Shown piece after piece: positions 1 through 64,000 of a stretch of 64,000 nt of DNA. The notes under the pieces were generated by a model. That model did not search any database. It had not been told where the DNA came from and worked only from the letters and a program-made list of their open reading frames with translations. This DNA comes from a virus. A program made the translations under genes and the position numbers. The first letter of the stretch is position 1; each line of letters opens with the position of its first letter. The DNA lies in the IMG/VR virus record IMGVR_UViG_3300025138_000037, positions 1 through 64,000 of that record; one strand, given 5' to 3'.

Positions 1-152
1 ACACCCCAATGGTCATTGTAAGGTGAGATTTGCCTTGTATCAAACATTAGTTTTGTAATTCTTCTTTTATTTAAAAGATACTTGTAAGAAATCTCAGCGA
101 TTTCAGGTGTGATAGTATTTTTTATTACTTGATAATTATTTTCTTTAAACAT
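1..152 (-). CDS. Partial 2OG-Fe(II) oxygenase-like protein (3' end outside window)
   Basis: Reading leftward from an ATG at 152, an open frame of 50 codons runs off the window edge. The start is preceded by GAGGATATA, a good ribosome binding site, and lies 8 bases beyond the stop of the next gene, as in an operon. The N-terminus (MFKENNYQVIKNTITPEIAE, then a YLLNKRR stretch) resembles the beginning of viral prolyl-4-hydroxylase-like oxygenases. The metal-binding residues lie beyond the window, so family membership rests on the N-terminal look and on the five oxygenase-like genes upstream in the same operon. Confidence 0.5.
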   Translation of the reverse strand, partial: MFKENNYQVIKNTITPEIAEISYKYLLNKRRITKLMFDTRQISPYNDHWG

Positions 153-159
153 TATATCC

Positions 160-630
160 TCAATCAATAAAGTAAGTTAAAGTCATTCTTGCATTGTGTA
201 TATTATCACCATAAAATCCTTCTGGACTATGTGGAATACTTGAAGAATAATTTATAAATCTATTATACTTATTTTCTATTATTGTTTTTTTCTCATTAAT
301 ATATAGTATTGTTCCAGAGTTTGATTGTGGATTATTATGTAGATAAATTAAACCGGCAGTAGTATGGTCATCTGTGTGAATACAATTTTCATCTAACTGT
401 ACGTCAGCTGTTTGATAGGCAAACCATAGATATATTTTACCACTTGATAGACCACAGTATTCTAGTATCTGCCTAGAGATATCATCATAGATACTATCTG
501 GTACATCTGCTCTCATACCTCTAAAGTATGACGTACCTGTATTACTATACCAATTCTGTTCTAATGCAATCTGACGAATGCCAGGAGCATCATCAAAGAA
601 ATTATCTGCCGTGTTGATTTCTTTGTGCAT
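160..630 (-). CDS. 2OG-Fe(II) oxygenase-like protein (DUF6445-like)
   Basis: The 156-residue product has the double-stranded beta-helix oxygenase signature: His85-x-Asp87 (CIHTDDHTTAGLIYLH), a GT element near residue 106, distal His134 and Arg148 as the likely 2-oxoglutarate anchor. The protein resembles DUF6445-type hypothetical oxygenases. An upstream ATG at 687 would give 175 residues but would overlap the previous gene by 86 bases with no good RBS. The ATG at 630 has AAGGTGAG about 13 bases upstream and is preferred, though the start is not certain. It is the fifth gene of the leftward operon. Substrate unknown. Confidence 0.7.
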   Translation of the reverse strand: MHKEINTADNFFDDAPGIRQIALEQNWYSNTGTSYFRGMRADVPDSIYDDISRQILEYCGLSSGKIYLWFAYQTADVQLDENCIHTDDHTTAGLIYLHNNPQSNSGTILYINEKKTIIENKYNRFINYSSSIPHSPEGFYGDNIHNARMTLTYFID

Positions 631-1237
631 TGTTTTTAAACGTCTCACCTTCCGCTCTTGTAAGTGTTGGTGTTTTGTCGTTTTCATCTAACCAACTATA
701 CCAACCTGTAATAATATATTTGTCTTCCGTCATAGACTTAATGCCATGATGTGCATGTGTCCATTGTGCAGGCCATATCATTGTAAGACCTTTGAGTGGT
801 GCTTTTCTATATTTTTGATACCAAAATTCTGTATGTCCTTCATCAGTTACCGTATTGAGAAAAGTCATAAAGGCTAAATGTCTTTTTCTACACACTATGT
901 TACCATTATTCTCATAATGCCATTGTGGGTAACCTTGACCTGGTGCATAGTGTTGAAGACTAATTTTTTCAGATATACTAAATTCTTCCTGGTTTTCATC
1001 TGACCAACGATATGTTCTCATATATTCCTCTAAACATCTTTGTAATATACCAACATATTTTTTGATTGTATCATTTTCATCTGCCCAATAATCTGTATCA
1101 GTAGATGATTTTACATCAGGTTTTATTTCACCGTCACCTACTCTACCTGGTCCTTTATTTGGGTTGTTGTTATGTAAATGAATTAATTCGTCACATGTGC
1201 CAGGGTCAATGGCATAATTGCCTATAAATGTTGTCAT
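602..1237 (-). CDS. 2OG-Fe(II) oxygenase (prolyl hydroxylase-like)
   Basis: The 211-residue protein has a prolyl-4-hydroxylase-like fold signature. It shows WHYE with His107-x-Glu109 (Glu in place of the usual Asp), RHLAFMTFLN as the core strand, WPAQWTHAHHG with His161 or His163 as distal ligand, and KYIITGW with Lys173 as possible 2OG-binding base. A Fe(II)/2OG-dependent hydroxylation is expected from the family; the substrate cannot be read. Its ATG overlaps the stop of the upstream gene by four bases (ATGA), indicating translational coupling in the leftward oxygenase operon. Confidence 0.8.
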   Translation of the reverse strand: MTTFIGNYAIDPGTCDELIHLHNNNPNKGPGRVGDGEIKPDVKSSTDTDYWADENDTIKKYVGILQRCLEEYMRTYRWSDENQEEFSISEKISLQHYAPGQGYPQWHYENNGNIVCRKRHLAFMTFLNTVTDEGHTEFWYQKYRKAPLKGLTMIWPAQWTHAHHGIKSMTEDKYIITGWYSWLDENDKTPTLTRAEGETFKNNAQRNQHGR

Positions 1238-1797
1238 ACTATTTTAAACTCCTTCATATCTGTTATAATATAATTGCCTGCTACACTATATCTTTCTTCA
1301 TGTGTTTTCAGTATCTTATGTGGTGTGTTAGATAGAAATATTAATAAACTACCTTGTTCAACTGGCATATTAAAACTTGTCATGTTGAATATATTATATC
1401 CTTTGACATGTGGTCTTAATCCGTCATTTGGCCAATTTTGAAACTGACAACTTTCTCCTTTATTTATATACAGTACAAAACTATATGTTGCGTTATTGTG
1501 TATATGTACTTCACCTTCCGTGTTAGGTTCATATTTTGTTGACCAAGACCTAGTAAGTTTTATTGGTGTGTCAAACACCATTACATTATCGTTAAATGCT
1601 TGTACTTCTTTTTCTACTTGATTTTTTATATATGAAAATTTATCAAGTAAATGTTCATCAACAGATTGATAACCAAATTCTATTTTACGATATTCTGTTT
1701 TCTTAACCCAATCTATAAAATCTTCCGTTAAATGTATCTTTGTAAATCCTAAAGGTTTACTGAATAATGGTTGTATTTTCAATTCTTGCGAGTTCAC
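1234..1797 (-). CDS. 2OG-Fe(II) oxygenase-like protein, HxH type
   Basis: The 187-residue product shows His98-Ile-His100 followed by a YSFVLYI strand, then GSLLIFLSNTPH with distal His160 and Arg169. This is the arrangement of putative oxygenases grouped as TIGR02466-like, where HxH sits at the position of the canonical HxD/E. The start is GTG at 1797, supported by AAGGA about nine bases upstream; it lies inside the 3' end of the preceding gene. The stop overlaps the next start by four bases. Substrate unknown. Confidence 0.7.
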   Translation of the reverse strand: MNSQELKIQPLFSKPLGFTKIHLTEDFIDWVKKTEYRKIEFGYQSVDEHLLDKFSYIKNQVEKEVQAFNDNVMVFDTPIKLTRSWSTKYEPNTEGEVHIHNNATYSFVLYINKGESCQFQNWPNDGLRPHVKGYNIFNMTSFNMPVEQGSLLIFLSNTPHKILKTHEERYSVAGNYIITDMKEFKIV

Positions 1798-2314
1798 TAT
1801 CTAATATTCCTTTCATCTCAACATTAAATGATATAATAATCTTTTCTTTATCTAGTAACATTTCTGGTGCTCTATGTAGTGTGTGACTAGGAAACATAAC
1901 AATATCTCCTTCATCTGCCTTAATAGGAAACACACCCAACTCTCTATCATATATTTGTGTTTTTGGTGTGCCTTCAGGTAGATTAACATAATAAACACCT
2001 GTGAAGTTTCTACCATGTATGTGCCAACCATGTGTTGAATTTTGCACATAAGATTGAAACCATATTTCAAACAATTCGTAGTTTGCATAACCGGCAGCCT
2101 GTACCATATTCAACAAGTGAGGTTCAAAGTAAGGTAGAAAAAATTTTAGCCAAGGTCTTTCATAGTCATTTGATATATCCCAATCCGTCTTTGTAATATT
2201 ATCATTATAGTATTTGTCATTACTTTGTTTGGGTTCTGCCCAGCCATCATGTACTGCTTGTATTAATTCTTTTTTGATTTTATTGTGATTAAGAAATTTT
2301 TGTTTTATTATCAT
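1757..2314 (-). CDS. 2OG-Fe(II) oxygenase-like protein, HxH type
   Basis: The 185-residue protein contains HGWHIHGRNFTGVYYVNLP (His98-x-His100), EGDIVMFPSHTLHRAP (distal His147) and a basic residue (Lys158) in KIIISFN, the order typical of TIGR02466-like oxygenases. I chose ATG 2314 because it forms an ATGA overlap with the upstream stop and has TAGGAT upstream. A start eight codons earlier (2338) would lie deep in the previous gene. It is second in the leftward operon. Confidence 0.75.
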   Translation of the reverse strand: MIIKQKFLNHNKIKKELIQAVHDGWAEPKQSNDKYYNDNITKTDWDISNDYERPWLKFFLPYFEPHLLNMVQAAGYANYELFEIWFQSYVQNSTHGWHIHGRNFTGVYYVNLPEGTPKTQIYDRELGVFPIKADEGDIVMFPSHTLHRAPEMLLDKEKIIISFNVEMKGILDSELARIENTTIIQ

Positions 2315-2910
2315 TTGTATGGGTATCCTAAGTTCCAAATTACTAACGAGTGTCTTATACCTTTTGTAACAGGCGTTACTCTATGCTTAACAAAAGAAGG
2401 AAATACACAAATAGACCCTCTTTGCCTTATCTCATCTACTTTAAATATGCCATTAGGTGTTTCAAACTCTAAGTCACCACCTTCATATTCATCAGAATGT
2501 GATAGTTGTAATGTACAGGATAACTTTCTTATCTTGCCTTGATATGCCTCATTTTGATTGTCAAAAGGTTTTACATCTTGGTCTTCATGCCAATGATAGT
2601 ATTGATTGAGTTTATACCTGGTAAATTGTGCAGGTTCTGAATAGTCCCATTCAAAGTTCCAACCAGCATTTGTATTTGCTTGATGTATGAGAGGGTGTAA
2701 TTCATTATAGACCCACGGCTCTGATATCCAAGATACATTACTGTTTCTATGTACTTTGATTTCTTCTTTTTTACCCTCTGCCTCTTTAGCAGATATCTGA
2801 CCTGTTGTAGCAAAATCTTCTTGGAGGGACTTACCAAACTGTACAATTTCGTCACATATCTTTGGTGGTATCGCTGATGTAAAATAATAATAATAGTTTT
2901 CCAATATCAT
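2311..2910 (-). CDS. PKHD-type 2OG-Fe(II) prolyl hydroxylase
   Basis: This is the clearest oxygenase of the cluster. The 199-residue protein has HWHED with His108-x-Asp110, RKLSCTLQLS, EGGDLEF, a CVFPSFVKHRVTPVTKG block with distal His176, and GIRHSLVIW with Arg186. All Fe(II) and 2-oxoglutarate ligands of the PKHD/P4H family are present, so it should be catalytically competent. It opens the leftward operon, back to back with gp13. No Shine-Dalgarno sequence precedes the ATG and no strong leftward promoter is evident in the 29-base divergent gap. Confidence 0.88.
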   Translation of the reverse strand: MILENYYYYFTSAIPPKICDEIVQFGKSLQEDFATTGQISAKEAEGKKEEIKVHRNSNVSWISEPWVYNELHPLIHQANTNAGWNFEWDYSEPAQFTRYKLNQYYHWHEDQDVKPFDNQNEAYQGKIRKLSCTLQLSHSDEYEGGDLEFETPNGIFKVDEIRQRGSICVFPSFVKHRVTPVTKGIRHSLVIWNLGYPYK

Positions 2911-2926
2911 ATAGGTATATATAATG

Positions 2927-2934
2927 CATAAATA
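2927..2934 (+). promoter_or_regulatory. T4-type late promoter element before gp13
   Basis: CATAAATA followed by GTATC and then the gp13 ATG. It differs at one base from the T4 late consensus TATAAATA. A start site five to six bases downstream would fall at the ATG itself, so gp13 would be leaderless from this promoter; no Shine-Dalgarno sequence is present. Confidence 0.55.
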
Positions 2935-2939
2935 GTATC

Positions 2940-3767
2940 ATGGCACAGAATAATCCAATTACAAGTAGAGAGACGTTAAAACAGTATTGTCTAAGGTCCT
3001 TAGGTAAACCTGTTATAGAAATCAATGTAGAAGATGACCAAGTAGAAGATAGAATTGATGAAGCATTGCAATACTTCGCACAATATCACTATGATGGTAC
3101 AGAAAGAATGTATCTTAAATACCAGATTACAGCAGATGATAAAACAAGGGCAGTAGCAAACGAAACTCTATCTACAGTAACAGATAGTGCTGATAGTACA
3201 GTAACAGCAGTATGGCGTGAAGGTAAAAATTATATACCCATGCCATCTAATGTTATGTCTGTGGTACAAGTCTTTCCTTTTACAGATAAGGCCGCATTAA
3301 ATTTATTTGATGTACGATATCAATTAAGATTAAATGATTTGTATGATTTTTCATCAACAAGTATAGTACATTACGATATGACGTTGAGACATTTAGATAT
3401 GTTAGACCATATACTTACAGGTGAAAGACCTATAAGATACAATGCACACAAAAACAGATTGTATATAGACATGGACTGGAACCATGATGTGGATGCAGGT
3501 GATTACCTCATCATAGAATGTTTTAGAAAACTAGATGGTTCTTCCTTTACAGACGTTTTTGATGACATATTTTTAAAGAAGTACCTTACACAGTTAATCA
3601 AAAGACAATGGGGTGCCAACTTAATTAAGTTTCAAGGTGTTGCAATGTTAGGTGGTGTTGCATTAAATGGCGAACAACTCTATACACAGGCGCAAGAAGA
3701 ACTAAACAAACTAGAAGAACAAATACAATTAGCTTACGAATTACCACCGCAATACATGGTAGGATAA
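2940..3767 (+). CDS. gp13: gp13 neck protein
   Basis: The 275-residue protein matches the T4-like head-completion/neck protein gp13 as found in marine T4-like phages: an acidic helical N-terminus (INVEDDQVEDRIDEALQYF), a central beta-rich part, and a C-terminal helical tail rich in Glu and Gln. gp13 and gp14 close the portal after DNA packaging and form the tail attachment site. It is first in the rightward late block and is followed four bases later by gp14, the conserved order. Confidence 0.9.
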   Translation: MAQNNPITSRETLKQYCLRSLGKPVIEINVEDDQVEDRIDEALQYFAQYHYDGTERMYLKYQITADDKTRAVANETLSTVTDSADSTVTAVWREGKNYIPMPSNVMSVVQVFPFTDKAALNLFDVRYQLRLNDLYDFSSTSIVHYDMTLRHLDMLDHILTGERPIRYNAHKNRLYIDMDWNHDVDAGDYLIIECFRKLDGSSFTDVFDDIFLKKYLTQLIKRQWGANLIKFQGVAMLGGVALNGEQLYTQAQEELNKLEEQIQLAYELPPQYMVG

Positions 3768-3771
3768 AAAC

Positions 3772-4644
3772 ATGCGAAATAATTATTTCAGTCATGGCAC
3801 ACGCTCTGAAAAAAATCTATATGAAGATTTAATTATAGAGCAACTAAAGATATACGGACATGAAGTTCATTATCTGCCAAGAAAAACTGTTACGGAAGAT
3901 AAAATATTAGGCGAAGTACCTGATAGTCAGTACACAGAAAATTACATGATTGAAATGTATGTGGAAGACGTAAATGGTTTTGCAGGTTCAGGTGATTTAG
4001 TAGGTAAGTTTGGATTAGAAATAAGAGACGAATTAACTTTTGTGGTCAGCAGACGTACATTTGAAATGCTTGTCGACCAACCATCAAATACAATATCAAT
4101 TAATCGTCCTATAGAAGGTGATGTTATATACATGCCTCTATTCAAAAAGTTTTGGCAAGTTGATTTTGTTGAAGATGAGGACCCAATGTATCAAATCAAT
4201 GATTTGCCTATCTTCAAACTTAAATGTTCAGTATGGGAATACAGTTCAGAATTAGTTGATACAGGTATTACAGAAATTGATGAGAAACTAGAAAACGTAT
4301 CACTAGACTTGTTACTTAATCAGATTACATTAGAGAGTGGTACAACAAGTGCAGGTTCATTAATGGCTGAAGCATCTGACGGTAACATTGAAGCGTTATT
4401 GACAGAAGCAGGCGCTTACTTAGTAGATGAGGTAGATGGTGATAATATAATTATGGAAGATGACCCTAATTATGTTGACTATATAGTACAAGAGGATGCA
4501 TTAACAGGTAACTTAGCAACGGATTCAAGTGGTGCAAGTAATATAAGTTTTGATGATGAGGCAGGATTAAATGATACTGATTCCTCAAACGATATATTTG
4601 ACTTTAGTGAAAAGAACCCATTTGGTGACCCAAGCGATATATAA
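3772..4644 (+). CDS. gp14: gp14 neck protein
   Basis: The 290-residue protein lies directly behind gp13 and matches gp14 neck protein by position and content. The N-terminal half begins with NYFSHGTRSEKNLYEDLIIE and continues with IYMPLFKKFWQVDFVED, a typical marine gp14 segment. The C-terminal third is strongly acidic and Asp/Ser-rich. It acts with gp13 in joining head and tail. Its start sits four bases after the gp13 stop. Confidence 0.88.
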   Translation: MRNNYFSHGTRSEKNLYEDLIIEQLKIYGHEVHYLPRKTVTEDKILGEVPDSQYTENYMIEMYVEDVNGFAGSGDLVGKFGLEIRDELTFVVSRRTFEMLVDQPSNTISINRPIEGDVIYMPLFKKFWQVDFVEDEDPMYQINDLPIFKLKCSVWEYSSELVDTGITEIDEKLENVSLDLLLNQITLESGTTSAGSLMAEASDGNIEALLTEAGAYLVDEVDGDNIIMEDDPNYVDYIVQEDALTGNLATDSSGASNISFDDEAGLNDTDSSNDIFDFSEKNPFGDPSDI

Positions 4645-4654
4645 AGGATAAATT

Positions 4655-5473
4655 ATGTTTAAAGACGCACAATACCATGAATTGATAAGAAAAACAATTG
4701 TGGCATTTGGCACATTGTTTAACGATATTTACATCTATCGTAAATCAAGCACAGGTAAAGTAACTCAGAAAATGAAAGTACCTTTAGCATATGGGCCAAA
4801 ACAAAAATTTTTAGCAAGAATAGACCAAGATAGTTCAAGGTCAGCAGATAACCCTATTACTACAGCGTTAACTTTACCAAGAATAGGTTTTGAATTAACA
4901 AGTTTATCTTACGACCCAGCAAGAAAATTAAATAGAGTACAAAAGTTTAAAAAGGTAAAAGGTGCAGACGCTAAGTCAGTACAAAGTTCTTACATGCCAG
5001 TACCTTACAATGTAGGGTTTACTATGTTTACAATGGCAAAAAATAGTGAAGACGCTTTACAAATTGTAGAACAAATATTACCTATGTTTCAACCTGACTA
5101 TACTGTGGCACTCAATGTTATGCCTAACTTAAATATAGTAAGAGACGTACCTATTGTATTAAATGATGTATCTTACGAAGATAGTTATGATGGTGCATTT
5201 ACAGAAAGACGAGTGTTAATGTACACTATGACTTTCACAGCGAAAATGTATTTATACGGACCAGTAACATCAACAGGTGTTATCAAACAAGTACAAGTAG
5301 ACCAATACACGGATACAAATACTACTACGGCAAAACGTGAACAAAGATATGTTGTAAAACCAAACCCAACTACGGCCAATGCTGATGATGATTTTGGATT
5401 TACAGAAACAACTTCTTTCTTCCAAGACGCTGATGAATATGACCCAGATAGCGGTACAGATAAAGAGTCCTAA
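4655..5473 (+). CDS. gp15: gp15 tail completion / sheath stabiliser
   Basis: The 272-residue protein follows gp14 by ten bases and has the gp15 features FKDAQYHELIRKTIVAFG at the N-terminus and LPRIGFELTSLSYDPARKLN in the centre. In T4, gp15 forms the hexameric ring capping the contracted or extended tail and contacts the neck. The C-terminal 40 residues are acidic and probably disordered. The gene overlaps the gp16 start by one base. Confidence 0.88.
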   Translation: MFKDAQYHELIRKTIVAFGTLFNDIYIYRKSSTGKVTQKMKVPLAYGPKQKFLARIDQDSSRSADNPITTALTLPRIGFELTSLSYDPARKLNRVQKFKKVKGADAKSVQSSYMPVPYNVGFTMFTMAKNSEDALQIVEQILPMFQPDYTVALNVMPNLNIVRDVPIVLNDVSYEDSYDGAFTERRVLMYTMTFTAKMYLYGPVTSTGVIKQVQVDQYTDTNTTTAKREQRYVVKPNPTTANADDDFGFTETTSFFQDADEYDPDSGTDKES

Positions 5474-5874
5474 TGAAAAAAGTCGAGGACAAACTAAACG
5501 AAATCCTTGATATATCTGAAACACTAGAGACAGTAAAACCTACACCAGTTATACCTCGTCCTAAAGAAAAAGAAGATATAGATAGTGATTATAAGTATAG
5601 CAGAGAAAATCTTTATAGTCTTGTAGAAAGAGGACAAGACGCCATTGATGGTATTGTTAATCTTGCAAAAGAAACAGACCACCCACGTGCCTATGAAGTT
5701 GCAGGTACCTTAATTAAAAACGTAGGTGATGTGACAGAAAAATTATTGATATTACAAGAGAAGATGAAAAAACTAAATGATGAAGTGGTGAAAGGTCCTA
5801 ATAAAGTTGAAAATAATTTGTTTGTAGGTTCTACAGCAGAATTACAGAAACTTATAAAAAAGAAAAATGATTAA
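5473..5874 (+). CDS. gp16: gp16 small terminase subunit
   Basis: The 133-residue mostly helical protein (a coiled-coil-like stretch near residues 75-110, basic C-terminus) lies between gp15 and gp17. It matches the small terminase gp16, which regulates the packaging motor and recognises DNA. The T4 protein is about 164 residues, so this one is slightly short, as is usual in marine relatives. Its 3' end overlaps an inserted oxygenase gene by eight bases. Confidence 0.85.
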   Translation: MKKVEDKLNEILDISETLETVKPTPVIPRPKEKEDIDSDYKYSRENLYSLVERGQDAIDGIVNLAKETDHPRAYEVAGTLIKNVGDVTEKLLILQEKMKKLNDEVVKGPNKVENNLFVGSTAELQKLIKKKND

Positions 5875-6469
5875 TACTTGGATAAATGATACTCACTTAT
5901 GGACAACACCTTTATTTAACTTTAACTTTCCTGTTGAACATAAATGGGTGCAATACATAAAAGATAAACAAGACCAGTTAAAAGACAATACACAAAATCC
6001 AGAAGGTGCATATACAACAAGAACTAACTTATATGAACTCAAAGTTTTTGAACCTTTAGTTTCAACATTTAAAGAAATGAGTTATGCTACATTTGGTAAA
6101 AATTGTGTAGATGTAAAAGTAAGTAACATGTGGGCAAACATATTAAAACGTGGTGACTATCATTTGTTACATACACATAACGAACACACTATGAGTGGTG
6201 CATACTATTTACGAGTACCTGAAAACTCAGGTCAAATATATTTTAGAGACCCAAGACCACAAACAAACTCATGGACAACAAAGTTTATAGACAAAGGTAA
6301 TATGAGATTTTATAATGTAGGTGAAGGTGATTTATATTTTTGGCCATCTTTCTTAGACCATGGTACAACACCACATGGTTCTGACGAAGAAAGAATTGTA
6401 ATATCTTTTGATTTAGATTATTCAGGACCTGATTATAAGTTTGGAGATAATGGATACAATGGCGAATAA
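5867..6469 (+). CDS. 2OG-Fe(II) oxygenase-like protein, HxH type
   Basis: The 200-residue protein carries HLLHTHNEHTMSGAYYL (His102-x-His104), GEGDLYFWPSFLDHG (distal His165) and EERIVISFD (Arg176), the TIGR02466-like oxygenase pattern. It is inserted between the two terminase subunit genes, overlapping gp16 by eight bases and ending 30 bases before gp17. It should therefore be expressed late with the packaging genes. Substrate unknown; hydroxylation of a late protein, DNA or a small molecule is equally open. Confidence 0.78.
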   Translation: MINTWINDTHLWTTPLFNFNFPVEHKWVQYIKDKQDQLKDNTQNPEGAYTTRTNLYELKVFEPLVSTFKEMSYATFGKNCVDVKVSNMWANILKRGDYHLLHTHNEHTMSGAYYLRVPENSGQIYFRDPRPQTNSWTTKFIDKGNMRFYNVGEGDLYFWPSFLDHGTTPHGSDEERIVISFDLDYSGPDYKFGDNGYNGE

Positions 6470-6498
6470 AATAAACGAAGACTATGAAAGGTTAATAC

Positions 6499-8148
6499 AT
6501 GTACGCTAGTCAAAGTAAAAGTTACCTTGGAAATCCTAATTTAAAGGCAGCCAATCAAAAGATACGTTACACAAAGAAACAAGTACGAGAATTTGTGGCG
6601 TGCCAAGATAACCCTATTTATTTTATTACAAATTATTTACAGATAGTTACACTTGACCATGGACTACAACCATTTAAGTTATACGAGTTTCAAAAAGAAA
6701 TGGTTGATAAGTTTCATAACAATAGATTTACCATATGTAAATTACCAAGACAGACAGGTAAATCAACAACAATTATTGCTTATCTATTACACTATGCCAT
6801 ATTTAATCAAAATGTAAATATTGCCATACTGGCCAACAAGGCTGCGGTTGCAAGAGACTTACTAGGTCGTTTACAACTGGCATATGAAAATTTACCTAAG
6901 TGGTTACAACAAGGTGTTATTAACTGGAATAAAGGTAACTTAGAATTAGAAAATGGTAGTAAAATACTGGCGGCTGCAACATCATCAAGTGCCGTACGTG
7001 GTGGTTCTTATAACGTTATATTCTTAGACGAGTTTGCCTATGTACCTAATAATATTGCAGAACAATTTTTTAGTTCAGTTTATCCTACAATCTCCTCTGG
7101 TAAAAGTTCTAAGGTAATGATAGTTTCTACACCACATGGTATGAATATGTTTTACAAGTTATGGAATGACGCACAAAATCAACGCAACAGTTATGTACCT
7201 ATTGAAGTACATTGGTCAGAGGTACCAGGTAGAGACGAACAATGGAAAGCAGAAACAATAAAGAATACAAGTGAGGCACAGTTTAGAACAGAGTTTGATT
7301 GTGAGTTCTTAGGTAGTGTAGATACATTAATTACACCTAGTAAGTTAAGAATGTTATCACATAACACACCAAGAACAAGTAATGCAGGTTTAGATATACA
7401 TGAAATGCCACAAAAAGATAAAAGATATGTAATCACCGTTGATGTTGCAAGAGGCACCGTCAATGACTATTCTGCTTTTGTTGTTATAGACGCAACAAGT
7501 ATACCTTATAGAGTTGTTGCAAAGTATAAGAACAATGAAATCAAACCATTACTCTTTCCACAAATTATTCATAAGATTGCAACACAGTACAATCAGGCAG
7601 AGGTACTCATTGAGGTAAATGACATTGGTGGTCAAGTTGCAGACACAATGCAGTTTGATTTAGAATATGATAATCTGATTATGGTCAATCAACGAGGCAG
7701 GTCAGGTCAAGTTGCAGGTACAGGATTTAGTGGAAAACAAAGTCAATTAGGTTTACGAACAACAAAGGCTACAAAGAAAATAGGTTGCTCTAACCTTAAA
7801 GCAATGGTAGAACATGATAAGATAATTATACAAGACTTTCATATTATACAAGAATTATCTACTTATATATTAAAAGGTAAAGAAAAATTTGAAGCGGAAG
7901 AAGGGTCAAGTGACGATTTAGTTACCTGTTTAGTTATGTTTGCATGGTTATCAAATCAAACATATTTCAAAGAACTCACAGACCAAGATATACGTGCCAG
8001 ATTAGTAGATGAACAATCACATCAAATGGAACAAGACATGGCACCCTTTGGATTTATTGATGACGGTGTAGATAATCCAGAAGGCGAGACATACAAAGAC
8101 CCCTATGGTACTACTTGGTCACCAGTTAAATACAAGAGAGGACTGTGA
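6499..8148 (+). CDS. gp17: gp17 large terminase subunit
   Basis: The 549-residue packaging motor has a Walker A loop LPRQTGKST at residues 82-90 and Walker B VIFLDE at 173-178. A C-terminal RNase H-like nuclease domain begins with ITVDVARGTVND and later shows EVNDIGGQVAD and SSDDLVTCL, which supply the acidic metal ligands. It pumps DNA into the prohead and cuts concatemers. Length is near the usual 550-610 residues. No strong RBS is adjacent, but AAAGG lies upstream of the ATG. Confidence 0.95.
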   Translation: MYASQSKSYLGNPNLKAANQKIRYTKKQVREFVACQDNPIYFITNYLQIVTLDHGLQPFKLYEFQKEMVDKFHNNRFTICKLPRQTGKSTTIIAYLLHYAIFNQNVNIAILANKAAVARDLLGRLQLAYENLPKWLQQGVINWNKGNLELENGSKILAAATSSSAVRGGSYNVIFLDEFAYVPNNIAEQFFSSVYPTISSGKSSKVMIVSTPHGMNMFYKLWNDAQNQRNSYVPIEVHWSEVPGRDEQWKAETIKNTSEAQFRTEFDCEFLGSVDTLITPSKLRMLSHNTPRTSNAGLDIHEMPQKDKRYVITVDVARGTVNDYSAFVVIDATSIPYRVVAKYKNNEIKPLLFPQIIHKIATQYNQAEVLIEVNDIGGQVADTMQFDLEYDNLIMVNQRGRSGQVAGTGFSGKQSQLGLRTTKATKKIGCSNLKAMVEHDKIIIQDFHIIQELSTYILKGKEKFEAEEGSSDDLVTCLVMFAWLSNQTYFKELTDQDIRARLVDEQSHQMEQDMAPFGFIDDGVDNPEGETYKDPYGTTWSPVKYKRGL

Positions 8149-8160
8149 AAGTTTGATTAT

Positions 8161-8168
8161 ACTAAATA
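8161..8168 (+). promoter_or_regulatory. Late promoter element before gp18
   Basis: ACTAAATA followed by GTAGT, 37 bases upstream of the gp18 ATG. The downstream leader holds AAGGAG at a normal distance from the start. The repeated form (T/C)(A/T)AAATAGTAGT recurs before gp22 and the gp3-like gene. Confidence 0.5.
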
Positions 8169-8205
8169 GTAGTAAGAAAAAACTTAAATTTAAGGAGAAA
8201 ACAAG

Positions 8206-10182
8206 ATGGCTTTTTTAGTTTCACCAGGCGTTCTGGTTACAGAAAAAGACCTTACTAATGTCGTACCGGCAGTATCAACTAGTATTGGTGGTGCGGTAGT
8301 CGTTAGTGAGAGAGGGCCAATGGAAGAGGTTACGTTAATCTCTAGTGAAGACGAATTTGTTTCTGTATTTGGGAAACCAGACAGTAGCACATTTGAATAT
8401 TTTTTTAGTGCAACCAACTTTTTACAGTACGGAAATGCCTTAAAAGTGGTAAGAGCAGCAACTGGTTGCGTAAACGCAGCCGTGTCAGGCACACCAGTTT
8501 TAATTAAAAACACAACAGACTATCTTAATAATTACTCCACAGGACAAGGAAGTGTAGGTGCATGGGCCGCTAGAGAAGCAGGCACATGGGGAAATAACTT
8601 ACAAGTTTCTACTTGTACCAACTCAACAGCATATGCTCAGACCGCTTCTGGTCTAGTAAATGATTCAACTGCTGCTATTGGCGATACAACTATTACAGTT
8701 GACGCTGGTACTCAGTTTCAGGTTGGTGACTTGTTAGAATTTGGCGATATTTCAAACAACTTTACTGCCGCTCCTAGTGGTAATTATTATAAAATAACAA
8801 ATATAGCAACTCATGTATTAACTATCGCAAGATTTGACCCAGCAACTGGTGCAACTCAAACAGGTGGTTTAAGACATGCTGTAGCAGACAATGCATATGT
8901 CAAAAGATATTGGGAACATTATTTCCAATTCTCCGCAGCACCATCTACAACTGATGATGTATCAAATGCTGGAGGTTCTAATGACGAATTGCACATAGCA
9001 ATCGTTGACCAAGATGGCGGTATCACAGGTACTGCTGGTTCTATCTTAGAGAAGTTTGAGGGTTTATCTCAAGCGTCAGACGCTAAGACAGCACAAGGTG
9101 ACACGAACTATTATGCTGATGTTATATATCAACAATCACAATATATTTACTGGATGGATCACCAAACAGTATTATCAACTGCTGGTAACACAAAGACTGG
9201 TACTGCTTTTGATAATGCATCCACTTCAGCACATATTGTGTTCCAAGACGCATTAACAGGCGGAACTGATGATTTAGTTCCTACTGCTGCTGAACTATCC
9301 CTTGCATGGGATAAATTTGGCGACGCTGAAACAGTAGATGTAAATTTATTGATAGGCGGACCATCACAAACAAATGCTGATGCTACTGGTGATACCATGG
9401 CAACAAAAGTAATTGATACTGCTGAATTTAGAAAAGATTGTGTGGCATTTATTTCACCTGCTAGAGCAGATGTTGTAAACGTAACAAATCCTATCGCACA
9501 GACAGCAAACGTCAAAGCTTTTGCTGACGGTCTTGCTAGTTCAAGTTATGCAGTAGTAGATAGTGGTTACAAATACATGTACGACAAATACAATGCAGTA
9601 TATCGTTTTGTACCATTAAACGGTGATATCGCCGGTCTATGTGCAAGAACAGACAGCGTAGCAGACGCTTGGTTCTCACCGGCAGGATTTAGTAGAGGTC
9701 AAGTACGTGGCGCTATTAAACTTGCATTTGATCCAACAAACGCACAAAGAGATGAATTGTATAAAGCTAGAGTAAATCCAGTTGTTACATTCCCTGGACA
9801 AGGCACGGTCTTGTTTGGTGATAAAACAATGCAGACTAAACCTAGTGCTTTTGACAGAATTAATGTTAGAAGACTATTCATTGTGTTAGAAAAGGCAATC
9901 GCAACGGCGGCTAAATTTCAACTCTTTGAGTTCAATGATGAATTTACAAGAGCAAACTTTAGAAACCTGATTGAACCATTCTTACGAGACGTTCAAGGTC
10001 GAAGAGGTATTACAGACTTTTCTGTAGTATGTGATGAGACTAACAACACATCAGCGTTAATTGATAGAAACGAGTTTATTGCAGACATCTTCATTAAACC
10101 AAATCGTTCAATTAACTTTATTCAACTTAACTTTGTCGCAACACGAACAGGCGTAGCCTTTAGTGAAGTGGCAGGCGCATAG
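8206..10182 (+). CDS. gp18: gp18 tail sheath protein
   Basis: The 658-residue protein begins with the characteristic SPGVLVTEKDLT segment of contractile sheath proteins and ends with a conserved region (FIADIFIKPNRSINFIQLNF) typical of gp18-like sheath C-terminal domains. It polymerises around the gp19 tube and contracts on infection. The middle third (about 110-330) is the variable, surface-exposed part. It has its own late promoter and an AAGGAG RBS. gp19 follows 14 bases later. Confidence 0.93.
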   Translation: MAFLVSPGVLVTEKDLTNVVPAVSTSIGGAVVVSERGPMEEVTLISSEDEFVSVFGKPDSSTFEYFFSATNFLQYGNALKVVRAATGCVNAAVSGTPVLIKNTTDYLNNYSTGQGSVGAWAAREAGTWGNNLQVSTCTNSTAYAQTASGLVNDSTAAIGDTTITVDAGTQFQVGDLLEFGDISNNFTAAPSGNYYKITNIATHVLTIARFDPATGATQTGGLRHAVADNAYVKRYWEHYFQFSAAPSTTDDVSNAGGSNDELHIAIVDQDGGITGTAGSILEKFEGLSQASDAKTAQGDTNYYADVIYQQSQYIYWMDHQTVLSTAGNTKTGTAFDNASTSAHIVFQDALTGGTDDLVPTAAELSLAWDKFGDAETVDVNLLIGGPSQTNADATGDTMATKVIDTAEFRKDCVAFISPARADVVNVTNPIAQTANVKAFADGLASSSYAVVDSGYKYMYDKYNAVYRFVPLNGDIAGLCARTDSVADAWFSPAGFSRGQVRGAIKLAFDPTNAQRDELYKARVNPVVTFPGQGTVLFGDKTMQTKPSAFDRINVRRLFIVLEKAIATAAKFQLFEFNDEFTRANFRNLIEPFLRDVQGRRGITDFSVVCDETNNTSALIDRNEFIADIFIKPNRSINFIQLNFVATRTGVAFSEVAGA

Positions 10183-10196
10183 AGAGGAGATAGAAC

Positions 10197-10724
10197 ATGG
10201 CTAACGTATCAGACTTTATCTCTAAACTAAAAGGTGGCGGAGCAAGACAGAACCAGTTTAAGGTAACTTTACCTTTTCCAGGTTATGCTGCTGTAGGTGG
10301 CGAAACAGAAAACTTAGCGTTTTTATGTAGTGCTACTCAACTACCAAGCTCAGAGATAGGTGAATTAACAGTAAACTTCCGTGGTAGACCAATCTACATG
10401 GCGGGTGATAGAACATTCCAAACTTGGACAACCACTATCATCAACGATACATCTTTTGATATTCGTAACGCAATAGAAAGATGGTCAAATGGTATCAACA
10501 ACCATTCAGACAACGAAGGATTATCAAACCCTACAGACTATCAAGTGGACGCATTTGTCGACCATTTAGATAGAAGTGGGAATACTTTGAAATCTTATAC
10601 CTTTAGAGGCTTATGGCCATTAACTATAGGTACAGTTGACTTGAATATGGACCAAGTATCAGCACTTGAAACTTTTGAGTGTACTTGGAGATATCAATAC
10701 TGGGAATCAAATACCACAACTTAA
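10197..10724 (+). CDS. gp19: gp19 tail tube protein
   Basis: The 175-residue protein shows the T4 gp19 features QFKVTLPFPG, SATQLPSS, NFRGRPIYMAGDRTF, a central NDTSFDIRNAIERWSNGIN stretch and a C-terminal tryptophan-rich FECTWRYQYW strand. It stacks in hexamers to form the inner tail tube. GAGGAG precedes its ATG. A GC-rich terminator hairpin follows the stop. Confidence 0.93.
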   Translation: MANVSDFISKLKGGGARQNQFKVTLPFPGYAAVGGETENLAFLCSATQLPSSEIGELTVNFRGRPIYMAGDRTFQTWTTTIINDTSFDIRNAIERWSNGINNHSDNEGLSNPTDYQVDAFVDHLDRSGNTLKSYTFRGLWPLTIGTVDLNMDQVSALETFECTWRYQYWESNTTT

Positions 10725-10733
10725 TTGTGATAG

Positions 10734-10753
10734 GGGCGTCCTCCGGGACGCCC
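10734..10753 (+). terminator. Hairpin terminator after gp19
   Basis: GGGCGTCC and GGACGCCC form a perfect eight-base stem with a TCCG tetraloop, right after the gp19 stop. It is followed by an A/T-rich stretch rather than a clean T tract, so termination may be partial. A weak late-promoter-like CCTAAATA overlaps its right arm. Confidence 0.65.
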
Positions 10754-10779
10754 TAAATATATAAAAAGGAGTAAAAGTA

Positions 10780-12336
10780 GTGGCAGAAATTTTTGGATTT
10801 GAAATCAAACGTAAACCAACGGCTTCTAATAGTCAATCATTTACAGCACCAACAGCTGACGATGGTACACAGACTATTATGGGTGGTGGTCACTTTGGTA
10901 CATACCTCGACATAGAGGGTAAAGTAAATAACGAGGCAGACTTAGTTCGCAGGTATAGAGAGGTTGCAATACAACCTGAATGTGACCAGGCGATAGAAGA
11001 AATTATCAGCGAAGCAATTGTTGTTGATGATAATAAAGAGACGGTCAGACTTAACTTAGGTAAAGTACCGTTCTCACCTAAAATCAAAAAAAGTATAAAT
11101 GAAGAATTTAATAACATCCTGTCTTTGATAGAATTTGAAAACAAAGGACATGATATTTTTAGAAGATGGTACGTTGATGGTAGAATAGTGTATCATAAAG
11201 TAATAGACCCTAAAAATGTTAAAGCAGGTATAACAGAATTACGTTACATTGACCCTCGTAAGATTAAGAAGGTCAGAGCAGCAAAACAAAAACCAGGTGC
11301 AGAAAGTTTTGCACCAAAAGACCCTAACAAACCTGGGGTTGTAGAATTTGAAGAATTTTTTATCTACAATGAAAAAGGTGTACAACCTGGCGCAAGTGCA
11401 ACACAGGGTTTAAAAATTGCAAAAGACGCTATAGCATTTTGTCCTAGTGGTCTTGTTGACCAACAAAAGAATATGATATTGTCTTACTTACATAAGGCAA
11501 TCAAACCAGTTAATCAACTGAGAATGATTGAGGATAGTGTAGTCATATACCGTATTAGTAGGGCACCAGAAAGAAGAATTTTTTATATTGATGTAGGTAA
11601 TTTACCAAAAGTAAAGGCTGAACAATATCTAAAAGACGTTATGAACAGATATAGAAACAAACTTGTTTATGACGCTAGCACGGGAGAGATAAGAGACGAT
11701 AGACAGTATATGTCTATGCTAGAAGACTTTTGGCTACCTAGACGTGAAGGTGGGAGAGGAACAGAAATTACTACATTACCAGGTGGTTCAAACTTAGGTG
11801 AGATAGATGATATTAAATATTTTCAAAAGAAATTGTTTCAATCATTGAATGTTCCTTCTTCTCGTTTAGAGGCTGAAGGTAGTTTCAACATGGGTGTTGC
11901 AACAGAAATTAATAGAGACGAATTAAAGTTTAGTAAATTTGTATATAGACTAAGAAATCGTTTTAATAATTTATTCCATGACCTGCTAAAAACACAGTTA
12001 ATTCTCAAAGGTATTATTACTATTGAGGATTGGGAAAACTCTTTGGCACGTACCATACGTTACGATTATGTGAATGATGGTTATTTTGCTGAGATAAAAG
12101 AAAGTGAAATGCTTAAAAACCGTATGCAAATCTTTGCAGAGATGAAGAACAATGAAATGGTTGGTACATTCTTTTCACAAGATTTCGTAATGAGACATAT
12201 ATTAAAAATGTCAGATGGTGAAATGTTAGAACAACAAGAAAAGATTGCTGCTGAAGCAAAAGCGGCAGAACAGCAACAAGAAGATGAACCTGAACAACAG
12301 GACCAAGAAGGAGATAATGATGACGGACAAGAATAA
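10780..12336 (+). CDS. gp20: gp20 portal protein
   Basis: The 518-residue protein matches T4-like portal gp20, including the segments widely used in marine phage surveys: RRYREVAIQPECDQAIEEI near residues 61-80, YIDVGNLPKVKAEQYL and an LPGGSNLGEIDD loop. Twelve copies form the DNA entry ring and nucleate head assembly. The start is GTG, supported by AAGGAG eight bases upstream. The C-terminus is very rich in Glu/Gln/Asp and overlaps the next gene by 17 bases. Confidence 0.95.
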   Translation: MAEIFGFEIKRKPTASNSQSFTAPTADDGTQTIMGGGHFGTYLDIEGKVNNEADLVRRYREVAIQPECDQAIEEIISEAIVVDDNKETVRLNLGKVPFSPKIKKSINEEFNNILSLIEFENKGHDIFRRWYVDGRIVYHKVIDPKNVKAGITELRYIDPRKIKKVRAAKQKPGAESFAPKDPNKPGVVEFEEFFIYNEKGVQPGASATQGLKIAKDAIAFCPSGLVDQQKNMILSYLHKAIKPVNQLRMIEDSVVIYRISRAPERRIFYIDVGNLPKVKAEQYLKDVMNRYRNKLVYDASTGEIRDDRQYMSMLEDFWLPRREGGRGTEITTLPGGSNLGEIDDIKYFQKKLFQSLNVPSSRLEAEGSFNMGVATEINRDELKFSKFVYRLRNRFNNLFHDLLKTQLILKGIITIEDWENSLARTIRYDYVNDGYFAEIKESEMLKNRMQIFAEMKNNEMVGTFFSQDFVMRHILKMSDGEMLEQQEKIAAEAKAAEQQQEDEPEQQDQEGDNDDGQE

Positions 12337-12535
12337 TCCTACAAGGGATATGATAGACGCTTTAGCCAATGATGATACTATTGAAGCAGAGAAAAACTTT
12401 AAGGGTGCATTGAGTGCTAAAGTAGGTACAGAGCTAGATGATAAAAGAAAAGATTTAGCAAGTACAATAATGGCAAAACCACCAGAAAGTACAAATGACG
12501 ATAACGCTGAGCAATCTACGGAAATTGACGATTGA
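12320..12535 (+). CDS. Small acidic head-region protein (possible prohead core)
   Basis: The 71-residue acidic helical protein begins NPTRDMIDALANDDTIEAE and lies between gp20 and gp21, where T4 places small prohead core genes 67 and 68. I chose the ATG at 12320 because AAGGAG lies six bases upstream; an ATG three bases earlier is too close to it. The position suggests a scaffold/core component, but the sequence alone does not prove it. Confidence 0.65.
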   Translation: MTDKNNPTRDMIDALANDDTIEAEKNFKGALSAKVGTELDDKRKDLASTIMAKPPESTNDDNAEQSTEIDD

Positions 12536-12746
12536 GAGAGACGAACATAAACGTTCTCCAGTCTATAAAAAACAATCACCAAAGGCCAAAAAGGCAATTG
12601 ATGATGTAATGACTATGTTGGCAAAAACGCCATCAAAGGTCTTAACTACGTTCCCAAAAATAATTAAGGACGTGGCAAAAAAGTATGGCGTTAAGCCAAA
12701 AGATATTGAAACCTATTTCGCAAAAGAAACAGGTCTAACCATATAA
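12495..12746 (+). CDS. Small basic protein between gp20 and gp21
   Basis: The 83-residue lysine-rich protein contains RSPVYKKQSPKAKKAIDDVM and ends in a small helical domain (KYGVKPKDIETYFAKETGL). It overlaps the preceding gene by 41 bases in another frame, and the ATG lacks a good RBS, so the true start could lie further in. The location suggests a prohead core or head-associated role. No family assigned. Confidence 0.6.
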   Translation: MTITLSNLRKLTIERDEHKRSPVYKKQSPKAKKAIDDVMTMLAKTPSKVLTTFPKIIKDVAKKYGVKPKDIETYFAKETGLTI

Positions 12747-12758
12747 AGGAGAGTAAAA

Positions 12759-13163
12759 ATGGCAGTAGTAAATAAAAGAACATTAGTAGATAGTGGCACA
12801 CGCCATGTCGTAATGTTTGAAATCAACAATGCAACAAATGATGGAGTATCAGTTGTAGACGCTTCAACATTAAGAGGACACGTTGAAAAACCAACACTAG
12901 ACATTAGAAGTATTAAATGGAATACAACCGCAGCAACAAGTGATGTAGCATTTGAATTTGACGCTAGTACAGACGACCACGGAATATCAGTACATGGTAG
13001 TGGTGAGTTTGGTTTTCATGGTAAACAACCAATGATAACAAATCCAGAAAGTTCTGGCGTTACTGGTGATATAGTTATCACTAACGCAAGTGCTGTTACA
13101 GGTACTTTTATTTTAGAAGTAGTAAAAACTAAAGGTTATACTAACTCAGGACAAACAAGATAA
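12759..13163 (+). CDS. Small beta-rich structural protein (paralogue A)
   Basis: The 134-residue Ser/Thr/Gly-rich protein is predicted to be beta-rich, with no charged tails. It shares its plan with the next gene: a GT..VVMF strand, a DGVSVVDAS / GETLVAKMDAS strand, a central segment, then GDI(V/L)(I/F) near the C-terminus. This suggests a tandem duplication of a head decoration or other virion protein. A GGAGAG RBS precedes the ATG; the stop overlaps the next start by one base. Confidence 0.7.
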   Translation: MAVVNKRTLVDSGTRHVVMFEINNATNDGVSVVDASTLRGHVEKPTLDIRSIKWNTTAATSDVAFEFDASTDDHGISVHGSGEFGFHGKQPMITNPESSGVTGDIVITNASAVTGTFILEVVKTKGYTNSGQTR

Positions 13164-13549
13164 TGGCTGATACAGTAACTTCACAAACTATAACAGATGT
13201 AGCCGGCACAAAGACCGTAATGAAATTTACGAATAAGAGTGACGGTACAGGAGAAACACTTGTAGCAAAGATGGACGCTAGTGAATTAAATCACGCTTCA
13301 ACATCTACAAAGATTGCAAGAGTAATTTATAGTATTAACACAACGGATCCTAAAGGGTCCGTTGAAATACTCTTTGACGGTACAACAAATGCAACCGCAT
13401 TGTTTCTTGCCGGTCAAGGTACAATAGATTTACAAACATCTGCTATACAGATATCTAACAATGCGAGCTCACCAACAGGCGACATTTTGTTTTCCACTCA
13501 CAATTTTGTAAATGGAGACAGTTATTCCGTCATTTTAGAGGTTAGATAA
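13163..13549 (+). CDS. Small beta-rich structural protein (paralogue B)
   Basis: The 128-residue protein is a paralogue of its upstream neighbour (shared GT.TVMKF, MDAS, SPTGDILF pattern) and starts in the TAATG overlap with it. It is likely a capsid-associated protein given its place before gp21-gp22-gp23. Its gene contains a strong internal inverted repeat at 13341-13364. No named family recognised. Confidence 0.7.
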   Translation: MADTVTSQTITDVAGTKTVMKFTNKSDGTGETLVAKMDASELNHASTSTKIARVIYSINTTDPKGSVEILFDGTTNATALFLAGQGTIDLQTSAIQISNNASSPTGDILFSTHNFVNGDSYSVILEVR

Positions 13550-13557
13550 TATAAATA
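13550..13557 (+). promoter_or_regulatory. Late promoter TATAAATA before gp21
   Basis: An exact TATAAATA directly after the TAA stop of the preceding gene, 24 bases upstream of the gp21 ATG. An AAAGGGG-type RBS lies in the leader. Confidence 0.65.
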
Positions 13558-13581
13558 GAACAAAAGGGGAAAATACGCAAC

Positions 13582-14241
13582 ATGAAACTAATTAGAGAAG
13601 AAATCAATCAGGCTGAATACATTATTGAAGCAGATAATAATGGTAAAAAGTCTCATAAAATTAAAGGTATCTTCATGCAGGCAAACATTAAAAACCGCAA
13701 TGGTCGTGTTTACCCACAGGAAGTATTAGAAAAAGAAGTAGGCAGATATAATAGAGAATTTGTACAGAAAAAAAGAGCGTTTGGTGAGTTAGGACATCCT
13801 GACGGACCAACAGTTAATTTAGAGAGAGTATCACATATCATAACTAAACTTGAAGGTGATAACAAAGGTAACTATATTGGTGAGGCAAAAATTACAGATA
13901 CACCATATGGTAAGATTGTAAAATCTCTAATTGACGAAGGCGCACAATTAGGAGTTTCATCTAGGGGCATGGGTTCCTTGGAGAATAAAGGTGGTACGAA
14001 CTATGTAAAATCAGACTTTTACTTAGCAACTGCTGCTGATATTGTTGCAGACCCTTCAGCACCTCAAGCATTCGTCAATGGCGTAATGGAAGGTAAAGAA
14101 TGGGTATGGGACAATGGTATTATCAAGGAACAAGATGTTTCTGAAATACAAGACCAACTAAACCGTGCTAGGCGTGATGAGATTGCCAAAGCGCAAACTA
14201 CTGCTTTTAATAATTTCATGCAGAAATTAACAAAACAATAA
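13582..14241 (+). CDS. gp21: gp21 prohead core protease
   Basis: This 219-residue serine protease of the herpesvirus-assemblin-like prohead family has the catalytic His72 in FGELGHPDGP and Ser126/Ser127 in GVSSRGMGS. It cleaves scaffold and capsid precursors during head maturation, in T4 after (L/I)xE. Its own N-terminus contains an I-I-E/A site at residues 14-17, consistent with self-processing. It sits immediately upstream of its substrates gp22 and gp23. Confidence 0.92.
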   Translation: MKLIREEINQAEYIIEADNNGKKSHKIKGIFMQANIKNRNGRVYPQEVLEKEVGRYNREFVQKKRAFGELGHPDGPTVNLERVSHIITKLEGDNKGNYIGEAKITDTPYGKIVKSLIDEGAQLGVSSRGMGSLENKGGTNYVKSDFYLATAADIVADPSAPQAFVNGVMEGKEWVWDNGIIKEQDVSEIQDQLNRARRDEIAKAQTTAFNNFMQKLTKQ

Positions 14242-14244
14242 ATA
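14237..14244 (+). promoter_or_regulatory. Late promoter element overlapping gp21 stop
   Basis: AATAAATA followed by GTAGTA. The TAA inside it is the gp21 stop codon. The gp22 ATG lies 47 bases downstream after a GGAGAG RBS. Confidence 0.5.
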
Positions 14245-14290
14245 GTAGTACGCAATTTAAAATATTTTAAAATACGGAGAGATATTAAAA

Positions 14291-15577
14291 ATGTCAGAAG
14301 AATTAAACAACGAAACAGAAATCGTTTCTGAAGCTCCTAAGGGACAAGACGCACCAAAAGCAGGTGCGACTAAAGGTGATTCCATGGTAAAAGGCGGTGA
14401 TTACGAAGACGGAGGACCTGCAGTAGTAAGTCCAGACGCAAAATCTTCACCAACTGACCACGCTAAGAAAGTGAAAAAGGATTCATCTGCTCCTACGAAA
14501 GGTGCCGGTTCTCCGGACTCTGCTGAAAAAATGAAAAAAGAAGACGCAGATATGGACGACGCTGATGAAAAAGAAGACGATAAAGAAGATGAAAAAGATA
14601 TGGAAGAAGCAATGCCTAAAACTAAATCAGGCATGATTCAAGCAATGTATGACAACATGAATAAAATGAAAAAGTCAGACATAGCTGCTTCTTACAAAAA
14701 AGTCATGGCTGCGATGAAAGGCATGGACGAAGAAGACGAAGACGAAGACGAAGATAAAAAAGAAAAAGAAATGGCATCTGCCTCTGAGAAAAAAGAAGCA
14801 GTAGAAAAAAGAGTAAAATCTATTGATGTATCAAATGATGTTAACGCTCTTGTTTCTGGCGATGATAGTTTATCTGAGGACTTTAAAACTAAAGCTGCAA
14901 CAATCTTTGAAGCGGCAGTTAAATCAAAAGTAAAATCTGAAATTGAAAGATTAGAAGATGAATACTCAAATGAAATAACTGAAGCGAAAGAAAGTGTTAA
15001 AGAAGATTTAACTAATAAAGTTGATAACTACTTAAACTATGTTGTGGAAGAGTGGATGAAAGAAAACGAATTAGCAATTGAAAAAGGTATCAAAGGCGAA
15101 ATTGCGGAAGATTTCATTGGCGGTCTAAAACAATTATTTGAAGACCATTACATTGACGTACCAGATGAAAAATATGATGTCCTAGAGGCAAAAGAAAAAG
15201 AACTGGATGAAGCGAAAGCTAAAATCAATGAAATGACGGCTTCAATGATTGAAAAGTCTCAACAAATCGCAGAGTTTACTAAAGAAGAAATTTTAGAAGA
15301 CATTACATCTGGTCTTGCAGACACAGAAGTAGAAAAACTAAAATCTTTAGTAGAAGATATAAGTTACGAAGGTGCTGATGAGTACAAGAAAAAATTAGAA
15401 ACTATTAAAGAATCTTATTTTGGTGCATCAAAAGCAGCTCCGGAATCAACTGAAAACGTTGATACAATTAACAACACTAGTAATGACAGCACAGTAGCGG
15501 ATATGTCTGATAGCATGTCTCGTTATACGGATGCAATTAGTAGGGTAAAAGGTAGAGATATCTACAATAACCAATAA
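14291..15577 (+). CDS. gp22: gp22 prohead scaffold protein
   Basis: The 428-residue protein is extremely charged, with a long Lys/Asp/Glu-rich N-terminal half including runs of EDEDEDED and a helical, coiled-coil-prone second half (about 180-370). This is the hallmark of the T4-like scaffold gp22, which fills the prohead and is degraded by gp21. The T4 protein is about 270 residues; the extra acidic N-terminus is common in marine relatives. It lies between gp21 and gp23. Confidence 0.88.
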   Translation: MSEELNNETEIVSEAPKGQDAPKAGATKGDSMVKGGDYEDGGPAVVSPDAKSSPTDHAKKVKKDSSAPTKGAGSPDSAEKMKKEDADMDDADEKEDDKEDEKDMEEAMPKTKSGMIQAMYDNMNKMKKSDIAASYKKVMAAMKGMDEEDEDEDEDKKEKEMASASEKKEAVEKRVKSIDVSNDVNALVSGDDSLSEDFKTKAATIFEAAVKSKVKSEIERLEDEYSNEITEAKESVKEDLTNKVDNYLNYVVEEWMKENELAIEKGIKGEIAEDFIGGLKQLFEDHYIDVPDEKYDVLEAKEKELDEAKAKINEMTASMIEKSQQIAEFTKEEILEDITSGLADTEVEKLKSLVEDISYEGADEYKKKLETIKESYFGASKAAPESTENVDTINNTSNDSTVADMSDSMSRYTDAISRVKGRDIYNNQ

Positions 15578-15599
15578 TTAAGAAAAGGATAGAATTAAA

Positions 15600-16862
15600 A
15601 TGTATAATTCAGAAAACTTACAGGAAAAGTGGTCTCCGGTTCTTGAGCATGCGGATCTACCAAAAATAGATAACCCATACAAAAGAGCGGTAACTGCTGT
15701 TATCCTAGAAAACCAAGAAAAAGCGGCGAGAGAAGACAAAGCTTTCTTAGGTGAGATTGCGAATGTAACTGGTTCAGCGATAGCTAACTGGGACCCAATC
15801 CTAATTTCACTTGTAAGAAGAGCAATGCCAAATCTTATTGCTTACGACATCTGTGGCGTTCAACCAATGACAGGACCAACTGGTCTTATCTTTGCAATGA
15901 AGTCCAGATTTACTTCAAACTCAGGTACAGAAGCACTATTTAACGAAGCAGATTCAGATTTCTCTGGAACTGGAACTCAAAGTGGTACTCTAAATCCAGG
16001 GTTGATGAACGATACTACAACTTCCGTTACTGCTGGTACTGGTATTGCAACTGCTACGGCAGAAGCATCATCATCTTTTGCAGAAATGGCGTTCAGTATT
16101 GAGAAATCAACTGTAACAGCTAAAACTAGACAGTTAAAAGCTGAGTACACAATGGAACTTGCACAAGACCTTAAAGCAATTCACGGCTTAGACGCTGAAA
16201 CTGAATTAGCTAACATCTTGTCTGCTGAGATTCTTGCTGAGATTAACCGTGAAGTAGTAAGAACTATTTACGAAAAAGCAAAAAAAGGTGCAGGTGTTAA
16301 TACAACAACTGCTGGAACTTTCGACCTTGATACTGATTCAAATGGTAGATGGTCTGTTGAGAAATTCAAAGGACTAATGTTCCAAGTTGAAAGAGACGCT
16401 AACGTAATCGCACAAGAAACAAGAAGAGGAAAAGGTAACATTGTTATCTGTTCATCTGACGTAGCAAGTGCTTTACAAATGGCAGGTATCTTAGATTACA
16501 CTCCTGCTTTAAACAACAGTCTAAACGTAGATGATACTGGTAATACTTTTGCTGGAACATTAAACGGTAGATACAAAGTATATATTGATCCATATGCAAG
16601 TAACAATACTGCTGCTCAATACTATACTGTTGGATATAAAGGAACTTCACCTTACGATGCTGGTATGTTCTATTGCCCATACGTTCCACTACAAATGGTG
16701 AGAGCGGTTGGTGAGAACACATTCCAACCAAAAATTGGTTTCAAAACTAGATATGGTCTAATTAGAAACCCATTTGCGGAATCAAGTGCTCAAACTACTG
16801 ACACTGGAAGTGACCAATCAAACATTTACTACAGAATGGTAAAAGTTACAAACTTAATGTAG
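15600..16862 (+). CDS. gp23: gp23 major capsid protein
   Basis: This 420-residue HK97-fold capsid protein has marine gp23 landmarks: LEHADLPKI, ISLVRRAMPNLIAYDICGVQ, MTGPTGLIFAMKSR and FKTRYGLIRNPFAE near the C-terminus. Cleavage of the N-terminal part by gp21 is expected; FLGE near residue 52 is one candidate site. At 420 residues it is shorter than T4 gp23 (521). A strong terminator follows, as expected for the most highly expressed virion gene. Confidence 0.95.
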   Translation: MYNSENLQEKWSPVLEHADLPKIDNPYKRAVTAVILENQEKAAREDKAFLGEIANVTGSAIANWDPILISLVRRAMPNLIAYDICGVQPMTGPTGLIFAMKSRFTSNSGTEALFNEADSDFSGTGTQSGTLNPGLMNDTTTSVTAGTGIATATAEASSSFAEMAFSIEKSTVTAKTRQLKAEYTMELAQDLKAIHGLDAETELANILSAEILAEINREVVRTIYEKAKKGAGVNTTTAGTFDLDTDSNGRWSVEKFKGLMFQVERDANVIAQETRRGKGNIVICSSDVASALQMAGILDYTPALNNSLNVDDTGNTFAGTLNGRYKVYIDPYASNNTAAQYYTVGYKGTSPYDAGMFYCPYVPLQMVRAVGENTFQPKIGFKTRYGLIRNPFAESSAQTTDTGSDQSNIYYRMVKVTNLM

Positions 16863-16885
16863 GATTCATTTCCTCCAATGAAATC

Positions 16886-16912
16886 AAAGGGCGCTCAGGC
16901 GCCCTTTTTTTT
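16886..16912 (+). terminator. Rho-independent terminator after gp23
   Basis: The stem GGGCGC/GCGCCC with a TCAG loop, flanked by A and T residues and followed by eight T residues, is a textbook intrinsic terminator 24 bases after the gp23 stop. Confidence 0.9.
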
Positions 16913-16940
16913 GGTCTCCTGTTCTTATACATAGTATAGT
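16911..16940 (+). promoter_or_regulatory. Possible sigma70-type promoter for the BMP gene
   Basis: TTGGTC and TATAGT separated by 18 bases, in the 75-base gap after the gp23 terminator. It differs from the phage's repeated TTGACT cassettes. A small hairpin (CTAGC/GCTAG, 16956-16972) with AGGTGAG in its loop lies between it and the RBS GGAG. It would allow expression of the gene apart from the capsid operon. Confidence 0.35.
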
Positions 16941-16987
16941 CATCAACTTAAACAACTAGCAGGTGAGGCTAGAGATATGGAGAATAT

Positions 16988-18052
16988 ATGTTTAAAAAAC
17001 TGACTTCATTCCTGATTGTAGTATCAGGCATGATTTTATTATCTACAACTACACAAGCAAAAGACCCTAAAATTGGTTTCATCTACATTGGTCCTCCAGG
17101 CGACCACGGCTGGACTTATATGCACGACCAAGGTAGACAAGACATTGAAATTGAATTAGGTTTTGAAACCACATACATTGAAAACGTACCAGAAAACGCT
17201 GATGCTACTAGAGCAATACAAAAATTAGCAGCTTCTGGACACGATTTAATCTTTACAACATCTTTCAATTACATGGATCAAACTTTAGAAGTGGCAGAAC
17301 AATACCCAGATATAAAGTTTGAACATGCAACTGGTTACAAAAGACTAGACAATGTTTCAACATATTCATCAAGGTTCTATGAAGGTAGAACTATTAGTGG
17401 ACATATTGCCGCTAAAGAAAGTAAGACAGGCATTATAGGTTATATTGCCAGTTTTCCAATACCTGAAGTTGTAAGAGGTATTAACGCTTTCATGTTGGCT
17501 GCACAAAAGGTAAATCCAGATATTCAAATTAAGATTATATGGGCATACACTTGGTACGACCCGGCAAAAGAAGGTGATAGTGCAAAAACTTTAATCAATC
17601 AAGGTGCAGATATTATAGTACAACATACTGATACATATGCACCATGTAGAGTGGCACAGGAGATGGGTGTGAAAGCATTTGGTCAAGCAAGTGACCAATA
17701 TAAGTTTTGTCCAGAGGCACATCTAACCGCAATCATTGATGAGTGGGGACCCTACTATGTTGCAAGAGCGAAAGCATTAGCAGATGGTACATGGGAATCT
17801 ACTGATACATGGAAAGGTTTAGATAGTGGCATGGTACAAATGGCAAAATACACCAATATGCATCCAAATACAAAGTATGAGGCGATTGCCATAGAGAATG
17901 CTTTGAGTGAAGGTAAAATGCATTCCTTTGAAGGACCTATTTACAATCAGGCAGGCGAACTAATGGTACCAGAAGGTGAAGTTGCACCTGACGGTATGTT
18001 ACTAGGCATGAACTGGTACGTAAAAGGTATAGACGGACAACTACCACAATAA
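16988..18052 (+). CDS. BMP-family periplasmic substrate-binding protein
   Basis: The 354-residue protein has a cleavable signal peptide (basic MFKK, hydrophobic stretch to about residue 20, TTTQA then K) and no lipobox Cys. It then has the BMP/Med-family start IGFIYIGPPGDHGWTYMHDQ and DLIFTTSF, VRGINAFMLAA and GADIIVQHTDT. Cellular homologues deliver nucleosides or related small molecules to ABC transporters in the periplasm. No permease or ATPase gene is nearby, so the product would have to use a host transporter. The gene is flanked by terminators on both sides and looks like a host-derived auxiliary metabolic gene inserted behind gp23. Ligand unknown. Confidence 0.88.
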   Translation: MFKKLTSFLIVVSGMILLSTTTQAKDPKIGFIYIGPPGDHGWTYMHDQGRQDIEIELGFETTYIENVPENADATRAIQKLAASGHDLIFTTSFNYMDQTLEVAEQYPDIKFEHATGYKRLDNVSTYSSRFYEGRTISGHIAAKESKTGIIGYIASFPIPEVVRGINAFMLAAQKVNPDIQIKIIWAYTWYDPAKEGDSAKTLINQGADIIVQHTDTYAPCRVAQEMGVKAFGQASDQYKFCPEAHLTAIIDEWGPYYVARAKALADGTWESTDTWKGLDSGMVQMAKYTNMHPNTKYEAIAIENALSEGKMHSFEGPIYNQAGELMVPEGEVAPDGMLLGMNWYVKGIDGQLPQ

Positions 18053-18059
18053 TTAACAA

Positions 18060-18080
18060 AAGGCGCCTTCACGGCGCCTT
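18060..18080 (+). terminator. Hairpin terminator after the BMP gene
   Basis: AAGGCGCC and GGCGCCTT form a perfect eight-base stem with a TTCAC loop seven bases after the stop. The right arm runs directly into the next late promoter TTATAAATA, so termination and re-initiation share bases. Confidence 0.75.
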
Positions 18081-18087
18081 ATAAATA
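18080..18087 (+). promoter_or_regulatory. Late promoter TATAAATA, leaderless configuration
   Basis: An exact TATAAATA followed by GTAGT and then ATG. A start site five or six bases downstream coincides with the ATG of the gp3-like gene. No RBS is present between them. Confidence 0.7.
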
Positions 18088-18092
18088 GTAGT

Positions 18093-18668
18093 ATGACAGA
18101 TTTAAGTTTATCAGAAAAACAACCTACTACTTTAGATTACGCTGACCCTACGAAATTTAAGTTTCAGATAATCAAATTACCTACTGTAGAGTACAATACC
18201 ACAGCGGCAAACGTGCCTGGTATTACATTAACAGAAATGACCCAACCTACAAGACTACAGCAATTAAAGATTGCAGGTAATGATATAAGCTTTGATGATT
18301 TAACAGTTACATTTATTGTAGATGATGAACTCATTAATTATAGAAAAGTACATGACTGGATGGTAGGTCTAGGTCAAGTAGATAGTGATAACAAGTTTAG
18401 AGATATATTAACAGAAGGAAAAGATAGATTTCCTTTATCTCAATTACATGCAACAAAAGGTAGCACACCTGATGGTGCAGTATATTCAGACGCTAAACTT
18501 ATACATTTGTCAAACAGAAACGTACCTAAAGTAGAGGTAAGTTTTGTAGATTGTTACCCTAAATCATTAAGTGCTTTAGACTACAATCAAGGTGCAACTG
18601 ATACAGAATACTTACAAGCGACAGTAACCTTTGGTTACAAGTATCACAGTTTCACTACGCCTTTTTAA
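18093..18668 (+). CDS. Tail tube-fold protein, probable tail terminator gp3
   Basis: The 191-residue protein has the gp19-like tail-tube fold pattern: FKFQIIKLPTVEYNT, NVPGITLTEM, FDDLTVTFIVDDELINYRKV and HDWMVGL. Its position between gp23 and uvsY is where marine T4-like genomes carry the gene annotated gp3 (tail completion/sheath stabiliser). A tube-initiator role (gp54-like) is the main alternative. It is likely expressed late from the adjoining TATAAATA. Confidence 0.7.
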   Translation: MTDLSLSEKQPTTLDYADPTKFKFQIIKLPTVEYNTTAANVPGITLTEMTQPTRLQQLKIAGNDISFDDLTVTFIVDDELINYRKVHDWMVGLGQVDSDNKFRDILTEGKDRFPLSQLHATKGSTPDGAVYSDAKLIHLSNRNVPKVEVSFVDCYPKSLSALDYNQGATDTEYLQATVTFGYKYHSFTTPF

Positions 18669-18696
18669 GACGTATATATATTATTAGGATTAAATT

Positions 18697-19125
18697 ATGA
18701 ACTTAGACGAACTACAGCAGGCTGCTGAAAAAGATTTGAAGATTGACGATACTGAACTTGACATAGAAAGTTTAAATACACCAATCATACACGCCAAGTA
18801 CCTCAAACATTACTCTACCTATAGTCTCATGCTGACAAAAGCACAGAGTGAATATTCTTCTTTGTATAAAAGAAAGTGGGTATTCTATACAGGTAAAGCA
18901 GACCCAGAGGAATATAAAGAGAAAAACTTTGAACTTAAAGTATTACGACAAGACGTAGGCACTTTTATAGAAGCAGACGAAGAAATTGTTAAACAACAAC
19001 AAAAAGTTTCTTATTTAAAAATTGTATGCCATTATTTAGAGAACACATTGAAACAAGTCAACAACAGAGGTTTTCAAATAAAGAACGCCATTGACTGGAA
19101 AAGATTTACGGAAGGAAGTATGTAA
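18697..19125 (+). CDS. uvsY: UvsY recombination mediator
   Basis: The 142-residue helical, charged protein matches UvsY by length (T4: 137) and by features such as YLKHYSTYSLMLTKAQSEY, RKWVFYTGKADPEEY and a C-terminal RGFQIKNAIDWKRFTEG. It loads UvsX recombinase on gp32-coated single strands. The upstream position relative to uvsW is conserved with T4. The stop overlaps the next start by one base. Confidence 0.9.
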   Translation: MNLDELQQAAEKDLKIDDTELDIESLNTPIIHAKYLKHYSTYSLMLTKAQSEYSSLYKRKWVFYTGKADPEEYKEKNFELKVLRQDVGTFIEADEEIVKQQQKVSYLKIVCHYLENTLKQVNNRGFQIKNAIDWKRFTEGSM

Positions 19126-19946
19126 TGATATTTTGTATAGGTAACGGCGAAAGCAGAAAGAACTTTGATTTAGAAACACTACGACCATACGGTAAGATAT
19201 ATGGTTGTAACGGACTGTATAGAGATTTTACACCTGACATATTACTGGCAATGGACTATAACATATGCCACGAAATATATCGTAGTGGTTATGCCTTTGA
19301 CCATCCTGTTTATTTAAAAACATGGCAAAAGAATCCACATTCCATGTATGAAAAACTATTTCATCCTGAAACCGCGGCAAAATTTATTGGTCAAAACATA
19401 GACCCATATGAATATACTGATGAGTGGGCATGGCGTGGCGAGAAGAAAAGATTTTTTGTTTGTTGGGCAAACAATAGAGACTTAATGAAAAAAATGAGAG
19501 AAGAACGAAAAGACTGGAACGAAGATGATTTTAAGTTATATCTCAGCGAAGACCAAGAAGGTTATCTCATTACATGGACAAAGAAAAAAGATAAAGTAAT
19601 GGGTTTAGGTAAGTATGCGGTGGAGAAAACAAATGCAGGTATATTAATTGCACAGATGGCAGCAGATAAAGATAAACTCATTTATCTACTAGGTTATGAT
19701 TATCACTCTAAAGACAAAACAGTAAACAATATGTACAAGGGTACAAAAGGTTATGTAGGTACAAATGCAAAAGCAATAGTACCAGATAACTGGATAATGC
19801 ACACAAAGAGATTACTTAATCACTATGACAAAGACCACAAATTTGTCCATGTTGGTGATCCTATAGAAGAATTAGCAGACAAAAAGAACTGGGAAAATAT
19901 CTCTTACGAAGAACTTAATGAGCGAATTAGCCGTAACGAAATTTAA
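19125..19946 (+). CDS. Conserved protein between uvsY and uvsW (GNGESR family)
   Basis: The 273-residue protein begins IFCIGNGESRKNFDLETL and contains YGCNGLYRDFTPD and LLAMDYNICHEI. This is a Rossmann-like opening seen in a family common in marine T4-like phages and resembling DUF115-type or sugar-transferase-related proteins. YLLGYDYHS near residue 188 could be part of the active site. Function unknown. It is coupled to uvsY (TAATG) and overlaps the uvsW start by 29 bases. Confidence 0.7.
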   Translation: MIFCIGNGESRKNFDLETLRPYGKIYGCNGLYRDFTPDILLAMDYNICHEIYRSGYAFDHPVYLKTWQKNPHSMYEKLFHPETAAKFIGQNIDPYEYTDEWAWRGEKKRFFVCWANNRDLMKKMREERKDWNEDDFKLYLSEDQEGYLITWTKKKDKVMGLGKYAVEKTNAGILIAQMAADKDKLIYLLGYDYHSKDKTVNNMYKGTKGYVGTNAKAIVPDNWIMHTKRLLNHYDKDHKFVHVGDPIEELADKKNWENISYEELNERISRNEI

Positions 19947-21387
19947 CGAAGCGTACATTAAGTGTACAAGTGAAGATTTAGGACTCTTACAGTCTCTATC
20001 TGACTTCTTTACGTTTCCTGTACCAGGTGCCAGTTTTATGCCATCAGTACGAGCCAAAAGATGGGACGGCAAAGTACGTCTTTTTTCAAAGGCGACAGGA
20101 AAAATTTATGCTGGACTGTTACCTTACATACAGCATTTTTGCAAGGAAAACAGCCATACAATCATACTAGACGAGTCCTTAACCATTGGTGATGGCGTTC
20201 CTACCAATGATGTTTCCAAGTTTATTGACAAATTATCATTGAAAGACATAGAGATAAGAGATTATCAATTAAATGCGGTGACCCATGCATTGAACAATAA
20301 AAAGACAATACTCTTGTCACCTACTGCCTCAGGTAAGTCATTAATCATTTATTGTATTATAAGAATGATGAAAGTTTTAGGTCACAGGTGTTTATTGATT
20401 GTGCCTACCACATCTTTGGTAGAACAAATGTACAAAGACTTTATTGATTATGGTTGGGACGCTGAGAAGTATGTACAACGAAAGTATTATGGTTATGAGA
20501 TTGATGATAGCAAACCTATTGTTGTTTCTACATGGCAATCACTGGCGACCTTTGATAAGAAATACTTTGACCAATTTGGTTGTGTCATAGGTGATGAAGC
20601 ACATTTATTTAAGTCTAAAGAGTTACAGAAAATATTAGGTGCTTTAATAAACGCTAAATATAGAATAGGTACCACTGGTACTTTAGATGATAGTAAGACA
20701 CACAAGCTTGTACTTGAAGGTCTATTTGGCACCGTACATCATGTTACGACAACACGAGAGCTGATAGACAGGAAACAACTTGCTGACCTAAAAATACAAT
20801 GTATTGTGTTGAAGTATCCTAAAGAGGATTGTATTCAAGTCAAAGGTCTAAAGTACCAGGAAGAAATGGATTTTATAGTTTCACATGAAAAGAGAAACAA
20901 GTTTATTCGTAACTTAGTACGAAAACAAACTGGTAATACTTTGGTATTATTTCAGTATGTAGAAAAACATGGTAAGATATTACATCAAATGATTGGTGAT
21001 ACTATTGACCCACAAACACGAAAACTCTTTTTTGTTTATGGTGGTACAGATACAAAAGATAGAGAAACAGTCAGGAGTATAACAGAAAATGAGACCAATG
21101 CTATTATCGTTGCAAGCTACGGTACGTTCAGTACCGGTATTAACATCCGCAATTTACATAACATTGTTTTTGCTAGTCCTTCTAAATCTAAAATTCGCAA
21201 TCTCCAGTCTATTGGTAGGGGTCTTCGTCTTGGTGGTAATAAAGACGTTGCTACGTTGTATGATATATCTGATGATTTTACCTATAAGAGTTATAAGAAC
21301 TTTACTATGAACCATTTCCTAGAAAGGATAAATATCTATAGTGAGCAAGAGTTTGACTATGAAATATTTAATGTGGACCTTATATGA
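19918..21387 (+). CDS. uvsW: UvsW ATP-dependent RNA-DNA/DNA helicase
   Basis: This 489-residue superfamily 2 helicase has an N-terminal DNA-binding region, Walker A LSPTASGKS (about 137-145), DEAH box GDEAH, TGTLDD as motif III, and SIGRGLRLGG as motif VI. UvsW unwinds R-loops and Holliday-type branches and shuts off origin-dependent replication late in T4 infection. The ATG at 19918 lies inside the preceding gene. The stop overlaps the next ATG by four bases. Confidence 0.93.
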   Translation: MSELAVTKFNEAYIKCTSEDLGLLQSLSDFFTFPVPGASFMPSVRAKRWDGKVRLFSKATGKIYAGLLPYIQHFCKENSHTIILDESLTIGDGVPTNDVSKFIDKLSLKDIEIRDYQLNAVTHALNNKKTILLSPTASGKSLIIYCIIRMMKVLGHRCLLIVPTTSLVEQMYKDFIDYGWDAEKYVQRKYYGYEIDDSKPIVVSTWQSLATFDKKYFDQFGCVIGDEAHLFKSKELQKILGALINAKYRIGTTGTLDDSKTHKLVLEGLFGTVHHVTTTRELIDRKQLADLKIQCIVLKYPKEDCIQVKGLKYQEEMDFIVSHEKRNKFIRNLVRKQTGNTLVLFQYVEKHGKILHQMIGDTIDPQTRKLFFVYGGTDTKDRETVRSITENETNAIIVASYGTFSTGINIRNLHNIVFASPSKSKIRNLQSIGRGLRLGGNKDVATLYDISDDFTYKSYKNFTMNHFLERINIYSEQEFDYEIFNVDLI

Positions 21388-21845
21388 CAGATAGAAAAGA
21401 AATAAAAACAAAGACAGTTACAATACCTACACCTAGAATGTTAAAATTATCAACAGGTGAACAGGTTATCTGTATCATGTATGTACAGGAAGGTAGTGAT
21501 TTTATTCGCTTATCTGACCCTTATAAAATAGAATTACATAATTTTGATATGGATCCTACACAATACTATATGGAAGAAAGAATGTCAATGAAACCTTGGG
21601 TGTGGCAATCCAGTGATAAAATCTTTTCTATACATAAGAATAATATAATGACTATCGCCATGCCTAACGCAGAAATCAAAGATTACTATAATAATATACG
21701 TTTAGGGCATATAAAGATTCCTGCACAGGAAAAACTAAAACCCATGCCTAGTGAGGACGAGTTTAACAGATTACTTGATAAACTTGGTGATGAAGACTAC
21801 TTTGATGTCATTGAACATCTTAAAGGTAAGAAGACGGTACACTAA
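21384..21845 (+). CDS. Conserved Sm-like small protein
   Basis: The 153-residue protein has an N-terminal beta-rich region (MLKLSTGEQVICIMYV, FIRLSDPYKIEL) resembling an Sm/Hfq-type barrel. A PWVWQSSDKIFSIHKNNIMT strand and a charged helical C-terminus follow. Such proteins are common next to uvsW in marine T4-like phages and have no assigned role. It overlaps uvsW by four bases. An RNA-binding role is only a structural guess. Confidence 0.6.
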   Translation: MTDRKEIKTKTVTIPTPRMLKLSTGEQVICIMYVQEGSDFIRLSDPYKIELHNFDMDPTQYYMEERMSMKPWVWQSSDKIFSIHKNNIMTIAMPNAEIKDYYNNIRLGHIKIPAQEKLKPMPSEDEFNRLLDKLGDEDYFDVIEHLKGKKTVH

Positions 21846-21878
21846 GATATACCTGTATCTGAAGGAGGGACACCGCCC

Positions 21879-21907
21879 ATTATATACTAACCCACCAATA
21901 AAGTCAA
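21879..21907 (-). promoter_or_regulatory. Leftward (antisense) early-type promoter
   Basis: On the minus strand GGCTTGACTTT is followed, after exactly 17 bases, by TATAAT. The -35 context is identical to the rightward early promoters at 39082 and 43196. The predicted RNA starts near 21872 and runs antisense into the Sm-like gene and uvsW. No leftward gene lies downstream before position 2910. Confidence 0.7.
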
Positions 21908-21934
21908 GCCTTTTTTTAATTAACTTATTAAAGC

Positions 21935-21963
21935 TTTACTTTTTATCAAAAATGTGTTATAAT
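21935..21963 (+). promoter_or_regulatory. Early promoter for gp55
   Basis: TTTACT, 17-base spacer, TATAAT, ending 28 bases before the gp55 ATG. The leader contains AAAGGAAA as RBS. It is divergent from the antisense promoter at 21879-21907. Confidence 0.7.
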
Positions 21964-21991
21964 ACATATAATTTAATAAAGGAAATTTATT

Positions 21992-22549
21992 ATGACTGAA
22001 ACAGTAAAACTAAAAACACCTAAGAAAAAGGAACATTATGTTTCCAATAAGGAGTTTTTAGTTGCAATGAAAGAATTTAAAAAGAAGTGTTTAGCTGCAG
22101 AGAAAAGAGGAAGAAGGCAACCACCTATAAGTGATTACATAGGTGAATGTTTTTTAAAGATTGCCAATCATCTATCTTACAGACCAAACTTCATTAACTA
22201 CACATACAAAGAAGATATGATATCTGATGGTATAGAGAATTGCCTACAGTATGTATCAAACTTTGATCCAGAAAAAAGTAACAATCCTTTTGCTTACTTT
22301 ACACAAATTATATACTACGCTTTTATTCGTAGAATACAAAAAGAAAAGAAACAAACAACAATCAAACAGAAACTTATTCTTAAATCAGGACTAGATGAAT
22401 TAGTTTTACAGGCCGGTGATGATGGTGATTATCAAAATCAATATGCGGACTTTCTAAAGAAGAACATGATTGAGACAGAACCAGAGAAACCAAAAGAGAA
22501 AAAGGTAAGAAAGAAAGAACCTAAGAAATTAGAATACTTTATGCAATGA
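21992..22549 (+). CDS. gp55: gp55 late sigma factor
   Basis: The 185-residue protein shows the reduced sigma core of T4 gp55: ISDYIGECFLKIANHLSYRP, FINYTYKEDMISDGIENC and FDPEKSNNPFAYFTQIIYYAFIRRI, equivalent to sigma region 2. It directs host polymerase to TATAAATA late promoters together with the gp45 clamp. A host-type early promoter precedes it, and it overlaps the halogenase start by four bases. Confidence 0.93.
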   Translation: MTETVKLKTPKKKEHYVSNKEFLVAMKEFKKKCLAAEKRGRRQPPISDYIGECFLKIANHLSYRPNFINYTYKEDMISDGIENCLQYVSNFDPEKSNNPFAYFTQIIYYAFIRRIQKEKKQTTIKQKLILKSGLDELVLQAGDDGDYQNQYADFLKKNMIETEPEKPKEKKVRKKEPKKLEYFMQ

Positions 22550-24027
22550 CAGAAAAGATTATAATTGTAGGAGGTGGTAGTGCAGGCTGGATGTCAGCGG
22601 CAACACTTATCAAAGCCTTTCCTCACAAAGACATCACCGTAATAGAAAGTCCTAATACACCCACCGTAGGTGTAGGTGAAAGTACCATTGGTAGTATTAA
22701 TGATTGGTTATCTTTCTTAGAACTAGAAGATAAGGACTGGATGCCTCATGTAGGTGCTTCCTATAAATTAAGTATTAAGTTTACAGACTTTTATAAAAAA
22801 GGTGAAGAATTTCATTACCCATTTGGTTTACCTTATGAACCTTATATTTCTAATGATACACGAAACAAATGGTATTTAAAGAAACATTTACAGAATTGTA
22901 AAACATCTGACTATGCTGAATGTATGGCACCACAAATTGCCTTAGCGAATACAAACAAAATGGCAAAATCTTTTGATGGTTTTGATTATCACAAAGACGC
23001 TGCTTATCATTTTGACGCTTTACTCTTTGCAAAATATCTAAAAGAGAATTATTGTTTACCAAGAGGTGTAAAACATATAAAAGAACATATAAACACCGTA
23101 GAAACAAATGAACATGGTATTATATCATTGAACGATAAACATACTGCCGACCTATACTTAGATTGCACAGGCTTTAAATCTTTGTTAATGAAAGAAGTAA
23201 ATAGTAAGTTTATTCACATGAACCATATTTTACCAAATGATAGTGCATGGTCAACAAAATTAGAATATACAGATAAAGAAAAACAATTAGAACCATATAC
23301 AAATTGTACCGCTATAGAAAACGGTTGGGTATGGAATATACCTCAATGGCAAAAGATTGGTACTGGTTATGTTTATTCAAGTAAGTATATTGATGATGAC
23401 CAAGCGTTAGAAGACTTTCATAACTATTTGGGAAAACCAAAGAATGTAAATTATAAAAAAACAGGTATGAGAGTAGGTAGACATAAACATATGTGGAAAA
23501 AGAATGTATGCTCTATAGGACTGGCTGCAGGTTTTATTGAACCTTTAGAAAGTACAGGTCTCCTTCAAACACATGTATTTTTATTAAAACTTGTAAAGAA
23601 TTTAGAACGAGGCAAAGTATCACAGTTTGATAAAGATACACACAATTTAGAATGTAATGATATATTTGATAACTTTGTTGCCTTTGTGGCGATGCATTAT
23701 TCTTTATCACATAGAGACGATACACAATATTGGCGTGATGTAAGAGAAAGAAGTATTGCGGAGTTAGAACTAGTGCAAAAAGTAATGAAAGTAAAACACA
23801 TTGACCATTATTTTACAATAGATGGTGGTATGCATTATATTGCCACAGGTATGAATTATGATCCTATCTCTATGACAGATATATTAACAAAACAATATGA
23901 ACTAGACACAGATATAATAGATGAAAAATATGTGGCAACATTTGATACAAATAAGAATAGATGGAAAAATAATGCCAAAAAAGAACTTACATTATATAAA
24001 TTTTTAAAGGAGAATATACATGGGTAA
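22546..24027 (+). CDS. Flavin-dependent tryptophan halogenase family protein
   Basis: The 493-residue FAD-dependent halogenase has a nucleotide-binding loop GGGSAGW (9-15), GVGESTI (43-48), Lys74 in ASYKLSIKF at the position of the catalytic Lys of PrnA, the family signature WVWNIP (261-266), and EPLEST holding the conserved Glu. All hallmark residues are intact, so an active halogenase is expected; it needs FADH2 from a host flavin reductase. Substrate is unknown and need not be tryptophan. It is translationally coupled between gp55 and gp47, so it is made early. Confidence 0.88.
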   Translation: MTEKIIIVGGGSAGWMSAATLIKAFPHKDITVIESPNTPTVGVGESTIGSINDWLSFLELEDKDWMPHVGASYKLSIKFTDFYKKGEEFHYPFGLPYEPYISNDTRNKWYLKKHLQNCKTSDYAECMAPQIALANTNKMAKSFDGFDYHKDAAYHFDALLFAKYLKENYCLPRGVKHIKEHINTVETNEHGIISLNDKHTADLYLDCTGFKSLLMKEVNSKFIHMNHILPNDSAWSTKLEYTDKEKQLEPYTNCTAIENGWVWNIPQWQKIGTGYVYSSKYIDDDQALEDFHNYLGKPKNVNYKKTGMRVGRHKHMWKKNVCSIGLAAGFIEPLESTGLLQTHVFLLKLVKNLERGKVSQFDKDTHNLECNDIFDNFVAFVAMHYSLSHRDDTQYWRDVRERSIAELELVQKVMKVKHIDHYFTIDGGMHYIATGMNYDPISMTDILTKQYELDTDIIDEKYVATFDTNKNRWKNNAKKELTLYKFLKENIHG

Positions 24028-25066
24028 AATTGCCTTGATTAACGACACCCATTTAGGTTGTAGAAATGATAATCCTAATTACCATGAGTATATCTACAAG
24101 TTTTGGGAAGAACAGTTTTTTCCTTATATAGAACAAAACAATATAGATACAATCATACATTTAGGTGACGTGTTAGATAGACGTAAGTATGTGAATTTTA
24201 AAACACTACAAGATTTCAATGAAAGAATAGTCAAAAGATTAAACGCCTATAATGTACATATCATTGTAGGTAACCATGACACCTATTATAAGAACACAAA
24301 CAATGTCAATGCACCACAAGAATTGTTAAGTCAATACCATGTGTATAGTCAACCAACAAAGGTGACAATAGATGATATGAACATGTTAATGATACCTTGG
24401 GTAACACCTGAGAACTATGATAAAACAAAGATGATGTTAGAACAAGAAAGTGCTGACATGGTACTAGGTCATTTAGAAATCAAAGGTTTTGAAATGCACA
24501 ATGGTCATGTGAGTGATACAGGTTTAGAACAATCATTATTCAGTAGATATGAAAAAGTATTATCTGGTCACTTTCACAAAAAGAGTGACAACGGCCATAT
24601 ATACTATTTGGGTAGTCAATATGAAATGACTTGGTCAGATTATAATTGTCCTAAAAACTTTCATGTACTGGACACAGAAACAAGAGAAATAGAAGCCATT
24701 CGTAACCCTTTGACTATTCATTCTAAAATATATTACAATGATGAAACAACAGACTATGCAAATTTTGATTATGATACATGCAACCATAAATATATTAAAC
24801 TCATTGTAGAAAAGAAAACAGATTACTTTATGTTTGATAAGTTTGTTGATAACATATATCAAAACGCCAAACCTTATGACTTAAAGATAATAGAAGACTA
24901 TTCAGACTTAGACGCTACGAGTGTGGCAGACGATATAGTGGAACAAAGTGAAGATACCCCTACTTTACTGGACACCTATATAGAACAAACAGATACTACC
25001 TTAGATAAAGGTAGATTAAAAAACTTGATGAAAAGTTTATACACGGAGGCATTTGATTATGAGTAA
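24020..25066 (+). CDS. gp47: gp47 recombination endonuclease subunit (SbcD/Mre11-like)
   Basis: The 348-residue metallophosphoesterase has all phosphoesterase motifs: INDTHLG, GDVLDRR, VGNHDTYY, GHLEIKG and GHFHKK. With gp46 it resects DNA ends for recombination-dependent replication. AAGGAG precedes the ATG. An oxygenase gene, overlapping by eight bases, separates it from gp46. Confidence 0.93.
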   Translation: MGKIALINDTHLGCRNDNPNYHEYIYKFWEEQFFPYIEQNNIDTIIHLGDVLDRRKYVNFKTLQDFNERIVKRLNAYNVHIIVGNHDTYYKNTNNVNAPQELLSQYHVYSQPTKVTIDDMNMLMIPWVTPENYDKTKMMLEQESADMVLGHLEIKGFEMHNGHVSDTGLEQSLFSRYEKVLSGHFHKKSDNGHIYYLGSQYEMTWSDYNCPKNFHVLDTETREIEAIRNPLTIHSKIYYNDETTDYANFDYDTCNHKYIKLIVEKKTDYFMFDKFVDNIYQNAKPYDLKIIEDYSDLDATSVADDIVEQSEDTPTLLDTYIEQTDTTLDKGRLKNLMKSLYTEAFDYE

Positions 25067-25748
25067 TGATTACCCAGACCACTTGTATTATAACAATACA
25101 TACTTTTTTGGTCCTTATTTACATCATGGTAGAGTTGACCCTAAATTTATTAAAGACTTATTAGCCATAGGTGAGAAATCACAGGATATGGTTGATATGA
25201 AAAAGAACTTAGCAGGTGATTTAAAAGGTGAGTGGAAGTTTAGTGAAGAAGACCAAAGATGGTTTTGTAAACACATGAGATTAAACTTTGAACATTATGT
25301 GAAACAACGTGCCAGTTGGCATGCTGATTCAGAATTAGAAAAAAGAGGATATATTATAGATAACGTATGGATTAATTATCAACATCCAGGTGATTATCAA
25401 CCAGAGCATATACATGCAGGTGATTTTAGTTGGGTTATTTATTTACAGAATCCACCAGGACTAGAAGAAGAAAGAGATAACCACGATACACGAGGTCCTG
25501 CACCAGGTACAATTACCTTCTCTTATGGTGAGGGTGTTGGTATGTCAATTGAAAACTATGCTGTCATCAATCAAAACTTTGCCAATAAAGTAGGTGACTT
25601 CTTTATATTTCCGGCACAATTAAGGCATTCTGTACCACAATTTAAGAGTGAGGGTGTGAGAATATCTATAAGTGGGAATGGTAGTTTCCAAGAAAAACAT
25701 AGTCCATATAATGATTACTTTTATGGAGAACAAAGAATAAACAATTAA
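25059..25748 (+). CDS. 2OG-Fe(II) oxygenase-like protein, HxH type
   Basis: The 229-residue protein has PEHIHAGDFSWVIYLQ (His117-x-His119), GDFFIFPAQLRHSVP (distal His190) and GVRISISGN (Arg201), the TIGR02466-like oxygenase plan. I place the start at ATG 25059, nine bases after CGGAGG. It lies between gp47 and gp46, overlapping the former by eight bases and the latter by one, so all three are translationally linked. Confidence 0.75.
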   Translation: MSNDYPDHLYYNNTYFFGPYLHHGRVDPKFIKDLLAIGEKSQDMVDMKKNLAGDLKGEWKFSEEDQRWFCKHMRLNFEHYVKQRASWHADSELEKRGYIIDNVWINYQHPGDYQPEHIHAGDFSWVIYLQNPPGLEEERDNHDTRGPAPGTITFSYGEGVGMSIENYAVINQNFANKVGDFFIFPAQLRHSVPQFKSEGVRISISGNGSFQEKHSPYNDYFYGEQRINN

Positions 25749-27460
25749 TGATAATATTTGAAACGATAAGGTGGAAGAACTTTCTTTCCACTGGCAATAC
25801 CGGTATAGAAGTAAAACTAAACGAACACCAAGATACACTTATTGTAGGTCACAATGGTGCAGGTAAATCAACAATACTTGACGCCTTGTGTTTTGGTCTT
25901 TTTAATAAACCTTTTAGAGATATTAAGAAAGAACAAATGGTCAATAGTGTTAATCTAGGTGGCACAGAAATAGAAATAGAGTTTAGTATCTCTAATAATA
26001 AGTACAGAATTAAACGTGGCATTAAACCTAATGTGTTTGAAATACACCTGAATGGTGAACTTGTCAATCAGGATGCCTCTATTGCTGACCAACAAAAATA
26101 CTTAGAACAACAAATATTGAAATTTAATTACCGTAGTTTTACACAGGTTGTTATACTAGGCAGTAGTGCATTTGTACCTTTTATGGAATTAAAATCACCA
26201 CATAGACGAGAAGTTGTGGAAGATATACTTGATATAAAGATATTTTCTGTAATGAATATGTTAGTAAAGATACAAATAAAAGAAATACAAGACCAGTTAC
26301 GAGATATTGATAGAGAGATTGATATTACCAAAAACAAAGTAGAGACACAGGAAAGATATATTGAACAAACAGGTAAGCAAACACAATCTACAATAGATGA
26401 TTACAATAAGAAGATACAAGAAAACAAAGACGCATTAAACAAATACAATGACCATAAAGCAGAGTTAGAAAAAGTATTAAACAAAGAAAAAGAAAAGATA
26501 CTAGATGAGAATAAGGTACGAGAACAAGTAAAGAGATTAAATGCCTTTGAAACACAGTTTGAAACAAAAGTCAATGAGTGTACTAAACATAAAAAGTTTT
26601 ATGAAGCACATGATAATTGTCCTACATGTCAACAGACTATAGACCCACAGTTTAAATCAGAAAAGATATCTAAAGAAAACAACCAGATGTTAAAGTTTAA
26701 TCAGGCATTAGAAGATGTTGCCAAAGAAATATCTAGTAAACAACGAAGACTACAAGCCATTGCAAGTGTCTATGAGAATATGAAAGTAACAGAAATAGAT
26801 ATTGCGAAGTTTGAACAATCTAGTAACGAACTACAAAACATTAATCGTAAATTAGAAAGTCAAGTAAATACTCTTATGCAACAAAGTGAAGAAACAGGTA
26901 ATGCAAAAGGTAAACTAGAGTCCTTACAAGAAATGATGGCACACCACGAGAGTGAACAGTTACGAAAAAAAGAAGAACTAGATTATCTACAGGCTGCCAG
27001 AGTAATGTTGGCAGATACAGGTATCAAAACAAAAGTTATCAAACAATATCTGCCTATAATGAACCAGTTGATAAACAAATATTTGGCGTCTATGGACTTC
27101 TTTGTTAATTTTAAATTAGATGATGAGTTTAGAGAGATTATAAGAAGTAGATTCCGTGATGACTTTAGTTATAGTAGTTTTAGTGAAGGTGAAAAGATGA
27201 GAATAAATCTGGCACTATTGTTTACATGGCGTGCCATTGCTAAGATGAAGAACAGTATATCTACCAATCTATTAATGTTAGATGAAATATTTGACAGTAG
27301 TTTAGATGGTCAAGGTACAGATGACTTTCTAAAGATACTGAATACACTAGAAGGTGAGAATGTGTTTATCATATCACATAAGACAGACCTGATGGCAGAT
27401 AAGTTTAAAAACATAATGAGGTTTGAGAAGTACAAAAACTTTACAAGGATTGTTGAGTGA
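25748..27460 (+). CDS. gp46: gp46 recombination endonuclease subunit (SbcC/Rad50-like)
   Basis: This 570-residue SMC-like ATPase has Walker A GHNGAGKST near residue 35, long coiled-coil arms, a zinc hook NCPTCQQT near 293, ABC signature SFSEGEKMRI and Walker B LLMLDEIFD near the C-terminus. It forms the resection complex with gp47. It starts at the last base of the preceding oxygenase gene. Confidence 0.95.
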   Translation: MIIFETIRWKNFLSTGNTGIEVKLNEHQDTLIVGHNGAGKSTILDALCFGLFNKPFRDIKKEQMVNSVNLGGTEIEIEFSISNNKYRIKRGIKPNVFEIHLNGELVNQDASIADQQKYLEQQILKFNYRSFTQVVILGSSAFVPFMELKSPHRREVVEDILDIKIFSVMNMLVKIQIKEIQDQLRDIDREIDITKNKVETQERYIEQTGKQTQSTIDDYNKKIQENKDALNKYNDHKAELEKVLNKEKEKILDENKVREQVKRLNAFETQFETKVNECTKHKKFYEAHDNCPTCQQTIDPQFKSEKISKENNQMLKFNQALEDVAKEISSKQRRLQAIASVYENMKVTEIDIAKFEQSSNELQNINRKLESQVNTLMQQSEETGNAKGKLESLQEMMAHHESEQLRKKEELDYLQAARVMLADTGIKTKVIKQYLPIMNQLINKYLASMDFFVNFKLDDEFREIIRSRFRDDFSYSSFSEGEKMRINLALLFTWRAIAKMKNSISTNLLMLDEIFDSSLDGQGTDDFLKILNTLEGENVFIISHKTDLMADKFKNIMRFEKYKNFTRIVE

Positions 27461-28161
27461 AATATTTTCCAGTAGTTGTAGATAATTTCTTCCGTAATCC
27501 AGATTTGATAAGAAAACTGGCATTGAGTTTAAACTATACACCTGATGATAAAGGTAGATGGCCTGGTCAGCGAAGCGAACAGTTACATACAATAGACTAT
27601 GAATTGTTTATGAGTATTATGTTAAAGATTATGTCTATCTATACAGACTTTGCTTATTCAAACGTTACATGGGAAAATGCTAGTCTTTACTTTCACAAAA
27701 TAAAAGATACAGGTGATAAAGAACTGAATAAAGGTTGGATTCATATTGACCAAGACTTTGAATTAGCAGGACTATGTTATTTGAATCCTGGTGTAAATGA
27801 TATAAACACAGGCACCTCACTTCACTCAATAGAAGACCACCACAAGTACGAAAGACATTATTATAAACATTTGTATTATCGAGGCGACAATGTGGATATA
27901 AATGATTATAAGAAAGAACTGAAAGAACACAATGACAAATATACAGAAACAATGAGAATATCTAACGTGTATAATAGAATGATTACCTATGATACAAAAG
28001 AACATCATTGTTTAAATGGCATATCAGAGAATGAAGAAAGATTAACTATGTTATTGTTTATGAGTGATATATCACCAGAAGGTAAGTTTCCTGTTTCCAG
28101 AATACAAGATGACAAACAGTATGATAACTTTATTGAAGAAAGGATAAATTTTTTATTATGA
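27457..28161 (+). CDS. 2OG-Fe(II) oxygenase-like protein (DUF6445-like)
   Basis: The 234-residue protein begins with VVVDNFFRNPDLIRKLAL and RWPGQRSE, as in DUF6445-type proteins. It shows GWIHIDQDFELAGLCYLNPG (His96-x-Asp98), a GTSLH strand, His183/His184 and ERLTMLLFM (Arg195). These fit the Fe(II)/2OG fold. The start is GTG in a GTGA overlap with gp46, with AAGGA seven bases upstream. Substrate unknown. Confidence 0.65.
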   Translation: MKYFPVVVDNFFRNPDLIRKLALSLNYTPDDKGRWPGQRSEQLHTIDYELFMSIMLKIMSIYTDFAYSNVTWENASLYFHKIKDTGDKELNKGWIHIDQDFELAGLCYLNPGVNDINTGTSLHSIEDHHKYERHYYKHLYYRGDNVDINDYKKELKEHNDKYTETMRISNVYNRMITYDTKEHHCLNGISENEERLTMLLFMSDISPEGKFPVSRIQDDKQYDNFIEERINFLL

Positions 28162-29168
28162 AGATAACAATTGCCAGATTACGAAGTGGTACAAATTATA
28201 AAGAACCACTACACGATATTATGGATAGTTTCTATGACCTATACAGACGATACATGGAAGAAAATACACAACACACTTATGGTGTTTATAACTTTGGATG
28301 GGGTCATGCAAACAGAAAAAAGTTAGATGATATACCAGATAGTGACGTTATTATTATACCAAGTGAGAATGAATTTACACAACACATTAAAAACTTTGTT
28401 GACCCAAGGCACAAAGCAAGAAGTGATGAAATGGTCAAACAAATAGGTGAACACCTATCAAATAAACATGTAATGATATGGCGTAGTGATAGAGCAGATA
28501 ATGAAGAACTGTATCGTAACAAAACATTTAAAGACCAACCCATTGGCAAGTTTAGTACATTAGACGAAATGGATATACCTGGTGGACTACATGGCATGAA
28601 GTATCATTTTATTACAGAAAACTATCCGGCAAAACTAGATGAAACACGAGACATAGATTTTGTCTATTGGGGTACAGATAAACGTAAGACAACAGAAAAT
28701 GTTGATAGTGGTGATCCTAGGCACAAAGTATTTAAACAGATATACAAAGAAAAGAAGTTGTCCTCATACTGGATTGGTAAATTTAGTAATATAGAAAGAA
28801 ATATGAAGATAAACCGTATGGTGCATATATTACCATATCTAACAAGTGGTAAAGGTACATTGTGTTTTAACTGGATGAGTGAGACAGCCACAACAAGTAG
28901 ATACCATGAGGCATTGGCCTGTGGGTTGATACCATTTGTATGGCATAACTATGATGTAAACAATACAATAGTCGCTGACCCATGGCAGAGAGTATCAAGT
29001 GTAGAAGAACTCTATGAAAAGTATGAAGAATTAAATGGAGCCAAAGGTGATTTATGGGGTCAAAAACTGATGGACATAGAAGAAGAATATAAAAAGAATG
29101 TCCTGAAATCAAAAGATGAGTATTATCAACTATTTAAGACAAGGCTTGACAAATTGTTAGAATTATGA
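28158..29168 (+). CDS. Glycosyltransferase-like protein
   Basis: The 336-residue protein has two Rossmann-like halves. DVIIIPSENE lies near residue 63, and TSRYHEALACGLIPFVW near 244-260 resembles the sugar-nucleotide-binding region of GT-B glycosyltransferases. A DNA- or protein-modifying glycosyltransferase is plausible; the acceptor cannot be read. It overlaps the upstream gene by four bases. Its last codons (RLDKLLEL, stop) are part of an early promoter cassette. Confidence 0.55.
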   Translation: MKITIARLRSGTNYKEPLHDIMDSFYDLYRRYMEENTQHTYGVYNFGWGHANRKKLDDIPDSDVIIIPSENEFTQHIKNFVDPRHKARSDEMVKQIGEHLSNKHVMIWRSDRADNEELYRNKTFKDQPIGKFSTLDEMDIPGGLHGMKYHFITENYPAKLDETRDIDFVYWGTDKRKTTENVDSGDPRHKVFKQIYKEKKLSSYWIGKFSNIERNMKINRMVHILPYLTSGKGTLCFNWMSETATTSRYHEALACGLIPFVWHNYDVNNTIVADPWQRVSSVEELYEKYEELNGAKGDLWGQKLMDIEEEYKKNVLKSKDEYYQLFKTRLDKLLEL

Positions 29169-29174
29169 TAGGAT
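29146..29174 (+). promoter_or_regulatory. Early promoter (TAGGAT type) inside the end of the previous gene
   Basis: TTGACA, 17 bases, TAGGAT. The cassette AAGGCTTGACAAA...GAATTATGATAGGATA recurs at 36032-36060. It supplies the stop codon of the upstream gene and ends 13 bases before the next ATG, which has no RBS. Confidence 0.7.
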
Positions 29175-29187
29175 ATAGAATTATATT

Positions 29188-30444
29188 ATGGAAAAGAAAA
29201 TAGATCCGCTACTAGAAGAGCAATGGGAGGTTTTTCAAAAAGAAAACCCAAGTGCGACATATCGTCACGTTGATGAGAATGAACTGGTAGATAGACTAAC
29301 AAAAGAATTAACTTATGCTTCTAATATGTCAGTAGAAGAATACACACTATATCAAAAATGGTGTGAAGTAAAAAACAAATATCCTGCACAAAAAGTAAAT
29401 ACTTTATTTGGTGAAGAAAGTCAATTAGTTGACCAGTCAAAAGATAAGTTATTAGTACATGTGAAAAACAATATATGGTCACCTAAAGACCCTATGGACT
29501 TTGAAAAGTTAGAACCAGAGTTAATCTATACAAAAGACATACCCAATGGGTCACAATTGTGGAATGCAATTCGTACATTTGCTTCTACAATGAAAAACAA
29601 TAACAACATAGGTCGTAACCTTAACTTTATTGTAAGAGATAAACCAACAAAGAAATACTTAGGTGTTATTTGTATCTCATCAGACTTTTTAGATTTAACA
29701 CCAAGAGACAATTACATAGGTTGGGATAGAGAACGTAAAACGAAGAAGATGATTAATCATACGGCAATAGGTAGTACGATTGTGCCACTACAACCACTAG
29801 GGTTTAATTATACAGGTGGTAAGTTATTGGCGTTATTATGTTTATCTGATAAAGTACAAGAAATATGGAAAAGAGAATATGGTGACACGATGGTAGGTGT
29901 AACAACAACAAGTCTATATGGTAGTTTTAGTCAGTATCAAAATCTTAAATACTGGAAGAAAAGAGGTCATAGTTCAGGTAGTGTATCTTATGAAGCAACA
30001 AAACCTACAATTTCTATGATACGAGATTGGTTAAAAGAAAATCATACAAGAAAATACTTTGAATGGTATGGTGCAACAAAACCTACAGGCCAACCTTATA
30101 AGAGAGACCACAGAAATAGGTCACATACATTTGCCTACAGTAAGTTAGGCATACCAAGAGAGATTACAAAGTCTGCTCATAGTCGTGGTATCTATTTTAG
30201 TACACTATATGATAACACTTGCGAATTTTTAAAAGAAGAAATAACGGAAGATAAGTTAAAAAAATCATTTGATAGTAGTATTGAAGGACTTGTAAATGTA
30301 TGGAAAAACAAGTATGCTAGTAAGCGTATTAAATCATTGATTAACCAGTCTAGGACGAACATGGAGACACTTTATTATGATGACTTGATACATCTAACTT
30401 GGGAAGAAACAAAGAATAAGTATCTAAAACAGGTAGGAAGATGA
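29188..30444 (+). CDS. DruA-like protein (DUF4338/Druantia-like), copy 1
   Basis: The 418-residue protein has a central region with GRNLNFIVRD, YLGVICISSDF, RDNYIGW, IVPLQPLGFNYTGGKLLALL and TTSLYGSFSQYQNLKYW. This layout resembles DUF4338 proteins, the family of Druantia DruA. It is a paralogue of 42062-43192, sharing the QP(L/F)G(F/Y)NY.GGKLLA and TTSLYGS blocks. Druantia is a bacterial anti-phage system, but the molecular role of DruA is unclear, and a phage copy could be defence, counter-defence or replication-related. It is expressed from the adjoining early promoter, probably as a nearly leaderless RNA. Confidence 0.6.
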   Translation: MEKKIDPLLEEQWEVFQKENPSATYRHVDENELVDRLTKELTYASNMSVEEYTLYQKWCEVKNKYPAQKVNTLFGEESQLVDQSKDKLLVHVKNNIWSPKDPMDFEKLEPELIYTKDIPNGSQLWNAIRTFASTMKNNNNIGRNLNFIVRDKPTKKYLGVICISSDFLDLTPRDNYIGWDRERKTKKMINHTAIGSTIVPLQPLGFNYTGGKLLALLCLSDKVQEIWKREYGDTMVGVTTTSLYGSFSQYQNLKYWKKRGHSSGSVSYEATKPTISMIRDWLKENHTRKYFEWYGATKPTGQPYKRDHRNRSHTFAYSKLGIPREITKSAHSRGIYFSTLYDNTCEFLKEEITEDKLKKSFDSSIEGLVNVWKNKYASKRIKSLINQSRTNMETLYYDDLIHLTWEETKNKYLKQVGR

Positions 30445-30538
30445 GAACATTTAGCGAACACCACATCTGTTGCAAAAATACAACAGTACAAAAATGATAA
30501 GTCATTGAAAAACAACGATTTTAATTTATATTATTTTG

Positions 30539-30567
30539 TTGACATTTGAACCAAAATGGTATAGGAT
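30539..30567 (+). promoter_or_regulatory. Early promoter for the CobT-like gene
   Basis: TTGACA, 17 bases, TAGGAT, in the 146-base gap before the CobT-like gene. A short inverted repeat CTGTTG/CAACAG (30467-30486) lies upstream. The ATG at 30591 has CGAGG four bases before it. Confidence 0.7.
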
Positions 30568-30590
30568 ATAGAAATAATTAACGAGGTATT

Positions 30591-32882
30591 ATGAAACAAA
30601 TTAGTAAAGAACAAAAATCAAATTTAGCAAGATTACTTGCAACAGAAAATCTTAACATAGAACACAGAAAAGTTAAGACGGCTTATTTTATTCCTAAAAC
30701 TAGAACTTTATGCCTTCCAATATGGGAAGATATGAGTAACGATTTATATGACCTTTTATGCGGACACGAAGTTGGTCACGCTTTATATACTCCACAAGAT
30801 GAAACAGTTTTAAAAGAAGCGATGAAGAATATTCCTCATTCATACTTTAATGTTGTAGAAGACATTAGAATTGATATGAACATGAAGAAGAAATATCCTG
30901 GTTTAAGAAAATCTTATTTCAATGGTTATAAAGAATTAGTTGAAAGAGACTTCTTTGGTAATATCCAAGAAGACGCTAACTCTATGAGATTTATTGATAG
31001 ACTTAATATCTTTACTAAATCTGGTAACTTAGAACAAACAATTGAATTTAACGAACAAGAACAAGAATTTGTTAACAAGTCACAAAAACTTGTTACATTT
31101 GATGATGTTATACAATTAGCAACAGAAATCTTTGAATACTCTAAAGAAGAAAACTACGATCCTGAAAATGACCCATTACAACAAGTAGAAGCACAAAATG
31201 AAAATGGCGAAGAAGGTGAAGAAGAAACACAATCAGAGGAAAGTGAAAGTAATGGCGAAGAAGAAAACCAACAAGATAATGATGAAGGCGATACTACCAC
31301 ATCTACAAATGATAAACCTGCGACCAACGAAGAAGCAGAAACACAATCAAAACCGTCAACAGGTGAAAAAGGTAGTCACAACCCAGATATAAATGCTGGT
31401 GTAACAAAACCTACTAATGTGGCACAAACAGATGTTGCCTTTGAAGAAAACAAATCTACTCTATCTAATACTGATGAAAAAACAAAAGATAATTTATATG
31501 TTACATTACCAAGTATTAAATCTAGTGTGATTGTTGATTACAAAGAAGTATCAAACAAAATGAGTGAGTATCTTTCTACCACATATACAGATAAGTCATA
31601 CAATTATAATATTAAAGATATTGCTAAAAGAAATACAAGATTTGCTGAGTTCAAAAGAAAACAAATGAAAACTGTACATTATATGGCAAAAGAATTTGAA
31701 ATGAAGAAAGCGGCAGATAACTATAATAAAACACAACAAGCAGTATCTGGTTCTTTAAATATGAACAAAATACATTCTTACAAATATAATGATGATATCT
31801 TTAAGAAGTTACAAGTAGAACCAGGTGCTAAAAATCATGGTATGATTATGTTTATTGATTGGTCTGGTAGTATGAGTGATAACTTAGAGGATACTATTAA
31901 TCAAACATTAAACTTAGTTATGTTTTGTAAGGCAGTACAAATACCTTTTGAAGTATATGCCTTCTCAGATATCAATTCTAAATATTTTGAACCCAATAGT
32001 GAAATGAATGATTACTGGAGAAGTGATAGAAAGTCAATTCAAATTGCACCATTCAATCACAAACCTGGTGACTTGTTTGTTGAAAATGTTACACTTATTA
32101 ATTTTCTATCAAGTAGAATGAAACCAAGAGAATACAATGAAGGTATGCAAAACCTTTTTGGTATAGGTGAGTGTTATGGTAGTCATCATCGAGGTAGATA
32201 TTATAGAAGTGCTTATGAACCACAATCTGAGGAAGATTACAACGTGGTACAATCACCACAATGTATGAGACTTGGTGGTACGCCGTTAGACCCTTGTATC
32301 ATTGCGGCTACAACTATTGTAAAAGAATTTATTACAAAGAATAAAATACAGAAAATGAACACAATCTTTTTAACTGATGGTTGTGGTCACACATTACAAA
32401 ATGTTGTATTGAATGACGGTAGAGTATCTAACGAAAATAGTCACAAACACAATATTGTTATTAGAGATAATGAAACAAAAACAAATACTACTTATGATGG
32501 TTATGGTTTTAACTCAACACATAAACCTATGTTAGATTTGTTTAAAAGAAAAACTGGTAGTAAAGTTATTGGATTTTATATATCTGCTCGTAATAATGTA
32601 TCCTATTATGACATCAATAATTTTCTACCAGTTGAAGCAGGCAACGAAGGTGTTGAAGCAGTAAGACAAAAAATGAGAAAAGATAAAGTTGGTATCATTA
32701 CTGGTAATGGTTATGATGAATTGTTTATCTTACCTAAAAAGAACTTAAAAATTGTTGATGAAGAAGCGAATATAGACCCTTCTATGACACCAGCAAAAAT
32801 GAAACAACAATTCCTTAAAACGCTGAAAACAAAGAAAACAAGCAGAGTTTTATTAAATAAATTCGTAGAAAGAGTAGCATAA
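30591..32882 (+). CDS. CobT-like VWA protein with HExxH metalloprotease-like N-terminus
   Basis: The 763-residue protein has four parts. The N-terminal domain has a zinc-peptidase-like HEVGH (59-63) and VVEDIRID (88-95) as a possible third ligand. A very acidic linker spans about 196-262, and a helical region about 310-400. A C-terminal von Willebrand A domain has an intact MIDAS DWSGS (423-427). This arrangement matches CobT-like/VWA partners of MoxR-type ATPases; the next gene encodes such an ATPase. Phage copies are often labelled cobaltochelatase CobT, but no other cobalamin gene is present, so a protein-remodelling or chaperone role is at least as likely. Confidence 0.75.
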   Translation: MKQISKEQKSNLARLLATENLNIEHRKVKTAYFIPKTRTLCLPIWEDMSNDLYDLLCGHEVGHALYTPQDETVLKEAMKNIPHSYFNVVEDIRIDMNMKKKYPGLRKSYFNGYKELVERDFFGNIQEDANSMRFIDRLNIFTKSGNLEQTIEFNEQEQEFVNKSQKLVTFDDVIQLATEIFEYSKEENYDPENDPLQQVEAQNENGEEGEEETQSEESESNGEEENQQDNDEGDTTTSTNDKPATNEEAETQSKPSTGEKGSHNPDINAGVTKPTNVAQTDVAFEENKSTLSNTDEKTKDNLYVTLPSIKSSVIVDYKEVSNKMSEYLSTTYTDKSYNYNIKDIAKRNTRFAEFKRKQMKTVHYMAKEFEMKKAADNYNKTQQAVSGSLNMNKIHSYKYNDDIFKKLQVEPGAKNHGMIMFIDWSGSMSDNLEDTINQTLNLVMFCKAVQIPFEVYAFSDINSKYFEPNSEMNDYWRSDRKSIQIAPFNHKPGDLFVENVTLINFLSSRMKPREYNEGMQNLFGIGECYGSHHRGRYYRSAYEPQSEEDYNVVQSPQCMRLGGTPLDPCIIAATTIVKEFITKNKIQKMNTIFLTDGCGHTLQNVVLNDGRVSNENSHKHNIVIRDNETKTNTTYDGYGFNSTHKPMLDLFKRKTGSKVIGFYISARNNVSYYDINNFLPVEAGNEGVEAVRQKMRKDKVGIITGNGYDELFILPKKNLKIVDEEANIDPSMTPAKMKQQFLKTLKTKKTSRVLLNKFVERVA

Positions 32883-32960
32883 TGAGTGGCTGCGACAAGT
32901 TGTCAAGTAAATTAATTGATAACCTATTGAAAAATAAAGGTTTTAAATTGTATTATTTAC

Positions 32961-32989
32961 TTGACTTTACAGCAAAACTATGATAGGAT
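32961..32989 (+). promoter_or_regulatory. Early promoter for the CobS-like gene
   Basis: TTGACT, 17 bases, TAGGAT, ending 33 bases before the ATG at 33023; the leader holds AGAGGA as RBS. The 140-base gap before it also contains a small palindrome GACAAGTTGTC. Confidence 0.7.
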
Positions 32990-33022
32990 ATAGAGATAAT
33001 TAAAAATAAAGAGGAAAACATT

Positions 33023-34183
33023 ATGAAATTAAATGATAAACAAAAACAATTTGTAGAGACTGCTTACAAAGAACTTGGTACTGATACAGTAACAAGAAAG
33101 CAAGTCCAAGAAATTGAGACTAAATTTAATCTAACTGGTAACAGTTGGTTAGTTAATTCAGGAGACTACAAAGTGGGTCGTGGTGTATATAAATTACCTG
33201 TTAACGGTATGGTTAATCCATCTAAGAATGTTAAACAGAAATTATCACCTGTACAACCACAAGAAAAGGTTACACTTAAAACTACTGAACGTGTTGCTGA
33301 TAATCTAGTGCCTTCTAAAGAGGCAACTTTTGTATCTTTTGGTAACTACAAAGATATTAAGAATATTGTTAAATCTGGTATCTTTTATCCTACTTTCATT
33401 ACTGGTTTATCTGGTAATGGTAAGACACTTAACATAATTCAAAGTTGTGCTGAGTTAAAACGTGAATTAATTAGAGTTAACATAACTGTTGAAACGGACG
33501 AAGATGATTTACTTGGTGGTTTCAGATTAGTTGACGGTGCTACAGTATGGCATGACGGTCCTGTTGTTGACGCTATGAAACGTGGCGCTGTTCTTTTACT
33601 TGATGAGATTGACTTAGCAAGTAATAAGATTATGTGTTTACAACCTATCTTAGAAGGTAACGGTGTGTTCCTTAAAAAGATTGGTAAATTTGTAGAACCA
33701 CAATCTGGTTTTAATGTAATCGCTACTGCCAATACAAAAGGTAAAGGTAGTGATGACGGAAGATTTATTGGTACTAACATACTCAATGAAGCATTCCTTG
33801 AAAGATTTCCTGTTACTTTTGAGCAACAGTATCCTCCTATCAAGGTAGAACAAAAAATACTTGATAACGTTATGGATGCCTATAACTTAAAAGATGACAA
33901 GTTTACAGAAAACCTAGTTAAATGGGCTGATGTAATTCGTAAGACTTTCTATGATGGTGGTGTTGATGAGATTATCGCTACTCGTAGATTAGTACATATC
34001 ATTAATGCTTATGCTATCTTTAAGAACAAACTAAAATCTGTTCAAGTGTGTGTAAACAGATTTGATGATGATACTAAAAACAGTTTCCTTGATTTGTATT
34101 CCAAAGTTGACGCAGGCGTTAATATGGAAGACCTATCAGGAAATGTCAATGATGATGAGACAGTAGAGGATAGTAATATCTAA
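33023..34183 (+). CDS. cobS: CobS-like MoxR-family AAA+ ATPase
   Basis: The 386-residue AAA+ protein has Walker A GLSGNGKT (128-135), ETDEDDLLGGFRLVDG, Walker B LLLDEID (191-197) and sensor 1 FNVIATANTKG. It matches CobS-like ATPases widespread in T4-like marine phages, where the name reflects similarity to the aerobic cobaltochelatase subunit. It probably works with the upstream VWA protein as an ATPase/adaptor pair. It has its own early promoter and RBS. Confidence 0.82.
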   Translation: MKLNDKQKQFVETAYKELGTDTVTRKQVQEIETKFNLTGNSWLVNSGDYKVGRGVYKLPVNGMVNPSKNVKQKLSPVQPQEKVTLKTTERVADNLVPSKEATFVSFGNYKDIKNIVKSGIFYPTFITGLSGNGKTLNIIQSCAELKRELIRVNITVETDEDDLLGGFRLVDGATVWHDGPVVDAMKRGAVLLLDEIDLASNKIMCLQPILEGNGVFLKKIGKFVEPQSGFNVIATANTKGKGSDDGRFIGTNILNEAFLERFPVTFEQQYPPIKVEQKILDNVMDAYNLKDDKFTENLVKWADVIRKTFYDGGVDEIIATRRLVHIINAYAIFKNKLKSVQVCVNRFDDDTKNSFLDLYSKVDAGVNMEDLSGNVNDDETVEDSNI

Positions 34184-34184
34184 T

Positions 34185-34340
34185 ATGAAATTCATTCATA
34201 ATGTAGACCTCGTAGGTGGCGGAACTCATAATCCCGCCACCGCTAAATCTACTTTGAGCGGGTTAAGCATAAAAGTAATGTGTGTTAATTCCATTAACAA
34301 GAACTTCGGGCAGTACGAAGGATCCGCTCCAACTAACTAA
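34185..34340 (+). CDS. Possible 51-residue protein upstream of bS21
   Basis: An ATG one base after the CobS-like stop opens a 51-codon frame ending eight bases before the bS21 gene. The product (MKFIHNVDLVGGGTHNPATA...) matches nothing I recognise. The DNA is unusually GC-rich for this genome and contains strong inverted repeats, so the region may instead be a structured RNA leader. It has no clear RBS. Confidence 0.3.
   Translation: MKFIHNVDLVGGGTHNPATAKSTLSGLSIKVMCVNSINKNFGQYEGSAPTN
34215..34262 (+). promoter_or_regulatory. Structured region upstream of bS21 with alternative hairpins
   Basis: GGTGGCGG (34215-34222) pairs perfectly with CCGCCACC (34234-34241). Alternatively CCGCT (34240-34244) pairs with AGCGG (34257-34261), or CCCGC (34233-34237) with GCGGG (34258-34262). 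The second set competes with the right arm of the first. A regulatory role for the ribosomal-protein gene downstream is inference. Confidence 0.4.
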
Positions 34341-34347
34341 TAAAGAT

Positions 34348-34554
34348 ATGACAATAACAGTAATAGTAAAAAATAACAACGTAGAAAAAGCTATTAGAAC
34401 CTTAAAGAAAAAGGTCCTAAAAGAAGGTCTCTTAAAAGAAATAAAACAAAGGCAATATTACGAAAAGCCTACGTTAAAGAGACAAAGAAGACATAAAGAA
34501 AATCTAAAACGTGTTGCTAAATTAAATAAGCAACGAGAACGTGAAGGATTTTAA
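34348..34554 (+). CDS. rpsU: Ribosomal protein bS21
   Basis: The 68-residue, very basic protein matches bacterial 30S protein S21. It has a beta start TITVIVKNNNVEKAIRTLKK, then KEGLLKEIKQRQYYEKPT (the conserved YEKPT), then an Arg/Lys-rich helix RQRRHKENLKRVAK. Full length for the family. bS21 helps the 30S subunit select mRNA, and phage copies are known, including in pelagiphages. I use ATG 34348, matching the family N-terminus. There is no strong RBS, only UAAAG. Confidence 0.9.
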   Translation: MTITVIVKNNNVEKAIRTLKKKVLKEGLLKEIKQRQYYEKPTLKRQRRHKENLKRVAKLNKQREREGF

Positions 34555-34610
34555 AAGAATTTCTGTTGATGACACGGCGGAATAAACACCATAAACTAAA
34601 GGAGTATATT

Positions 34611-34862
34611 ATGGCAAGAACAAGAATAGCAAACAGCACAAAATTTCTTAATGCAATGTTAAGAGGTGCTAGTGTAACCTGGACGGAAGCACAAAAAAAA
34701 TTTAGTTTGAAATCACCAAGAAGCGTGGTTAACAAATTAAGAGAAGATGGACATTGTGTGTACATCAATAAATCAGCAAAAGGTACTAGTTACAGAATTG
34801 GTACACCTTCAAAAGCGTTAGTGGCTGCAGGTTTTGCTATGTTAGAAGGCGCTTCTGCATAA
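34611..34862 (+). CDS. Small winged-helix-like DNA-binding protein
   Basis: The 83-residue basic protein (MARTRIANSTKFLNAMLRG start) has a likely helix-turn-helix, VTWTEAQKKFSLKSPRSVVN then KLREDGHCVY, with the look of a small winged helix. AAAGGAG precedes the ATG at a good distance, unlike an upstream in-frame ATG at 34566. A phage regulator is plausible. Its stop TAA lies inside a late promoter element. Confidence 0.65.
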   Translation: MARTRIANSTKFLNAMLRGASVTWTEAQKKFSLKSPRSVVNKLREDGHCVYINKSAKGTSYRIGTPSKALVAAGFAMLEGASA

Positions 34863-34865
34863 ATA
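34858..34865 (+). promoter_or_regulatory. Late promoter element overlapping a stop codon
   Basis: CATAAATA followed by GTCATG; the TAA is the stop codon of the winged-helix gene. It lies about 110 bases upstream of a second, exact TATAAATA at 34968, and the region between contains only a hairpin. Confidence 0.4.
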
Positions 34866-34930
34866 GTCATGTGGCAATTCATAAGACCACTTGAATGTTG
34901 CCTCTCGTAAAGACAACATATTCAGCCTTT

Positions 34931-34964
34931 TTATGGTTTGGGCTTGTAAAAAATTAAACCATAA
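34931..34964 (+). terminator. Inverted repeat, possible weak terminator before hsp20 promoter
   Basis: TTATGGTTT and AAACCATAA form a perfect nine-base, AT-rich stem with a 16-base loop. It lies between the two late elements, just upstream of the hsp20 promoter. It could end transcripts arriving from upstream or be part of a short RNA; no T tract follows. Confidence 0.35.
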
Positions 34965-34967
34965 CTA

Positions 34968-34975
34968 TATAAATA
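34968..34975 (+). promoter_or_regulatory. Late promoter TATAAATA before hsp20
   Basis: An exact TATAAATA followed by CTAAT; the leader of about 48 bases contains two small hairpins and AAAAGGAG before the hsp20 ATG. Confidence 0.65.
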
Positions 34976-35028
34976 CTAATGTACGCCATAATGGGTACAT
35001 TTTAAACTCGCTTAAAAGGAGAAAAACT

Positions 35029-35454
35029 ATGAATAAAACTCTATCAATATGGAATGACCTACGACCATTTACTGTAGGCTTTGATAGTATCTTTGACCAT
35101 TTTGACAATCAGTTAGAACATACAAGGTCACAAAATCAAACTTATCCCCCATACAACATTAACAGAATTGACGACCTCAATTATCAAGTTGAAATGGCAC
35201 TTGCCGGTTTCAGTAGAAGTGATATTGATGTCCAGTACGCTGACAATCAATTAACTGTTAAGTCCGTACATAGTGATAAAGATGAAAAAGATACTATTCA
35301 TAGAGGCATATCAAAAAGACATTTTACTAGACGATTTACTGTAGCAGATGATGTTATGGTAAAAGGTGCTAAGATGGAAGATGGTATGCTTTTAATTGAC
35401 TTGGAAAAAATAGTACCAGAGGAAAAGAAACCTAGAACTATTGAAATTAAATAA
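35029..35454 (+). CDS. hsp20: Hsp20 small heat-shock protein
   Basis: The 141-residue alpha-crystallin-domain protein contains YPPYNINRIDDLNYQVEMAL, ALAGFSRSDIDVQ, DNQLTVKS, RGISKRHFTRRFTVADDV and GMLLIDLEK, the typical IbpA/Hsp20 order. Small heat-shock proteins are common in marine T4-like phages and may aid folding of virion proteins. I chose ATG 35029 because of the AAAAGGAG RBS and family length. It is expressed late from its own TATAAATA and followed by a terminator. Confidence 0.9.
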   Translation: MNKTLSIWNDLRPFTVGFDSIFDHFDNQLEHTRSQNQTYPPYNINRIDDLNYQVEMALAGFSRSDIDVQYADNQLTVKSVHSDKDEKDTIHRGISKRHFTRRFTVADDVMVKGAKMEDGMLLIDLEKIVPEEKKPRTIEIK

Positions 35455-35467
35455 TGAATAAATGATA

Positions 35468-35488
35468 GGGTGGGCGTTATGCCCACCC
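35468..35488 (+). terminator. Terminator hairpin after hsp20
   Basis: GGGTGGGC and GCCCACCC form a perfect eight-base stem with a GTTAT loop, 13 bases after the hsp20 stop. There is no T tract, and the next gene starts only 11 bases later. Confidence 0.7.
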
Positions 35489-35499
35489 ACCACTATATT

Positions 35500-36054
35500 A
35501 TGAGCATACTTTTTGAAACACATATACTACACAAACACTTAGACCTTAACCTAGAGGTCATTAAACATCATTGTCGTGGCATAAGAATACATGGCAAAGG
35601 TAGAGACGTTTCTAACATAGGTGGTTGGCAAAGTGAAGACTTATACGGCGACCATCCTGAACTTTACGATTTATTTGAATCCATAGATGAATATGGTAAT
35701 GAATATTCTCAACATGTAAATAGAGACCACGTTAAACTTGATAACGTGTGGGTAAACTTTAATGGTTACAAAGATTACAATAGACCACATGTACATAGTG
35801 GTGCATATGTGAGTGGTGTGTATTATGTACAAACACCTGAAGATTGTGGCAACTTATGTTTTGAACACCCTTCGCCACTACACAATACTGAATGGGACCA
35901 TGTACCAAATGTAATGGGATATGTTCCACAAGAGAATGATTTGTTTTTATTTCCTAATTGGCTAAGTCATTATGTATTACCAAATCTAAACAAAAAAGAG
36001 GAAAGAATTTCAATCTCATTTAATCTAAGGCTTGACAAATCAACTGAATTATGA
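35500..36054 (+). CDS. 2OG-Fe(II) oxygenase-like protein, HxH type
   Basis: The 184-residue protein shows NRPHVHSGAYVSGVYYVQ (His97-x-His99), ENDLFLFPNWLSHYV (distal His157) and EERISISFN (Arg169), the TIGR02466-like oxygenase plan. The ATG at 35500 begins the homologous part; an upstream frame extension would run through the terminator. No RBS is visible. Its last codons (RLDKSTEL, stop) lie inside the next early promoter cassette. Confidence 0.75.
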   Translation: MSILFETHILHKHLDLNLEVIKHHCRGIRIHGKGRDVSNIGGWQSEDLYGDHPELYDLFESIDEYGNEYSQHVNRDHVKLDNVWVNFNGYKDYNRPHVHSGAYVSGVYYVQTPEDCGNLCFEHPSPLHNTEWDHVPNVMGYVPQENDLFLFPNWLSHYVLPNLNKKEERISISFNLRLDKSTEL

Positions 36055-36060
36055 TAGGAT
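36032..36060 (+). promoter_or_regulatory. Early promoter for the clamp/clamp-loader operon
   Basis: TTGACA, 17 bases, TAGGAT, only six bases before the ATG at 36067. The predicted RNA starts at or next to this ATG, so the first gene would be leaderless. The cassette is nearly the same as that at 29146-29174. Confidence 0.72.
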
Positions 36061-36066
36061 ACCATT

Positions 36067-36438
36067 ATGTATAAATTTAAAGAAGATATTATATTAGATG
36101 ATGTAAAGAGTTATATTGACAAAACATATAGTTCTCATTATTCATCTACAAAAAAACAGGCTACTGAAATCATTATCGACCAAGGACACGGTGAAGGTTT
36201 TTGTATGGGCAATATTTTAAAATATGCTCAACGTTATGGCAAAAAAGATGGCAAGAATAAGAATGACCTTATGAAAGTTATACATTATGCTGTAATTCAA
36301 TTGTCCCAAGACCACTATCAGCAAGAGAATTTGTTAAAAAACTTACAACAAGACTTATTACAATATGATATTGGCAAACATGAAGAACCTGCCTTACGCT
36401 CTGTAATGTCAGAAAAATATAACAAGGAAAATATATAA
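36067..36438 (+). CDS. DUF3310-like protein
   Basis: The 123-residue protein contains GEGFCMGNILKYAQRYGKKDGKNKNDLMKVIHYA (34 residues, positions about 38-76), the core of DUF3310 proteins. These small phage proteins are often linked to nucleotide metabolism genes but have no proven activity. It opens the gp45-gp44-gp62-regA operon, overlaps the gp45 start by one base, and is probably translated from a leaderless RNA. Confidence 0.7.
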   Translation: MYKFKEDIILDDVKSYIDKTYSSHYSSTKKQATEIIIDQGHGEGFCMGNILKYAQRYGKKDGKNKNDLMKVIHYAVIQLSQDHYQQENLLKNLQQDLLQYDIGKHEEPALRSVMSEKYNKENI

Positions 36439-37106
36439 TGAAACTAAGTGAAGCGACCAAAGAGATATTGAAGAACTTTTCTGACATCAATCCTAACTTG
36501 ATGATTAAACCAGGTAAAGAACTAAAAACAATCTCTACTATGAAGAATATCCTTGCCACAGCGCAAGTAGAAGAAGACTTTCCACAAGATATTGCTATCT
36601 ATGACCTATCTGAGTTCTTAGGTGTAATGTCTTTATTTAACAAACCTACATTTGCTTTTGATGATAAGTCATTGTCAATTAGTGAAGAAGGTACAAAAAC
36701 AAAGTCAAAGTATTACTTTGCTGATGCCTCTATTTTAACAACACCACAAAAAGATGTTAAAATGCCAGAAGCAGAGGTAAACTTTACATTGACGGAAACT
36801 GACTTAACAAAAGTTAAGAAAGCGGCTGCAATGTTACAACTACCTGATATCGCTGTATCAAGTGAAGGTGGTGATATTACATTGTCGGCGATGGATAAAA
36901 AGAATGATACTGCCAATAACTTCAATCTCAAAGTAGGTACAAGTGATAAGACATTTGTATTTCACTTTAAAACAGAACATTTGAAAATGTTACCTGGTGA
37001 TTATGATGTGGCAATCTCATCTAAATTAATTAGTAATTTTAAACACAAATCTAAATCAATTCAATATTGGGTTGCATTAGAGAATACAAGTAAATATACT
37101 GGCTAA
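36438..37106 (+). CDS. gp45: gp45 sliding clamp
   Basis: The 222-residue protein matches the T4 trimeric clamp gp45 in length (228) and features: an N-terminal helix-rich segment LSEATKEILKNFSDINPN, DIAIYDLSEFLGVMSLFN and a C-terminal SIQYWVALE strand. It tethers the polymerase and activates late transcription with gp55 as partner. Its start overlaps the stop of the DUF3310-like gene by one base. Confidence 0.92.
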   Translation: MKLSEATKEILKNFSDINPNLMIKPGKELKTISTMKNILATAQVEEDFPQDIAIYDLSEFLGVMSLFNKPTFAFDDKSLSISEEGTKTKSKYYFADASILTTPQKDVKMPEAEVNFTLTETDLTKVKKAAAMLQLPDIAVSSEGGDITLSAMDKKNDTANNFNLKVGTSDKTFVFHFKTEHLKMLPGDYDVAISSKLISNFKHKSKSIQYWVALENTSKYTG

Positions 37107-37124
37107 TTAGATGAGGATTTTATT

Positions 37125-38069
37125 ATGGATAACTTTTTATGGGTAGAGCGATATAGGCCTGCCAAGATTGACGAATGTATTCTTCCTGTTGAGATTAAGA
37201 ATACATTTAAACAACTACTATCTAAGGGTGAGATACCTAACTTATTGTTAAGTGGTACTGCTGGCACAGGCAAAACTACTGTAGCGAAAGCATTATGTAC
37301 TGAATTAGGTTTAGATGTAATGATGATTAATGGTTCTGATGAAGGCCGTTCAATTGACATTGTAAGAAATCAAATTCGTAACTTTGCCAGTACAGTATCA
37401 CTTAATCAAACAGGCAAACCTAAAGTTGTAATTGTTGATGAAGCAGATTACATGAATGCTGAAAGTGTTCAACCTGCATTAAGAAACTTTATAGAAACGT
37501 TTAGTGGTAACTGTAGATTTATATTTACATGTAATTACAAGAACAAAATTATACCTGCAATTCACAGTAGATGTACTGTAATTAATTTTACAATACAAAA
37601 CAAAGACAAAGAAAAACTAGCAGGACAATTTCATACACGCCTTTCTAAAATACTTGACCAAGAAAACATTGAGTTTGACCCTAAGGTATTGGCAGAATTA
37701 ATTATTAAATTCTATCCAGACTTTAGACGAACTATCAATGAACTACAGCGTTATAGTGTAAGTGGTAAGATTGATACTGGTATACTTGTATCTATTTCAG
37801 ATATGAATATACAAGGTCTTAATACGGCGTTAAAGAAACGAAACTTTCCTGATATGAGAAAGTGGGTTGTTGATAATATAGATAAAGACCCTGCTGGTCT
37901 CTATAAAGAACTTTATGATAACTTATACCGTGTATTAGAACCTAACACTATTCCTGCAATGGTCATTCTTTTGGCTGACTATCAATACAAGAATGCTTTT
38001 GTGGCGGATCCTGAATTAAACATGGTCGCTTGCCTGACAGAGATTATGGGTGAGTGTAAGTTTAAATGA
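37125..38069 (+). CDS. gp44: gp44 clamp-loader ATPase
   Basis: The 314-residue AAA+ protein starts LWVERYRPAKIDECILP and carries Walker A GTAGTGKTT, Walker B VVIVDEADYM and an arginine-finger-like IHSRC (SRC motif). Four copies with gp62 load gp45 on DNA. An ATGA-type overlap of four bases couples it to gp62. Confidence 0.94.
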   Translation: MDNFLWVERYRPAKIDECILPVEIKNTFKQLLSKGEIPNLLLSGTAGTGKTTVAKALCTELGLDVMMINGSDEGRSIDIVRNQIRNFASTVSLNQTGKPKVVIVDEADYMNAESVQPALRNFIETFSGNCRFIFTCNYKNKIIPAIHSRCTVINFTIQNKDKEKLAGQFHTRLSKILDQENIEFDPKVLAELIIKFYPDFRRTINELQRYSVSGKIDTGILVSISDMNIQGLNTALKKRNFPDMRKWVVDNIDKDPAGLYKELYDNLYRVLEPNTIPAMVILLADYQYKNAFVADPELNMVACLTEIMGECKFK

Positions 38070-38458
38070 ATGATTATAGTTTAACAAAGTACCTTACGGC
38101 CATTAATTGGTCAAAAGAAAAGTTACTAGATACTGACGATAAAGATTGGGAGAAAAAATACCCACCTTATATAATCAATAAAGGCCTATCTTATTTTTCA
38201 GATACCGTAATGTATGCTAATGAAATGAATAGATTACATGGCGCTTCTAAGCACATGCAATTCTCGTTTTTACTAAATACTATTAGACCTAAAAAAAGGT
38301 TTAGTAAGTGGCTAAAAGCGTCAAAACTTAGCAACCTAGACTTGGTTAAAGTTTATTACGGATATAGCAATGAAAAGGCTAAACAGGCACTTGAACTGCT
38401 TACGAAAAAACAGATTGAATATATAAAGAATAAATTATATAGGGGTGGGAAAAAATGA
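38066..38458 (+). CDS. gp62: gp62 clamp-loader small subunit
   Basis: The 130-residue helical, basic protein lies between gp44 and regA, the invariant T4 position of gp62. It is shorter than T4 gp62 (187). Internal features include ISYFSDTVMYANEMNRL-like helices and a C-terminal KKQIEYIKNKLYRGGKK. Both ends overlap neighbours by four bases, consistent with the fixed stoichiometry of the loader. Confidence 0.85.
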   Translation: MNDYSLTKYLTAINWSKEKLLDTDDKDWEKKYPPYIINKGLSYFSDTVMYANEMNRLHGASKHMQFSFLLNTIRPKKRFSKWLKASKLSNLDLVKVYYGYSNEKAKQALELLTKKQIEYIKNKLYRGGKK

Positions 38459-38904
38459 GTGAAAATATAGAATGGAAGCCAGAGCATATGCTCGAGGTTC
38501 GTCTAAAAGAACCTGATGACTTTCTGAAGATAAGAGAAACACTTACAAGAATTGGTGTAGCAAGTCGTAAAGAACGTAAGATATACCAATCATGCCACAT
38601 ACTACATAAACAAGGTAGGTATTTTATTGTCCATTTCAAAGAACTGTTTGCCCTAGACGGCAAGCAAAGTAATATTTCCGCTAATGATGTTGAACGTAGA
38701 AATACAATATCACAGTTATTAGCAGATTGGGGATTAATTGAGTTGATTAGTCCTGTTGAAACCAAGGCACCATTATCACAAATAAAAGTTTTACCTTTTA
38801 AAGAGAAAAGCGAATGGATACTGGAACCTAAATATAATATTGGAAAGAAACCTGAAAATGACACCAGACCCACAGAACAAACTAATACTACTACAAGCGC
38901 TTAA
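38455..38904 (+). CDS. regA: RegA translational repressor
   Basis: The 149-residue protein matches RegA: EHMLEVRLKEPDDFLKIRETLTRIG (25 residues at the N-terminus), a basic ASRKERKIYQSCHILHK segment for RNA binding, and HFKELFALDGK. RegA binds ribosome-binding regions of early mRNAs and reduces their translation. The C-terminal 20 residues (PENDTRPTEQTNTTTS) are extra. The gene overlaps the next one by 47 bases. Confidence 0.9.
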   Translation: MSENIEWKPEHMLEVRLKEPDDFLKIRETLTRIGVASRKERKIYQSCHILHKQGRYFIVHFKELFALDGKQSNISANDVERRNTISQLLADWGLIELISPVETKAPLSQIKVLPFKEKSEWILEPKYNIGKKPENDTRPTEQTNTTTSA

Positions 38905-39079
38905 ATCTAGCGCTCAAGGCAATATAGATAAACATAAAGCAAATGTGGATATCTATCTACGAAATGCCATTGGCATTGGCGAGCATTCTGATATTGTGGA
39001 AACAATTGAAAAAGAAATCGACCACATTGCCAAATACCAAGACCAACTTGATATAATTGAAAAATACTTTGATAATTAG
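38858..39079 (+). CDS. Small helical protein between regA and gp43
   Basis: The 73-residue helical protein (TPDPQNKLILLQALKSSAQG, then charged helices) overlaps the 3' end of regA and ends three bases before the polymerase promoter. Genes of this kind and place are common in marine T4-like phages, without known function. ATG 38858 is preferred, with GGAAAG upstream. Its final DN and TAG stop are part of the promoter cassette GATAATTAGGCTTGAC. Confidence 0.6.
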   Translation: MTPDPQNKLILLQALKSSAQGNIDKHKANVDIYLRNAIGIGEHSDIVETIEKEIDHIAKYQDQLDIIEKYFDN

Positions 39080-39081
39080 GC

Positions 39082-39110
39082 TTGACTTTTAGCACATTTT
39101 GTGTTATAAT
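39082..39110 (+). promoter_or_regulatory. Early promoter for DNA polymerase
   Basis: TTGACT, 17 bases, TATAAT: five of six and six of six consensus positions. It ends ten bases before the gp43 ATG, so the 5' leader would be only about four bases. It is closely similar to 60790-60818, including the preceding GATAATTAGG. Confidence 0.8.
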
Positions 39111-39120
39111 GTTATTTTAA

Positions 39121-41592
39121 ATGCAAGAATTTTATACAAACGTTTCACCTTACGGTGATGAATTATTGGTACGAGGTTTCACAGGCGGTAAAAGATTTAC
39201 TGATAGACTTCGTTATGCACCAAAACTATATCATCCGTACAAAGGTAAAACTACACACAAATCCTTAGATGGCACACCTCTTATAGCGAGAACTTGTAAG
39301 ACAGTTAAAGAAGCAAGAATACTCATTAAGAGATATGAAGACCACCCTAACTTTTTATATGGCACAGATAGATGGCAATATCAATACATGGCAGACTATT
39401 GGCCTGGCGAAATTGAATATGATAAAGAGAAATTAAGAATATACACAATTGATATTGAAGTTGAAAGTGAGTATGGTTTTCCACATGTAGATGACGCTGA
39501 CGAGAAAATGATTTGTATTACAATCAAAGACCAAATCAAAAAACAATTTCTTGTATGGGGTATGGCAGATTACAAAGTCTCTAAAGACAATGTAAGTTAT
39601 GTAAAATGTAAAGATGAAAAAGATTTACTTATTAAGTTTCTAAAGTTTTGGCGTGAATATACACCTGATGTTGTTACAGGTTGGAATAGTAAATACTTTG
39701 ATATGCCATATCTTATCAATAGAACAAAGAAGGTATTAGGTGAACATGCTATCAAAAGATATTCACCTTGGGATATAGTTGATGAATCTACTGCCTATCA
39801 CAATGGCAGACAAGTTACATTTTTTAGATTACTAGGCATTGCTCAACTTGACTATCTACAATTGTATGCCAAATTTACAATTAAGAACCAAGAACGATAT
39901 ACACTTGACCATATTGCCTTTGTTGAGTTAGGTGAGCAAAAAGATAAAAACCCATATGATACTTTCAAAGAATGGTATCAAAATGACATACAATCTTTTA
40001 TTGATTACAATGTCATTGACGTTGAACTTGTTGATAAACTAGAAGATAGATTACAACTGATTGAACTTGCATTAACAATGGCATATCATGCCAAAGCAAA
40101 TTATGAAGATGTATTCTCACAGGTTAGAATGTGGGATACAATTATCTTTAATGAATTGTTAAAAGATAATATTGTCGTACCAATGAGAAAGGTTGGTCGT
40201 ATAGAAGCAAAAGAACTTGTAGGTGCATATGTAAAAGAACCTAAGACAGGTTTCCATGAATGGGTTGTCTCTTTTGATTTGAACTCACTATATCCTCATT
40301 TGATTATGCAATACAACATATCACCTGAAACAATACTAGAAGGCCAAAAAGATATTACCATAGATAAACTTATTAGCAAAGAAATTGATACAACAGACGG
40401 TCATTGTTTGGCTGCAAATGGCACAATGTATAAATCAGATAAACAAGGTATGTTGCCACGAATTATACAAAAAGAATATAATGCTCGTACAATTTTTAAA
40501 AAGAAAATGTTAGAAGCAGAACAAATGTATGCCAACACAAAAGATAAGAAGTATGAAAAACTGGCACGTAAGTATTACATAGTACAACACTCTAAAAAGA
40601 TATCATTGAATAGTGCTTACGGTGCAATTGGTAACAAATACTTTAGATACTATGACCACAGACAGGCAGAAGCAATCACCATGTCAGGTCAATTAAATAT
40701 TAAGTGGATTGAGAAGAAACTAAACGAATACTTTAACAAGTTATACAATACAAATGATGATTACATCATTGCTTCAGACACAGATTCCGTGTATATCAAT
40801 ATGGCGCCACTTGTAAAAATGACTGGCGCAACAGACAAAGTAAAGATTGTAAAGGCACTTGACAAGTTTTGTAAAGAAAAGGTAGAACCATATATCGCCA
40901 CAGTTTACAAAGAACTGGCTGACTATATGAATGTGTATCAACAAAAGATGGAAATGGCAAGAGAAGTTATTGCTGATAGAGGTATCTGGACGGCAAAGAA
41001 AAGATATATTTTGAATGTACATAATAGTGAAGGTGTACAATATCCTGAACCTAAGTTAAAGATTATGGGTATAGAAGCAGTAAAGACATCAACGCCATTA
41101 CCTTGTAGAGATAAGTTAAAAGAATGTTTTAAGATACTAATGAATGGTGATGAAAAAGAAATGAAAGAGTTTTGTGTAAATTTCAGACGTGAGTTTGAAC
41201 TATTACCACCTGAAGACATAGGTTTCCCTCGTAGTGTAAACAATGTAGAAAAGTATTCTGATACAACATCTATATACAAGAAAGGTACACCAATGCATGT
41301 CAAAGGTGCATTACTATATAATCATCTATTGAAAACAAAAAAAGTATCACACAAACACCAAACAATATATGAAGGTGATAAAGGTAAGTTTGTCCATCTA
41401 AGAAAGAATCCTTGGAATGCCAATGTCATTACGTTCATTGGTAGTTTGCCAACAGAATTTGATATGCACAAACTCATTGACTATGAACAACAATTTACTA
41501 AATCATTTATGGATCCTCTACGATTTATATTAGAAGCAATAAACTGGAAAGTGGATGCAAGTGATAGTAATACAATTGAGGATTTCTTTTGA
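39121..41592 (+). CDS. gp43: gp43 DNA polymerase
   Basis: The 823-residue family B polymerase has a 3'-5' exonuclease motif TIDIEVES near residue 108, DVVTGWNSKYFDMPYL as Exo II, polymerase motif A SFDLNSLYPHLIMQYN, motif B KISLNSAYGAIGN, and motif C ASDTDSVY with both catalytic Asp. Length is normal for marine T4-like phages. It carries out leading and lagging strand synthesis with gp45. There is no RBS; translation is probably from a very short leader. Confidence 0.96.
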   Translation: MQEFYTNVSPYGDELLVRGFTGGKRFTDRLRYAPKLYHPYKGKTTHKSLDGTPLIARTCKTVKEARILIKRYEDHPNFLYGTDRWQYQYMADYWPGEIEYDKEKLRIYTIDIEVESEYGFPHVDDADEKMICITIKDQIKKQFLVWGMADYKVSKDNVSYVKCKDEKDLLIKFLKFWREYTPDVVTGWNSKYFDMPYLINRTKKVLGEHAIKRYSPWDIVDESTAYHNGRQVTFFRLLGIAQLDYLQLYAKFTIKNQERYTLDHIAFVELGEQKDKNPYDTFKEWYQNDIQSFIDYNVIDVELVDKLEDRLQLIELALTMAYHAKANYEDVFSQVRMWDTIIFNELLKDNIVVPMRKVGRIEAKELVGAYVKEPKTGFHEWVVSFDLNSLYPHLIMQYNISPETILEGQKDITIDKLISKEIDTTDGHCLAANGTMYKSDKQGMLPRIIQKEYNARTIFKKKMLEAEQMYANTKDKKYEKLARKYYIVQHSKKISLNSAYGAIGNKYFRYYDHRQAEAITMSGQLNIKWIEKKLNEYFNKLYNTNDDYIIASDTDSVYINMAPLVKMTGATDKVKIVKALDKFCKEKVEPYIATVYKELADYMNVYQQKMEMAREVIADRGIWTAKKRYILNVHNSEGVQYPEPKLKIMGIEAVKTSTPLPCRDKLKECFKILMNGDEKEMKEFCVNFRREFELLPPEDIGFPRSVNNVEKYSDTTSIYKKGTPMHVKGALLYNHLLKTKKVSHKHQTIYEGDKGKFVHLRKNPWNANVITFIGSLPTEFDMHKLIDYEQQFTKSFMDPLRFILEAINWKVDASDSNTIEDFF

Positions 41593-42065
41593 TATCTAAT
41601 CCAAGTTTAAGAAAAGCAAGAACTAACGGCATGTCATATGAAAAGAAATTTGAATTGTTTTGTAATTCAAAAGGTATTGGTAGTGTATATCACACTAGAT
41701 GGTCAAGGAGTGGTACAGGTTCTTTTGATGATGATAACAAGATATTAGTAAAAGACTTTCCATATGAAAGTATCTACCCAGGTCGTATATGTAAAACAGA
41801 ATTTGTGTTAATACTCAACGATAGAAGAATAAGAATAGAGTTTAAATCTCAGGATATGCCAGGTTCAACTGATGAAAAAATACCATATCTTTTAGAAAAT
41901 GTAAGACATAGTTTTCCTGAAGATGAAGTAATACTTGGTATTATAGGACAAGGATGGCGACCAGGTATAAAAGAATATGTAAATAAACAAAAATTTAAGA
42001 ATAAAAAAGTTTTAATTTTTTATGATTATGATAAACTAGAGGAATATGTGAGTACAATTGTATGA
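41589..42065 (+). CDS. PD-(D/E)XK nuclease-like protein
   Basis: The 158-residue protein contains RIRIEFKSQDMPGSTDEKIP (about 80-99), a match to the PD-(D/E)XK nuclease core in which EFK supplies the E-x-K. Marine T4-like phages carry such a nuclease-like gene near gp43. The start is TTG overlapping the gp43 stop (TTGA); ATG 41631 is an alternative that would drop 14 residues. It overlaps the next gene by four bases. Confidence 0.7.
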   Translation: MISNPSLRKARTNGMSYEKKFELFCNSKGIGSVYHTRWSRSGTGSFDDDNKILVKDFPYESIYPGRICKTEFVLILNDRRIRIEFKSQDMPGSTDEKIPYLLENVRHSFPEDEVILGIIGQGWRPGIKEYVNKQKFKNKKVLIFYDYDKLEEYVSTIV

Positions 42066-43192
42066 TATTAAATGACCAAGACAGTACCTGGGCAATGAAT
42101 TACTTTATTGAATACTTTGGCCAATTTGAAAGAATTGACCAGTATCTTAAAGAACAAAAACTAGAGCAAGTTAAATCTTTTCCATTTCAGTTACCTGGTA
42201 TGGCAGATGAAGATGATTTCTTTTCTACATTTGATATACACCCACATGATATGAAATTTAGTGTGACGATACCTAATGGTCAGATATTTGACCGTATGTT
42301 AAACAAGACATCTAGTCATACAAACATGTCATCTATACCTGGTAAGTCAATACGTTTATTAGTAACAGAAACAACGACCAATACTATTGTAGGTTTTATA
42401 AGACTAGGTAGTCCAGTTATTAACAGTAAGCCACGAAATGATTTTTTAGGCAGACCACTGGCAACAACAGACTTAAAAGAAATGGGTCGTTTCAATGCGA
42501 GTGCCATTATGGGTTTTGTTATAGTACCTACACAACCTTTTGGTTATAACTATCTAGGTGGCAAACTATTAGCCGCCATATGTTGTAGTCATCATGTCCG
42601 TAATTTACTAAATAAAAAGTACGATACAAATATATGTTTGTTTGAAACAACTAGTTTATATGGTAGTAGTAAGTCCTCAAGTCAATATGATGGCATGAAA
42701 CCGTATCTGAGATTTAAAGGATTAACAGATAGTAATTTTTTACCACTATTACATGGTGACGCCTTTAAACAAATGAACAAATGGTTTACAGAAAGAAATG
42801 AAAACACACCTTTAGTTGACCCAGAAGCAAGTAGTAGAAAACTTAAAACTCAACAAAAGATGGTATCTGTTATAAAGGAATCATTAAAGAAACACAATTC
42901 AAACTTATATGAAAAGTTTGGTAAGTTTGTGAATAAGACTAGAGACTTAACAGAAAGAAAAAGATTTTACATATCTGATTATGGTTATGATAATGTACCA
43001 CAATATATAAAAGGTGAAACAGATACACTAAATAAAAGTGTACATCACTATGACAAGTTTGCCTTAGAAAATACAATTAAGTGGTGGCAAAAAATTGCAG
43101 GTAAAAGATATGATAAATTAAAGCAAGGTGCAACATTGAGAAATGAGTTAGAGATATGGCACCAAGATGCTGAAATACAAATCATAAGATAA
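42062..43192 (+). CDS. DruA-like protein (DUF4338/Druantia-like), copy 2
   Basis: The 376-residue protein is a diverged paralogue of 29188-30444. It shares IVGFIRLGSP / YLGVICISS, the block VPTQPFGYNYLGGKLLAA, and ETTSLYGSSKSSSQYDGM. The RD..IGW element of copy 1 is changed to PRNDFLG. It is coupled to the PD-(D/E)XK nuclease gene (ATGA overlap) and lies between polymerase and UvsX. This makes a role in DNA replication, or a defence-related function expressed with replication, plausible but unproven. Confidence 0.6.
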   Translation: MILNDQDSTWAMNYFIEYFGQFERIDQYLKEQKLEQVKSFPFQLPGMADEDDFFSTFDIHPHDMKFSVTIPNGQIFDRMLNKTSSHTNMSSIPGKSIRLLVTETTTNTIVGFIRLGSPVINSKPRNDFLGRPLATTDLKEMGRFNASAIMGFVIVPTQPFGYNYLGGKLLAAICCSHHVRNLLNKKYDTNICLFETTSLYGSSKSSSQYDGMKPYLRFKGLTDSNFLPLLHGDAFKQMNKWFTERNENTPLVDPEASSRKLKTQQKMVSVIKESLKKHNSNLYEKFGKFVNKTRDLTERKRFYISDYGYDNVPQYIKGETDTLNKSVHHYDKFALENTIKWWQKIAGKRYDKLKQGATLRNELEIWHQDAEIQIIR

Positions 43193-43195
43193 GGC

Positions 43196-43223
43196 TTGAC
43201 TTTTGAAAGGAGTATGATATAAT
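43196..43223 (+). promoter_or_regulatory. Early promoter overlapping the next start codon
   Basis: TTGACT, 16 bases, TATAAT. The last two bases of the -10 are the first two of the ATG at 43222, so RNA from this promoter would start inside that gene and could serve uvsX instead. The preceding TAA and GGCTTGACTTTT match the other cassettes. Confidence 0.65.
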
Positions 43224-43434
43224 GGAAGAGTTGATTAAAACAATAGACAAACAAAATATAACAGTTGATGATTATATGACCATGGTAAAGATAATACAAG
43301 CGTCTTTACAACGAGGAAGTATAAGAGCGGAAGAATGTACTACTGTTGGTACACTTTACGATAAACTAAAATTTATGATAGAGAAAACAAATAAGGAGAA
43401 TGAGAATGCCAGACTTTCTGAAACAGATAATTAA
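43222..43434 (+). CDS. Small acidic helical protein before uvsX
   Basis: The 70-residue helical protein starts [20 protein letters not shown] and has AAGGAG nine bases before the ATG. It overlaps uvsX by 29 bases. Unknown function; small genes at this place occur in relatives. A start at an internal ATG (residue 19) would be needed if transcription begins only at the overlapping promoter. Confidence 0.55.
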
Positions 43435-44428
43435 AGATACAGGAAACGAATACGCCAGTTTAGTAAGTGAAGGTGTTGAAGCAGGTGATGTAGATACATT
43501 TATTGATACAGGTTCTTATATGTTTAATGCCTTACTATCAGGTAGTATTCATGGTGGTATTCCATCAAACAAAATTACTGCTGTTGCAGGTGAAAGTGCC
43601 ACAGGTAAAACTTTCTTTGTATTAGGAATGTGTAAACATTTTTTAGATAATAATCCTGATGCTGGTGTTATTTACTTTGAAAGTGAAAGTGCATTAACAA
43701 AAAAATTAATTGAAGATAGAGGTATTGATAGCACTAGAATGGTTATTATGCCAGTCACTACCGTACAAGAATTTAGACATCAATCATTGTCCGTTGCAGA
43801 AAAGTATTTAGAACAAGCTGAAGGTGATAGAAAACCTTTATTGTTTGTATTAGATAGTTTAGGTATGTTATCTACAACAAAAGAAGTTGAAGATACTGCT
43901 GATGGTAAAGAAACAAGAGATATGACTAGAGCACAGGTACTCAAAGCGGCGTTTAGAGTTTTGACTTTAAAACTAGGCCGTGCAAAAGTGCCAATGGTTA
44001 TTACAAATCACACTTATGATGTAGTTGGCGCCTATATGCCAATGAAAGAAATGGGTGGTGGTAGTGGTCTTAAATATGCTGCCAGTACAATTGTTTATCT
44101 ATCAAAGAAGAAAGACAAAGAAGGTACTGAGGTAGTAGGAAACATTATACATTGTAAGACACATAAATCCAGATTGTCAAAAGAGAACATGATGGTAGAT
44201 GTACGATTACGATATGATACAGGTTTAGACAAATACTATGGCTTACTTGACTTAGCGACAAAGTATGGTATCTTCAAACAAGTATCAACAAGAATAGAGT
44301 TACCAGATGGTACGAAACAATATGCTAAATCAATATACAGCGACCCAGAGAAATATTTCACAGACGATATACTAAAACAAATAGACGAAGCAGCACACAA
44401 AGAATATAGTTATGGTAACGAAATATAG
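43406..44428 (+). CDS. uvsX: UvsX RecA-like recombinase
   Basis: The 340-residue RecA-family protein has Walker [11 protein letters not shown] near residue 68, Walker [12 protein letters not shown], and a [11 protein letters not shown] loop. It does strand exchange for recombination-dependent replication with UvsY. ATG 43406 is eight bases after GGAG, whereas an ATG six bases earlier is too close. T4 UvsX has 391 residues, so the N-terminus is shorter, as in relatives. Confidence 0.94.
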
Positions 44429-44717
44429 TTATGCAGACAATCCTAAGAGTGAAGTTTCAGGCTTTCACATTATGGAAGGGACTTATGATGGTGTTGTATA
44501 CACTTATGGTAAAGTCTCTTTTGTTGAAGACAAAGTAAGTGATAATCTAAGACTAAAGTTTGAGTATAACGTACATGAAAATCCCAATGAGGTGGATACA
44601 GATTGTAATGATTTTATAAATGTTATTGGTGACATTTTAGCAATTGAAGTAGAAAGGAATCCTAGTGGTAACAGCGGAGAGAATAGAGAGAACAGCACTA
44701 AAAAATTTAATACATAA
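44412..44717 (+). CDS. Conserved small protein between uvsX and gp41
   Basis: The 101-residue protein has a beta-rich first half ([21 protein letters not shown], 21 residues around 17-37) and an acidic second half; it overlaps both uvsX (17 bases) and gp41 (53 bases). Relatives keep a small gene here. No function can be assigned. Confidence 0.6.
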
Positions 44718-46065
44718 CGAAGAATATATTCGTAAAGTATTACCTTTTTTAAAGGCAGAATATTTTGATGACAGAAACGAAAAGATAATCTTTTCTGAAA
44801 TTGAAAAATTTATATCTCAATATAATAAACCACCTACAAAAGAAACACTACAGATTGATATAGGCAAACGTAAAGACCTAAACGAAAAAGAATATCAAAA
44901 CATAGTTGATTTAATTTCTACACTTAACAAGGAAGAAATAGATTTAGAGTGGTTAGTTAATACTACAGAAAGATTTTGTAAAGACCGTGCAATTCATAAT
45001 GCTGTTATGGAAGGTATTCACATCATTGATGGTAGAGATAAGAACCACACACCAGAAGCAATACCAGAAATATTGAAAGATGCTCTCGCTGTATCTTTTG
45101 ATAATAATGTAGGGCATGATTACCTTGCAGATATAGAAAAAAGATTTGACTTCTATCATAAGAAAGAAAACCGTATTGCTTTTGACTTAGATTATTTCAA
45201 TAGAGCGACCAAAGGTGGTTTGCCCAACAAAACATTGAATGTTGCTCTTGCAGGTACAGGTGTAGGTAAAACTCTATTCATGTGCCATCAGGCCGCAGCC
45301 GCCTTAAATGATAACAAGAATGTATTGTATATCACTATGGAAATGGCAGAGGAAAGAATTGCTGAACGTATAGACGCCAACTTACTAGGTGTATCTATGG
45401 AAGATTTACATATGCTAAACAAAAAAATGTTTAGTGATAAAGTAACACAGTTACAAAGTAAAACAACAGGTACAGTTATCATCAAAGAATATCCAACCGC
45501 AGGTGCAGGTGCAAATCATTATAGAGCATTAGTCAATGAGTTGGCATTAAAGAAAAGTTTTAAACCAGATATTATATTCATAGACTATATCAATATCTGT
45601 GCAAGTAGTAGATTTAAGGCAGGTGCAAATGTAAATAGTTATACTTACATTAAAGCAATTGCAGAGGAATTAAGAGGATTGGCCGTAGAGTTAGATGTGC
45701 CAATTGTAACGGCAACACAAACCACGAGAACTGGTTTTGTCTCCACAGATATAGGTTTAGAAGACACATCTGAAAGTTTTGGATTACCAGCGACAGCAGA
45801 CTTTATGTTTGCTTTGATTAGTAGTGAAGAATTAGAGAAGGCAGGTCAAATGCTTGTCAAACAATTAAAAAACAGATACAATGACCCAACAATGAACCGT
45901 AAGTTTATTATAGGTGTTGATAGAAGTAGAATGAAATTGTTTGATATAGAACAGTCCGCACAGAACCTAATACAACCAGAACAGGAGAAATATGTCGAAC
46001 ACAACATCAAAAACGAAGAAACCACGGAAGAAAAGTACAAGAAGTTCCAGAACATCCAATTCTAA
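44665..46065 (+). CDS. gp41: gp41 replicative DNA helicase
   Basis: This 466-residue DnaB-type helicase has Walker A ALAGTGVGKTLF, Walker B DIIFIDYINI, and an arginine finger-like RYNDPTMNRKFIIGVDRSRMK (21 residues near 410-430). It forms the hexameric fork helicase and pairs with primase gp61. The GTG start at 44665 is supported by AAGGA eight bases upstream. It overlaps both neighbours. Confidence 0.94.
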   Translation: MVTAERIERTALKNLIHNEEYIRKVLPFLKAEYFDDRNEKIIFSEIEKFISQYNKPPTKETLQIDIGKRKDLNEKEYQNIVDLISTLNKEEIDLEWLVNTTERFCKDRAIHNAVMEGIHIIDGRDKNHTPEAIPEILKDALAVSFDNNVGHDYLADIEKRFDFYHKKENRIAFDLDYFNRATKGGLPNKTLNVALAGTGVGKTLFMCHQAAAALNDNKNVLYITMEMAEERIAERIDANLLGVSMEDLHMLNKKMFSDKVTQLQSKTTGTVIIKEYPTAGAGANHYRALVNELALKKSFKPDIIFIDYINICASSRFKAGANVNSYTYIKAIAEELRGLAVELDVPIVTATQTTRTGFVSTDIGLEDTSESFGLPATADFMFALISSEELEKAGQMLVKQLKNRYNDPTMNRKFIIGVDRSRMKLFDIEQSAQNLIQPEQEKYVEHNIKNEETTEEKYKKFQNIQF

Positions 46066-46252
46066 ATTGACATACACAGTAAAAACTGTTAAAAAACAAA
46101 AAGATATACAGTTTGAAGTATGGCAAGAGAAACCAAAGGGTAGATTAAAAACCTTTGATTTTAAAAAGGATGCTAAAGAACTTGCAGATTTCCACAATAA
46201 TAATCAAGTGTGGAGTGTAAATGGTGGTATTCCTAACTTTCTACTTGACTAA
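45992..46252 (+). CDS. Small basic protein after gp41
   Basis: The 86-residue protein has a Lys/Arg/Ser-rich N-terminus (SNTTSKTKKPRKKSTRSSRT) and a C-terminal beta-like KDIQFEVWQEKPKG and VWSVNGGIPNFLLD. AGGAG lies just upstream of the ATG. It overlaps gp41 by 74 bases in another frame. Its final LLD and TAA stop are formed by the promoter TTGACTAAATAG. Unknown function; nucleic acid binding is possible. Confidence 0.55.
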   Translation: MSNTTSKTKKPRKKSTRSSRTSNSKLTYTVKTVKKQKDIQFEVWQEKPKGRLKTFDFKKDAKELADFHNNNQVWSVNGGIPNFLLD

Positions 46253-46273
46253 ATAGTATTATTAGTATATAAG
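46245..46273 (+). promoter_or_regulatory. Overlapping early-type and late-type promoter
   Basis: TTGACT, 17 bases, TATAAG gives a sigma70-like promoter. ACTAAATA (46248-46255) followed by GTATT overlaps its -35 and matches the late elements. The gene at 46323 could therefore be read at both stages. Confidence 0.45.
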
Positions 46274-46308
46274 TGTATAATTAATAAACACTAAAGTTTA
46301 TTATACAC
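46273..46308 (+). promoter_or_regulatory. Leader hairpin before the 46323 gene
   Basis: GTGTATAATTAATAAAC and GTTTATTATACAC pair over 13 bases with a four-base bulge and a six-base loop, immediately upstream of the GGGAG RBS. It could stabilise the mRNA or act as a weak terminator for upstream RNA. Confidence 0.45.
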
Positions 46309-46322
46309 AATGGGAGTTATGA

Positions 46323-47381
46323 ATGTTAAGTTTAAAAGGTCACAACCTATTATCTGAAGCACGAAGTCGTGGCGAAGAAATGGAAGAATTTATTATTGCC
46401 GCTGTAAATGGCAGTAAAGAACCTACGTCAAAGTACGGTATACCTGCCGGTGCAGGTAAGAACGTGGCAAAATTTCTCAAATCAAAAGGTATATCAGGCA
46501 AGGGTAAAGTCCTTGGTGCAGATACAATTACTGTAACACCAGAATGGTCATCTTATTGGCCTGGTGGTAGTGTGCCTGGTTCTACGAAAACACCTAAGAC
46601 AGATTTTGTTATAGGTAAAAATAAGATATCATTAAAATCAGGAAGTGCGGCCCAACTAATGAGTGGTGGTCGTAATGAAAGTATTGCTACATTTTACACA
46701 GCGTTGAGTAGTGTTGAAGGTATGCAAAAGAAAATGATTGATAAACTCACAAAGATGTTTGAAGGTCTTGCGCCAGCCAGTGTTGCAGGTAGTGAGTTAG
46801 GTAAAGAAATCAAAAAAGGTAAAGATAAGGCAGTAATGCAAGCAAATGCCTCTCATAAAGAATTAATGGGTGAGTTAAAAGCAATCTTTGCTAAAAACAA
46901 ACAGTTTGCCAATGCATTTGCTTACGAAGCAATGTCTGGTGATGTTAAGTTTGGCCGTAAGTCACTAGGTAGTTGTAGTCATTTTCTCACAACAAGTTTT
47001 GATGGCAAGAAAGCGGCATTGAAAAAAGTATCAGATAAATCTTATGTTAATAAAATTGCAAACCAAATGAAAGTATCTGTACGTTTTAAATCATCTAGTC
47101 AAAAAGTAGGTGGTAAAAAAACTGGTAAATACAAATACTGGTCTGCTGTAGGACTGATTGTCGATAAACTGGAAGAAGAAATGAAACCTATTGAAGGACA
47201 AATACTACATGAAGGTATTATGGACAAACTCAAAGGTATATACAATAGAATGAAAGATTTTGTTGTAAAAATATTCAAAGACATCATGGCCTATGTTTCA
47301 AAAGGATTTAAAAATCTTATATCCTTTTTAGATGTAGAACCAGTTGTTGATGTTAAATCTGATGTAAAGATAGATGTATAG
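46323..47381 (+). CDS. Late-module protein with possible prohead-protease site
   Basis: The 352-residue protein opens a late-type module. It has an N-terminal LLSE/A site (residues 9-13) of the T4 gp21 type and a second LHE/G near residue 299. A central core carries TDFVIGKNKISLKSGSAAQL, which has the look of a restriction-endonuclease-like DFxxG..KxSLK strand. No family name recognised. A nuclease-fold guess rests only on that strand. It overlaps the next gene by eight bases. Confidence 0.6.
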   Translation: MLSLKGHNLLSEARSRGEEMEEFIIAAVNGSKEPTSKYGIPAGAGKNVAKFLKSKGISGKGKVLGADTITVTPEWSSYWPGGSVPGSTKTPKTDFVIGKNKISLKSGSAAQLMSGGRNESIATFYTALSSVEGMQKKMIDKLTKMFEGLAPASVAGSELGKEIKKGKDKAVMQANASHKELMGELKAIFAKNKQFANAFAYEAMSGDVKFGRKSLGSCSHFLTTSFDGKKAALKKVSDKSYVNKIANQMKVSVRFKSSSQKVGGKKTGKYKYWSAVGLIVDKLEEEMKPIEGQILHEGIMDKLKGIYNRMKDFVVKIFKDIMAYVSKGFKNLISFLDVEPVVDVKSDVKIDV

Positions 47382-48612
47382 TTTAAATAATTATTTGGTT
47401 GAGGATAAGAATACTCATTTAGAACATTTAGAAGATGATATAATCAATAATGGTTATGCAGGTGGTCAAAATGCAGTAAACTTCCTTAAAGCAACGGCAG
47501 ATTTACTTTCTGGTAATAGTGCTAAGAGTGTATCTGTTACCGTCAAGTGGGACGGTGCACCAGCAATAGTATGCGGACCTAATCCAGAAACTGGTAAGTT
47601 TTTTGTAGGTACAAAGTCTGTATTCAATGCTAAACCAAAGATTAATTATACTGTACAAGACATTAAGAACAATCATACTGGCGAAGTTGCCAACATATTA
47701 CAAGATTGTTTGAGATATCTTTCTGGTTTGAACATGAAAGAAATATTACAAGGGGACCTGATGTACAGGTCCTCAACACTAAAGAAAACTACTTACAAAA
47801 CAAGTAGTGGCAAATCTGAGCAAATGTTTTCTTTTCAACCTAATACAATTGTTTATATGGTACCTGAAAACTCAGGTCTTGGTAGAAGAATGAACAGTAG
47901 TAAATTAGGTATTATATTTCATACAACCTATAAAGGTAATAAGATGAATAAGTTATCTGCTAAGTTTGGTGCCAATGTAAAGAAACTAAGAAAAACACCT
48001 ACAGTATGGTATGATGACGCTTCATATAAAGATGTATCAGGTCATGCAACAATGACAATAGGTGAAATGCAACAACTACAAAAGACATTAAACATGGCAG
48101 AGGGTAGTTTAAAACAATCTAAAGAAATGTTAAACAAGATTAAAACAGAAACAAGTACATTGTCTGTAGGTGTGCAACTTAAAACATATCTTAACAGTTT
48201 TATTCGTGCAGCCACAGATTTACCAAGTACAAAAGAAGTGGCGACAAAGTTTAGAGAATACTTTGAACAACGAACACAAAAAGAGATAGACAGTAAGAAG
48301 ACAGATAAAGGTAAAGAGAAGTATATTGAAATACAAAAGAATGGTTTAAAATTTATTGATAGTCAAGGTAAACAAGTTTACTTTGCATGTGCCACTTATA
48401 AGACTTTACAAACAGCAAAGAAAATGTTAATAGATAAGTTAAATAAGGCAAAGAGTATAGGTACATTTAAAACAACGCCTAAGGGTCTACAAACAACAAA
48501 TCCAGAGGGATATGTTGCAGTAGATAAAAAAGGTAAGGCAGTAAAGTTAGTAGATAGAATGGAGTTCTCTTTACAAAACTTTACAGCGGCTAAGGCATGG
48601 GATAAGGGGTAA
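47374..48612 (+). CDS. DUF6267-like nucleotidyltransferase / RNA ligase-like protein
   Basis: The 412-residue protein has ligase-like motifs: Lys58-x-Asp60-Gly61 in VTVKWDGAPAIVCG (motif I), FFVGTKS, EILQGDLMY (127-131, motif III-like), NPEGYVAV (Glu378, motif IV-like) and KAVKLVDR (388-395, motif V-like). It resembles DUF6267 phage proteins. Adenylylation of Lys58 is predicted; DNA or RNA ligation is inference. Its first residues MYSLNNYLVE/D resemble T4 internal-protein capsid-targeting sequences. The upstream gene overlaps it. Confidence 0.65.
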   Translation: MYSLNNYLVEDKNTHLEHLEDDIINNGYAGGQNAVNFLKATADLLSGNSAKSVSVTVKWDGAPAIVCGPNPETGKFFVGTKSVFNAKPKINYTVQDIKNNHTGEVANILQDCLRYLSGLNMKEILQGDLMYRSSTLKKTTYKTSSGKSEQMFSFQPNTIVYMVPENSGLGRRMNSSKLGIIFHTTYKGNKMNKLSAKFGANVKKLRKTPTVWYDDASYKDVSGHATMTIGEMQQLQKTLNMAEGSLKQSKEMLNKIKTETSTLSVGVQLKTYLNSFIRAATDLPSTKEVATKFREYFEQRTQKEIDSKKTDKGKEKYIEIQKNGLKFIDSQGKQVYFACATYKTLQTAKKMLIDKLNKAKSIGTFKTTPKGLQTTNPEGYVAVDKKGKAVKLVDRMEFSLQNFTAAKAWDKG

Positions 48613-48613
48613 C

Positions 48614-49135
48614 ATGAAAGAACAAGGTAAAGGTCTTTGGCATAATATCAGAATGAAAAGAAAAAAAGGGAAACCTAAGGCGAAACCTGGTGATAAAGGA
48701 TATCCTGGACCAGGTGCATTTGATAGAGCCAATGAAGAAAAAGAAAAAAGACTAACAACAAAGATTGAAGGTAGAGATTACAAAAAAGAATATGCTAAGT
48801 TTCAATCAACAAAAGAACGTATTGCCTACCGGGCACAATTAGTAAAGTACAATAGAGACAAAGGTACTTATGGTAATGGTGACAACCTAGACGCTTCACA
48901 CAAAGATGGTAAGATTGCCGGTTTTGAGAACGCTAGTAAAAACAGAGGTAGAATAGAAAAGAGTAGAGTAAAAGGCTACAAAGAAATGAGAAAAGAAAAC
49001 GCACCAAATACTGCTGACGCTATGAAAAGATACAAAGCGGGTAAAGCAGGATTTACTGACAAGGCACACCTGAAAGCAAAAGGTAAGATTCCAAGGTCAG
49101 ATGGTGAGAAAAGAAAGAGCGACAAGTACAAATAA
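48614..49135 (+). CDS. Small basic HNH-like protein
   Basis: The 173-residue, Lys/Arg/Gly-rich protein has LDASHKDGKIAGFENASKN and RGRIEKSRVKGYKEMRK (about 97-131), which looks like a treble-clef HNH core (SH..DG..N..N/R). The first 45 residues are disordered and basic (PKAKPGDKGYPGPGAFDRAN). Nuclease activity is not certain, because no Cys zinc pairs are present. It sits between the ligase-like and NMNAT-like genes, and overlaps the latter by one base. Confidence 0.5.
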   Translation: MKEQGKGLWHNIRMKRKKGKPKAKPGDKGYPGPGAFDRANEEKEKRLTTKIEGRDYKKEYAKFQSTKERIAYRAQLVKYNRDKGTYGNGDNLDASHKDGKIAGFENASKNRGRIEKSRVKGYKEMRKENAPNTADAMKRYKAGKAGFTDKAHLKAKGKIPRSDGEKRKSDKYK

Positions 49136-50892
49136 TGAAAACGTTAAAAGAATTACTATCAAAAGGTTCAGTAGGTCGTAAGCAACCTGTAGTGTTTGCC
49201 TTTGGCAGATTTAATCCGCCAACTGTAGGACATCAAAAACTAATTGATAGAGTAATAACAATGGCAAAACGAGTGAAAGGTTTGCCTGTATTGTATGTAA
49301 GTGCTTCACAAGATAAAAAGAAGAATCCACTTACAGCAAAACAAAAATTAGATTATTTGAAGAAAGTATATCCAAGAGGTATCAAATTATTACCTGCTAC
49401 AAATAAAGAGAGAACATTCATGGAGATACTAAAGAACAATTTTGACAAGAAATATACTGATGTTTATATGATTGCAGGTAGTGATAGAGTAGCAGAATTT
49501 AAAAGATTAATTAAGAGTTATAACGGTAAAGATTATAACTTTGATACAGTAAATGTGGTAAGTGCAGGTGAGAGAGACCCAGACGCTGATGGCGTATCAG
49601 GTATCTCAGCAAGTAAGATGAGGGAGTTTGCCACAAGAAATGACTATAAAAATTTTAGGAGTAACCTTATGACAGGCACAAAGGAGAAGGATGCCATGAA
49701 ACTATTTAAAGACCTTAAAAACCAAATGGGCGTTAGAGAGAACATGTTAGCACCTAGTGACAATGACAAAGAATTAAGAGAAGAATACCACAACAATGAA
49801 ATCTTTAATATTAATGAATATGTTGAAAACAAAAAAGATGGCAGTGTTGGAAAAATAATTAAAAGAGGACCAAACTATGTACAATATGAAATGGAAGACG
49901 GTGGTGTACAGAAAGCATGGTTAGAAGACTTAGCACCTAGTGAAAGCTTAGACAGAGATTTACAAGTAGAGAGTGTTGACAAAAAGAAATTAGTATTACA
50001 AAAGAATAGTGAACAACTAAAATCTTTTAAAACATTTGACGAAGAAATTGATTCTGCTAAAGACGCACAGAAAAAAGATAAAGAAAAAAAGAAAGTAGAT
50101 AAGGTAAGAAAAATGCCTCAGACTACACCAGGACAACCGGCAGTGACAGACATTGATAACTGGACACAAGGACCTGACAATGCAGACCAAATCAAAACAA
50201 TGAGAACATTCAATAATAAAACACCAGGACAGGATAGAGATTATTCTAAACTGATAACAACAAGAAAGTTTCAAAAGTTTGAAGGTACTGATAAGACAAG
50301 ACAGGATCCTGATGTTGCAGATAAAAAAGGTACACAACCGGCAAAGTATTACTCTGGTTTATCTAAATCTACAAAGTCAGCGAGAGACGCTCACTTTAAA
50401 AAGAAAACAAAGGTAGATGATGATAGTCCATCAGCATATACACCGGCACCTGGCGATAGTAAAGGTAAAACGAAACCTAGTGTACATACAAAGAAGTTTA
50501 AACAAATGTATGGTGAAGATACAGAGGTACTATCTCTTAATGACGTGAAGATGTGGGCATTAGAAACCTCCACTATCAACAAGTTCAAAGACCGTTATCA
50601 AACTGAGTGGCGTATAGAATTAGACAAGGCTGTTGCAGACCTTTTAGAACAAGTAGAAATAGAAGAAAGCAAAGAAGCAGGTTTAAAGAAGAAAGCAGAG
50701 AAATCTGGTATGCCAATTGGTGTGTTAAGAAAAGTATATAACAGAGGCATGGCTGCATGGCGTACAGGACATAGACCAGGTACAACACCACAACAATGGG
50801 CGATGGCAAGAGTTAATAGTTTTGTGACTAAATCATCTGGTACATGGGGTAAAGCAGATAGTGACTTAGCTAAACAAGTAAGAGGTAAATAG
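49135..50892 (+). CDS. NMNAT-like nucleotidyltransferase with DUF5872-like C-terminus
   Basis: The 585-residue fusion starts with a nucleotidyltransferase domain: GRFNPPTVGH (24-33, the HxGH type motif), GSDR near 115 and ISASKMR (157-163, the ISSTxxR motif). This suggests transfer of a nucleotidyl group as in NMN adenylyltransferases. A long low-complexity, Lys/Asp-rich linker follows (about 210-470). The C-terminal AWRTGHRPGTTPQQWAMAR block matches DUF5872-like domains. The first ten residues MKTLKELLSK look like a capsid-targeting leader. Confidence 0.72.
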   Translation: MKTLKELLSKGSVGRKQPVVFAFGRFNPPTVGHQKLIDRVITMAKRVKGLPVLYVSASQDKKKNPLTAKQKLDYLKKVYPRGIKLLPATNKERTFMEILKNNFDKKYTDVYMIAGSDRVAEFKRLIKSYNGKDYNFDTVNVVSAGERDPDADGVSGISASKMREFATRNDYKNFRSNLMTGTKEKDAMKLFKDLKNQMGVRENMLAPSDNDKELREEYHNNEIFNINEYVENKKDGSVGKIIKRGPNYVQYEMEDGGVQKAWLEDLAPSESLDRDLQVESVDKKKLVLQKNSEQLKSFKTFDEEIDSAKDAQKKDKEKKKVDKVRKMPQTTPGQPAVTDIDNWTQGPDNADQIKTMRTFNNKTPGQDRDYSKLITTRKFQKFEGTDKTRQDPDVADKKGTQPAKYYSGLSKSTKSARDAHFKKKTKVDDDSPSAYTPAPGDSKGKTKPSVHTKKFKQMYGEDTEVLSLNDVKMWALETSTINKFKDRYQTEWRIELDKAVADLLEQVEIEESKEAGLKKKAEKSGMPIGVLRKVYNRGMAAWRTGHRPGTTPQQWAMARVNSFVTKSSGTWGKADSDLAKQVRGK

Positions 50893-50893
50893 T

Positions 50894-51244
50894 ATGAAAA
50901 TCAAAACAATGAAACAAGTAGAAGAAATTGATTTGGTATGTGAGGGTATGATATATGAACATGAAGAAGAAGGAATCATGGAAGCAGAATATCAAGGCAA
51001 GAAAGTTACTTTAAATGACCCTGTAAGAGGTGGCACGAAAAAGTTTTATGTCTATGTAAAGAATGCTAAAGGTAACATTGTGAAAGTATCTTTTGGTGAT
51101 CCTAACATGAGTATTAACCGTGATGACCCAGGTGCTAGAAAGTCTTTCAGAGCGAGACATAACTGTGACCAGAAAAAAGATAAGACAACCGCAGGCTATT
51201 GGTCATGTTATCAATGGCGAGCAGGTGCTAAGGTTGATAATTAG
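50894..51244 (+). CDS. Conserved small protein (DUF6321-like)
   Basis: The 116-residue protein has a conserved core KKFYVYVKNAKGNIVKVSFG and RKSFRARHNCDQKKD then YWSCYQW, a pattern frequent in T4-like phages and resembling DUF6321. Only two cysteines flank the basic segment. A GIME/A site (27-31) precedes the conserved core, so removal of a 30-residue leader by gp21 is possible. A late promoter follows. Confidence 0.62.
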   Translation: MKIKTMKQVEEIDLVCEGMIYEHEEEGIMEAEYQGKKVTLNDPVRGGTKKFYVYVKNAKGNIVKVSFGDPNMSINRDDPGARKSFRARHNCDQKKDKTTAGYWSCYQWRAGAKVDN

Positions 51245-51252
51245 TATAAATA
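51245..51252 (+). promoter_or_regulatory. Late promoter TATAAATA
   Basis: An exact TATAAATA followed by GTAAC, directly after the TAG stop of the preceding gene; ACGGAGAG provides the RBS for the ATG at 51271. Confidence 0.65.
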
Positions 51253-51270
51253 GTAACACGGAGAGAAAAA

Positions 51271-52347
51271 ATGAGATATAGTACAACTATGGCACAAATC
51301 CACGAACAGATGATGTTTGAGGAATACATTGATGGTGTTTTACAATTAGATGATGAAGCATTTGAAGAATACTATGATAGTTTGGATGCGAGCCAACAAC
51401 AAGAATTAGAAGAAGTAATTGGTAAAATTGCAAAAGGAATAGGCAAAGTTGCTGTATCTCCTATTACTTTACCATTTAAGGCAGTAAAAGGTCTTGCTAA
51501 AGGTGCGGCTAAAGTGGCGAAAGGTGCGGCTAAGGCAGTAACATCTAAACCAGCCAAAGCTGCCGGTAGTGCTGTTGCTAAAGGTGCAGGCGCAGCGGCA
51601 AAAGGTGCAGTTGGTGGTATTAAGAAACTTGCAAAAAGACTTTCAACAACAGGTCGAGCAGACGCTGCTGCAAAAAAAGCAGACGCAATCGCAAAGAGAA
51701 CATCTGAAAGAGAAAGACTGGCAAAAGAAAAAGAACGTGTAGATACTGAAAGACAAAAAGCAAAAGACAGTATGAAGAAGGACATTGAAAAAGAAAAAAC
51801 TACCTCTGCTGAATATGAGCCTAAAGATGATAAGAAACATAAGGACATGAAAGAAGACTATGAGACAACTCTTGTAGAATTTACATCTTCACAAATCGCA
51901 AGATTGAAAAAAGAGTATGAAAGTTTAAGAGGCAAAGAAACTGGCGCTAGTCCAGAAAAGTTTGCCAAACTTCGTAAGATAATGGATAGATTTAGTAAGA
52001 AACAATTACTACAACTTGTGAAGGCAGATATACCTATTCTTACATCAGGTGCTAAATCAAAGTTAGTTATTAAGTATGGTATGAAGTGGAAACAATTACC
52101 AGAAGAATTAATACCTTACATAGAGGTATTTGCTAGTGATGAGAAAGAACTAGGTGAGGAAAAGAAAAGTAATTTTAAAGAAGTTGATCCTAAAGTGATA
52201 GATAGGATTGAAAAAATGATGAGAGGTAGTAGACAAGAAAAAGATTCTATTGCTAATATGTTGAATTATTTCATGCCACCAGAAGTAGTGGACATGGTAA
52301 GATATAAACTAAAGATACCGCAAAAACGTGGTAAGATTAAATTTTAA
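51271..52347 (+). CDS. Ala/Lys-rich late protein
   Basis: The 358-residue protein has an acidic N-terminus (EEYIDGVLQLDDEAFEEYYD), an Ala/Lys/Gly-rich middle of near-repeats (KGAAKVAKGAAKAV, about 70-125), a Lys/Glu helix (about 130-190) and a folded helical C-terminus. The central part looks like a DNA-binding histone-H1-like tail. An IHE/Q site lies at residues 10-13. No family recognised. A role as a DNA-bound internal head protein is possible. Confidence 0.55.
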   Translation: MRYSTTMAQIHEQMMFEEYIDGVLQLDDEAFEEYYDSLDASQQQELEEVIGKIAKGIGKVAVSPITLPFKAVKGLAKGAAKVAKGAAKAVTSKPAKAAGSAVAKGAGAAAKGAVGGIKKLAKRLSTTGRADAAAKKADAIAKRTSERERLAKEKERVDTERQKAKDSMKKDIEKEKTTSAEYEPKDDKKHKDMKEDYETTLVEFTSSQIARLKKEYESLRGKETGASPEKFAKLRKIMDRFSKKQLLQLVKADIPILTSGAKSKLVIKYGMKWKQLPEELIPYIEVFASDEKELGEEKKSNFKEVDPKVIDRIEKMMRGSRQEKDSIANMLNYFMPPEVVDMVRYKLKIPQKRGKIKF

Positions 52348-52358
52348 GGGAGACTAAA

Positions 52359-53141
52359 ATGACAAATAAAATACATGGCTGGAATAGTTCTTACTTTGGT
52401 GAGGCAAAACCCGGCAGTTTAAAAGATGTAATCAATGGGATTACTGACAAACAAAATGCATTAGTAGGTGATAAACCTGTTGTTGCAGACCCAATTACAC
52501 CTGAACAAGTAGCAAACAAAGAAAAGTTTCAACAAGAAGAAAAATACACAGTATCTATTGAAACAAACAAGAATGATAAATCTGATGATGGTGAAGGTAT
52601 GGACGCTGTTCAACCTAAAGCAGTAAAAAAGAAGTTTGCTAACAGAAAAGATAAAGATATTGACAACGATGGTGATGTAGATAGTTCAGACAAGTTCTTA
52701 CACAAAAGACGTAAAGCAGTATCTAAAGCAATGGCAAAAGAGAAACACACTAAAGACCATGACGAAGATGAAAAAGAAGAAGGTAACGCTTTTGGTAAAG
52801 CATTACAAGCCGCTAAAGAAAAAGGTGAAAAAACATTCGTAGTATCTGGCAAAAAATTTGATGTGAAAACAAAAAAAGAAATGAAAGATGACGAAGAAGA
52901 AAAGCCTATCAAAGCAAACAAAGACAAAAATGGCGTAGAAGTACATGGCGAATCAACTGATTGGGAAAGAGTTAGAGAGTTCAAAGTATCATCTATGAAA
53001 CAGGCATTAGCTCAAGTATATGGTGAAGCATTAAAAGATGATGATACACCAGAAGTAAAAGATACTATCAAAGGTCTTAAAAAGGCTAGTGGGTTACATG
53101 CTAAACAGGCAAAGTCATTAGAAAAACAGATTAAAGACTAA
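52359..53141 (+). CDS. Charged late protein with EF-hand/dockerin-like calcium loop
   Basis: The 260-residue, highly charged protein carries DIDNDGDVDSSD (100-111), with Asp at EF-hand positions 1, 3, 5, 7, 9 and 12, as in a dockerin-type calcium loop. The rest is Lys/Glu-rich and probably extended. The C-terminus has a helical VKDTIKGLKKASGLHAKQAK segment seen in related virion proteins. GGGAG precedes the ATG. Function unknown; a virion or internal protein that binds Ca2+ is plausible. Confidence 0.6.
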   Translation: MTNKIHGWNSSYFGEAKPGSLKDVINGITDKQNALVGDKPVVADPITPEQVANKEKFQQEEKYTVSIETNKNDKSDDGEGMDAVQPKAVKKKFANRKDKDIDNDGDVDSSDKFLHKRRKAVSKAMAKEKHTKDHDEDEKEEGNAFGKALQAAKEKGEKTFVVSGKKFDVKTKKEMKDDEEEKPIKANKDKNGVEVHGESTDWERVREFKVSSMKQALAQVYGEALKDDDTPEVKDTIKGLKKASGLHAKQAKSLEKQIKD

Positions 53142-53142
53142 A

Positions 53143-53733
53143 ATGAAATATTCCGCTTTGGCGGAGACAGTACATGGCATCCATATTATACAGGAAGCAG
53201 ATAGTCTCCCAACTATTTACTGTGATATGGATGGTGTTCTGGTGGATTTCAACCAAGGCATACAAAATATGTTTAAGGTTAAGTCTAAAGACCCTTCACA
53301 ACCTGGTCCCATGCAAATGGCAGGATATTCTGACGCTAATGATTGGCTAAAAGCGCCAATGACGGCACAAAAATGGCAACCTATCACTAACTATGGCATG
53401 TTTTGGCCTACACTACCGTGGATGAAAGACGGTCTAAAGTTGTGGTCCTATATAAGAAAGTTCAATCCTCATATACTATCTGCTTATACACCCTATGATA
53501 AGAATAGTATACGAGGTAAACAATTATGGATACAACGTAATCTAAAGATTAAGGATTCAAGTAAGATACACTTAGTAAGAAGACAAGAAAAGAGAGTATA
53601 TGCCAATGGTAATGTACTTATTGATGATTATGGTAAGAATGTGAAAGAATGGAAGGCATACAAAGGTATTCCTATCAAACATAAAAATACGGCAACTACT
53701 ATTTCAGCTTTAAGAAAACTAGGTTATAAATAG
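53143..53733 (+). CDS. HAD-family 5'(3')-deoxyribonucleotidase-like protein
   Basis: The 196-residue protein has the HAD motif I YCDMDGVLVDF with Asp28 and Asp30, a WPTLPWMKDG cap-like segment, ILSAYTP as motif II, and VLIDDYGKN as motif IV. Phosphate release from deoxynucleoside monophosphates is likely by similarity. An unusual leader of 18 residues ends with IIQE/A (16-19), just before the HAD core, which would suit cleavage by gp21. The stop TAG is part of TATAAATAG. Confidence 0.75.
   Translation: MKYSALAETVHGIHIIQEADSLPTIYCDMDGVLVDFNQGIQNMFKVKSKDPSQPGPMQMAGYSDANDWLKAPMTAQKWQPITNYGMFWPTLPWMKDGLKLWSYIRKFNPHILSAYTPYDKNSIRGKQLWIQRNLKIKDSSKIHLVRRQEKRVYANGNVLIDDYGKNVKEWKAYKGIPIKHKNTATTISALRKLGYK
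53725..53732 (+). promoter_or_regulatory. Late promoter TATAAATA overlapping a stop codon
   Basis: An exact TATAAATA; TAT AAA TAG also encodes the last Tyr, Lys and stop of the nucleotidase gene. AAGGAG precedes the ATG at 53772. Confidence 0.65.
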
Positions 53734-53771
53734 TAACAGTTATATAACAAACTTAATTAAGGAGAATTAAA

Positions 53772-54521
53772 ATGGGACTATGGGGAAAATCTACTTCCGC
53801 GGATAGTAGACCAAAGTTTCTGAAAGGTGACGGCGCTGAAGGTGCAGGGGGCAAACAAGAAGACGCTCTAGCAACTACAAGAGGCTGGGAACTAAAAGCA
53901 GGAACAGCGGCAAGCGGAAACGACAACGCTAATGCTCAAAGTGAGATATTAGTTTCAATAGGCGGATTGTCTGCTACTCTTGGAGCAGCTAACATAATGT
54001 CTGTTGACTTTACAGCAGGAACTTACGCACACGATGGCAGTGATGACTTTGACTTAGTATATACTTTTGACGAAGCAGTTACAGTTACATCAGCGGCAGC
54101 AACAGCGAACAATACAATTTCAAACAAAGTACATGTAAATGTACAATGTTTAGGACCAACTGATATGGCAAATGATGGTGCAATGGAACTTCAATACCAT
54201 TCAGGTTCAGGTACCAACAAATTAACATTCAGAGGAAGAATACCTTCAGCAGCAGTTGCAGGTGGTTACATTGCAGACCTTAACGGTACATTTGCAATGG
54301 CAACAGACGGTTCTTCAGCAATTGTTGATGGTAACGGAACAACAGTAGCGGCAGCAGATGCAGACCACGATGGTGGTTCAGCGGCAGCAGGTGCTGATGG
54401 CGCAAGTGCAATCTTTGGAACTGATGTTGTAAAAACAGGTTCAACAGTAAATACTCTAACAACAACAGCTGGTTCATCCAGTGGTTCAGTTGCAGTATTA
54501 ACTGGCGTTGTATTTGGATAA
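53772..54521 (+). CDS. Virion structural protein, beta-rich
   Basis: The 249-residue protein is rich in Ala, Gly, Thr and Asp, low in Lys, and has a MGLWGKSTSADSRPKFL start typical of abundant marine myovirus structural proteins. A beta-rich body follows, with an Ala/Asp/Gly-rich loop near 195-220. Composition and late promoter support a virion role (head or tail decoration). No named family. Confidence 0.65.
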   Translation: MGLWGKSTSADSRPKFLKGDGAEGAGGKQEDALATTRGWELKAGTAASGNDNANAQSEILVSIGGLSATLGAANIMSVDFTAGTYAHDGSDDFDLVYTFDEAVTVTSAAATANNTISNKVHVNVQCLGPTDMANDGAMELQYHSGSGTNKLTFRGRIPSAAVAGGYIADLNGTFAMATDGSSAIVDGNGTTVAAADADHDGGSAAAGADGASAIFGTDVVKTGSTVNTLTTTAGSSSGSVAVLTGVVFG

Positions 54522-54527
54522 TAAATA
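54520..54527 (+). promoter_or_regulatory. Late promoter-like element
   Basis: AATAAATA followed by GAATT, overlapping the stop of the preceding structural gene. It lies just before a stretch of three hairpins and 109 bases before the next ATG, so it may give a long structured leader. Confidence 0.35.
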
Positions 54528-54536
54528 GAATTAAAT

Positions 54537-54615
54537 GGGGAGGTAATCTCCCCATATAATGATGGTAGTTAAGCATATGCGTACTACCAGTAGCATTCCC
54601 CTAATACATACGGGG
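54537..54615 (+). repeat. Three consecutive stem-loops between structural genes
   Basis: Three hairpins lie in a row. The first is GGGGAG/CTCCCC with loop GTAAT (54537-54553), the second GGTAGT/ACTACC (54564-54588) enclosing GCATATGC, and the third CCCC/GGGG (54598-54615). The first is a plausible terminator. The outer arms can also pair with each other (GGGG with CCCC). No tRNA-like folding or open frame was found. Confidence 0.55.
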
Positions 54616-54635
54616 TTTATATAAGGAGAAAAGAC

Positions 54636-55307
54636 ATGGCTGATAAAAAAATTACAGCATTAACTGACCTAGGTTCTGGTAACATAGCGTCAGCTGACTT
54701 ATTACATGTTATTGATGATCCATCTGGAACACCAATTAACAAAAAAATATCTATAGCGAGTATGTTCGCTTCAATACCAACAGCAGTATCAATTAACCCT
54801 GGTGCTTCCGCTAACATTACTTTCAATAGTGACGCTACGGATTCAGACTTTATTGTATCAAATGACAATGAAGAGGCATTTAGATGTGATGGTGCAAATA
54901 GAGAAGTAGTTATCAACGAAGCTTCTGGTCAAACAGACTTTAGAGCAGAAACTAATTCTTACGCTAGTGCATTACTAGTTGACGCTTCTGCTGACCAAGT
55001 ACAAATCAATGCAACACCAGTTTTTGGGTTAACTCAATTACTTACAGGTGCAGGTGCAATTGATGTAGTATCTGCTATCACAGAGGTAGTATCTACAGGT
55101 GCTCAAGCAGGAACTTTTGCTGATGGTGTCGAAGGACAAATCAAGTTTATAGTAATGAAAACTGACGGTGGTGATTTTACCATTACACCAACAAACTTTA
55201 ATAGTGGTTCAACAATCGCTTTAAATACTGCTGGTGACGCTGTACTATTGTTATTTACAAATAGTGCATGGTACTTAATTTCAAACCAAGGTGCTACTAT
55301 AGCATAA
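54636..55307 (+). CDS. Virion structural protein, fibre-like N-terminus
   Basis: The 223-residue protein starts [35 protein letters not shown] (35 residues), an N-terminal motif common to phage fibre and whisker-type structural proteins. It continues as a beta-rich, low-charge body ending with [15 protein letters not shown], like a small trimeric fibre end. AAGGAG precedes the ATG; a strong terminator follows. Exact virion position unknown. Confidence 0.7.
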
Positions 55308-55315
55308 ATCATATA

Positions 55316-55339
55316 GGGGGCACTTGTTGCCCCCTTTTA
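55316..55339 (+). terminator. Rho-independent terminator after structural gene
   Basis: AGGGGGCA and TGCCCCCT form an eight-base stem with a CTTGT loop, followed by TTT. It lies eight bases after the stop of the fibre-like gene. Confidence 0.88.
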
Positions 55340-55352
55340 CTATGGAGATACA

Positions 55353-55538
55353 ATGAAAGAACAACTTGAAGCGAAGAAAACACAGTTACTAGAAAATAAA
55401 AAGATAGTAGAGGGTCAAATACAAGAAGGCACTAGACTATTAGAAAAGGCGAGGGCAGACTTGAACGCAATATTAGGTGCAATTCAGGTAGTCAATCAAC
55501 TTTTAGAAGAAGGTGATAAAGATGGCACAAAAGATTAG
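55353..55538 (+). CDS. Small coiled-coil protein
   Basis: The 61-residue protein is almost entirely a heptad-like helix (EQLEAKKTQLLENKKIVEG onward), ending in an acidic tail. It overlaps the next gene by 17 bases. The start at 55353 follows TGGAG. Such small coiled-coil genes are frequent in T4-like structural regions. Function unknown. Confidence 0.6.
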   Translation: MKEQLEAKKTQLLENKKIVEGQIQEGTRLLEKARADLNAILGAIQVVNQLLEEGDKDGTKD

Positions 55539-55734
55539 ATATGGTGCAGGTGGCGTTCCTTACTACGAACAAACCTCAGACATTGAAAAAGAACAAAAAG
55601 ATTTAGAAGCGTCTTTGAAACAATCAAAAGCGGCAAAAGCAGAGAGAGTGACAAAGAAAAAGAAAAAAGTAATCCAGGAAATCATGGGAGATGACCTGAA
55701 AGAACAAAGGGAGTTATTAGATGAAATCATTTAA
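55522..55734 (+). CDS. Small Lys-rich protein
   Basis: The 70-residue protein (AQKIRYGAGGVPYYEQTSDI start, then a Lys/Glu helix with KKKKK) overlaps both neighbours. ATG 55522 is chosen because AAGG lies eight bases upstream. The conserved RYGAGGVPYYEQ start argues for a real gene. Unknown function. Confidence 0.58.
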   Translation: MAQKIRYGAGGVPYYEQTSDIEKEQKDLEASLKQSKAAKAERVTKKKKKVIQEIMGDDLKEQRELLDEII

Positions 55735-56152
55735 AGAGTTTGACAACAAACAGATAGATGAAGTATTGTCTTCAACTACTCCAGTAAATGCACCTGCTGA
55801 AAGTGATATGGCATTAAACGATATAACAAATGACGAGATTGTTAGCCGTATCAATAAGTTTGTTGGTTCAATTGCATCCATGGAACACATTAATCCTATG
55901 GCAGCAGTAAATCACTTACGAAGCAAGTTGCACGGTTTAGGGGTAGAGTTTGCAGGTGATACGGAGTTACCTGAAGACGCTAAAGACGGAACAATTAAAA
56001 TACCATTAAGTAAATTTGGTGGTGTGTATGGAAAAACAGGTGAAGAACCTGCAGGTGAGGTAAAAAATGATGATGGTATAGTAAGAAGTTTATCACTTAC
56101 ATACGAAACATTAAAAAACGGAGCATGCAAGGTTTACGCTAAATTAGTTTAG
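55721..56152 (+). CDS. Conserved virion-region protein
   Basis: The 143-residue protein begins MKSFKEFDNKQIDE, like the leaders of T4-like internal and head proteins. The rest is a small alpha/beta domain (VSRINKFVGSIASMEHINPM, then IKIPLSKFGGVYG). It overlaps its upstream neighbour by 14 bases. Found commonly in this structural cluster in relatives; role unknown. Confidence 0.58.
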   Translation: MKSFKEFDNKQIDEVLSSTTPVNAPAESDMALNDITNDEIVSRINKFVGSIASMEHINPMAAVNHLRSKLHGLGVEFAGDTELPEDAKDGTIKIPLSKFGGVYGKTGEEPAGEVKNDDGIVRSLSLTYETLKNGACKVYAKLV

Positions 56153-56160
56153 GACCTAGA

Positions 56161-56526
56161 ATGAGATTTGATAAGCTGACTAAGGGCAATGTCCTGATGT
56201 TCGCAATACAAAATTATGACAATCCTCAAGCAGAGGGTGAAAAAGAGTTTTATGATGACATGAAACGCTTTAAGTATCTTAAACGCTTGTTTAAGAAATT
56301 CAGTAAGACTGGCATACTTAAAGAACGATTGATTATGAACCACATAATTGTGTTAGCAAATGTGTTTGGTCCAGAAGCAGTTAAAGTTTTATTATTCTTT
56401 AAAGTTGACCAGATGTTCTGGCCACAATTAAAGACTTTTTTGATATTTCTAAATTATATGACTATGGACGAGTTGACACAAATCTCACTAGATTATAAAC
56501 TATTAGAAACCTTGAAAGGAATATAA
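56161..56526 (+). CDS. Conserved helical protein (DUF7207-like)
   Basis: The 121-residue, all-helical protein has EKEFYDDMKRFKYLKRLFKK and ILKERLIMNHIIVLANVFGP segments that recur in T4-like phages (a DUF7207-like pattern). Its hydrophobic AVKVLLFFKVDQMFWPQLKTFL part could contact other virion proteins. No catalytic motif. It is one base away from the next gene. Confidence 0.6.
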   Translation: MRFDKLTKGNVLMFAIQNYDNPQAEGEKEFYDDMKRFKYLKRLFKKFSKTGILKERLIMNHIIVLANVFGPEAVKVLLFFKVDQMFWPQLKTFLIFLNYMTMDELTQISLDYKLLETLKGI

Positions 56527-57132
56527 ATGGCAAGTAGAGCAATAGACGCTTTTATTACTTTTCGTTTTTTAAAACTACTGGTCACACCTTTTGATAAGAC
56601 TGAGGCATTTAAACTTGGTATTATTGATAACAGGGGTAAAGTATTAAGAAGATATAAGACACTTGAGCGAATAGAAGAAAGGCAAGCATATACTATTTTA
56701 CACAGGCTCGTTTTCAATATAAAGAAATTAATTGAAAAAATTCCTGGTGGTAAGTCCAGATTGGCGAGTTATGCGGCCGCTCTATTTCTTATTAAAGAAC
56801 ATGTAAGTGAAATGAACGATAGTGATGGAGAATTACTTGAAAAAGAGTTTTATAAATACTTAAAAGAGCATGATTTATTAGTTGAAGAAGATAACTCAAT
56901 ACAAGAAGATATTGCCTTCGCTGATAAATTATTAAAAGGTTCTTACAGATTAGTACAAGATGTAGGAACAGATGAGGATGATAAAGTGATTGGAAAGACA
57001 GGCGACATGGTAACAGTATATGCTGATACAAACGCCAAAGATAATGTTATGGGACAAGATGTATTTGAGGTTATACATGATAAAACAAAAGATGTTTTAT
57101 TAGTAACAGTAGAGGATATAGAAGAAGCATGA
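56527..57132 (+). CDS. Conserved T4-like structural-region protein
   Basis: The 201-residue protein has the well-conserved LLVTPFDKTEAFKLGIIDN and RLVFNIKKLIEKIPGGKSRL segments seen across T4-like phages, then an SH3-like beta end (KVIGKTGDMVTVYAD). These genes lie in structural clusters and may be head- or tail-associated; the precise role is not known. AAAGGA precedes the ATG. The stop overlaps the next start by four bases. Confidence 0.65.
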   Translation: MASRAIDAFITFRFLKLLVTPFDKTEAFKLGIIDNRGKVLRRYKTLERIEERQAYTILHRLVFNIKKLIEKIPGGKSRLASYAAALFLIKEHVSEMNDSDGELLEKEFYKYLKEHDLLVEEDNSIQEDIAFADKLLKGSYRLVQDVGTDEDDKVIGKTGDMVTVYADTNAKDNVMGQDVFEVIHDKTKDVLLVTVEDIEEA

Positions 57133-58217
57133 CCAAAAGTTTTACAGATTTTTCAACAGGCCTATTGGCATTAAAAGAAAAATTAGAAAAAAAGGAAGAT
57201 ATTGCCAACGTTGCAGGTGATGGTGCAGTATCTATGCCACCTACTGCCAAGAAAGTAATCAAAAGAAAAAAACAAACATTTAACGTATCACAAAAAGTTT
57301 TTGATATGTTTAGAAATGGTAAAAAGAAATTTGAGAAGTGGTCAAAATACTTAGACCTTGCTGATGAAAGTCAATTAGCCCTATACAATTGGGCAATCAA
57401 AAATCATACAGGTGTTATTATACTACAAAACGCAACAACAGGTGAAGTCAGAGCAATACGACATAACCGTATGGGTGGCGGCCAATGGCATAAACTAAGT
57501 CGTGGTCTCAAAGAAGACAAAGTACCACCTAGTGTAGAGAAAGACGCTGAGAAATTTGTTAAAGATTTAAAACCTAAAAAAGCAGACTTTGTAAAGAGAT
57601 ATGGCAAAGACGCTAAGAAAGTTATGTATGCTACAGGCATGAACATGGCAAAGAAAAAACATGGTATTGAGAATAAACAATTTGGTAGTTTCATATCACA
57701 AATCAAAGATAGTATAGAGAACATAGGTGTAAGAAAAGAAAGTTTTAATACACAGGCTGCAAAGATGATGTATGAAACACCAGCAACACCAAACGAGAAC
57801 AACATAGAAGTATTAAGAGATATAGTCAAAGATAATATTACAAAGAAAGTAGTATTTGAAAAAGCAGGTACAATGAGAGTTGACCCACAAACGGCAAACG
57901 TATTGTTATCTGTTTATGATGAGTTGCACGAAGACCTGAAGAATAAATTTCAACAAATGTTAAACTTCAATCAAATGGGTCTAAAGTCATTACGAAATAT
58001 GGCCTATGAGATTGCAACGGTGGGTGAAATGAGCCGTGGTATGGGCGAACCTATGGGTCTGGCAAGACCTATTGCAAGTATAGGTAATATGAAATCACCT
58101 AGAAGTCGTCCTGCATATGCTCTTAATGCAAAGAAGAAAAAAGAAATTAAATCAACGGCAAAAGGTCCTGGTCTAGGTACTTTTAAACCTATGAATTTAA
58201 TAGCGAGGAAGAAATAA
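57129..58217 (+). CDS. Conserved virion-region protein
   Basis: The 362-residue basic protein has a leader like TKSFTDFSTGLLALKEKL, a small alpha/beta part (WSKYLDLADESQLALYNWAI), a KKVMYATGMNMAKKKHGI segment common to T4-like structural-cluster proteins, and a helical C-terminus. It is likely virion-associated by location. One base overlap with the lipase gene. No named function. Confidence 0.62.
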   Translation: MTKSFTDFSTGLLALKEKLEKKEDIANVAGDGAVSMPPTAKKVIKRKKQTFNVSQKVFDMFRNGKKKFEKWSKYLDLADESQLALYNWAIKNHTGVIILQNATTGEVRAIRHNRMGGGQWHKLSRGLKEDKVPPSVEKDAEKFVKDLKPKKADFVKRYGKDAKKVMYATGMNMAKKKHGIENKQFGSFISQIKDSIENIGVRKESFNTQAAKMMYETPATPNENNIEVLRDIVKDNITKKVVFEKAGTMRVDPQTANVLLSVYDELHEDLKNKFQQMLNFNQMGLKSLRNMAYEIATVGEMSRGMGEPMGLARPIASIGNMKSPRSRPAYALNAKKKKEIKSTAKGPGLGTFKPMNLIARKK

Positions 58218-58966
58218 TGTTAGGACTACAACCAGAATTTTCGTGGAAGAACGCAACAATAATGGCGAAAGCGGCAGCAACAGCATACAATGATTTGACC
58301 GCATTTCAAAAACAATTTGACCCAGAAGCAGTATTATTTGATAAAGACGGTACACAAGTATTTTGTTATAAAGATGGTAAACATGCTTGTGTTGCATTTA
58401 GAGGTACAGAACCAACAGCATGGTCAGATATTAAAGCAGATTTAAAAATAAGACGAGTAAAATGTCCTACAGGATTTGTCCATAGAGGATTTAGAGACGC
58501 ATTAGACGAAGTATGGGCAGATGTAGTTGCCTGGATTGCTAAACAAAAGTGTGAACATGTATTCTTTACTGGTCACAGTTTAGGTGGTGCATTAGCGACA
58601 CTAGCTGCAAGTAGATGGAACACAGTAACAACTCATTTATATACATATGGGTCACCAAGAGTAGGTGGTAAAAAGTTCATACAATCTTTTAAAACAAAAG
58701 AAAGATATAGATTTAGAAACAATAACGATATCGTAACAAGAGTACCATTTGAAGTATTTGGTTACAAACATGTATCAGGTGAGGGTGGTAACTTTATATA
58801 CTTTGATATTGATGGTAATTTAGCGACAAAATTTAGCAGATGGTATATGTTTAAACAATGGTGGAAAGGTACATTTAGAGGTGTGTCTCATCTACAGATA
58901 GATGGTTTTAGTGACCATGGCATACATAACTACCACGATTATTGTAAAAGAGAAATGGATAAGTAA
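58217..58966 (+). CDS. Lipase class 3-like alpha/beta hydrolase
   Basis: The 249-residue protein has the class 3 lipase signature: CVAFRGTEPTAWSDIKADL, FVHRGFRDAL, the nucleophile elbow FFTGHSLGGALA with Ser121, YGSPRVGG, NNNDIVTRVP for the Asp, and SDHGIHNYH for the His. A lipid or ester bond is the expected target. It opens the lysis-like gene cluster, so a role in membrane breakdown at lysis, or in the virion during entry, is plausible. There is no signal peptide. Confidence 0.85.
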   Translation: MLGLQPEFSWKNATIMAKAAATAYNDLTAFQKQFDPEAVLFDKDGTQVFCYKDGKHACVAFRGTEPTAWSDIKADLKIRRVKCPTGFVHRGFRDALDEVWADVVAWIAKQKCEHVFFTGHSLGGALATLAASRWNTVTTHLYTYGSPRVGGKKFIQSFKTKERYRFRNNNDIVTRVPFEVFGYKHVSGEGGNFIYFDIDGNLATKFSRWYMFKQWWKGTFRGVSHLQIDGFSDHGIHNYHDYCKREMDK

Positions 58967-59253
58967 TGTGGGATATGATATCTCAAATGGCAGGTGATAG
59001 ACTATGGATTTACACCGCTATTGCAGGTTCTTTACTGAGTGCTGCCTTTTTATTCTGGTTTAAAGATACAAGAATGGCAACATGGGGTGTCGCCAAGTTT
59101 GACCGTACATTAGAATATCTAGTAAATAGATGGGGTTGGACATGGTTACAGAATGACCCAGACGCATGGCGTAAGAAATACCCACGCATAACAAAAAAGA
59201 TAGACGATTTAGAAAGCAGATTAGACGAATTAGAAAAATTTGATAAACAGTAA
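58966..59253 (+). CDS. Small membrane protein of the lysis cluster
   Basis: The 95-residue protein has one N-terminal transmembrane helix (about 14-32, YTAIAGSLLSAAFLFWF) and a Trp-rich then coiled-coil C-terminus (IDDLESRLDELEKF). Placement between lipase and spanin genes suggests a lysis accessory, possibly holin-like, though one helix is minimal. Coupled at both ends by one-base overlaps. Confidence 0.6.
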   Translation: MWDMISQMAGDRLWIYTAIAGSLLSAAFLFWFKDTRMATWGVAKFDRTLEYLVNRWGWTWLQNDPDAWRKKYPRITKKIDDLESRLDELEKFDKQ

Positions 59254-59705
59254 TGTTCAGTAGTTTGAAAATAGGTTTGGTATTATTAATGATGGCAGGT
59301 GCCGGTGGAGGTTTTCTATATGTCAAAAAATTACAAAAAGATAATGAAATACTTAAAGTCAATCAGGCTAAACTTGAAACGGCTGTGGAAGAAAGTACGG
59401 CTGTTATTGAACAACAAACTAAAGACTTAGGTAAAATAAGAGATACATTAAGTAAAGTACAAGAACAAAAAGACAGATTACAAAAAGACAAAGACGCATT
59501 GAGTAATAGACTAGGTAAGCATGATATTGGTAATCTTGCAGAAAATAAACCTGGTCTTGTAGAGAAAATAATTAACAAAGCAAGTGATAGTGCTACCAGA
59601 TGTTTAGAAATTGCAAGTGGTAGTCCTTTAACGGAAGAGGAGATAAATGGAACGCCTAATAGGGAATGTCCTGGTTTTTGGCCTGACGATACTGTTTCTG
59701 AATAG
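59253..59705 (+). CDS. Probable inner-membrane spanin (Rz-like)
   Basis: The 150-residue protein has an N-terminal transmembrane anchor (about 5-22, KIGLVLLMMAGAGGGFLY) and a long coiled-coil periplasmic part (about 28-90), then a short C-terminal domain. This is the i-spanin plan. The next gene overlaps it in another frame and encodes an outer-membrane lipoprotein, the classic Rz/Rz1 arrangement. Confidence 0.8.
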   Translation: MFSSLKIGLVLLMMAGAGGGFLYVKKLQKDNEILKVNQAKLETAVEESTAVIEQQTKDLGKIRDTLSKVQEQKDRLQKDKDALSNRLGKHDIGNLAENKPGLVEKIINKASDSATRCLEIASGSPLTEEEINGTPNRECPGFWPDDTVSE

Positions 59706-60012
59706 TTGTGCAGGTCTAGCTGTAAAGGAGATATCTAATTATAAGATTGAAAAAAAGCGGGAACCGTTAGCGTTAACTGCCCCATCCCCTTTAAGTTTAC
59801 AGGATGTAGATTGGATTATAATAACAAAAGATAATGCTGACGAAGTATTTGATAAGATAAAGAATGAAAAGAACGGTGACTATGCTTTGTTTGCAGTTAC
59901 AGATAAAGGTTATGAAAAACTTGCTCTGAACATGGCAGATATCAGAAACAAGTTGGCGGAACAAAGACAAATCATTCTGTCATATAAGGAATACTACGAG
60001 GATGGCGAATAA
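59647..60012 (+). CDS. Probable outer-membrane spanin lipoprotein (Rz1-like)
   Basis: The 121-residue protein has a lipoprotein signal peptide (LIGNVLVFGLTILFLNSCAG) with the lipobox L-N-S-C at 18-21. The short mature part is predicted to be exported. It overlaps the i-spanin gene by 59 bases in a different frame. Together they are expected to fuse inner and outer membranes at the last lysis step. GGAG lies just upstream of the ATG. Confidence 0.8.
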   Translation: MERLIGNVLVFGLTILFLNSCAGLAVKEISNYKIEKKREPLALTAPSPLSLQDVDWIIITKDNADEVFDKIKNEKNGDYALFAVTDKGYEKLALNMADIRNKLAEQRQIILSYKEYYEDGE

Positions 60013-60466
60013 TATAGATGATTTGGTTAAAGATATTGCAACATTAAAGGCAGACGTTAAACAATCAAATCAAATACATTCAAGGTTAGATGACGCTATA
60101 GTTAGACTTACAGATATATCTAGCAGTATCAAGTCTATGTTAGCCGTACATGATGAGAAAATAAAGAGAGTTGATTCCTCACAAGAAGATATTCTATCTC
60201 TATTAGAAGATAGAAGACGAGAGTGGGACGTTGATTTAAAAGAATTACATAGTCGTATAAGTACACAAGGACGAGAATTACGAGAGGCAATCCAAGATAC
60301 TACTTTACGAGGTGAGAGACAACACCGTGAACACGCTGAAGCTATTGAGAAAGTTGAAGACGCTTTATCTAATAGAGTTGGCGTGTTAGAAAAATGGCGT
60401 TGGTTAATAATTGGTGGTGCAATACTACTAGGTTTTATTATACAAAACATGTCGTTTCTACAGTAG
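60002..60466 (+). CDS. Coiled-coil protein with C-terminal membrane anchor (XhlA/holin-like)
   Basis: The 154-residue protein is a long coiled coil (about 5-125) ending in one transmembrane helix WRWLIIGGAILLGFIIQN (131-148). This topology resembles XhlA-type accessory holin proteins and other small lysis-cluster proteins. It overlaps the o-spanin gene by 11 bases. Lysis function is inferred from position and topology. Confidence 0.62.
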   Translation: MANNIDDLVKDIATLKADVKQSNQIHSRLDDAIVRLTDISSSIKSMLAVHDEKIKRVDSSQEDILSLLEDRRREWDVDLKELHSRISTQGRELREAIQDTTLRGERQHREHAEAIEKVEDALSNRVGVLEKWRWLIIGGAILLGFIIQNMSFLQ

Positions 60467-60538
60467 CACAAAATTAACACATAATTGGCACAGTTTTAAG
60501 TATGTTCTCCTTGCATGGAGACTATGCAAACATAATGC

Positions 60539-60567
60539 GTTACAAACATGTTAAAATATGTTATAAT
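60539..60567 (+). promoter_or_regulatory. Possible early promoter, weak -35
   Basis: A perfect TATAAT at 60562-60567 with GTTACA 17 bases upstream. It lies in the 132-base gap after the lysis cluster, which also contains a small hairpin (CTCC/GGAG near 60509-60523). It would start the early-type region with the small gene, oxygenase, gp61 and nrdA. Confidence 0.45.
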
Positions 60568-60598
60568 ATGATAAATATTTTTGAACATGAAAGGAAAA

Positions 60599-60787
60599 AT
60601 GAACACATGGTACAACTCATACAAAACTTCTTTAGCGCACTTAGGTTTTCACCTGTCAATTATGGCTATAATTTTGATAATGTGGATGCAAATCTTGTCC
60701 GTTATTTTAGGAACGAATATGGACGGGACTGGCAAGGGGCGCTTGGCGAACACTTACATAAAACAAACAAAATTAGAAGATAATTAG
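60599..60787 (+). CDS. Small membrane protein (alternative frame also open)
   Basis: The 62-residue product (MNTWYNSYKTSLAHLGFHLS start) has one transmembrane helix (about 20-36) and a polar C-terminal GTGKGRLANTYIKQTKLEDN. A second open frame at 60607-60783 would give a soluble 58-residue protein, and I cannot exclude it. I favour the first because its DN and TAG end matches the promoter cassette at 39082, where GATAATTAGG also ends a gene. AAGGA lies only three bases from its ATG and eleven from the other, so neither start is ideal. Confidence 0.42.
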   Translation: MNTWYNSYKTSLAHLGFHLSIMAIILIMWMQILSVILGTNMDGTGKGRLANTYIKQTKLEDN

Positions 60788-60789
60788 GC

Positions 60790-60818
60790 TTGACTTTATA
60801 GCAGTTTTGTGATATAAT
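60790..60818 (+). promoter_or_regulatory. Early promoter for oxygenase-gp61-nrdA
   Basis: TTGACT, 17 bases, TATAAT, ending ten bases before the ATG at 60829. It is highly similar to the polymerase promoter at 39082-39110 including the flanking GATAATTAGG; predicted leader about four bases. Confidence 0.8.
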
Positions 60819-60828
60819 ACATAGTATT

Positions 60829-61353
60829 ATGAAATTGCAACAAATATTTCCACGAATTATTGGCGAGGCTCACTTTAACTTTGACCTATTAGACGATATA
60901 AACAAAATACGAGATAATCCCTCTGGTACACCTAAACGTTGGGTATCAAACAAAACATACAGTACATTTGGTAAAGACTTATGGGATTATCCTAGTTTTC
61001 ACCCTTTCTTAGAATGGCAAGATAGTCAAGTCACCACCTATTGTAAAGACCAAAATATCAAGTTTGAACAATTCAATTGTCAATCTTGGTTTAACATCTA
61101 TACTAAAGGTGACTTCCAAGAAACACATAATCACAATATATCTGGACAACATCTAAGCACAATTTATATGTGTAAAGGACCTACAGGTAGCGCATATACA
61201 TACTTTAGTGATTTTCAAATACAAGACCAGTATCGCTTTGAATTTGAAGAAGGTACATTACTGATATTTCCATCACACATGTTGCATGGTGTATCTCAAC
61301 ACGAATTAGATGATGAAAGGATTACTATTGCTAGTAATTATAAATTAACTTGA
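60829..61353 (+). CDS. 2OG-Fe(II) oxygenase-like protein, HxH type
   Basis: The 174-residue protein has QETHNHNISGQHLSTIYM (His100-x-His102), EGTLLIFPSHMLHGV (distal His153) and DDERITIASNY (Arg164), the TIGR02466-like plan. There is no RBS; translation is likely from a near-leaderless early RNA. It overlaps gp61 by four bases (TTGA) and precedes the primase, as another oxygenase placed at a core-gene boundary. Substrate unknown. Confidence 0.75.
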   Translation: MKLQQIFPRIIGEAHFNFDLLDDINKIRDNPSGTPKRWVSNKTYSTFGKDLWDYPSFHPFLEWQDSQVTTYCKDQNIKFEQFNCQSWFNIYTKGDFQETHNHNISGQHLSTIYMCKGPTGSAYTYFSDFQIQDQYRFEFEEGTLLIFPSHMLHGVSQHELDDERITIASNYKLT

Positions 61354-62333
61354 TAGACTTACAATATTTACACCAGATATCCTACAAACTAGATAGATTT
61401 AAAAAGAAATCTCAACATCTATATAACTTTAGATGTCCTTACTGTGGCGATAGTCAAAAGAAACAATCTAAAGCAAGAGGTTTTGTTTATCGTAGTAAAC
61501 AAGATTATTTTTTTAAATGTCATAACTGTGGTAAAGGTACATCATTAGGCAAACTGATAGAACATATTGACCCAGACCTTTATAAGAAGTGGGTTGTAGA
61601 GAAGTTTAAAAAAGGTAGTAAGAAACACAAAGAACCAGAATTTGAATTTAAACCTGTACGATTTGATGATAAAAATTTAAAGAAGTTAAAGAAACTATCT
61701 GAGTTGCCTCATCACCCAGCCTATGACTTATTCATTACAAAGCGTAAGTTAGAAGACCACGCTGACAAGTTCTATGTTACATGGCATTTTATGACATGGG
61801 TCAATAGTATCATACCTAACAAGTTTCCTAATATAAAAGAAGACCATCCACGTATCATCATACCATTCTTTGATACATCAGGTAAGATGTTTGCCTTTCA
61901 AGGCAGAGCGTTTGGTGATGAAGAACCAAAATATATCACCATCAAATTAGATGAGAACAAAAGAAGAATATATGGCCTAGACAGAATAGACATAAAGAAA
62001 GAGATTAAAGTGGTAGAAGGTCCTATTGATAGTCTCTTTATAGACAATGCTGTTGCCTGTGCAGGTGCAGATATGGTCTTACCAAGAAGTAAAGATAATG
62101 CTGTGTATATCTTTGACAATGAACCAAGAAATACCGTCATTATTAAAAAAATAGAAAATTTAATTACTCAAGGATACCGTGTGTGTATCTGGCCTAAAAA
62201 CATAAAAGAGAAGGATATCAATGATTTAATAATGTCAGGTTATTCTAAAGTAGAGATTGAAGATATTATACATAATAATACGTTTTCAAAATTATCAGCA
62301 ATACAACAATTAAACAATTATAAGGAGGTATAA
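61350..62333 (+). CDS. gp61: gp61 DNA primase
   Basis: The 327-residue primase has an N-terminal zinc finger with CPYCGDS and CHNCGKG (four Cys), followed by a TOPRIM-like core with KVVEGPIDS, VYIFDNEPRN and WPKNIKEKDINDLI. It makes RNA primers for gp43 together with gp41. The start is TTG in a TTGA overlap with the oxygenase; an ATG start would lose the N-terminus. Confidence 0.92.
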   Translation: MIDLQYLHQISYKLDRFKKKSQHLYNFRCPYCGDSQKKQSKARGFVYRSKQDYFFKCHNCGKGTSLGKLIEHIDPDLYKKWVVEKFKKGSKKHKEPEFEFKPVRFDDKNLKKLKKLSELPHHPAYDLFITKRKLEDHADKFYVTWHFMTWVNSIIPNKFPNIKEDHPRIIIPFFDTSGKMFAFQGRAFGDEEPKYITIKLDENKRRIYGLDRIDIKKEIKVVEGPIDSLFIDNAVACAGADMVLPRSKDNAVYIFDNEPRNTVIIKKIENLITQGYRVCIWPKNIKEKDINDLIMSGYSKVEIEDIIHNNTFSKLSAIQQLNNYKEV

Positions 62334-62334
62334 A

Positions 62335-64000
62335 TTGTCCCAAGACACTATTAACGTACAGAAAAGAAATGGTAGGGGCTTAGAACCTCTGGATATTCAG
62401 AAAATACATTCCATGGTGGCGTATGCATGTGAAGGTTTATCTAACGTATCTGAAAGTCAGGTAGAAATGGCAAGTGGACTACAATTCCATGACGGCATGA
62501 CTACAGATGCTATACAACAAATACTGATTAAATCAGCAAATGATTTGATTACTTTAGAGAATCCTAATTATCAATATGTGGCTGCTAGATTGTTATTGTT
62601 TAGTCTTCGTAAATCTCTCCATCATAAATTATGGGACCACCCAACAGTAAAAGAACATATACATAAATGTATTGAGTTGGGTGTCTATGATAAAGAAATT
62701 GTAAACTGGTATGATGAGGACGAACTAGACCAGATGAACAGTTTTATCAAACATGATAGAGATTATTTGTTTTCATATGCAGGTATGCGACAAGTAATTG
62801 ATAAATACCTTGTCCAAGACCGTTCAAACGGTGCTATATTTGAAACACCACAATACATGTATATGATGATTGCGGCTACATTGTTTCGTAATTATGGTAA
62901 AGACAGGAGAATGAGTTATGTTAAGAAATATTACAATGCAATTTCAAATCATCTTATCAATATTCCCACACCTGTTATGGCTGGTGTCCGTACTCCTCTT
63001 CGCCAGTTTGCTAGTTGTGTTTTGGTCGATAGTGATGATACTATTAATAGTATTTTTTCTAGTGACATGGCTATTGGACGTTACGTTTCGCAAAGGGCAG
63101 GCATTGGTATCAACGCAGGCAGAATCCGTGGAATCAATAGTAGAATACGGGGTGGAGAAGTCCAGCACACTGGCGTTGTCCCTTTTCTCAAAAAATTTGA
63201 GGCAACTGTTAAATGCTGTACTCAAAACGGTGTACGAGGCGGGTCAGCAACTGTACACTTTCCTATTTGGCACCAAGAAATAGAAGATATCATTGTTTTA
63301 AAGAACAATAAAGGCACGGAAGACAATAGAGTCCGTAAATTAGATTACTCTATACAAATCTCAAAACTATTCTATGAAAGATTTATTTCTGGTGGTGATA
63401 TTACACTATTCTCACCACATGAAGTACCAGGTCTTTATGACGCTTTTGGTACAGATGAGTTTGACGATTTATATACAAAGTTTGAACGAAGTACAAAAGT
63501 AAAAGGTAAGAAAATACCGGCACAAAAACTATTTGGTGATATACTCAAAGAAAGAGCAGAAACAGGTCGTATTTACATAATGAATATTGACCACGTTAAC
63601 ACACATTCAAGTTTCAAAGACCATGTGTATATGTCAAACTTATGTCAGGAGATTACACTACCTACTGACCCATTAGAGCATATTGATGGTGAAGGTGAGA
63701 TTGCATTATGTATATTAAGCGCAATTAATATGGGTGCAATAACAGACAAGGAAGAGTTAGAAGGACTATGTGATTTATCAGTACGAGGACTAGAGGAATT
63801 GATAGACCTCCAACAATATCCAGTTCACGCTGCAGAGATATCAACTAAGGCTAGACGTAGTTTAGGCATTGGTTATATTGGGTTGGCACACTTTCTGGCA
63901 AAGAATAAAGTTAATTATGCTAGTAAAGAAGCATGGCGTTTGATTGACGAATATACTGAAGCATTCCAATACTATTTACTTAAATCAAGTAATGCAATTG
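62335..64000 (+). CDS. nrdA: NrdA ribonucleotide reductase large subunit, partial
   Basis: An open frame of 555 codons reaches the window edge. It shows class Ia NrdA features: an ATP-cone-like N-terminus (VQKRNGRGLEPLDIQKIH), LRQFASCVL with the redox-active Cys, KCCTQNGVRGGSATVHFP, IMNIDHVNTHSSF, and NLCQEITLPT with the active-site N-x-C-x-E. It reduces ribonucleotides to supply dNTPs. The start is TTG at 62335, six bases after a perfect AAGGAGG. The remaining ~200 residues and nrdB lie outside the window. Confidence 0.93.
   Translation, partial: MSQDTINVQKRNGRGLEPLDIQKIHSMVAYACEGLSNVSESQVEMASGLQFHDGMTTDAIQQILIKSANDLITLENPNYQYVAARLLLFSLRKSLHHKLWDHPTVKEHIHKCIELGVYDKEIVNWYDEDELDQMNSFIKHDRDYLFSYAGMRQVIDKYLVQDRSNGAIFETPQYMYMMIAATLFRNYGKDRRMSYVKKYYNAISNHLINIPTPVMAGVRTPLRQFASCVLVDSDDTINSIFSSDMAIGRYVSQRAGIGINAGRIRGINSRIRGGEVQHTGVVPFLKKFEATVKCCTQNGVRGGSATVHFPIWHQEIEDIIVLKNNKGTEDNRVRKLDYSIQISKLFYERFISGGDITLFSPHEVPGLYDAFGTDEFDDLYTKFERSTKVKGKKIPAQKLFGDILKERAETGRIYIMNIDHVNTHSSFKDHVYMSNLCQEITLPTDPLEHIDGEGEIALCILSAINMGAITDKEELEGLCDLSVRGLEELIDLQQYPVHAAEISTKARRSLGIGYIGLAHFLAKNKVNYASKEAWRLIDEYTEAFQYYLLKSSNAI

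What the first reader, a model, noticed from the sequence alone, without database searches (positions are those of the whole stretch)
46323..53733. Late enzyme module that may be packaged in the head and ejected
Seven consecutive genes under late-type promoters encode enzymes or charged proteins (ligase-like, HNH-like, NMNAT-like, EF-hand, HAD nucleotidase) rather than ordinary virion parts. Several begin like the capsid-targeting leaders of T4 internal proteins and contain (L/I)xE sites of the gp21 type: LLSE/A (46323 gene, 9-13), YLVE/D (47374 gene, 7-11), GIME/A (50894 gene, 27-31) and IIQE/A directly before the HAD core (53143 gene, 16-19). gp21 itself has IIE/A at 14-17. The inference is a set of enzymes loaded in the prohead, trimmed by gp21 and injected to act on host nucleotides or RNA at once. 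Such short sites also arise by chance in charged proteins.
Basis: partly seen in the sequence, partly recalled or inferred. Interest (0 to 1): 0.75.

Follow-up and report, generated by a model that had tools for sequence, protein, structure and literature searches.

The report
Ocean-phage enzymes tagged for head packaging
A virus of the ocean bacterium Pelagibacter (SAR11) carries a run of enzyme genes whose products very likely get a short disposable tag that loads them into the virus head during assembly, so that they could enter the next cell together with the DNA.

Summary
The window is a pelagimyophage contig colinear with HTVC008M. The eight ORFs at 46323-53733 exist as described, under a late promoter motif shared with gp21/gp22/gp18 (TAAATAGTA; 8 of 9 copies lie just upstream of a gene, 4 of them in this module). 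In this one sequence the (L/I)xE sites prove little. Homologues prove much more. In the 46323 family the leader is otherwise free to vary, yet P1=Glu in 25/25 and P3=Leu in 24/25 distinct sequences, with P1'=Ala/Gly. That is the gp21 consensus, and it matches the phage's own gp23 site (FLGE|I). The 47374, 50894 and 53143 families behave alike. Leaderless homologues in other phages begin exactly at the predicted cut (M-AKYQG, M-SKNTHLEH). Cyanophage NMNAT-like relatives found in virions by published mass spectrometry (S-SM1, S-CREM2, S-SCSM1) begin with near-perfect T4 capsid-targeting leaders (MKKFSAFLNE|A; T4 MKTYQEFIAE|A). Four other S-CREM2 virion proteins do too.

So head loading and gp21 trimming is the best explanation for 46323, 47374, 50894, 53143 and neighbouring 55721; uncertain for 49135 and 51271; unsupported for 48614 and 52359. 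Injection and enzyme targets are inferred. I did not find the tag described for this phage family in the papers held.

The parts
46250..46258 (+). late promoter motif TAAATAGTA upstream of the module
46323..47381 (+). 352-aa cargo protein; leader aa 1-12 (nt 46323-46358), predicted cut LLSE|A; nuclease-like residue pattern (E21, D94, S103-L-K105, Q111 invariant), fold not confirmed
47374..48612 (+). DUF6267 protein, 412 aa; leader aa 1-10 (nt 47374-47403), predicted cut YLVE|D; invariant K58-W-D-G, E378-G-x-V, K391..DR
48614..49135 (+). 173-aa basic protein, no leader in this genome; HNH label not confirmed
49135..50892 (+). NMNAT/cytidylyltransferase-like protein with C-terminal DUF5824, 585 aa; catalytic motifs intact; only an Alt-like MKTLKE|LL possible
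50886..50894 (+). late promoter motif TAAATAGTA
50894..51244 (+). 116-aa protein (homologues annotated HVA1 family); leader aa 1-30 (nt 50894-50983), predicted cut GIME|A
51247..51255 (+). late promoter motif TAAATAGTA
51271..52347 (+). 358-aa Ala/Lys-rich protein; possible site QIHE|Q, weak evidence
52359..53141 (+). 260-aa protein with EF-hand-like loop; YFGE|A here but YFGEP in relatives, so no credible site
53143..53733 (+). HAD 5'(3')-deoxyribonucleotidase-like protein, 196 aa; leader aa 1-18 (nt 53143-53196), predicted cut IIQE|A
53727..53735 (+). late promoter motif TAAATAGTA upstream of 53772
55721..56152 (+).
13582..14241 (+). gp21 prohead protease, N-terminal IIE|A; homologues IAE|A, LTE|E, VE|A
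14291..15577 (+). gp22-like scaffold with many (L/I)xE sites (by position against HTVC008M annotation)
15600..16862 (+). gp23 major capsid protein; leader aa 1-52, cut FLGE|I aligned with T4 FLTE|A

Best explanation
The module encodes cargo proteins made late together with the head. A short N-terminal leader docks each cargo on the scaffold core of the prohead, and gp21 then cuts after (L/I)xE, releasing the mature enzyme inside the capsid, where it is packed with the DNA. Shown here: late promoter motif, leaders, conserved gp21-type sites, leaderless homologues that start at the predicted mature N-terminus, and the same leader on cyanophage enzymes reported in virions. Inferred: docking on gp22, actual cleavage, presence in this phage's virion, ejection into the cell. 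Cargo with good support: 46323 (nuclease-like?), 47374 (DUF6267), 50894, 53143 (HAD nucleotidase) and 55721. Possible: 49135 (NMNAT-like) and 51271.
For: (1) Site conservation against a variable background. 46323 family: P1=E 25/25, P3=L 24/25, P1'=A or G, while P2, P4 and P5 carry 2.7-3.5 bits of entropy. Sites near the domain start by clustered leader: 46323 14/14 (3.5 expected from shuffled leaders), 50894 34/35 (12.6), 47374 21/23 (8.8), 53143 14/16 (5.2). (2) The same motif is in the phage's own gp23 (FLGE|I against T4 FLTE|A) and in gp21 homologues. (3) Leaderless homologues start at the predicted cut: Kolga MAKYQGRTVKLN against GIME|AEYQGKKVTLN; P-HM2 and S-CAM9 M[SA]KNTHLEH against LVE|DKNTHLEH. 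(4) Virion MS: NMNAT-like proteins in S-SM1 (PMC3037559), S-CREM2 (PMC10665884) and S-SCSM1 (PMC9602691; annotated virion protein). Their N-termini are MKKFSAFLNE|A, MKNFSSFLTE|A and MKSFLQFLKE|A. S-CREM2 ORF6, ORF12, ORF13 and ORF14, also in its virions, carry FxxF[LM]xE or LxxFLxE. (5) A T4-derived leader pattern over six proteomes: 10/68 module genes, 5/1016 others, p=1e-9; the same pattern finds ipII and ipIII in T4. (6) Late promoter motif.
Against: A position matrix built from T4 and cyanophage leaders does not separate the module from other genes in the window or HTVC008M (AUC 0.51 and 0.46); pelagimyophage leaders have drifted from the T4 form. No virion proteome of a pelagimyophage was found. 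The authors of the cyanophage studies note that co-purification was not excluded. One DUF6267 clade keeps MFSFKGF but has no Glu. 48614 and 52359 lack sites. Leaders within a family are related, so shuffle tests overstate independence.
Confidence: 0.8

Rival explanations
1. The leaders target the proteins to the head and are cut, but the cargo acts inside the prohead or on the packaged DNA (scaffolding, DNA condensation or trimming) and is not an injected effector set.
For: Several products are small or highly charged (50894, 51271, 52359). T4 IPs also sit among the packaged DNA (PMC3012670).
Against: NMNAT and nucleotidase catalytic motifs are intact, which a packing role would not need. T4 internal proteins and Alt are ejected (established knowledge; PMC5694885).
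Confidence: 0.2
2. Late cytosolic enzymes that are not packaged; the N-terminal Glu motif is a conserved domain edge, and the virion MS hits in cyanophages are contamination.
For: Single-sequence motif counts are weak; the cyanophage authors mention carry-over (PMC10665884, PMC9602691).
Against: The same leader precedes unrelated folds. The motif has the P1/P3/P1' pattern of gp21 with free P2, and domains exist without it. All four non-structural, non-lysis virion enzymes of S-CREM2 carry it.
Confidence: 0.1
3. The leader is an encapsidation tag that is not cleaved in most cargo (targeting without trimming).
For: A DUF6267 clade keeps MFSFKGF without Glu; NMNAT of this clade keeps MKTLKELL without a clear site.
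Against: P1 and P3 conservation in four families would be unexplained.
Confidence: 0.08

Closest known systems
T4 internal proteins IPI/IPII/IPIII (capsid targeting sequence)
   Same: Short N-terminal leader ending in (L/I)xE|A, late expression, gp21-type protease in the same phage, unrelated cargo behind one kind of leader
   Different: Cargo here is a conserved, syntenic run of recognisable enzymes rather than small fast-changing inhibitors; pelagimyophage leaders are longer and drifted, several without the F/Y-xx-F core
T4 Alt (packaged ADP-ribosyltransferase, cut at ITE-6)
   Same: An enzyme carried in the head, trimmed by gp21 after a very short leader; MKTLKE|LL of the window NMNAT resembles it
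   Different: No ADP-ribosyltransferase domain detected; no evidence yet of C-terminal trimming
NMNAT-like virion proteins of cyanophages (T4-GC190; S-SM1, S-CREM2, S-SCSM1)
   Same: Same family, same leader type, and in S-SM1 the same genomic neighbourhood (DUF6267 next to NMNAT)
   Different: Published as virion-associated without a packaging signal being named; cyanophage DUF6267 has no leader; the window NMNAT leader is drifted
phiKZ/SPN3US ejection proteins with prohead-protease propeptides
   Same: Multi-protein ejected cargo trimmed by a gp21-related protease
   Different: Several propeptides exceed 100 aa there; no homology of cargo shown

Membership tests
T4-type internal head proteins (IP/Alt class) | 10-30 aa N-terminal targeting leader shared by unrelated proteins | tested here: met
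   strict T4 form in relatives and 55721, drifted form in the window genes
T4-type internal head proteins (IP/Alt class) | prohead protease site (L/I)xE|(A/G/S) at the end of the leader | tested here: met
   for 46323, 47374, 50894, 53143, 55721; not met for 48614 and 52359; unclear for 49135 and 51271
T4-type internal head proteins (IP/Alt class) | gp21-type protease encoded by the same phage | tested here: met
T4-type internal head proteins (IP/Alt class) | late expression with the head genes | tested here: met
   promoter motif only
T4-type internal head proteins (IP/Alt class) | present in the mature virion | tested here: inconclusive
   published MS for cyanophage relatives only; none found for this phage or HTVC008M
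T4-type internal head proteins (IP/Alt class) | cleaved N-terminus and ejection into the host | not testable with these tools
   needs MS and infection experiments
NMNAT/cytidylyltransferase (49135) | (H/T)xGH-type and ISxxxxR-type motifs, Pfam above cut-off | tested here: met
   PF01467 29 bits against 21; GRFNPPTVGH, ISASKMR
HAD NT5C nucleotidase (53143) | DxDGV motif, Pfam above cut-off | tested here: met
   PF06941 26.9 bits against 24.8; DMDGV
DNA/RNA ligase superfamily (47374) | motif I KxDG, motif IV EGxV, motif V Lys, ligase fold | tested here: inconclusive
   residues invariant, but no profile, PDB or fold match
PD-(D/E)xK nuclease (46323) | E...D...(D/E)xK...Q in an alpha-beta-beta-beta-alpha core | tested here: inconclusive
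   E21, D94, SLK105, Q111 invariant and strands fit, but Ser replaces D/E and no fold match
HNH endonuclease (48614) | HNH profile match | tested here: not met
   no HNH family in Pfam or PHROGs

The most novel reading that the evidence does not exclude
One of the commonest phage groups of the ocean pre-loads its heads with a coordinated set of nucleotide and nucleic-acid enzymes. The set holds a DUF6267 covalent nucleotidyltransferase-like protein and NMNAT (both matched by PHROG 455), a HAD phosphatase, a nuclease-like protein and, in HTVC008M, a zeta-toxin/AAA_33-type P-loop protein with its own MIPFILKE|G leader. These would act at time zero, for example to restore NAD+ or to heal nucleic-acid ends after host defence, before any phage gene is expressed.
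Probability: 0.25. Interest if true: 0.88.

Novelty: new variant of a known kind. Interest (0 to 1): 0.7.

Why it matters
It would turn a block of 'hypothetical' genes, conserved across pelagimyophages, Melnitz-type phages and (for part of it) several hundred cyanophage genomes, into a defined class: injected cargo that can be recognised by its leader. It offers a simple explanation for why NMNAT-like enzymes keep appearing in cyanophage virions, and a sequence rule to predict further cargo (SAM lyase, kinase and a Cas9-annotated protein in S-CREM2). It makes a practical question testable with existing isolates: what does the phage put into the cell before it makes anything?

Tried and rejected
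The T4-leader position matrix on the window alone gave no separation, so a claim from this sequence alone was dropped. PDB profile searches with both unknown families, Foldseek of both AlphaFold models (pLDDT 74 and 67) and hhalign of DUF6267 against T4 Rnl2 and gp30 gave nothing usable. PADLOC had no hits, so no defence-system reading. Plain TATAAATA as late promoter is not enriched; the longer TAAATAGTA is. The 52359 site YFGE|A was rejected because relatives have YFGEP. A loose leader pattern over S-CREM2 did not correlate with virion presence (p=0.24), while the tight core [FYL]xx[FYH][LIVM]xE did (5 of 7 hits, p=0.01).
Full report
WHAT IT IS. The window is a 64-kb virus contig colinear with Pelagibacter phage HTVC008M. 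The module lies between gp41 and gp61, as in HTVC008M and cyanophages, and follows the helicase in Melnitz.

LATE EXPRESSION. The motif TAAATAGTA occurs nine times on the + strand; eight copies lie within 110 nt upstream of a + gene start, and those zones cover 12.4% of the window. They precede the gp22 scaffold, the sheath-position gene at 8206, the genes at 2940 and 18093, and in the module 46323, 50894, 51271 and 53772; gp21 has TATAAATAG. A published attempt to find late promoters in pelagimyophages had failed (PMC7029224).

WHAT THE PROTEASE CUTS HERE. gp23 reads FLGE|IANVTG at the place where T4 gp23 reads FLTE|AEIGG; Melnitz has FLSE|A and P-HM2 VLTE|A. gp21 N-termini end in IIE|A, IAE|A, LTE|E or VE|A. 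The T4 Alt cut (ITE-6) is from PMC5694885; the gp23 cut after E65 is established knowledge.

CONSERVATION OF THE CARGO SITES. From about 300 IMG/VR loci I took distinct leaders. 46323 family: 29/29 have (L/I)xE before the domain; in the alignment of 15 proteins (27-83% identity to the window) only L10 and E12 are conserved in the leader. Column entropies: P1 0.00, P3 0.24, P1' 0.72, against P2 2.66, P4 3.32 and P5 3.45 bits. 50894 family: 95/96 distinct leaders, P3 mostly I/L/V, P1' A/S. 47374 family: 57/67; one clade lacks Glu. 53143 family: 41/43, with very different leaders (IIQE|A, VTHFSE|A, LVAE|E, NIVE|E, VVSE|Q). 49135: 41/78; Melnitz-like forms have IIE|A directly before the NMNAT core, the window clade has MKTLKELL.

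LEADERLESS HOMOLOGUES START AT THE CUT. Kolga, a 48.7-kb pelagiphage of another type, starts its 50894 homologue MAKYQGRTVKLN; the window has GIME|AEYQGKKVTLN. Cyanophage DUF6267 starts M(A/S)KNTHLEH where pelagimyophages have LVE|DKNTHLEH.

THE SAME LEADER ON PROTEINS FOUND IN VIRIONS. S-SM1 virions contain the cytidylyltransferase T4-GC190 (PMC3037559), whose N-terminus is MKKFSAFLNE|AER. S-CREM2 virions contain cytidylyltransferase ORF154 (MKNFSSFLTE|AD), SAM hydrolase ORF6 (MKDFDSFLEE|F), kinase ORF14 (KRFDAFLTE|E), 'Cas9' ORF12 (LRFASFMAE|AA) and ORF13 (MKDLHSFLTE|Q) (PMC10665884). S-SCSM1 virions contain NMNAT (PMC9602691), MKSFLQFLKE|AA. S-SM2, P-RSM6, S-CRM01, P-TIM40 and ACG-2014b have the same form. 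The S-CREM2 DUF6267-like gene (58890-59777) has no leader and is not in its virion table. The T4-derived pattern hits 10/68 module genes and 5/1016 others in six proteomes, and ipII and ipIII in T4. I found no paper in the held library that describes capsid-targeting leaders in cyanophages or pelagiphages (one search returned only one review of T4 work).

LIMITS. For the window alone the T4-type matrix gives no separation. Relatives are not independent. No virion data exist for this phage in what I could search, and cleavage and ejection are untested. Enzyme identities: NMNAT-like and HAD nucleotidase good; DUF6267 as nucleotidyltransferase and 46323 as nuclease are residue patterns without fold support.

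WHAT IT DOES. Best guess: the cargo is delivered with the DNA and acts before phage transcription. NAD+ supply is one candidate, given NMNAT and the known use of NAD+-restoring enzymes by phages against NAD-depleting defence (for example PMC12774641, seen as abstract). Nucleic-acid end repair is another, given a KxDG protein, a HAD phosphatase and, in HTVC008M, a zeta-toxin/AAA_33-type P-loop protein with leader MIPFILKE|G. I give the specific function low confidence.

VERDICT.

Noticed in passing
L327 (S-CREM2 OR473000) 3837-13331, minus strand: A second cluster of leader-bearing proteins (SAM lyase, 'Cas9', kinase-like, two small ORFs), all reported in S-CREM2 virions; ORF12 annotated Cas9 has no Pfam match here.
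   Followed up: partly
L001:13086-13748: HTVC008M has an extra module gene (gp129), a zeta-toxin/AAA_33-type P-loop protein starting MIPFILKE|G, absent from the window.
   Followed up: partly
window 49135-50892 and 47374-48612: PHROG 455 matches DUF6267 (its positions 22-342) and the NMNAT-like domain (419-705), so the two exist fused in some phages and probably work together.
   Followed up: no
window 48614-49135: Relatives of this leaderless basic protein have (L/I)EE directly before KGLWHNI (e.g. ETELEE|KGLWHNI), as if a leader was lost in the window lineage.
   Followed up: no
L129, L166 and related loci: A DUF6267 clade keeps MFSFKGF but has TTQD/TTKE in place of (L/I)xE: possible targeting without cleavage.
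   Followed up: no
L082-L108: Many 53143 homologues have no upstream ATG and seem to start with GTG (VKNLYDVLNEVTE), so annotated starts in this family may often be wrong.
   Followed up: no
window 16988-18052: 354-aa ORF after gp23 with no PHROG match.
   Followed up: no
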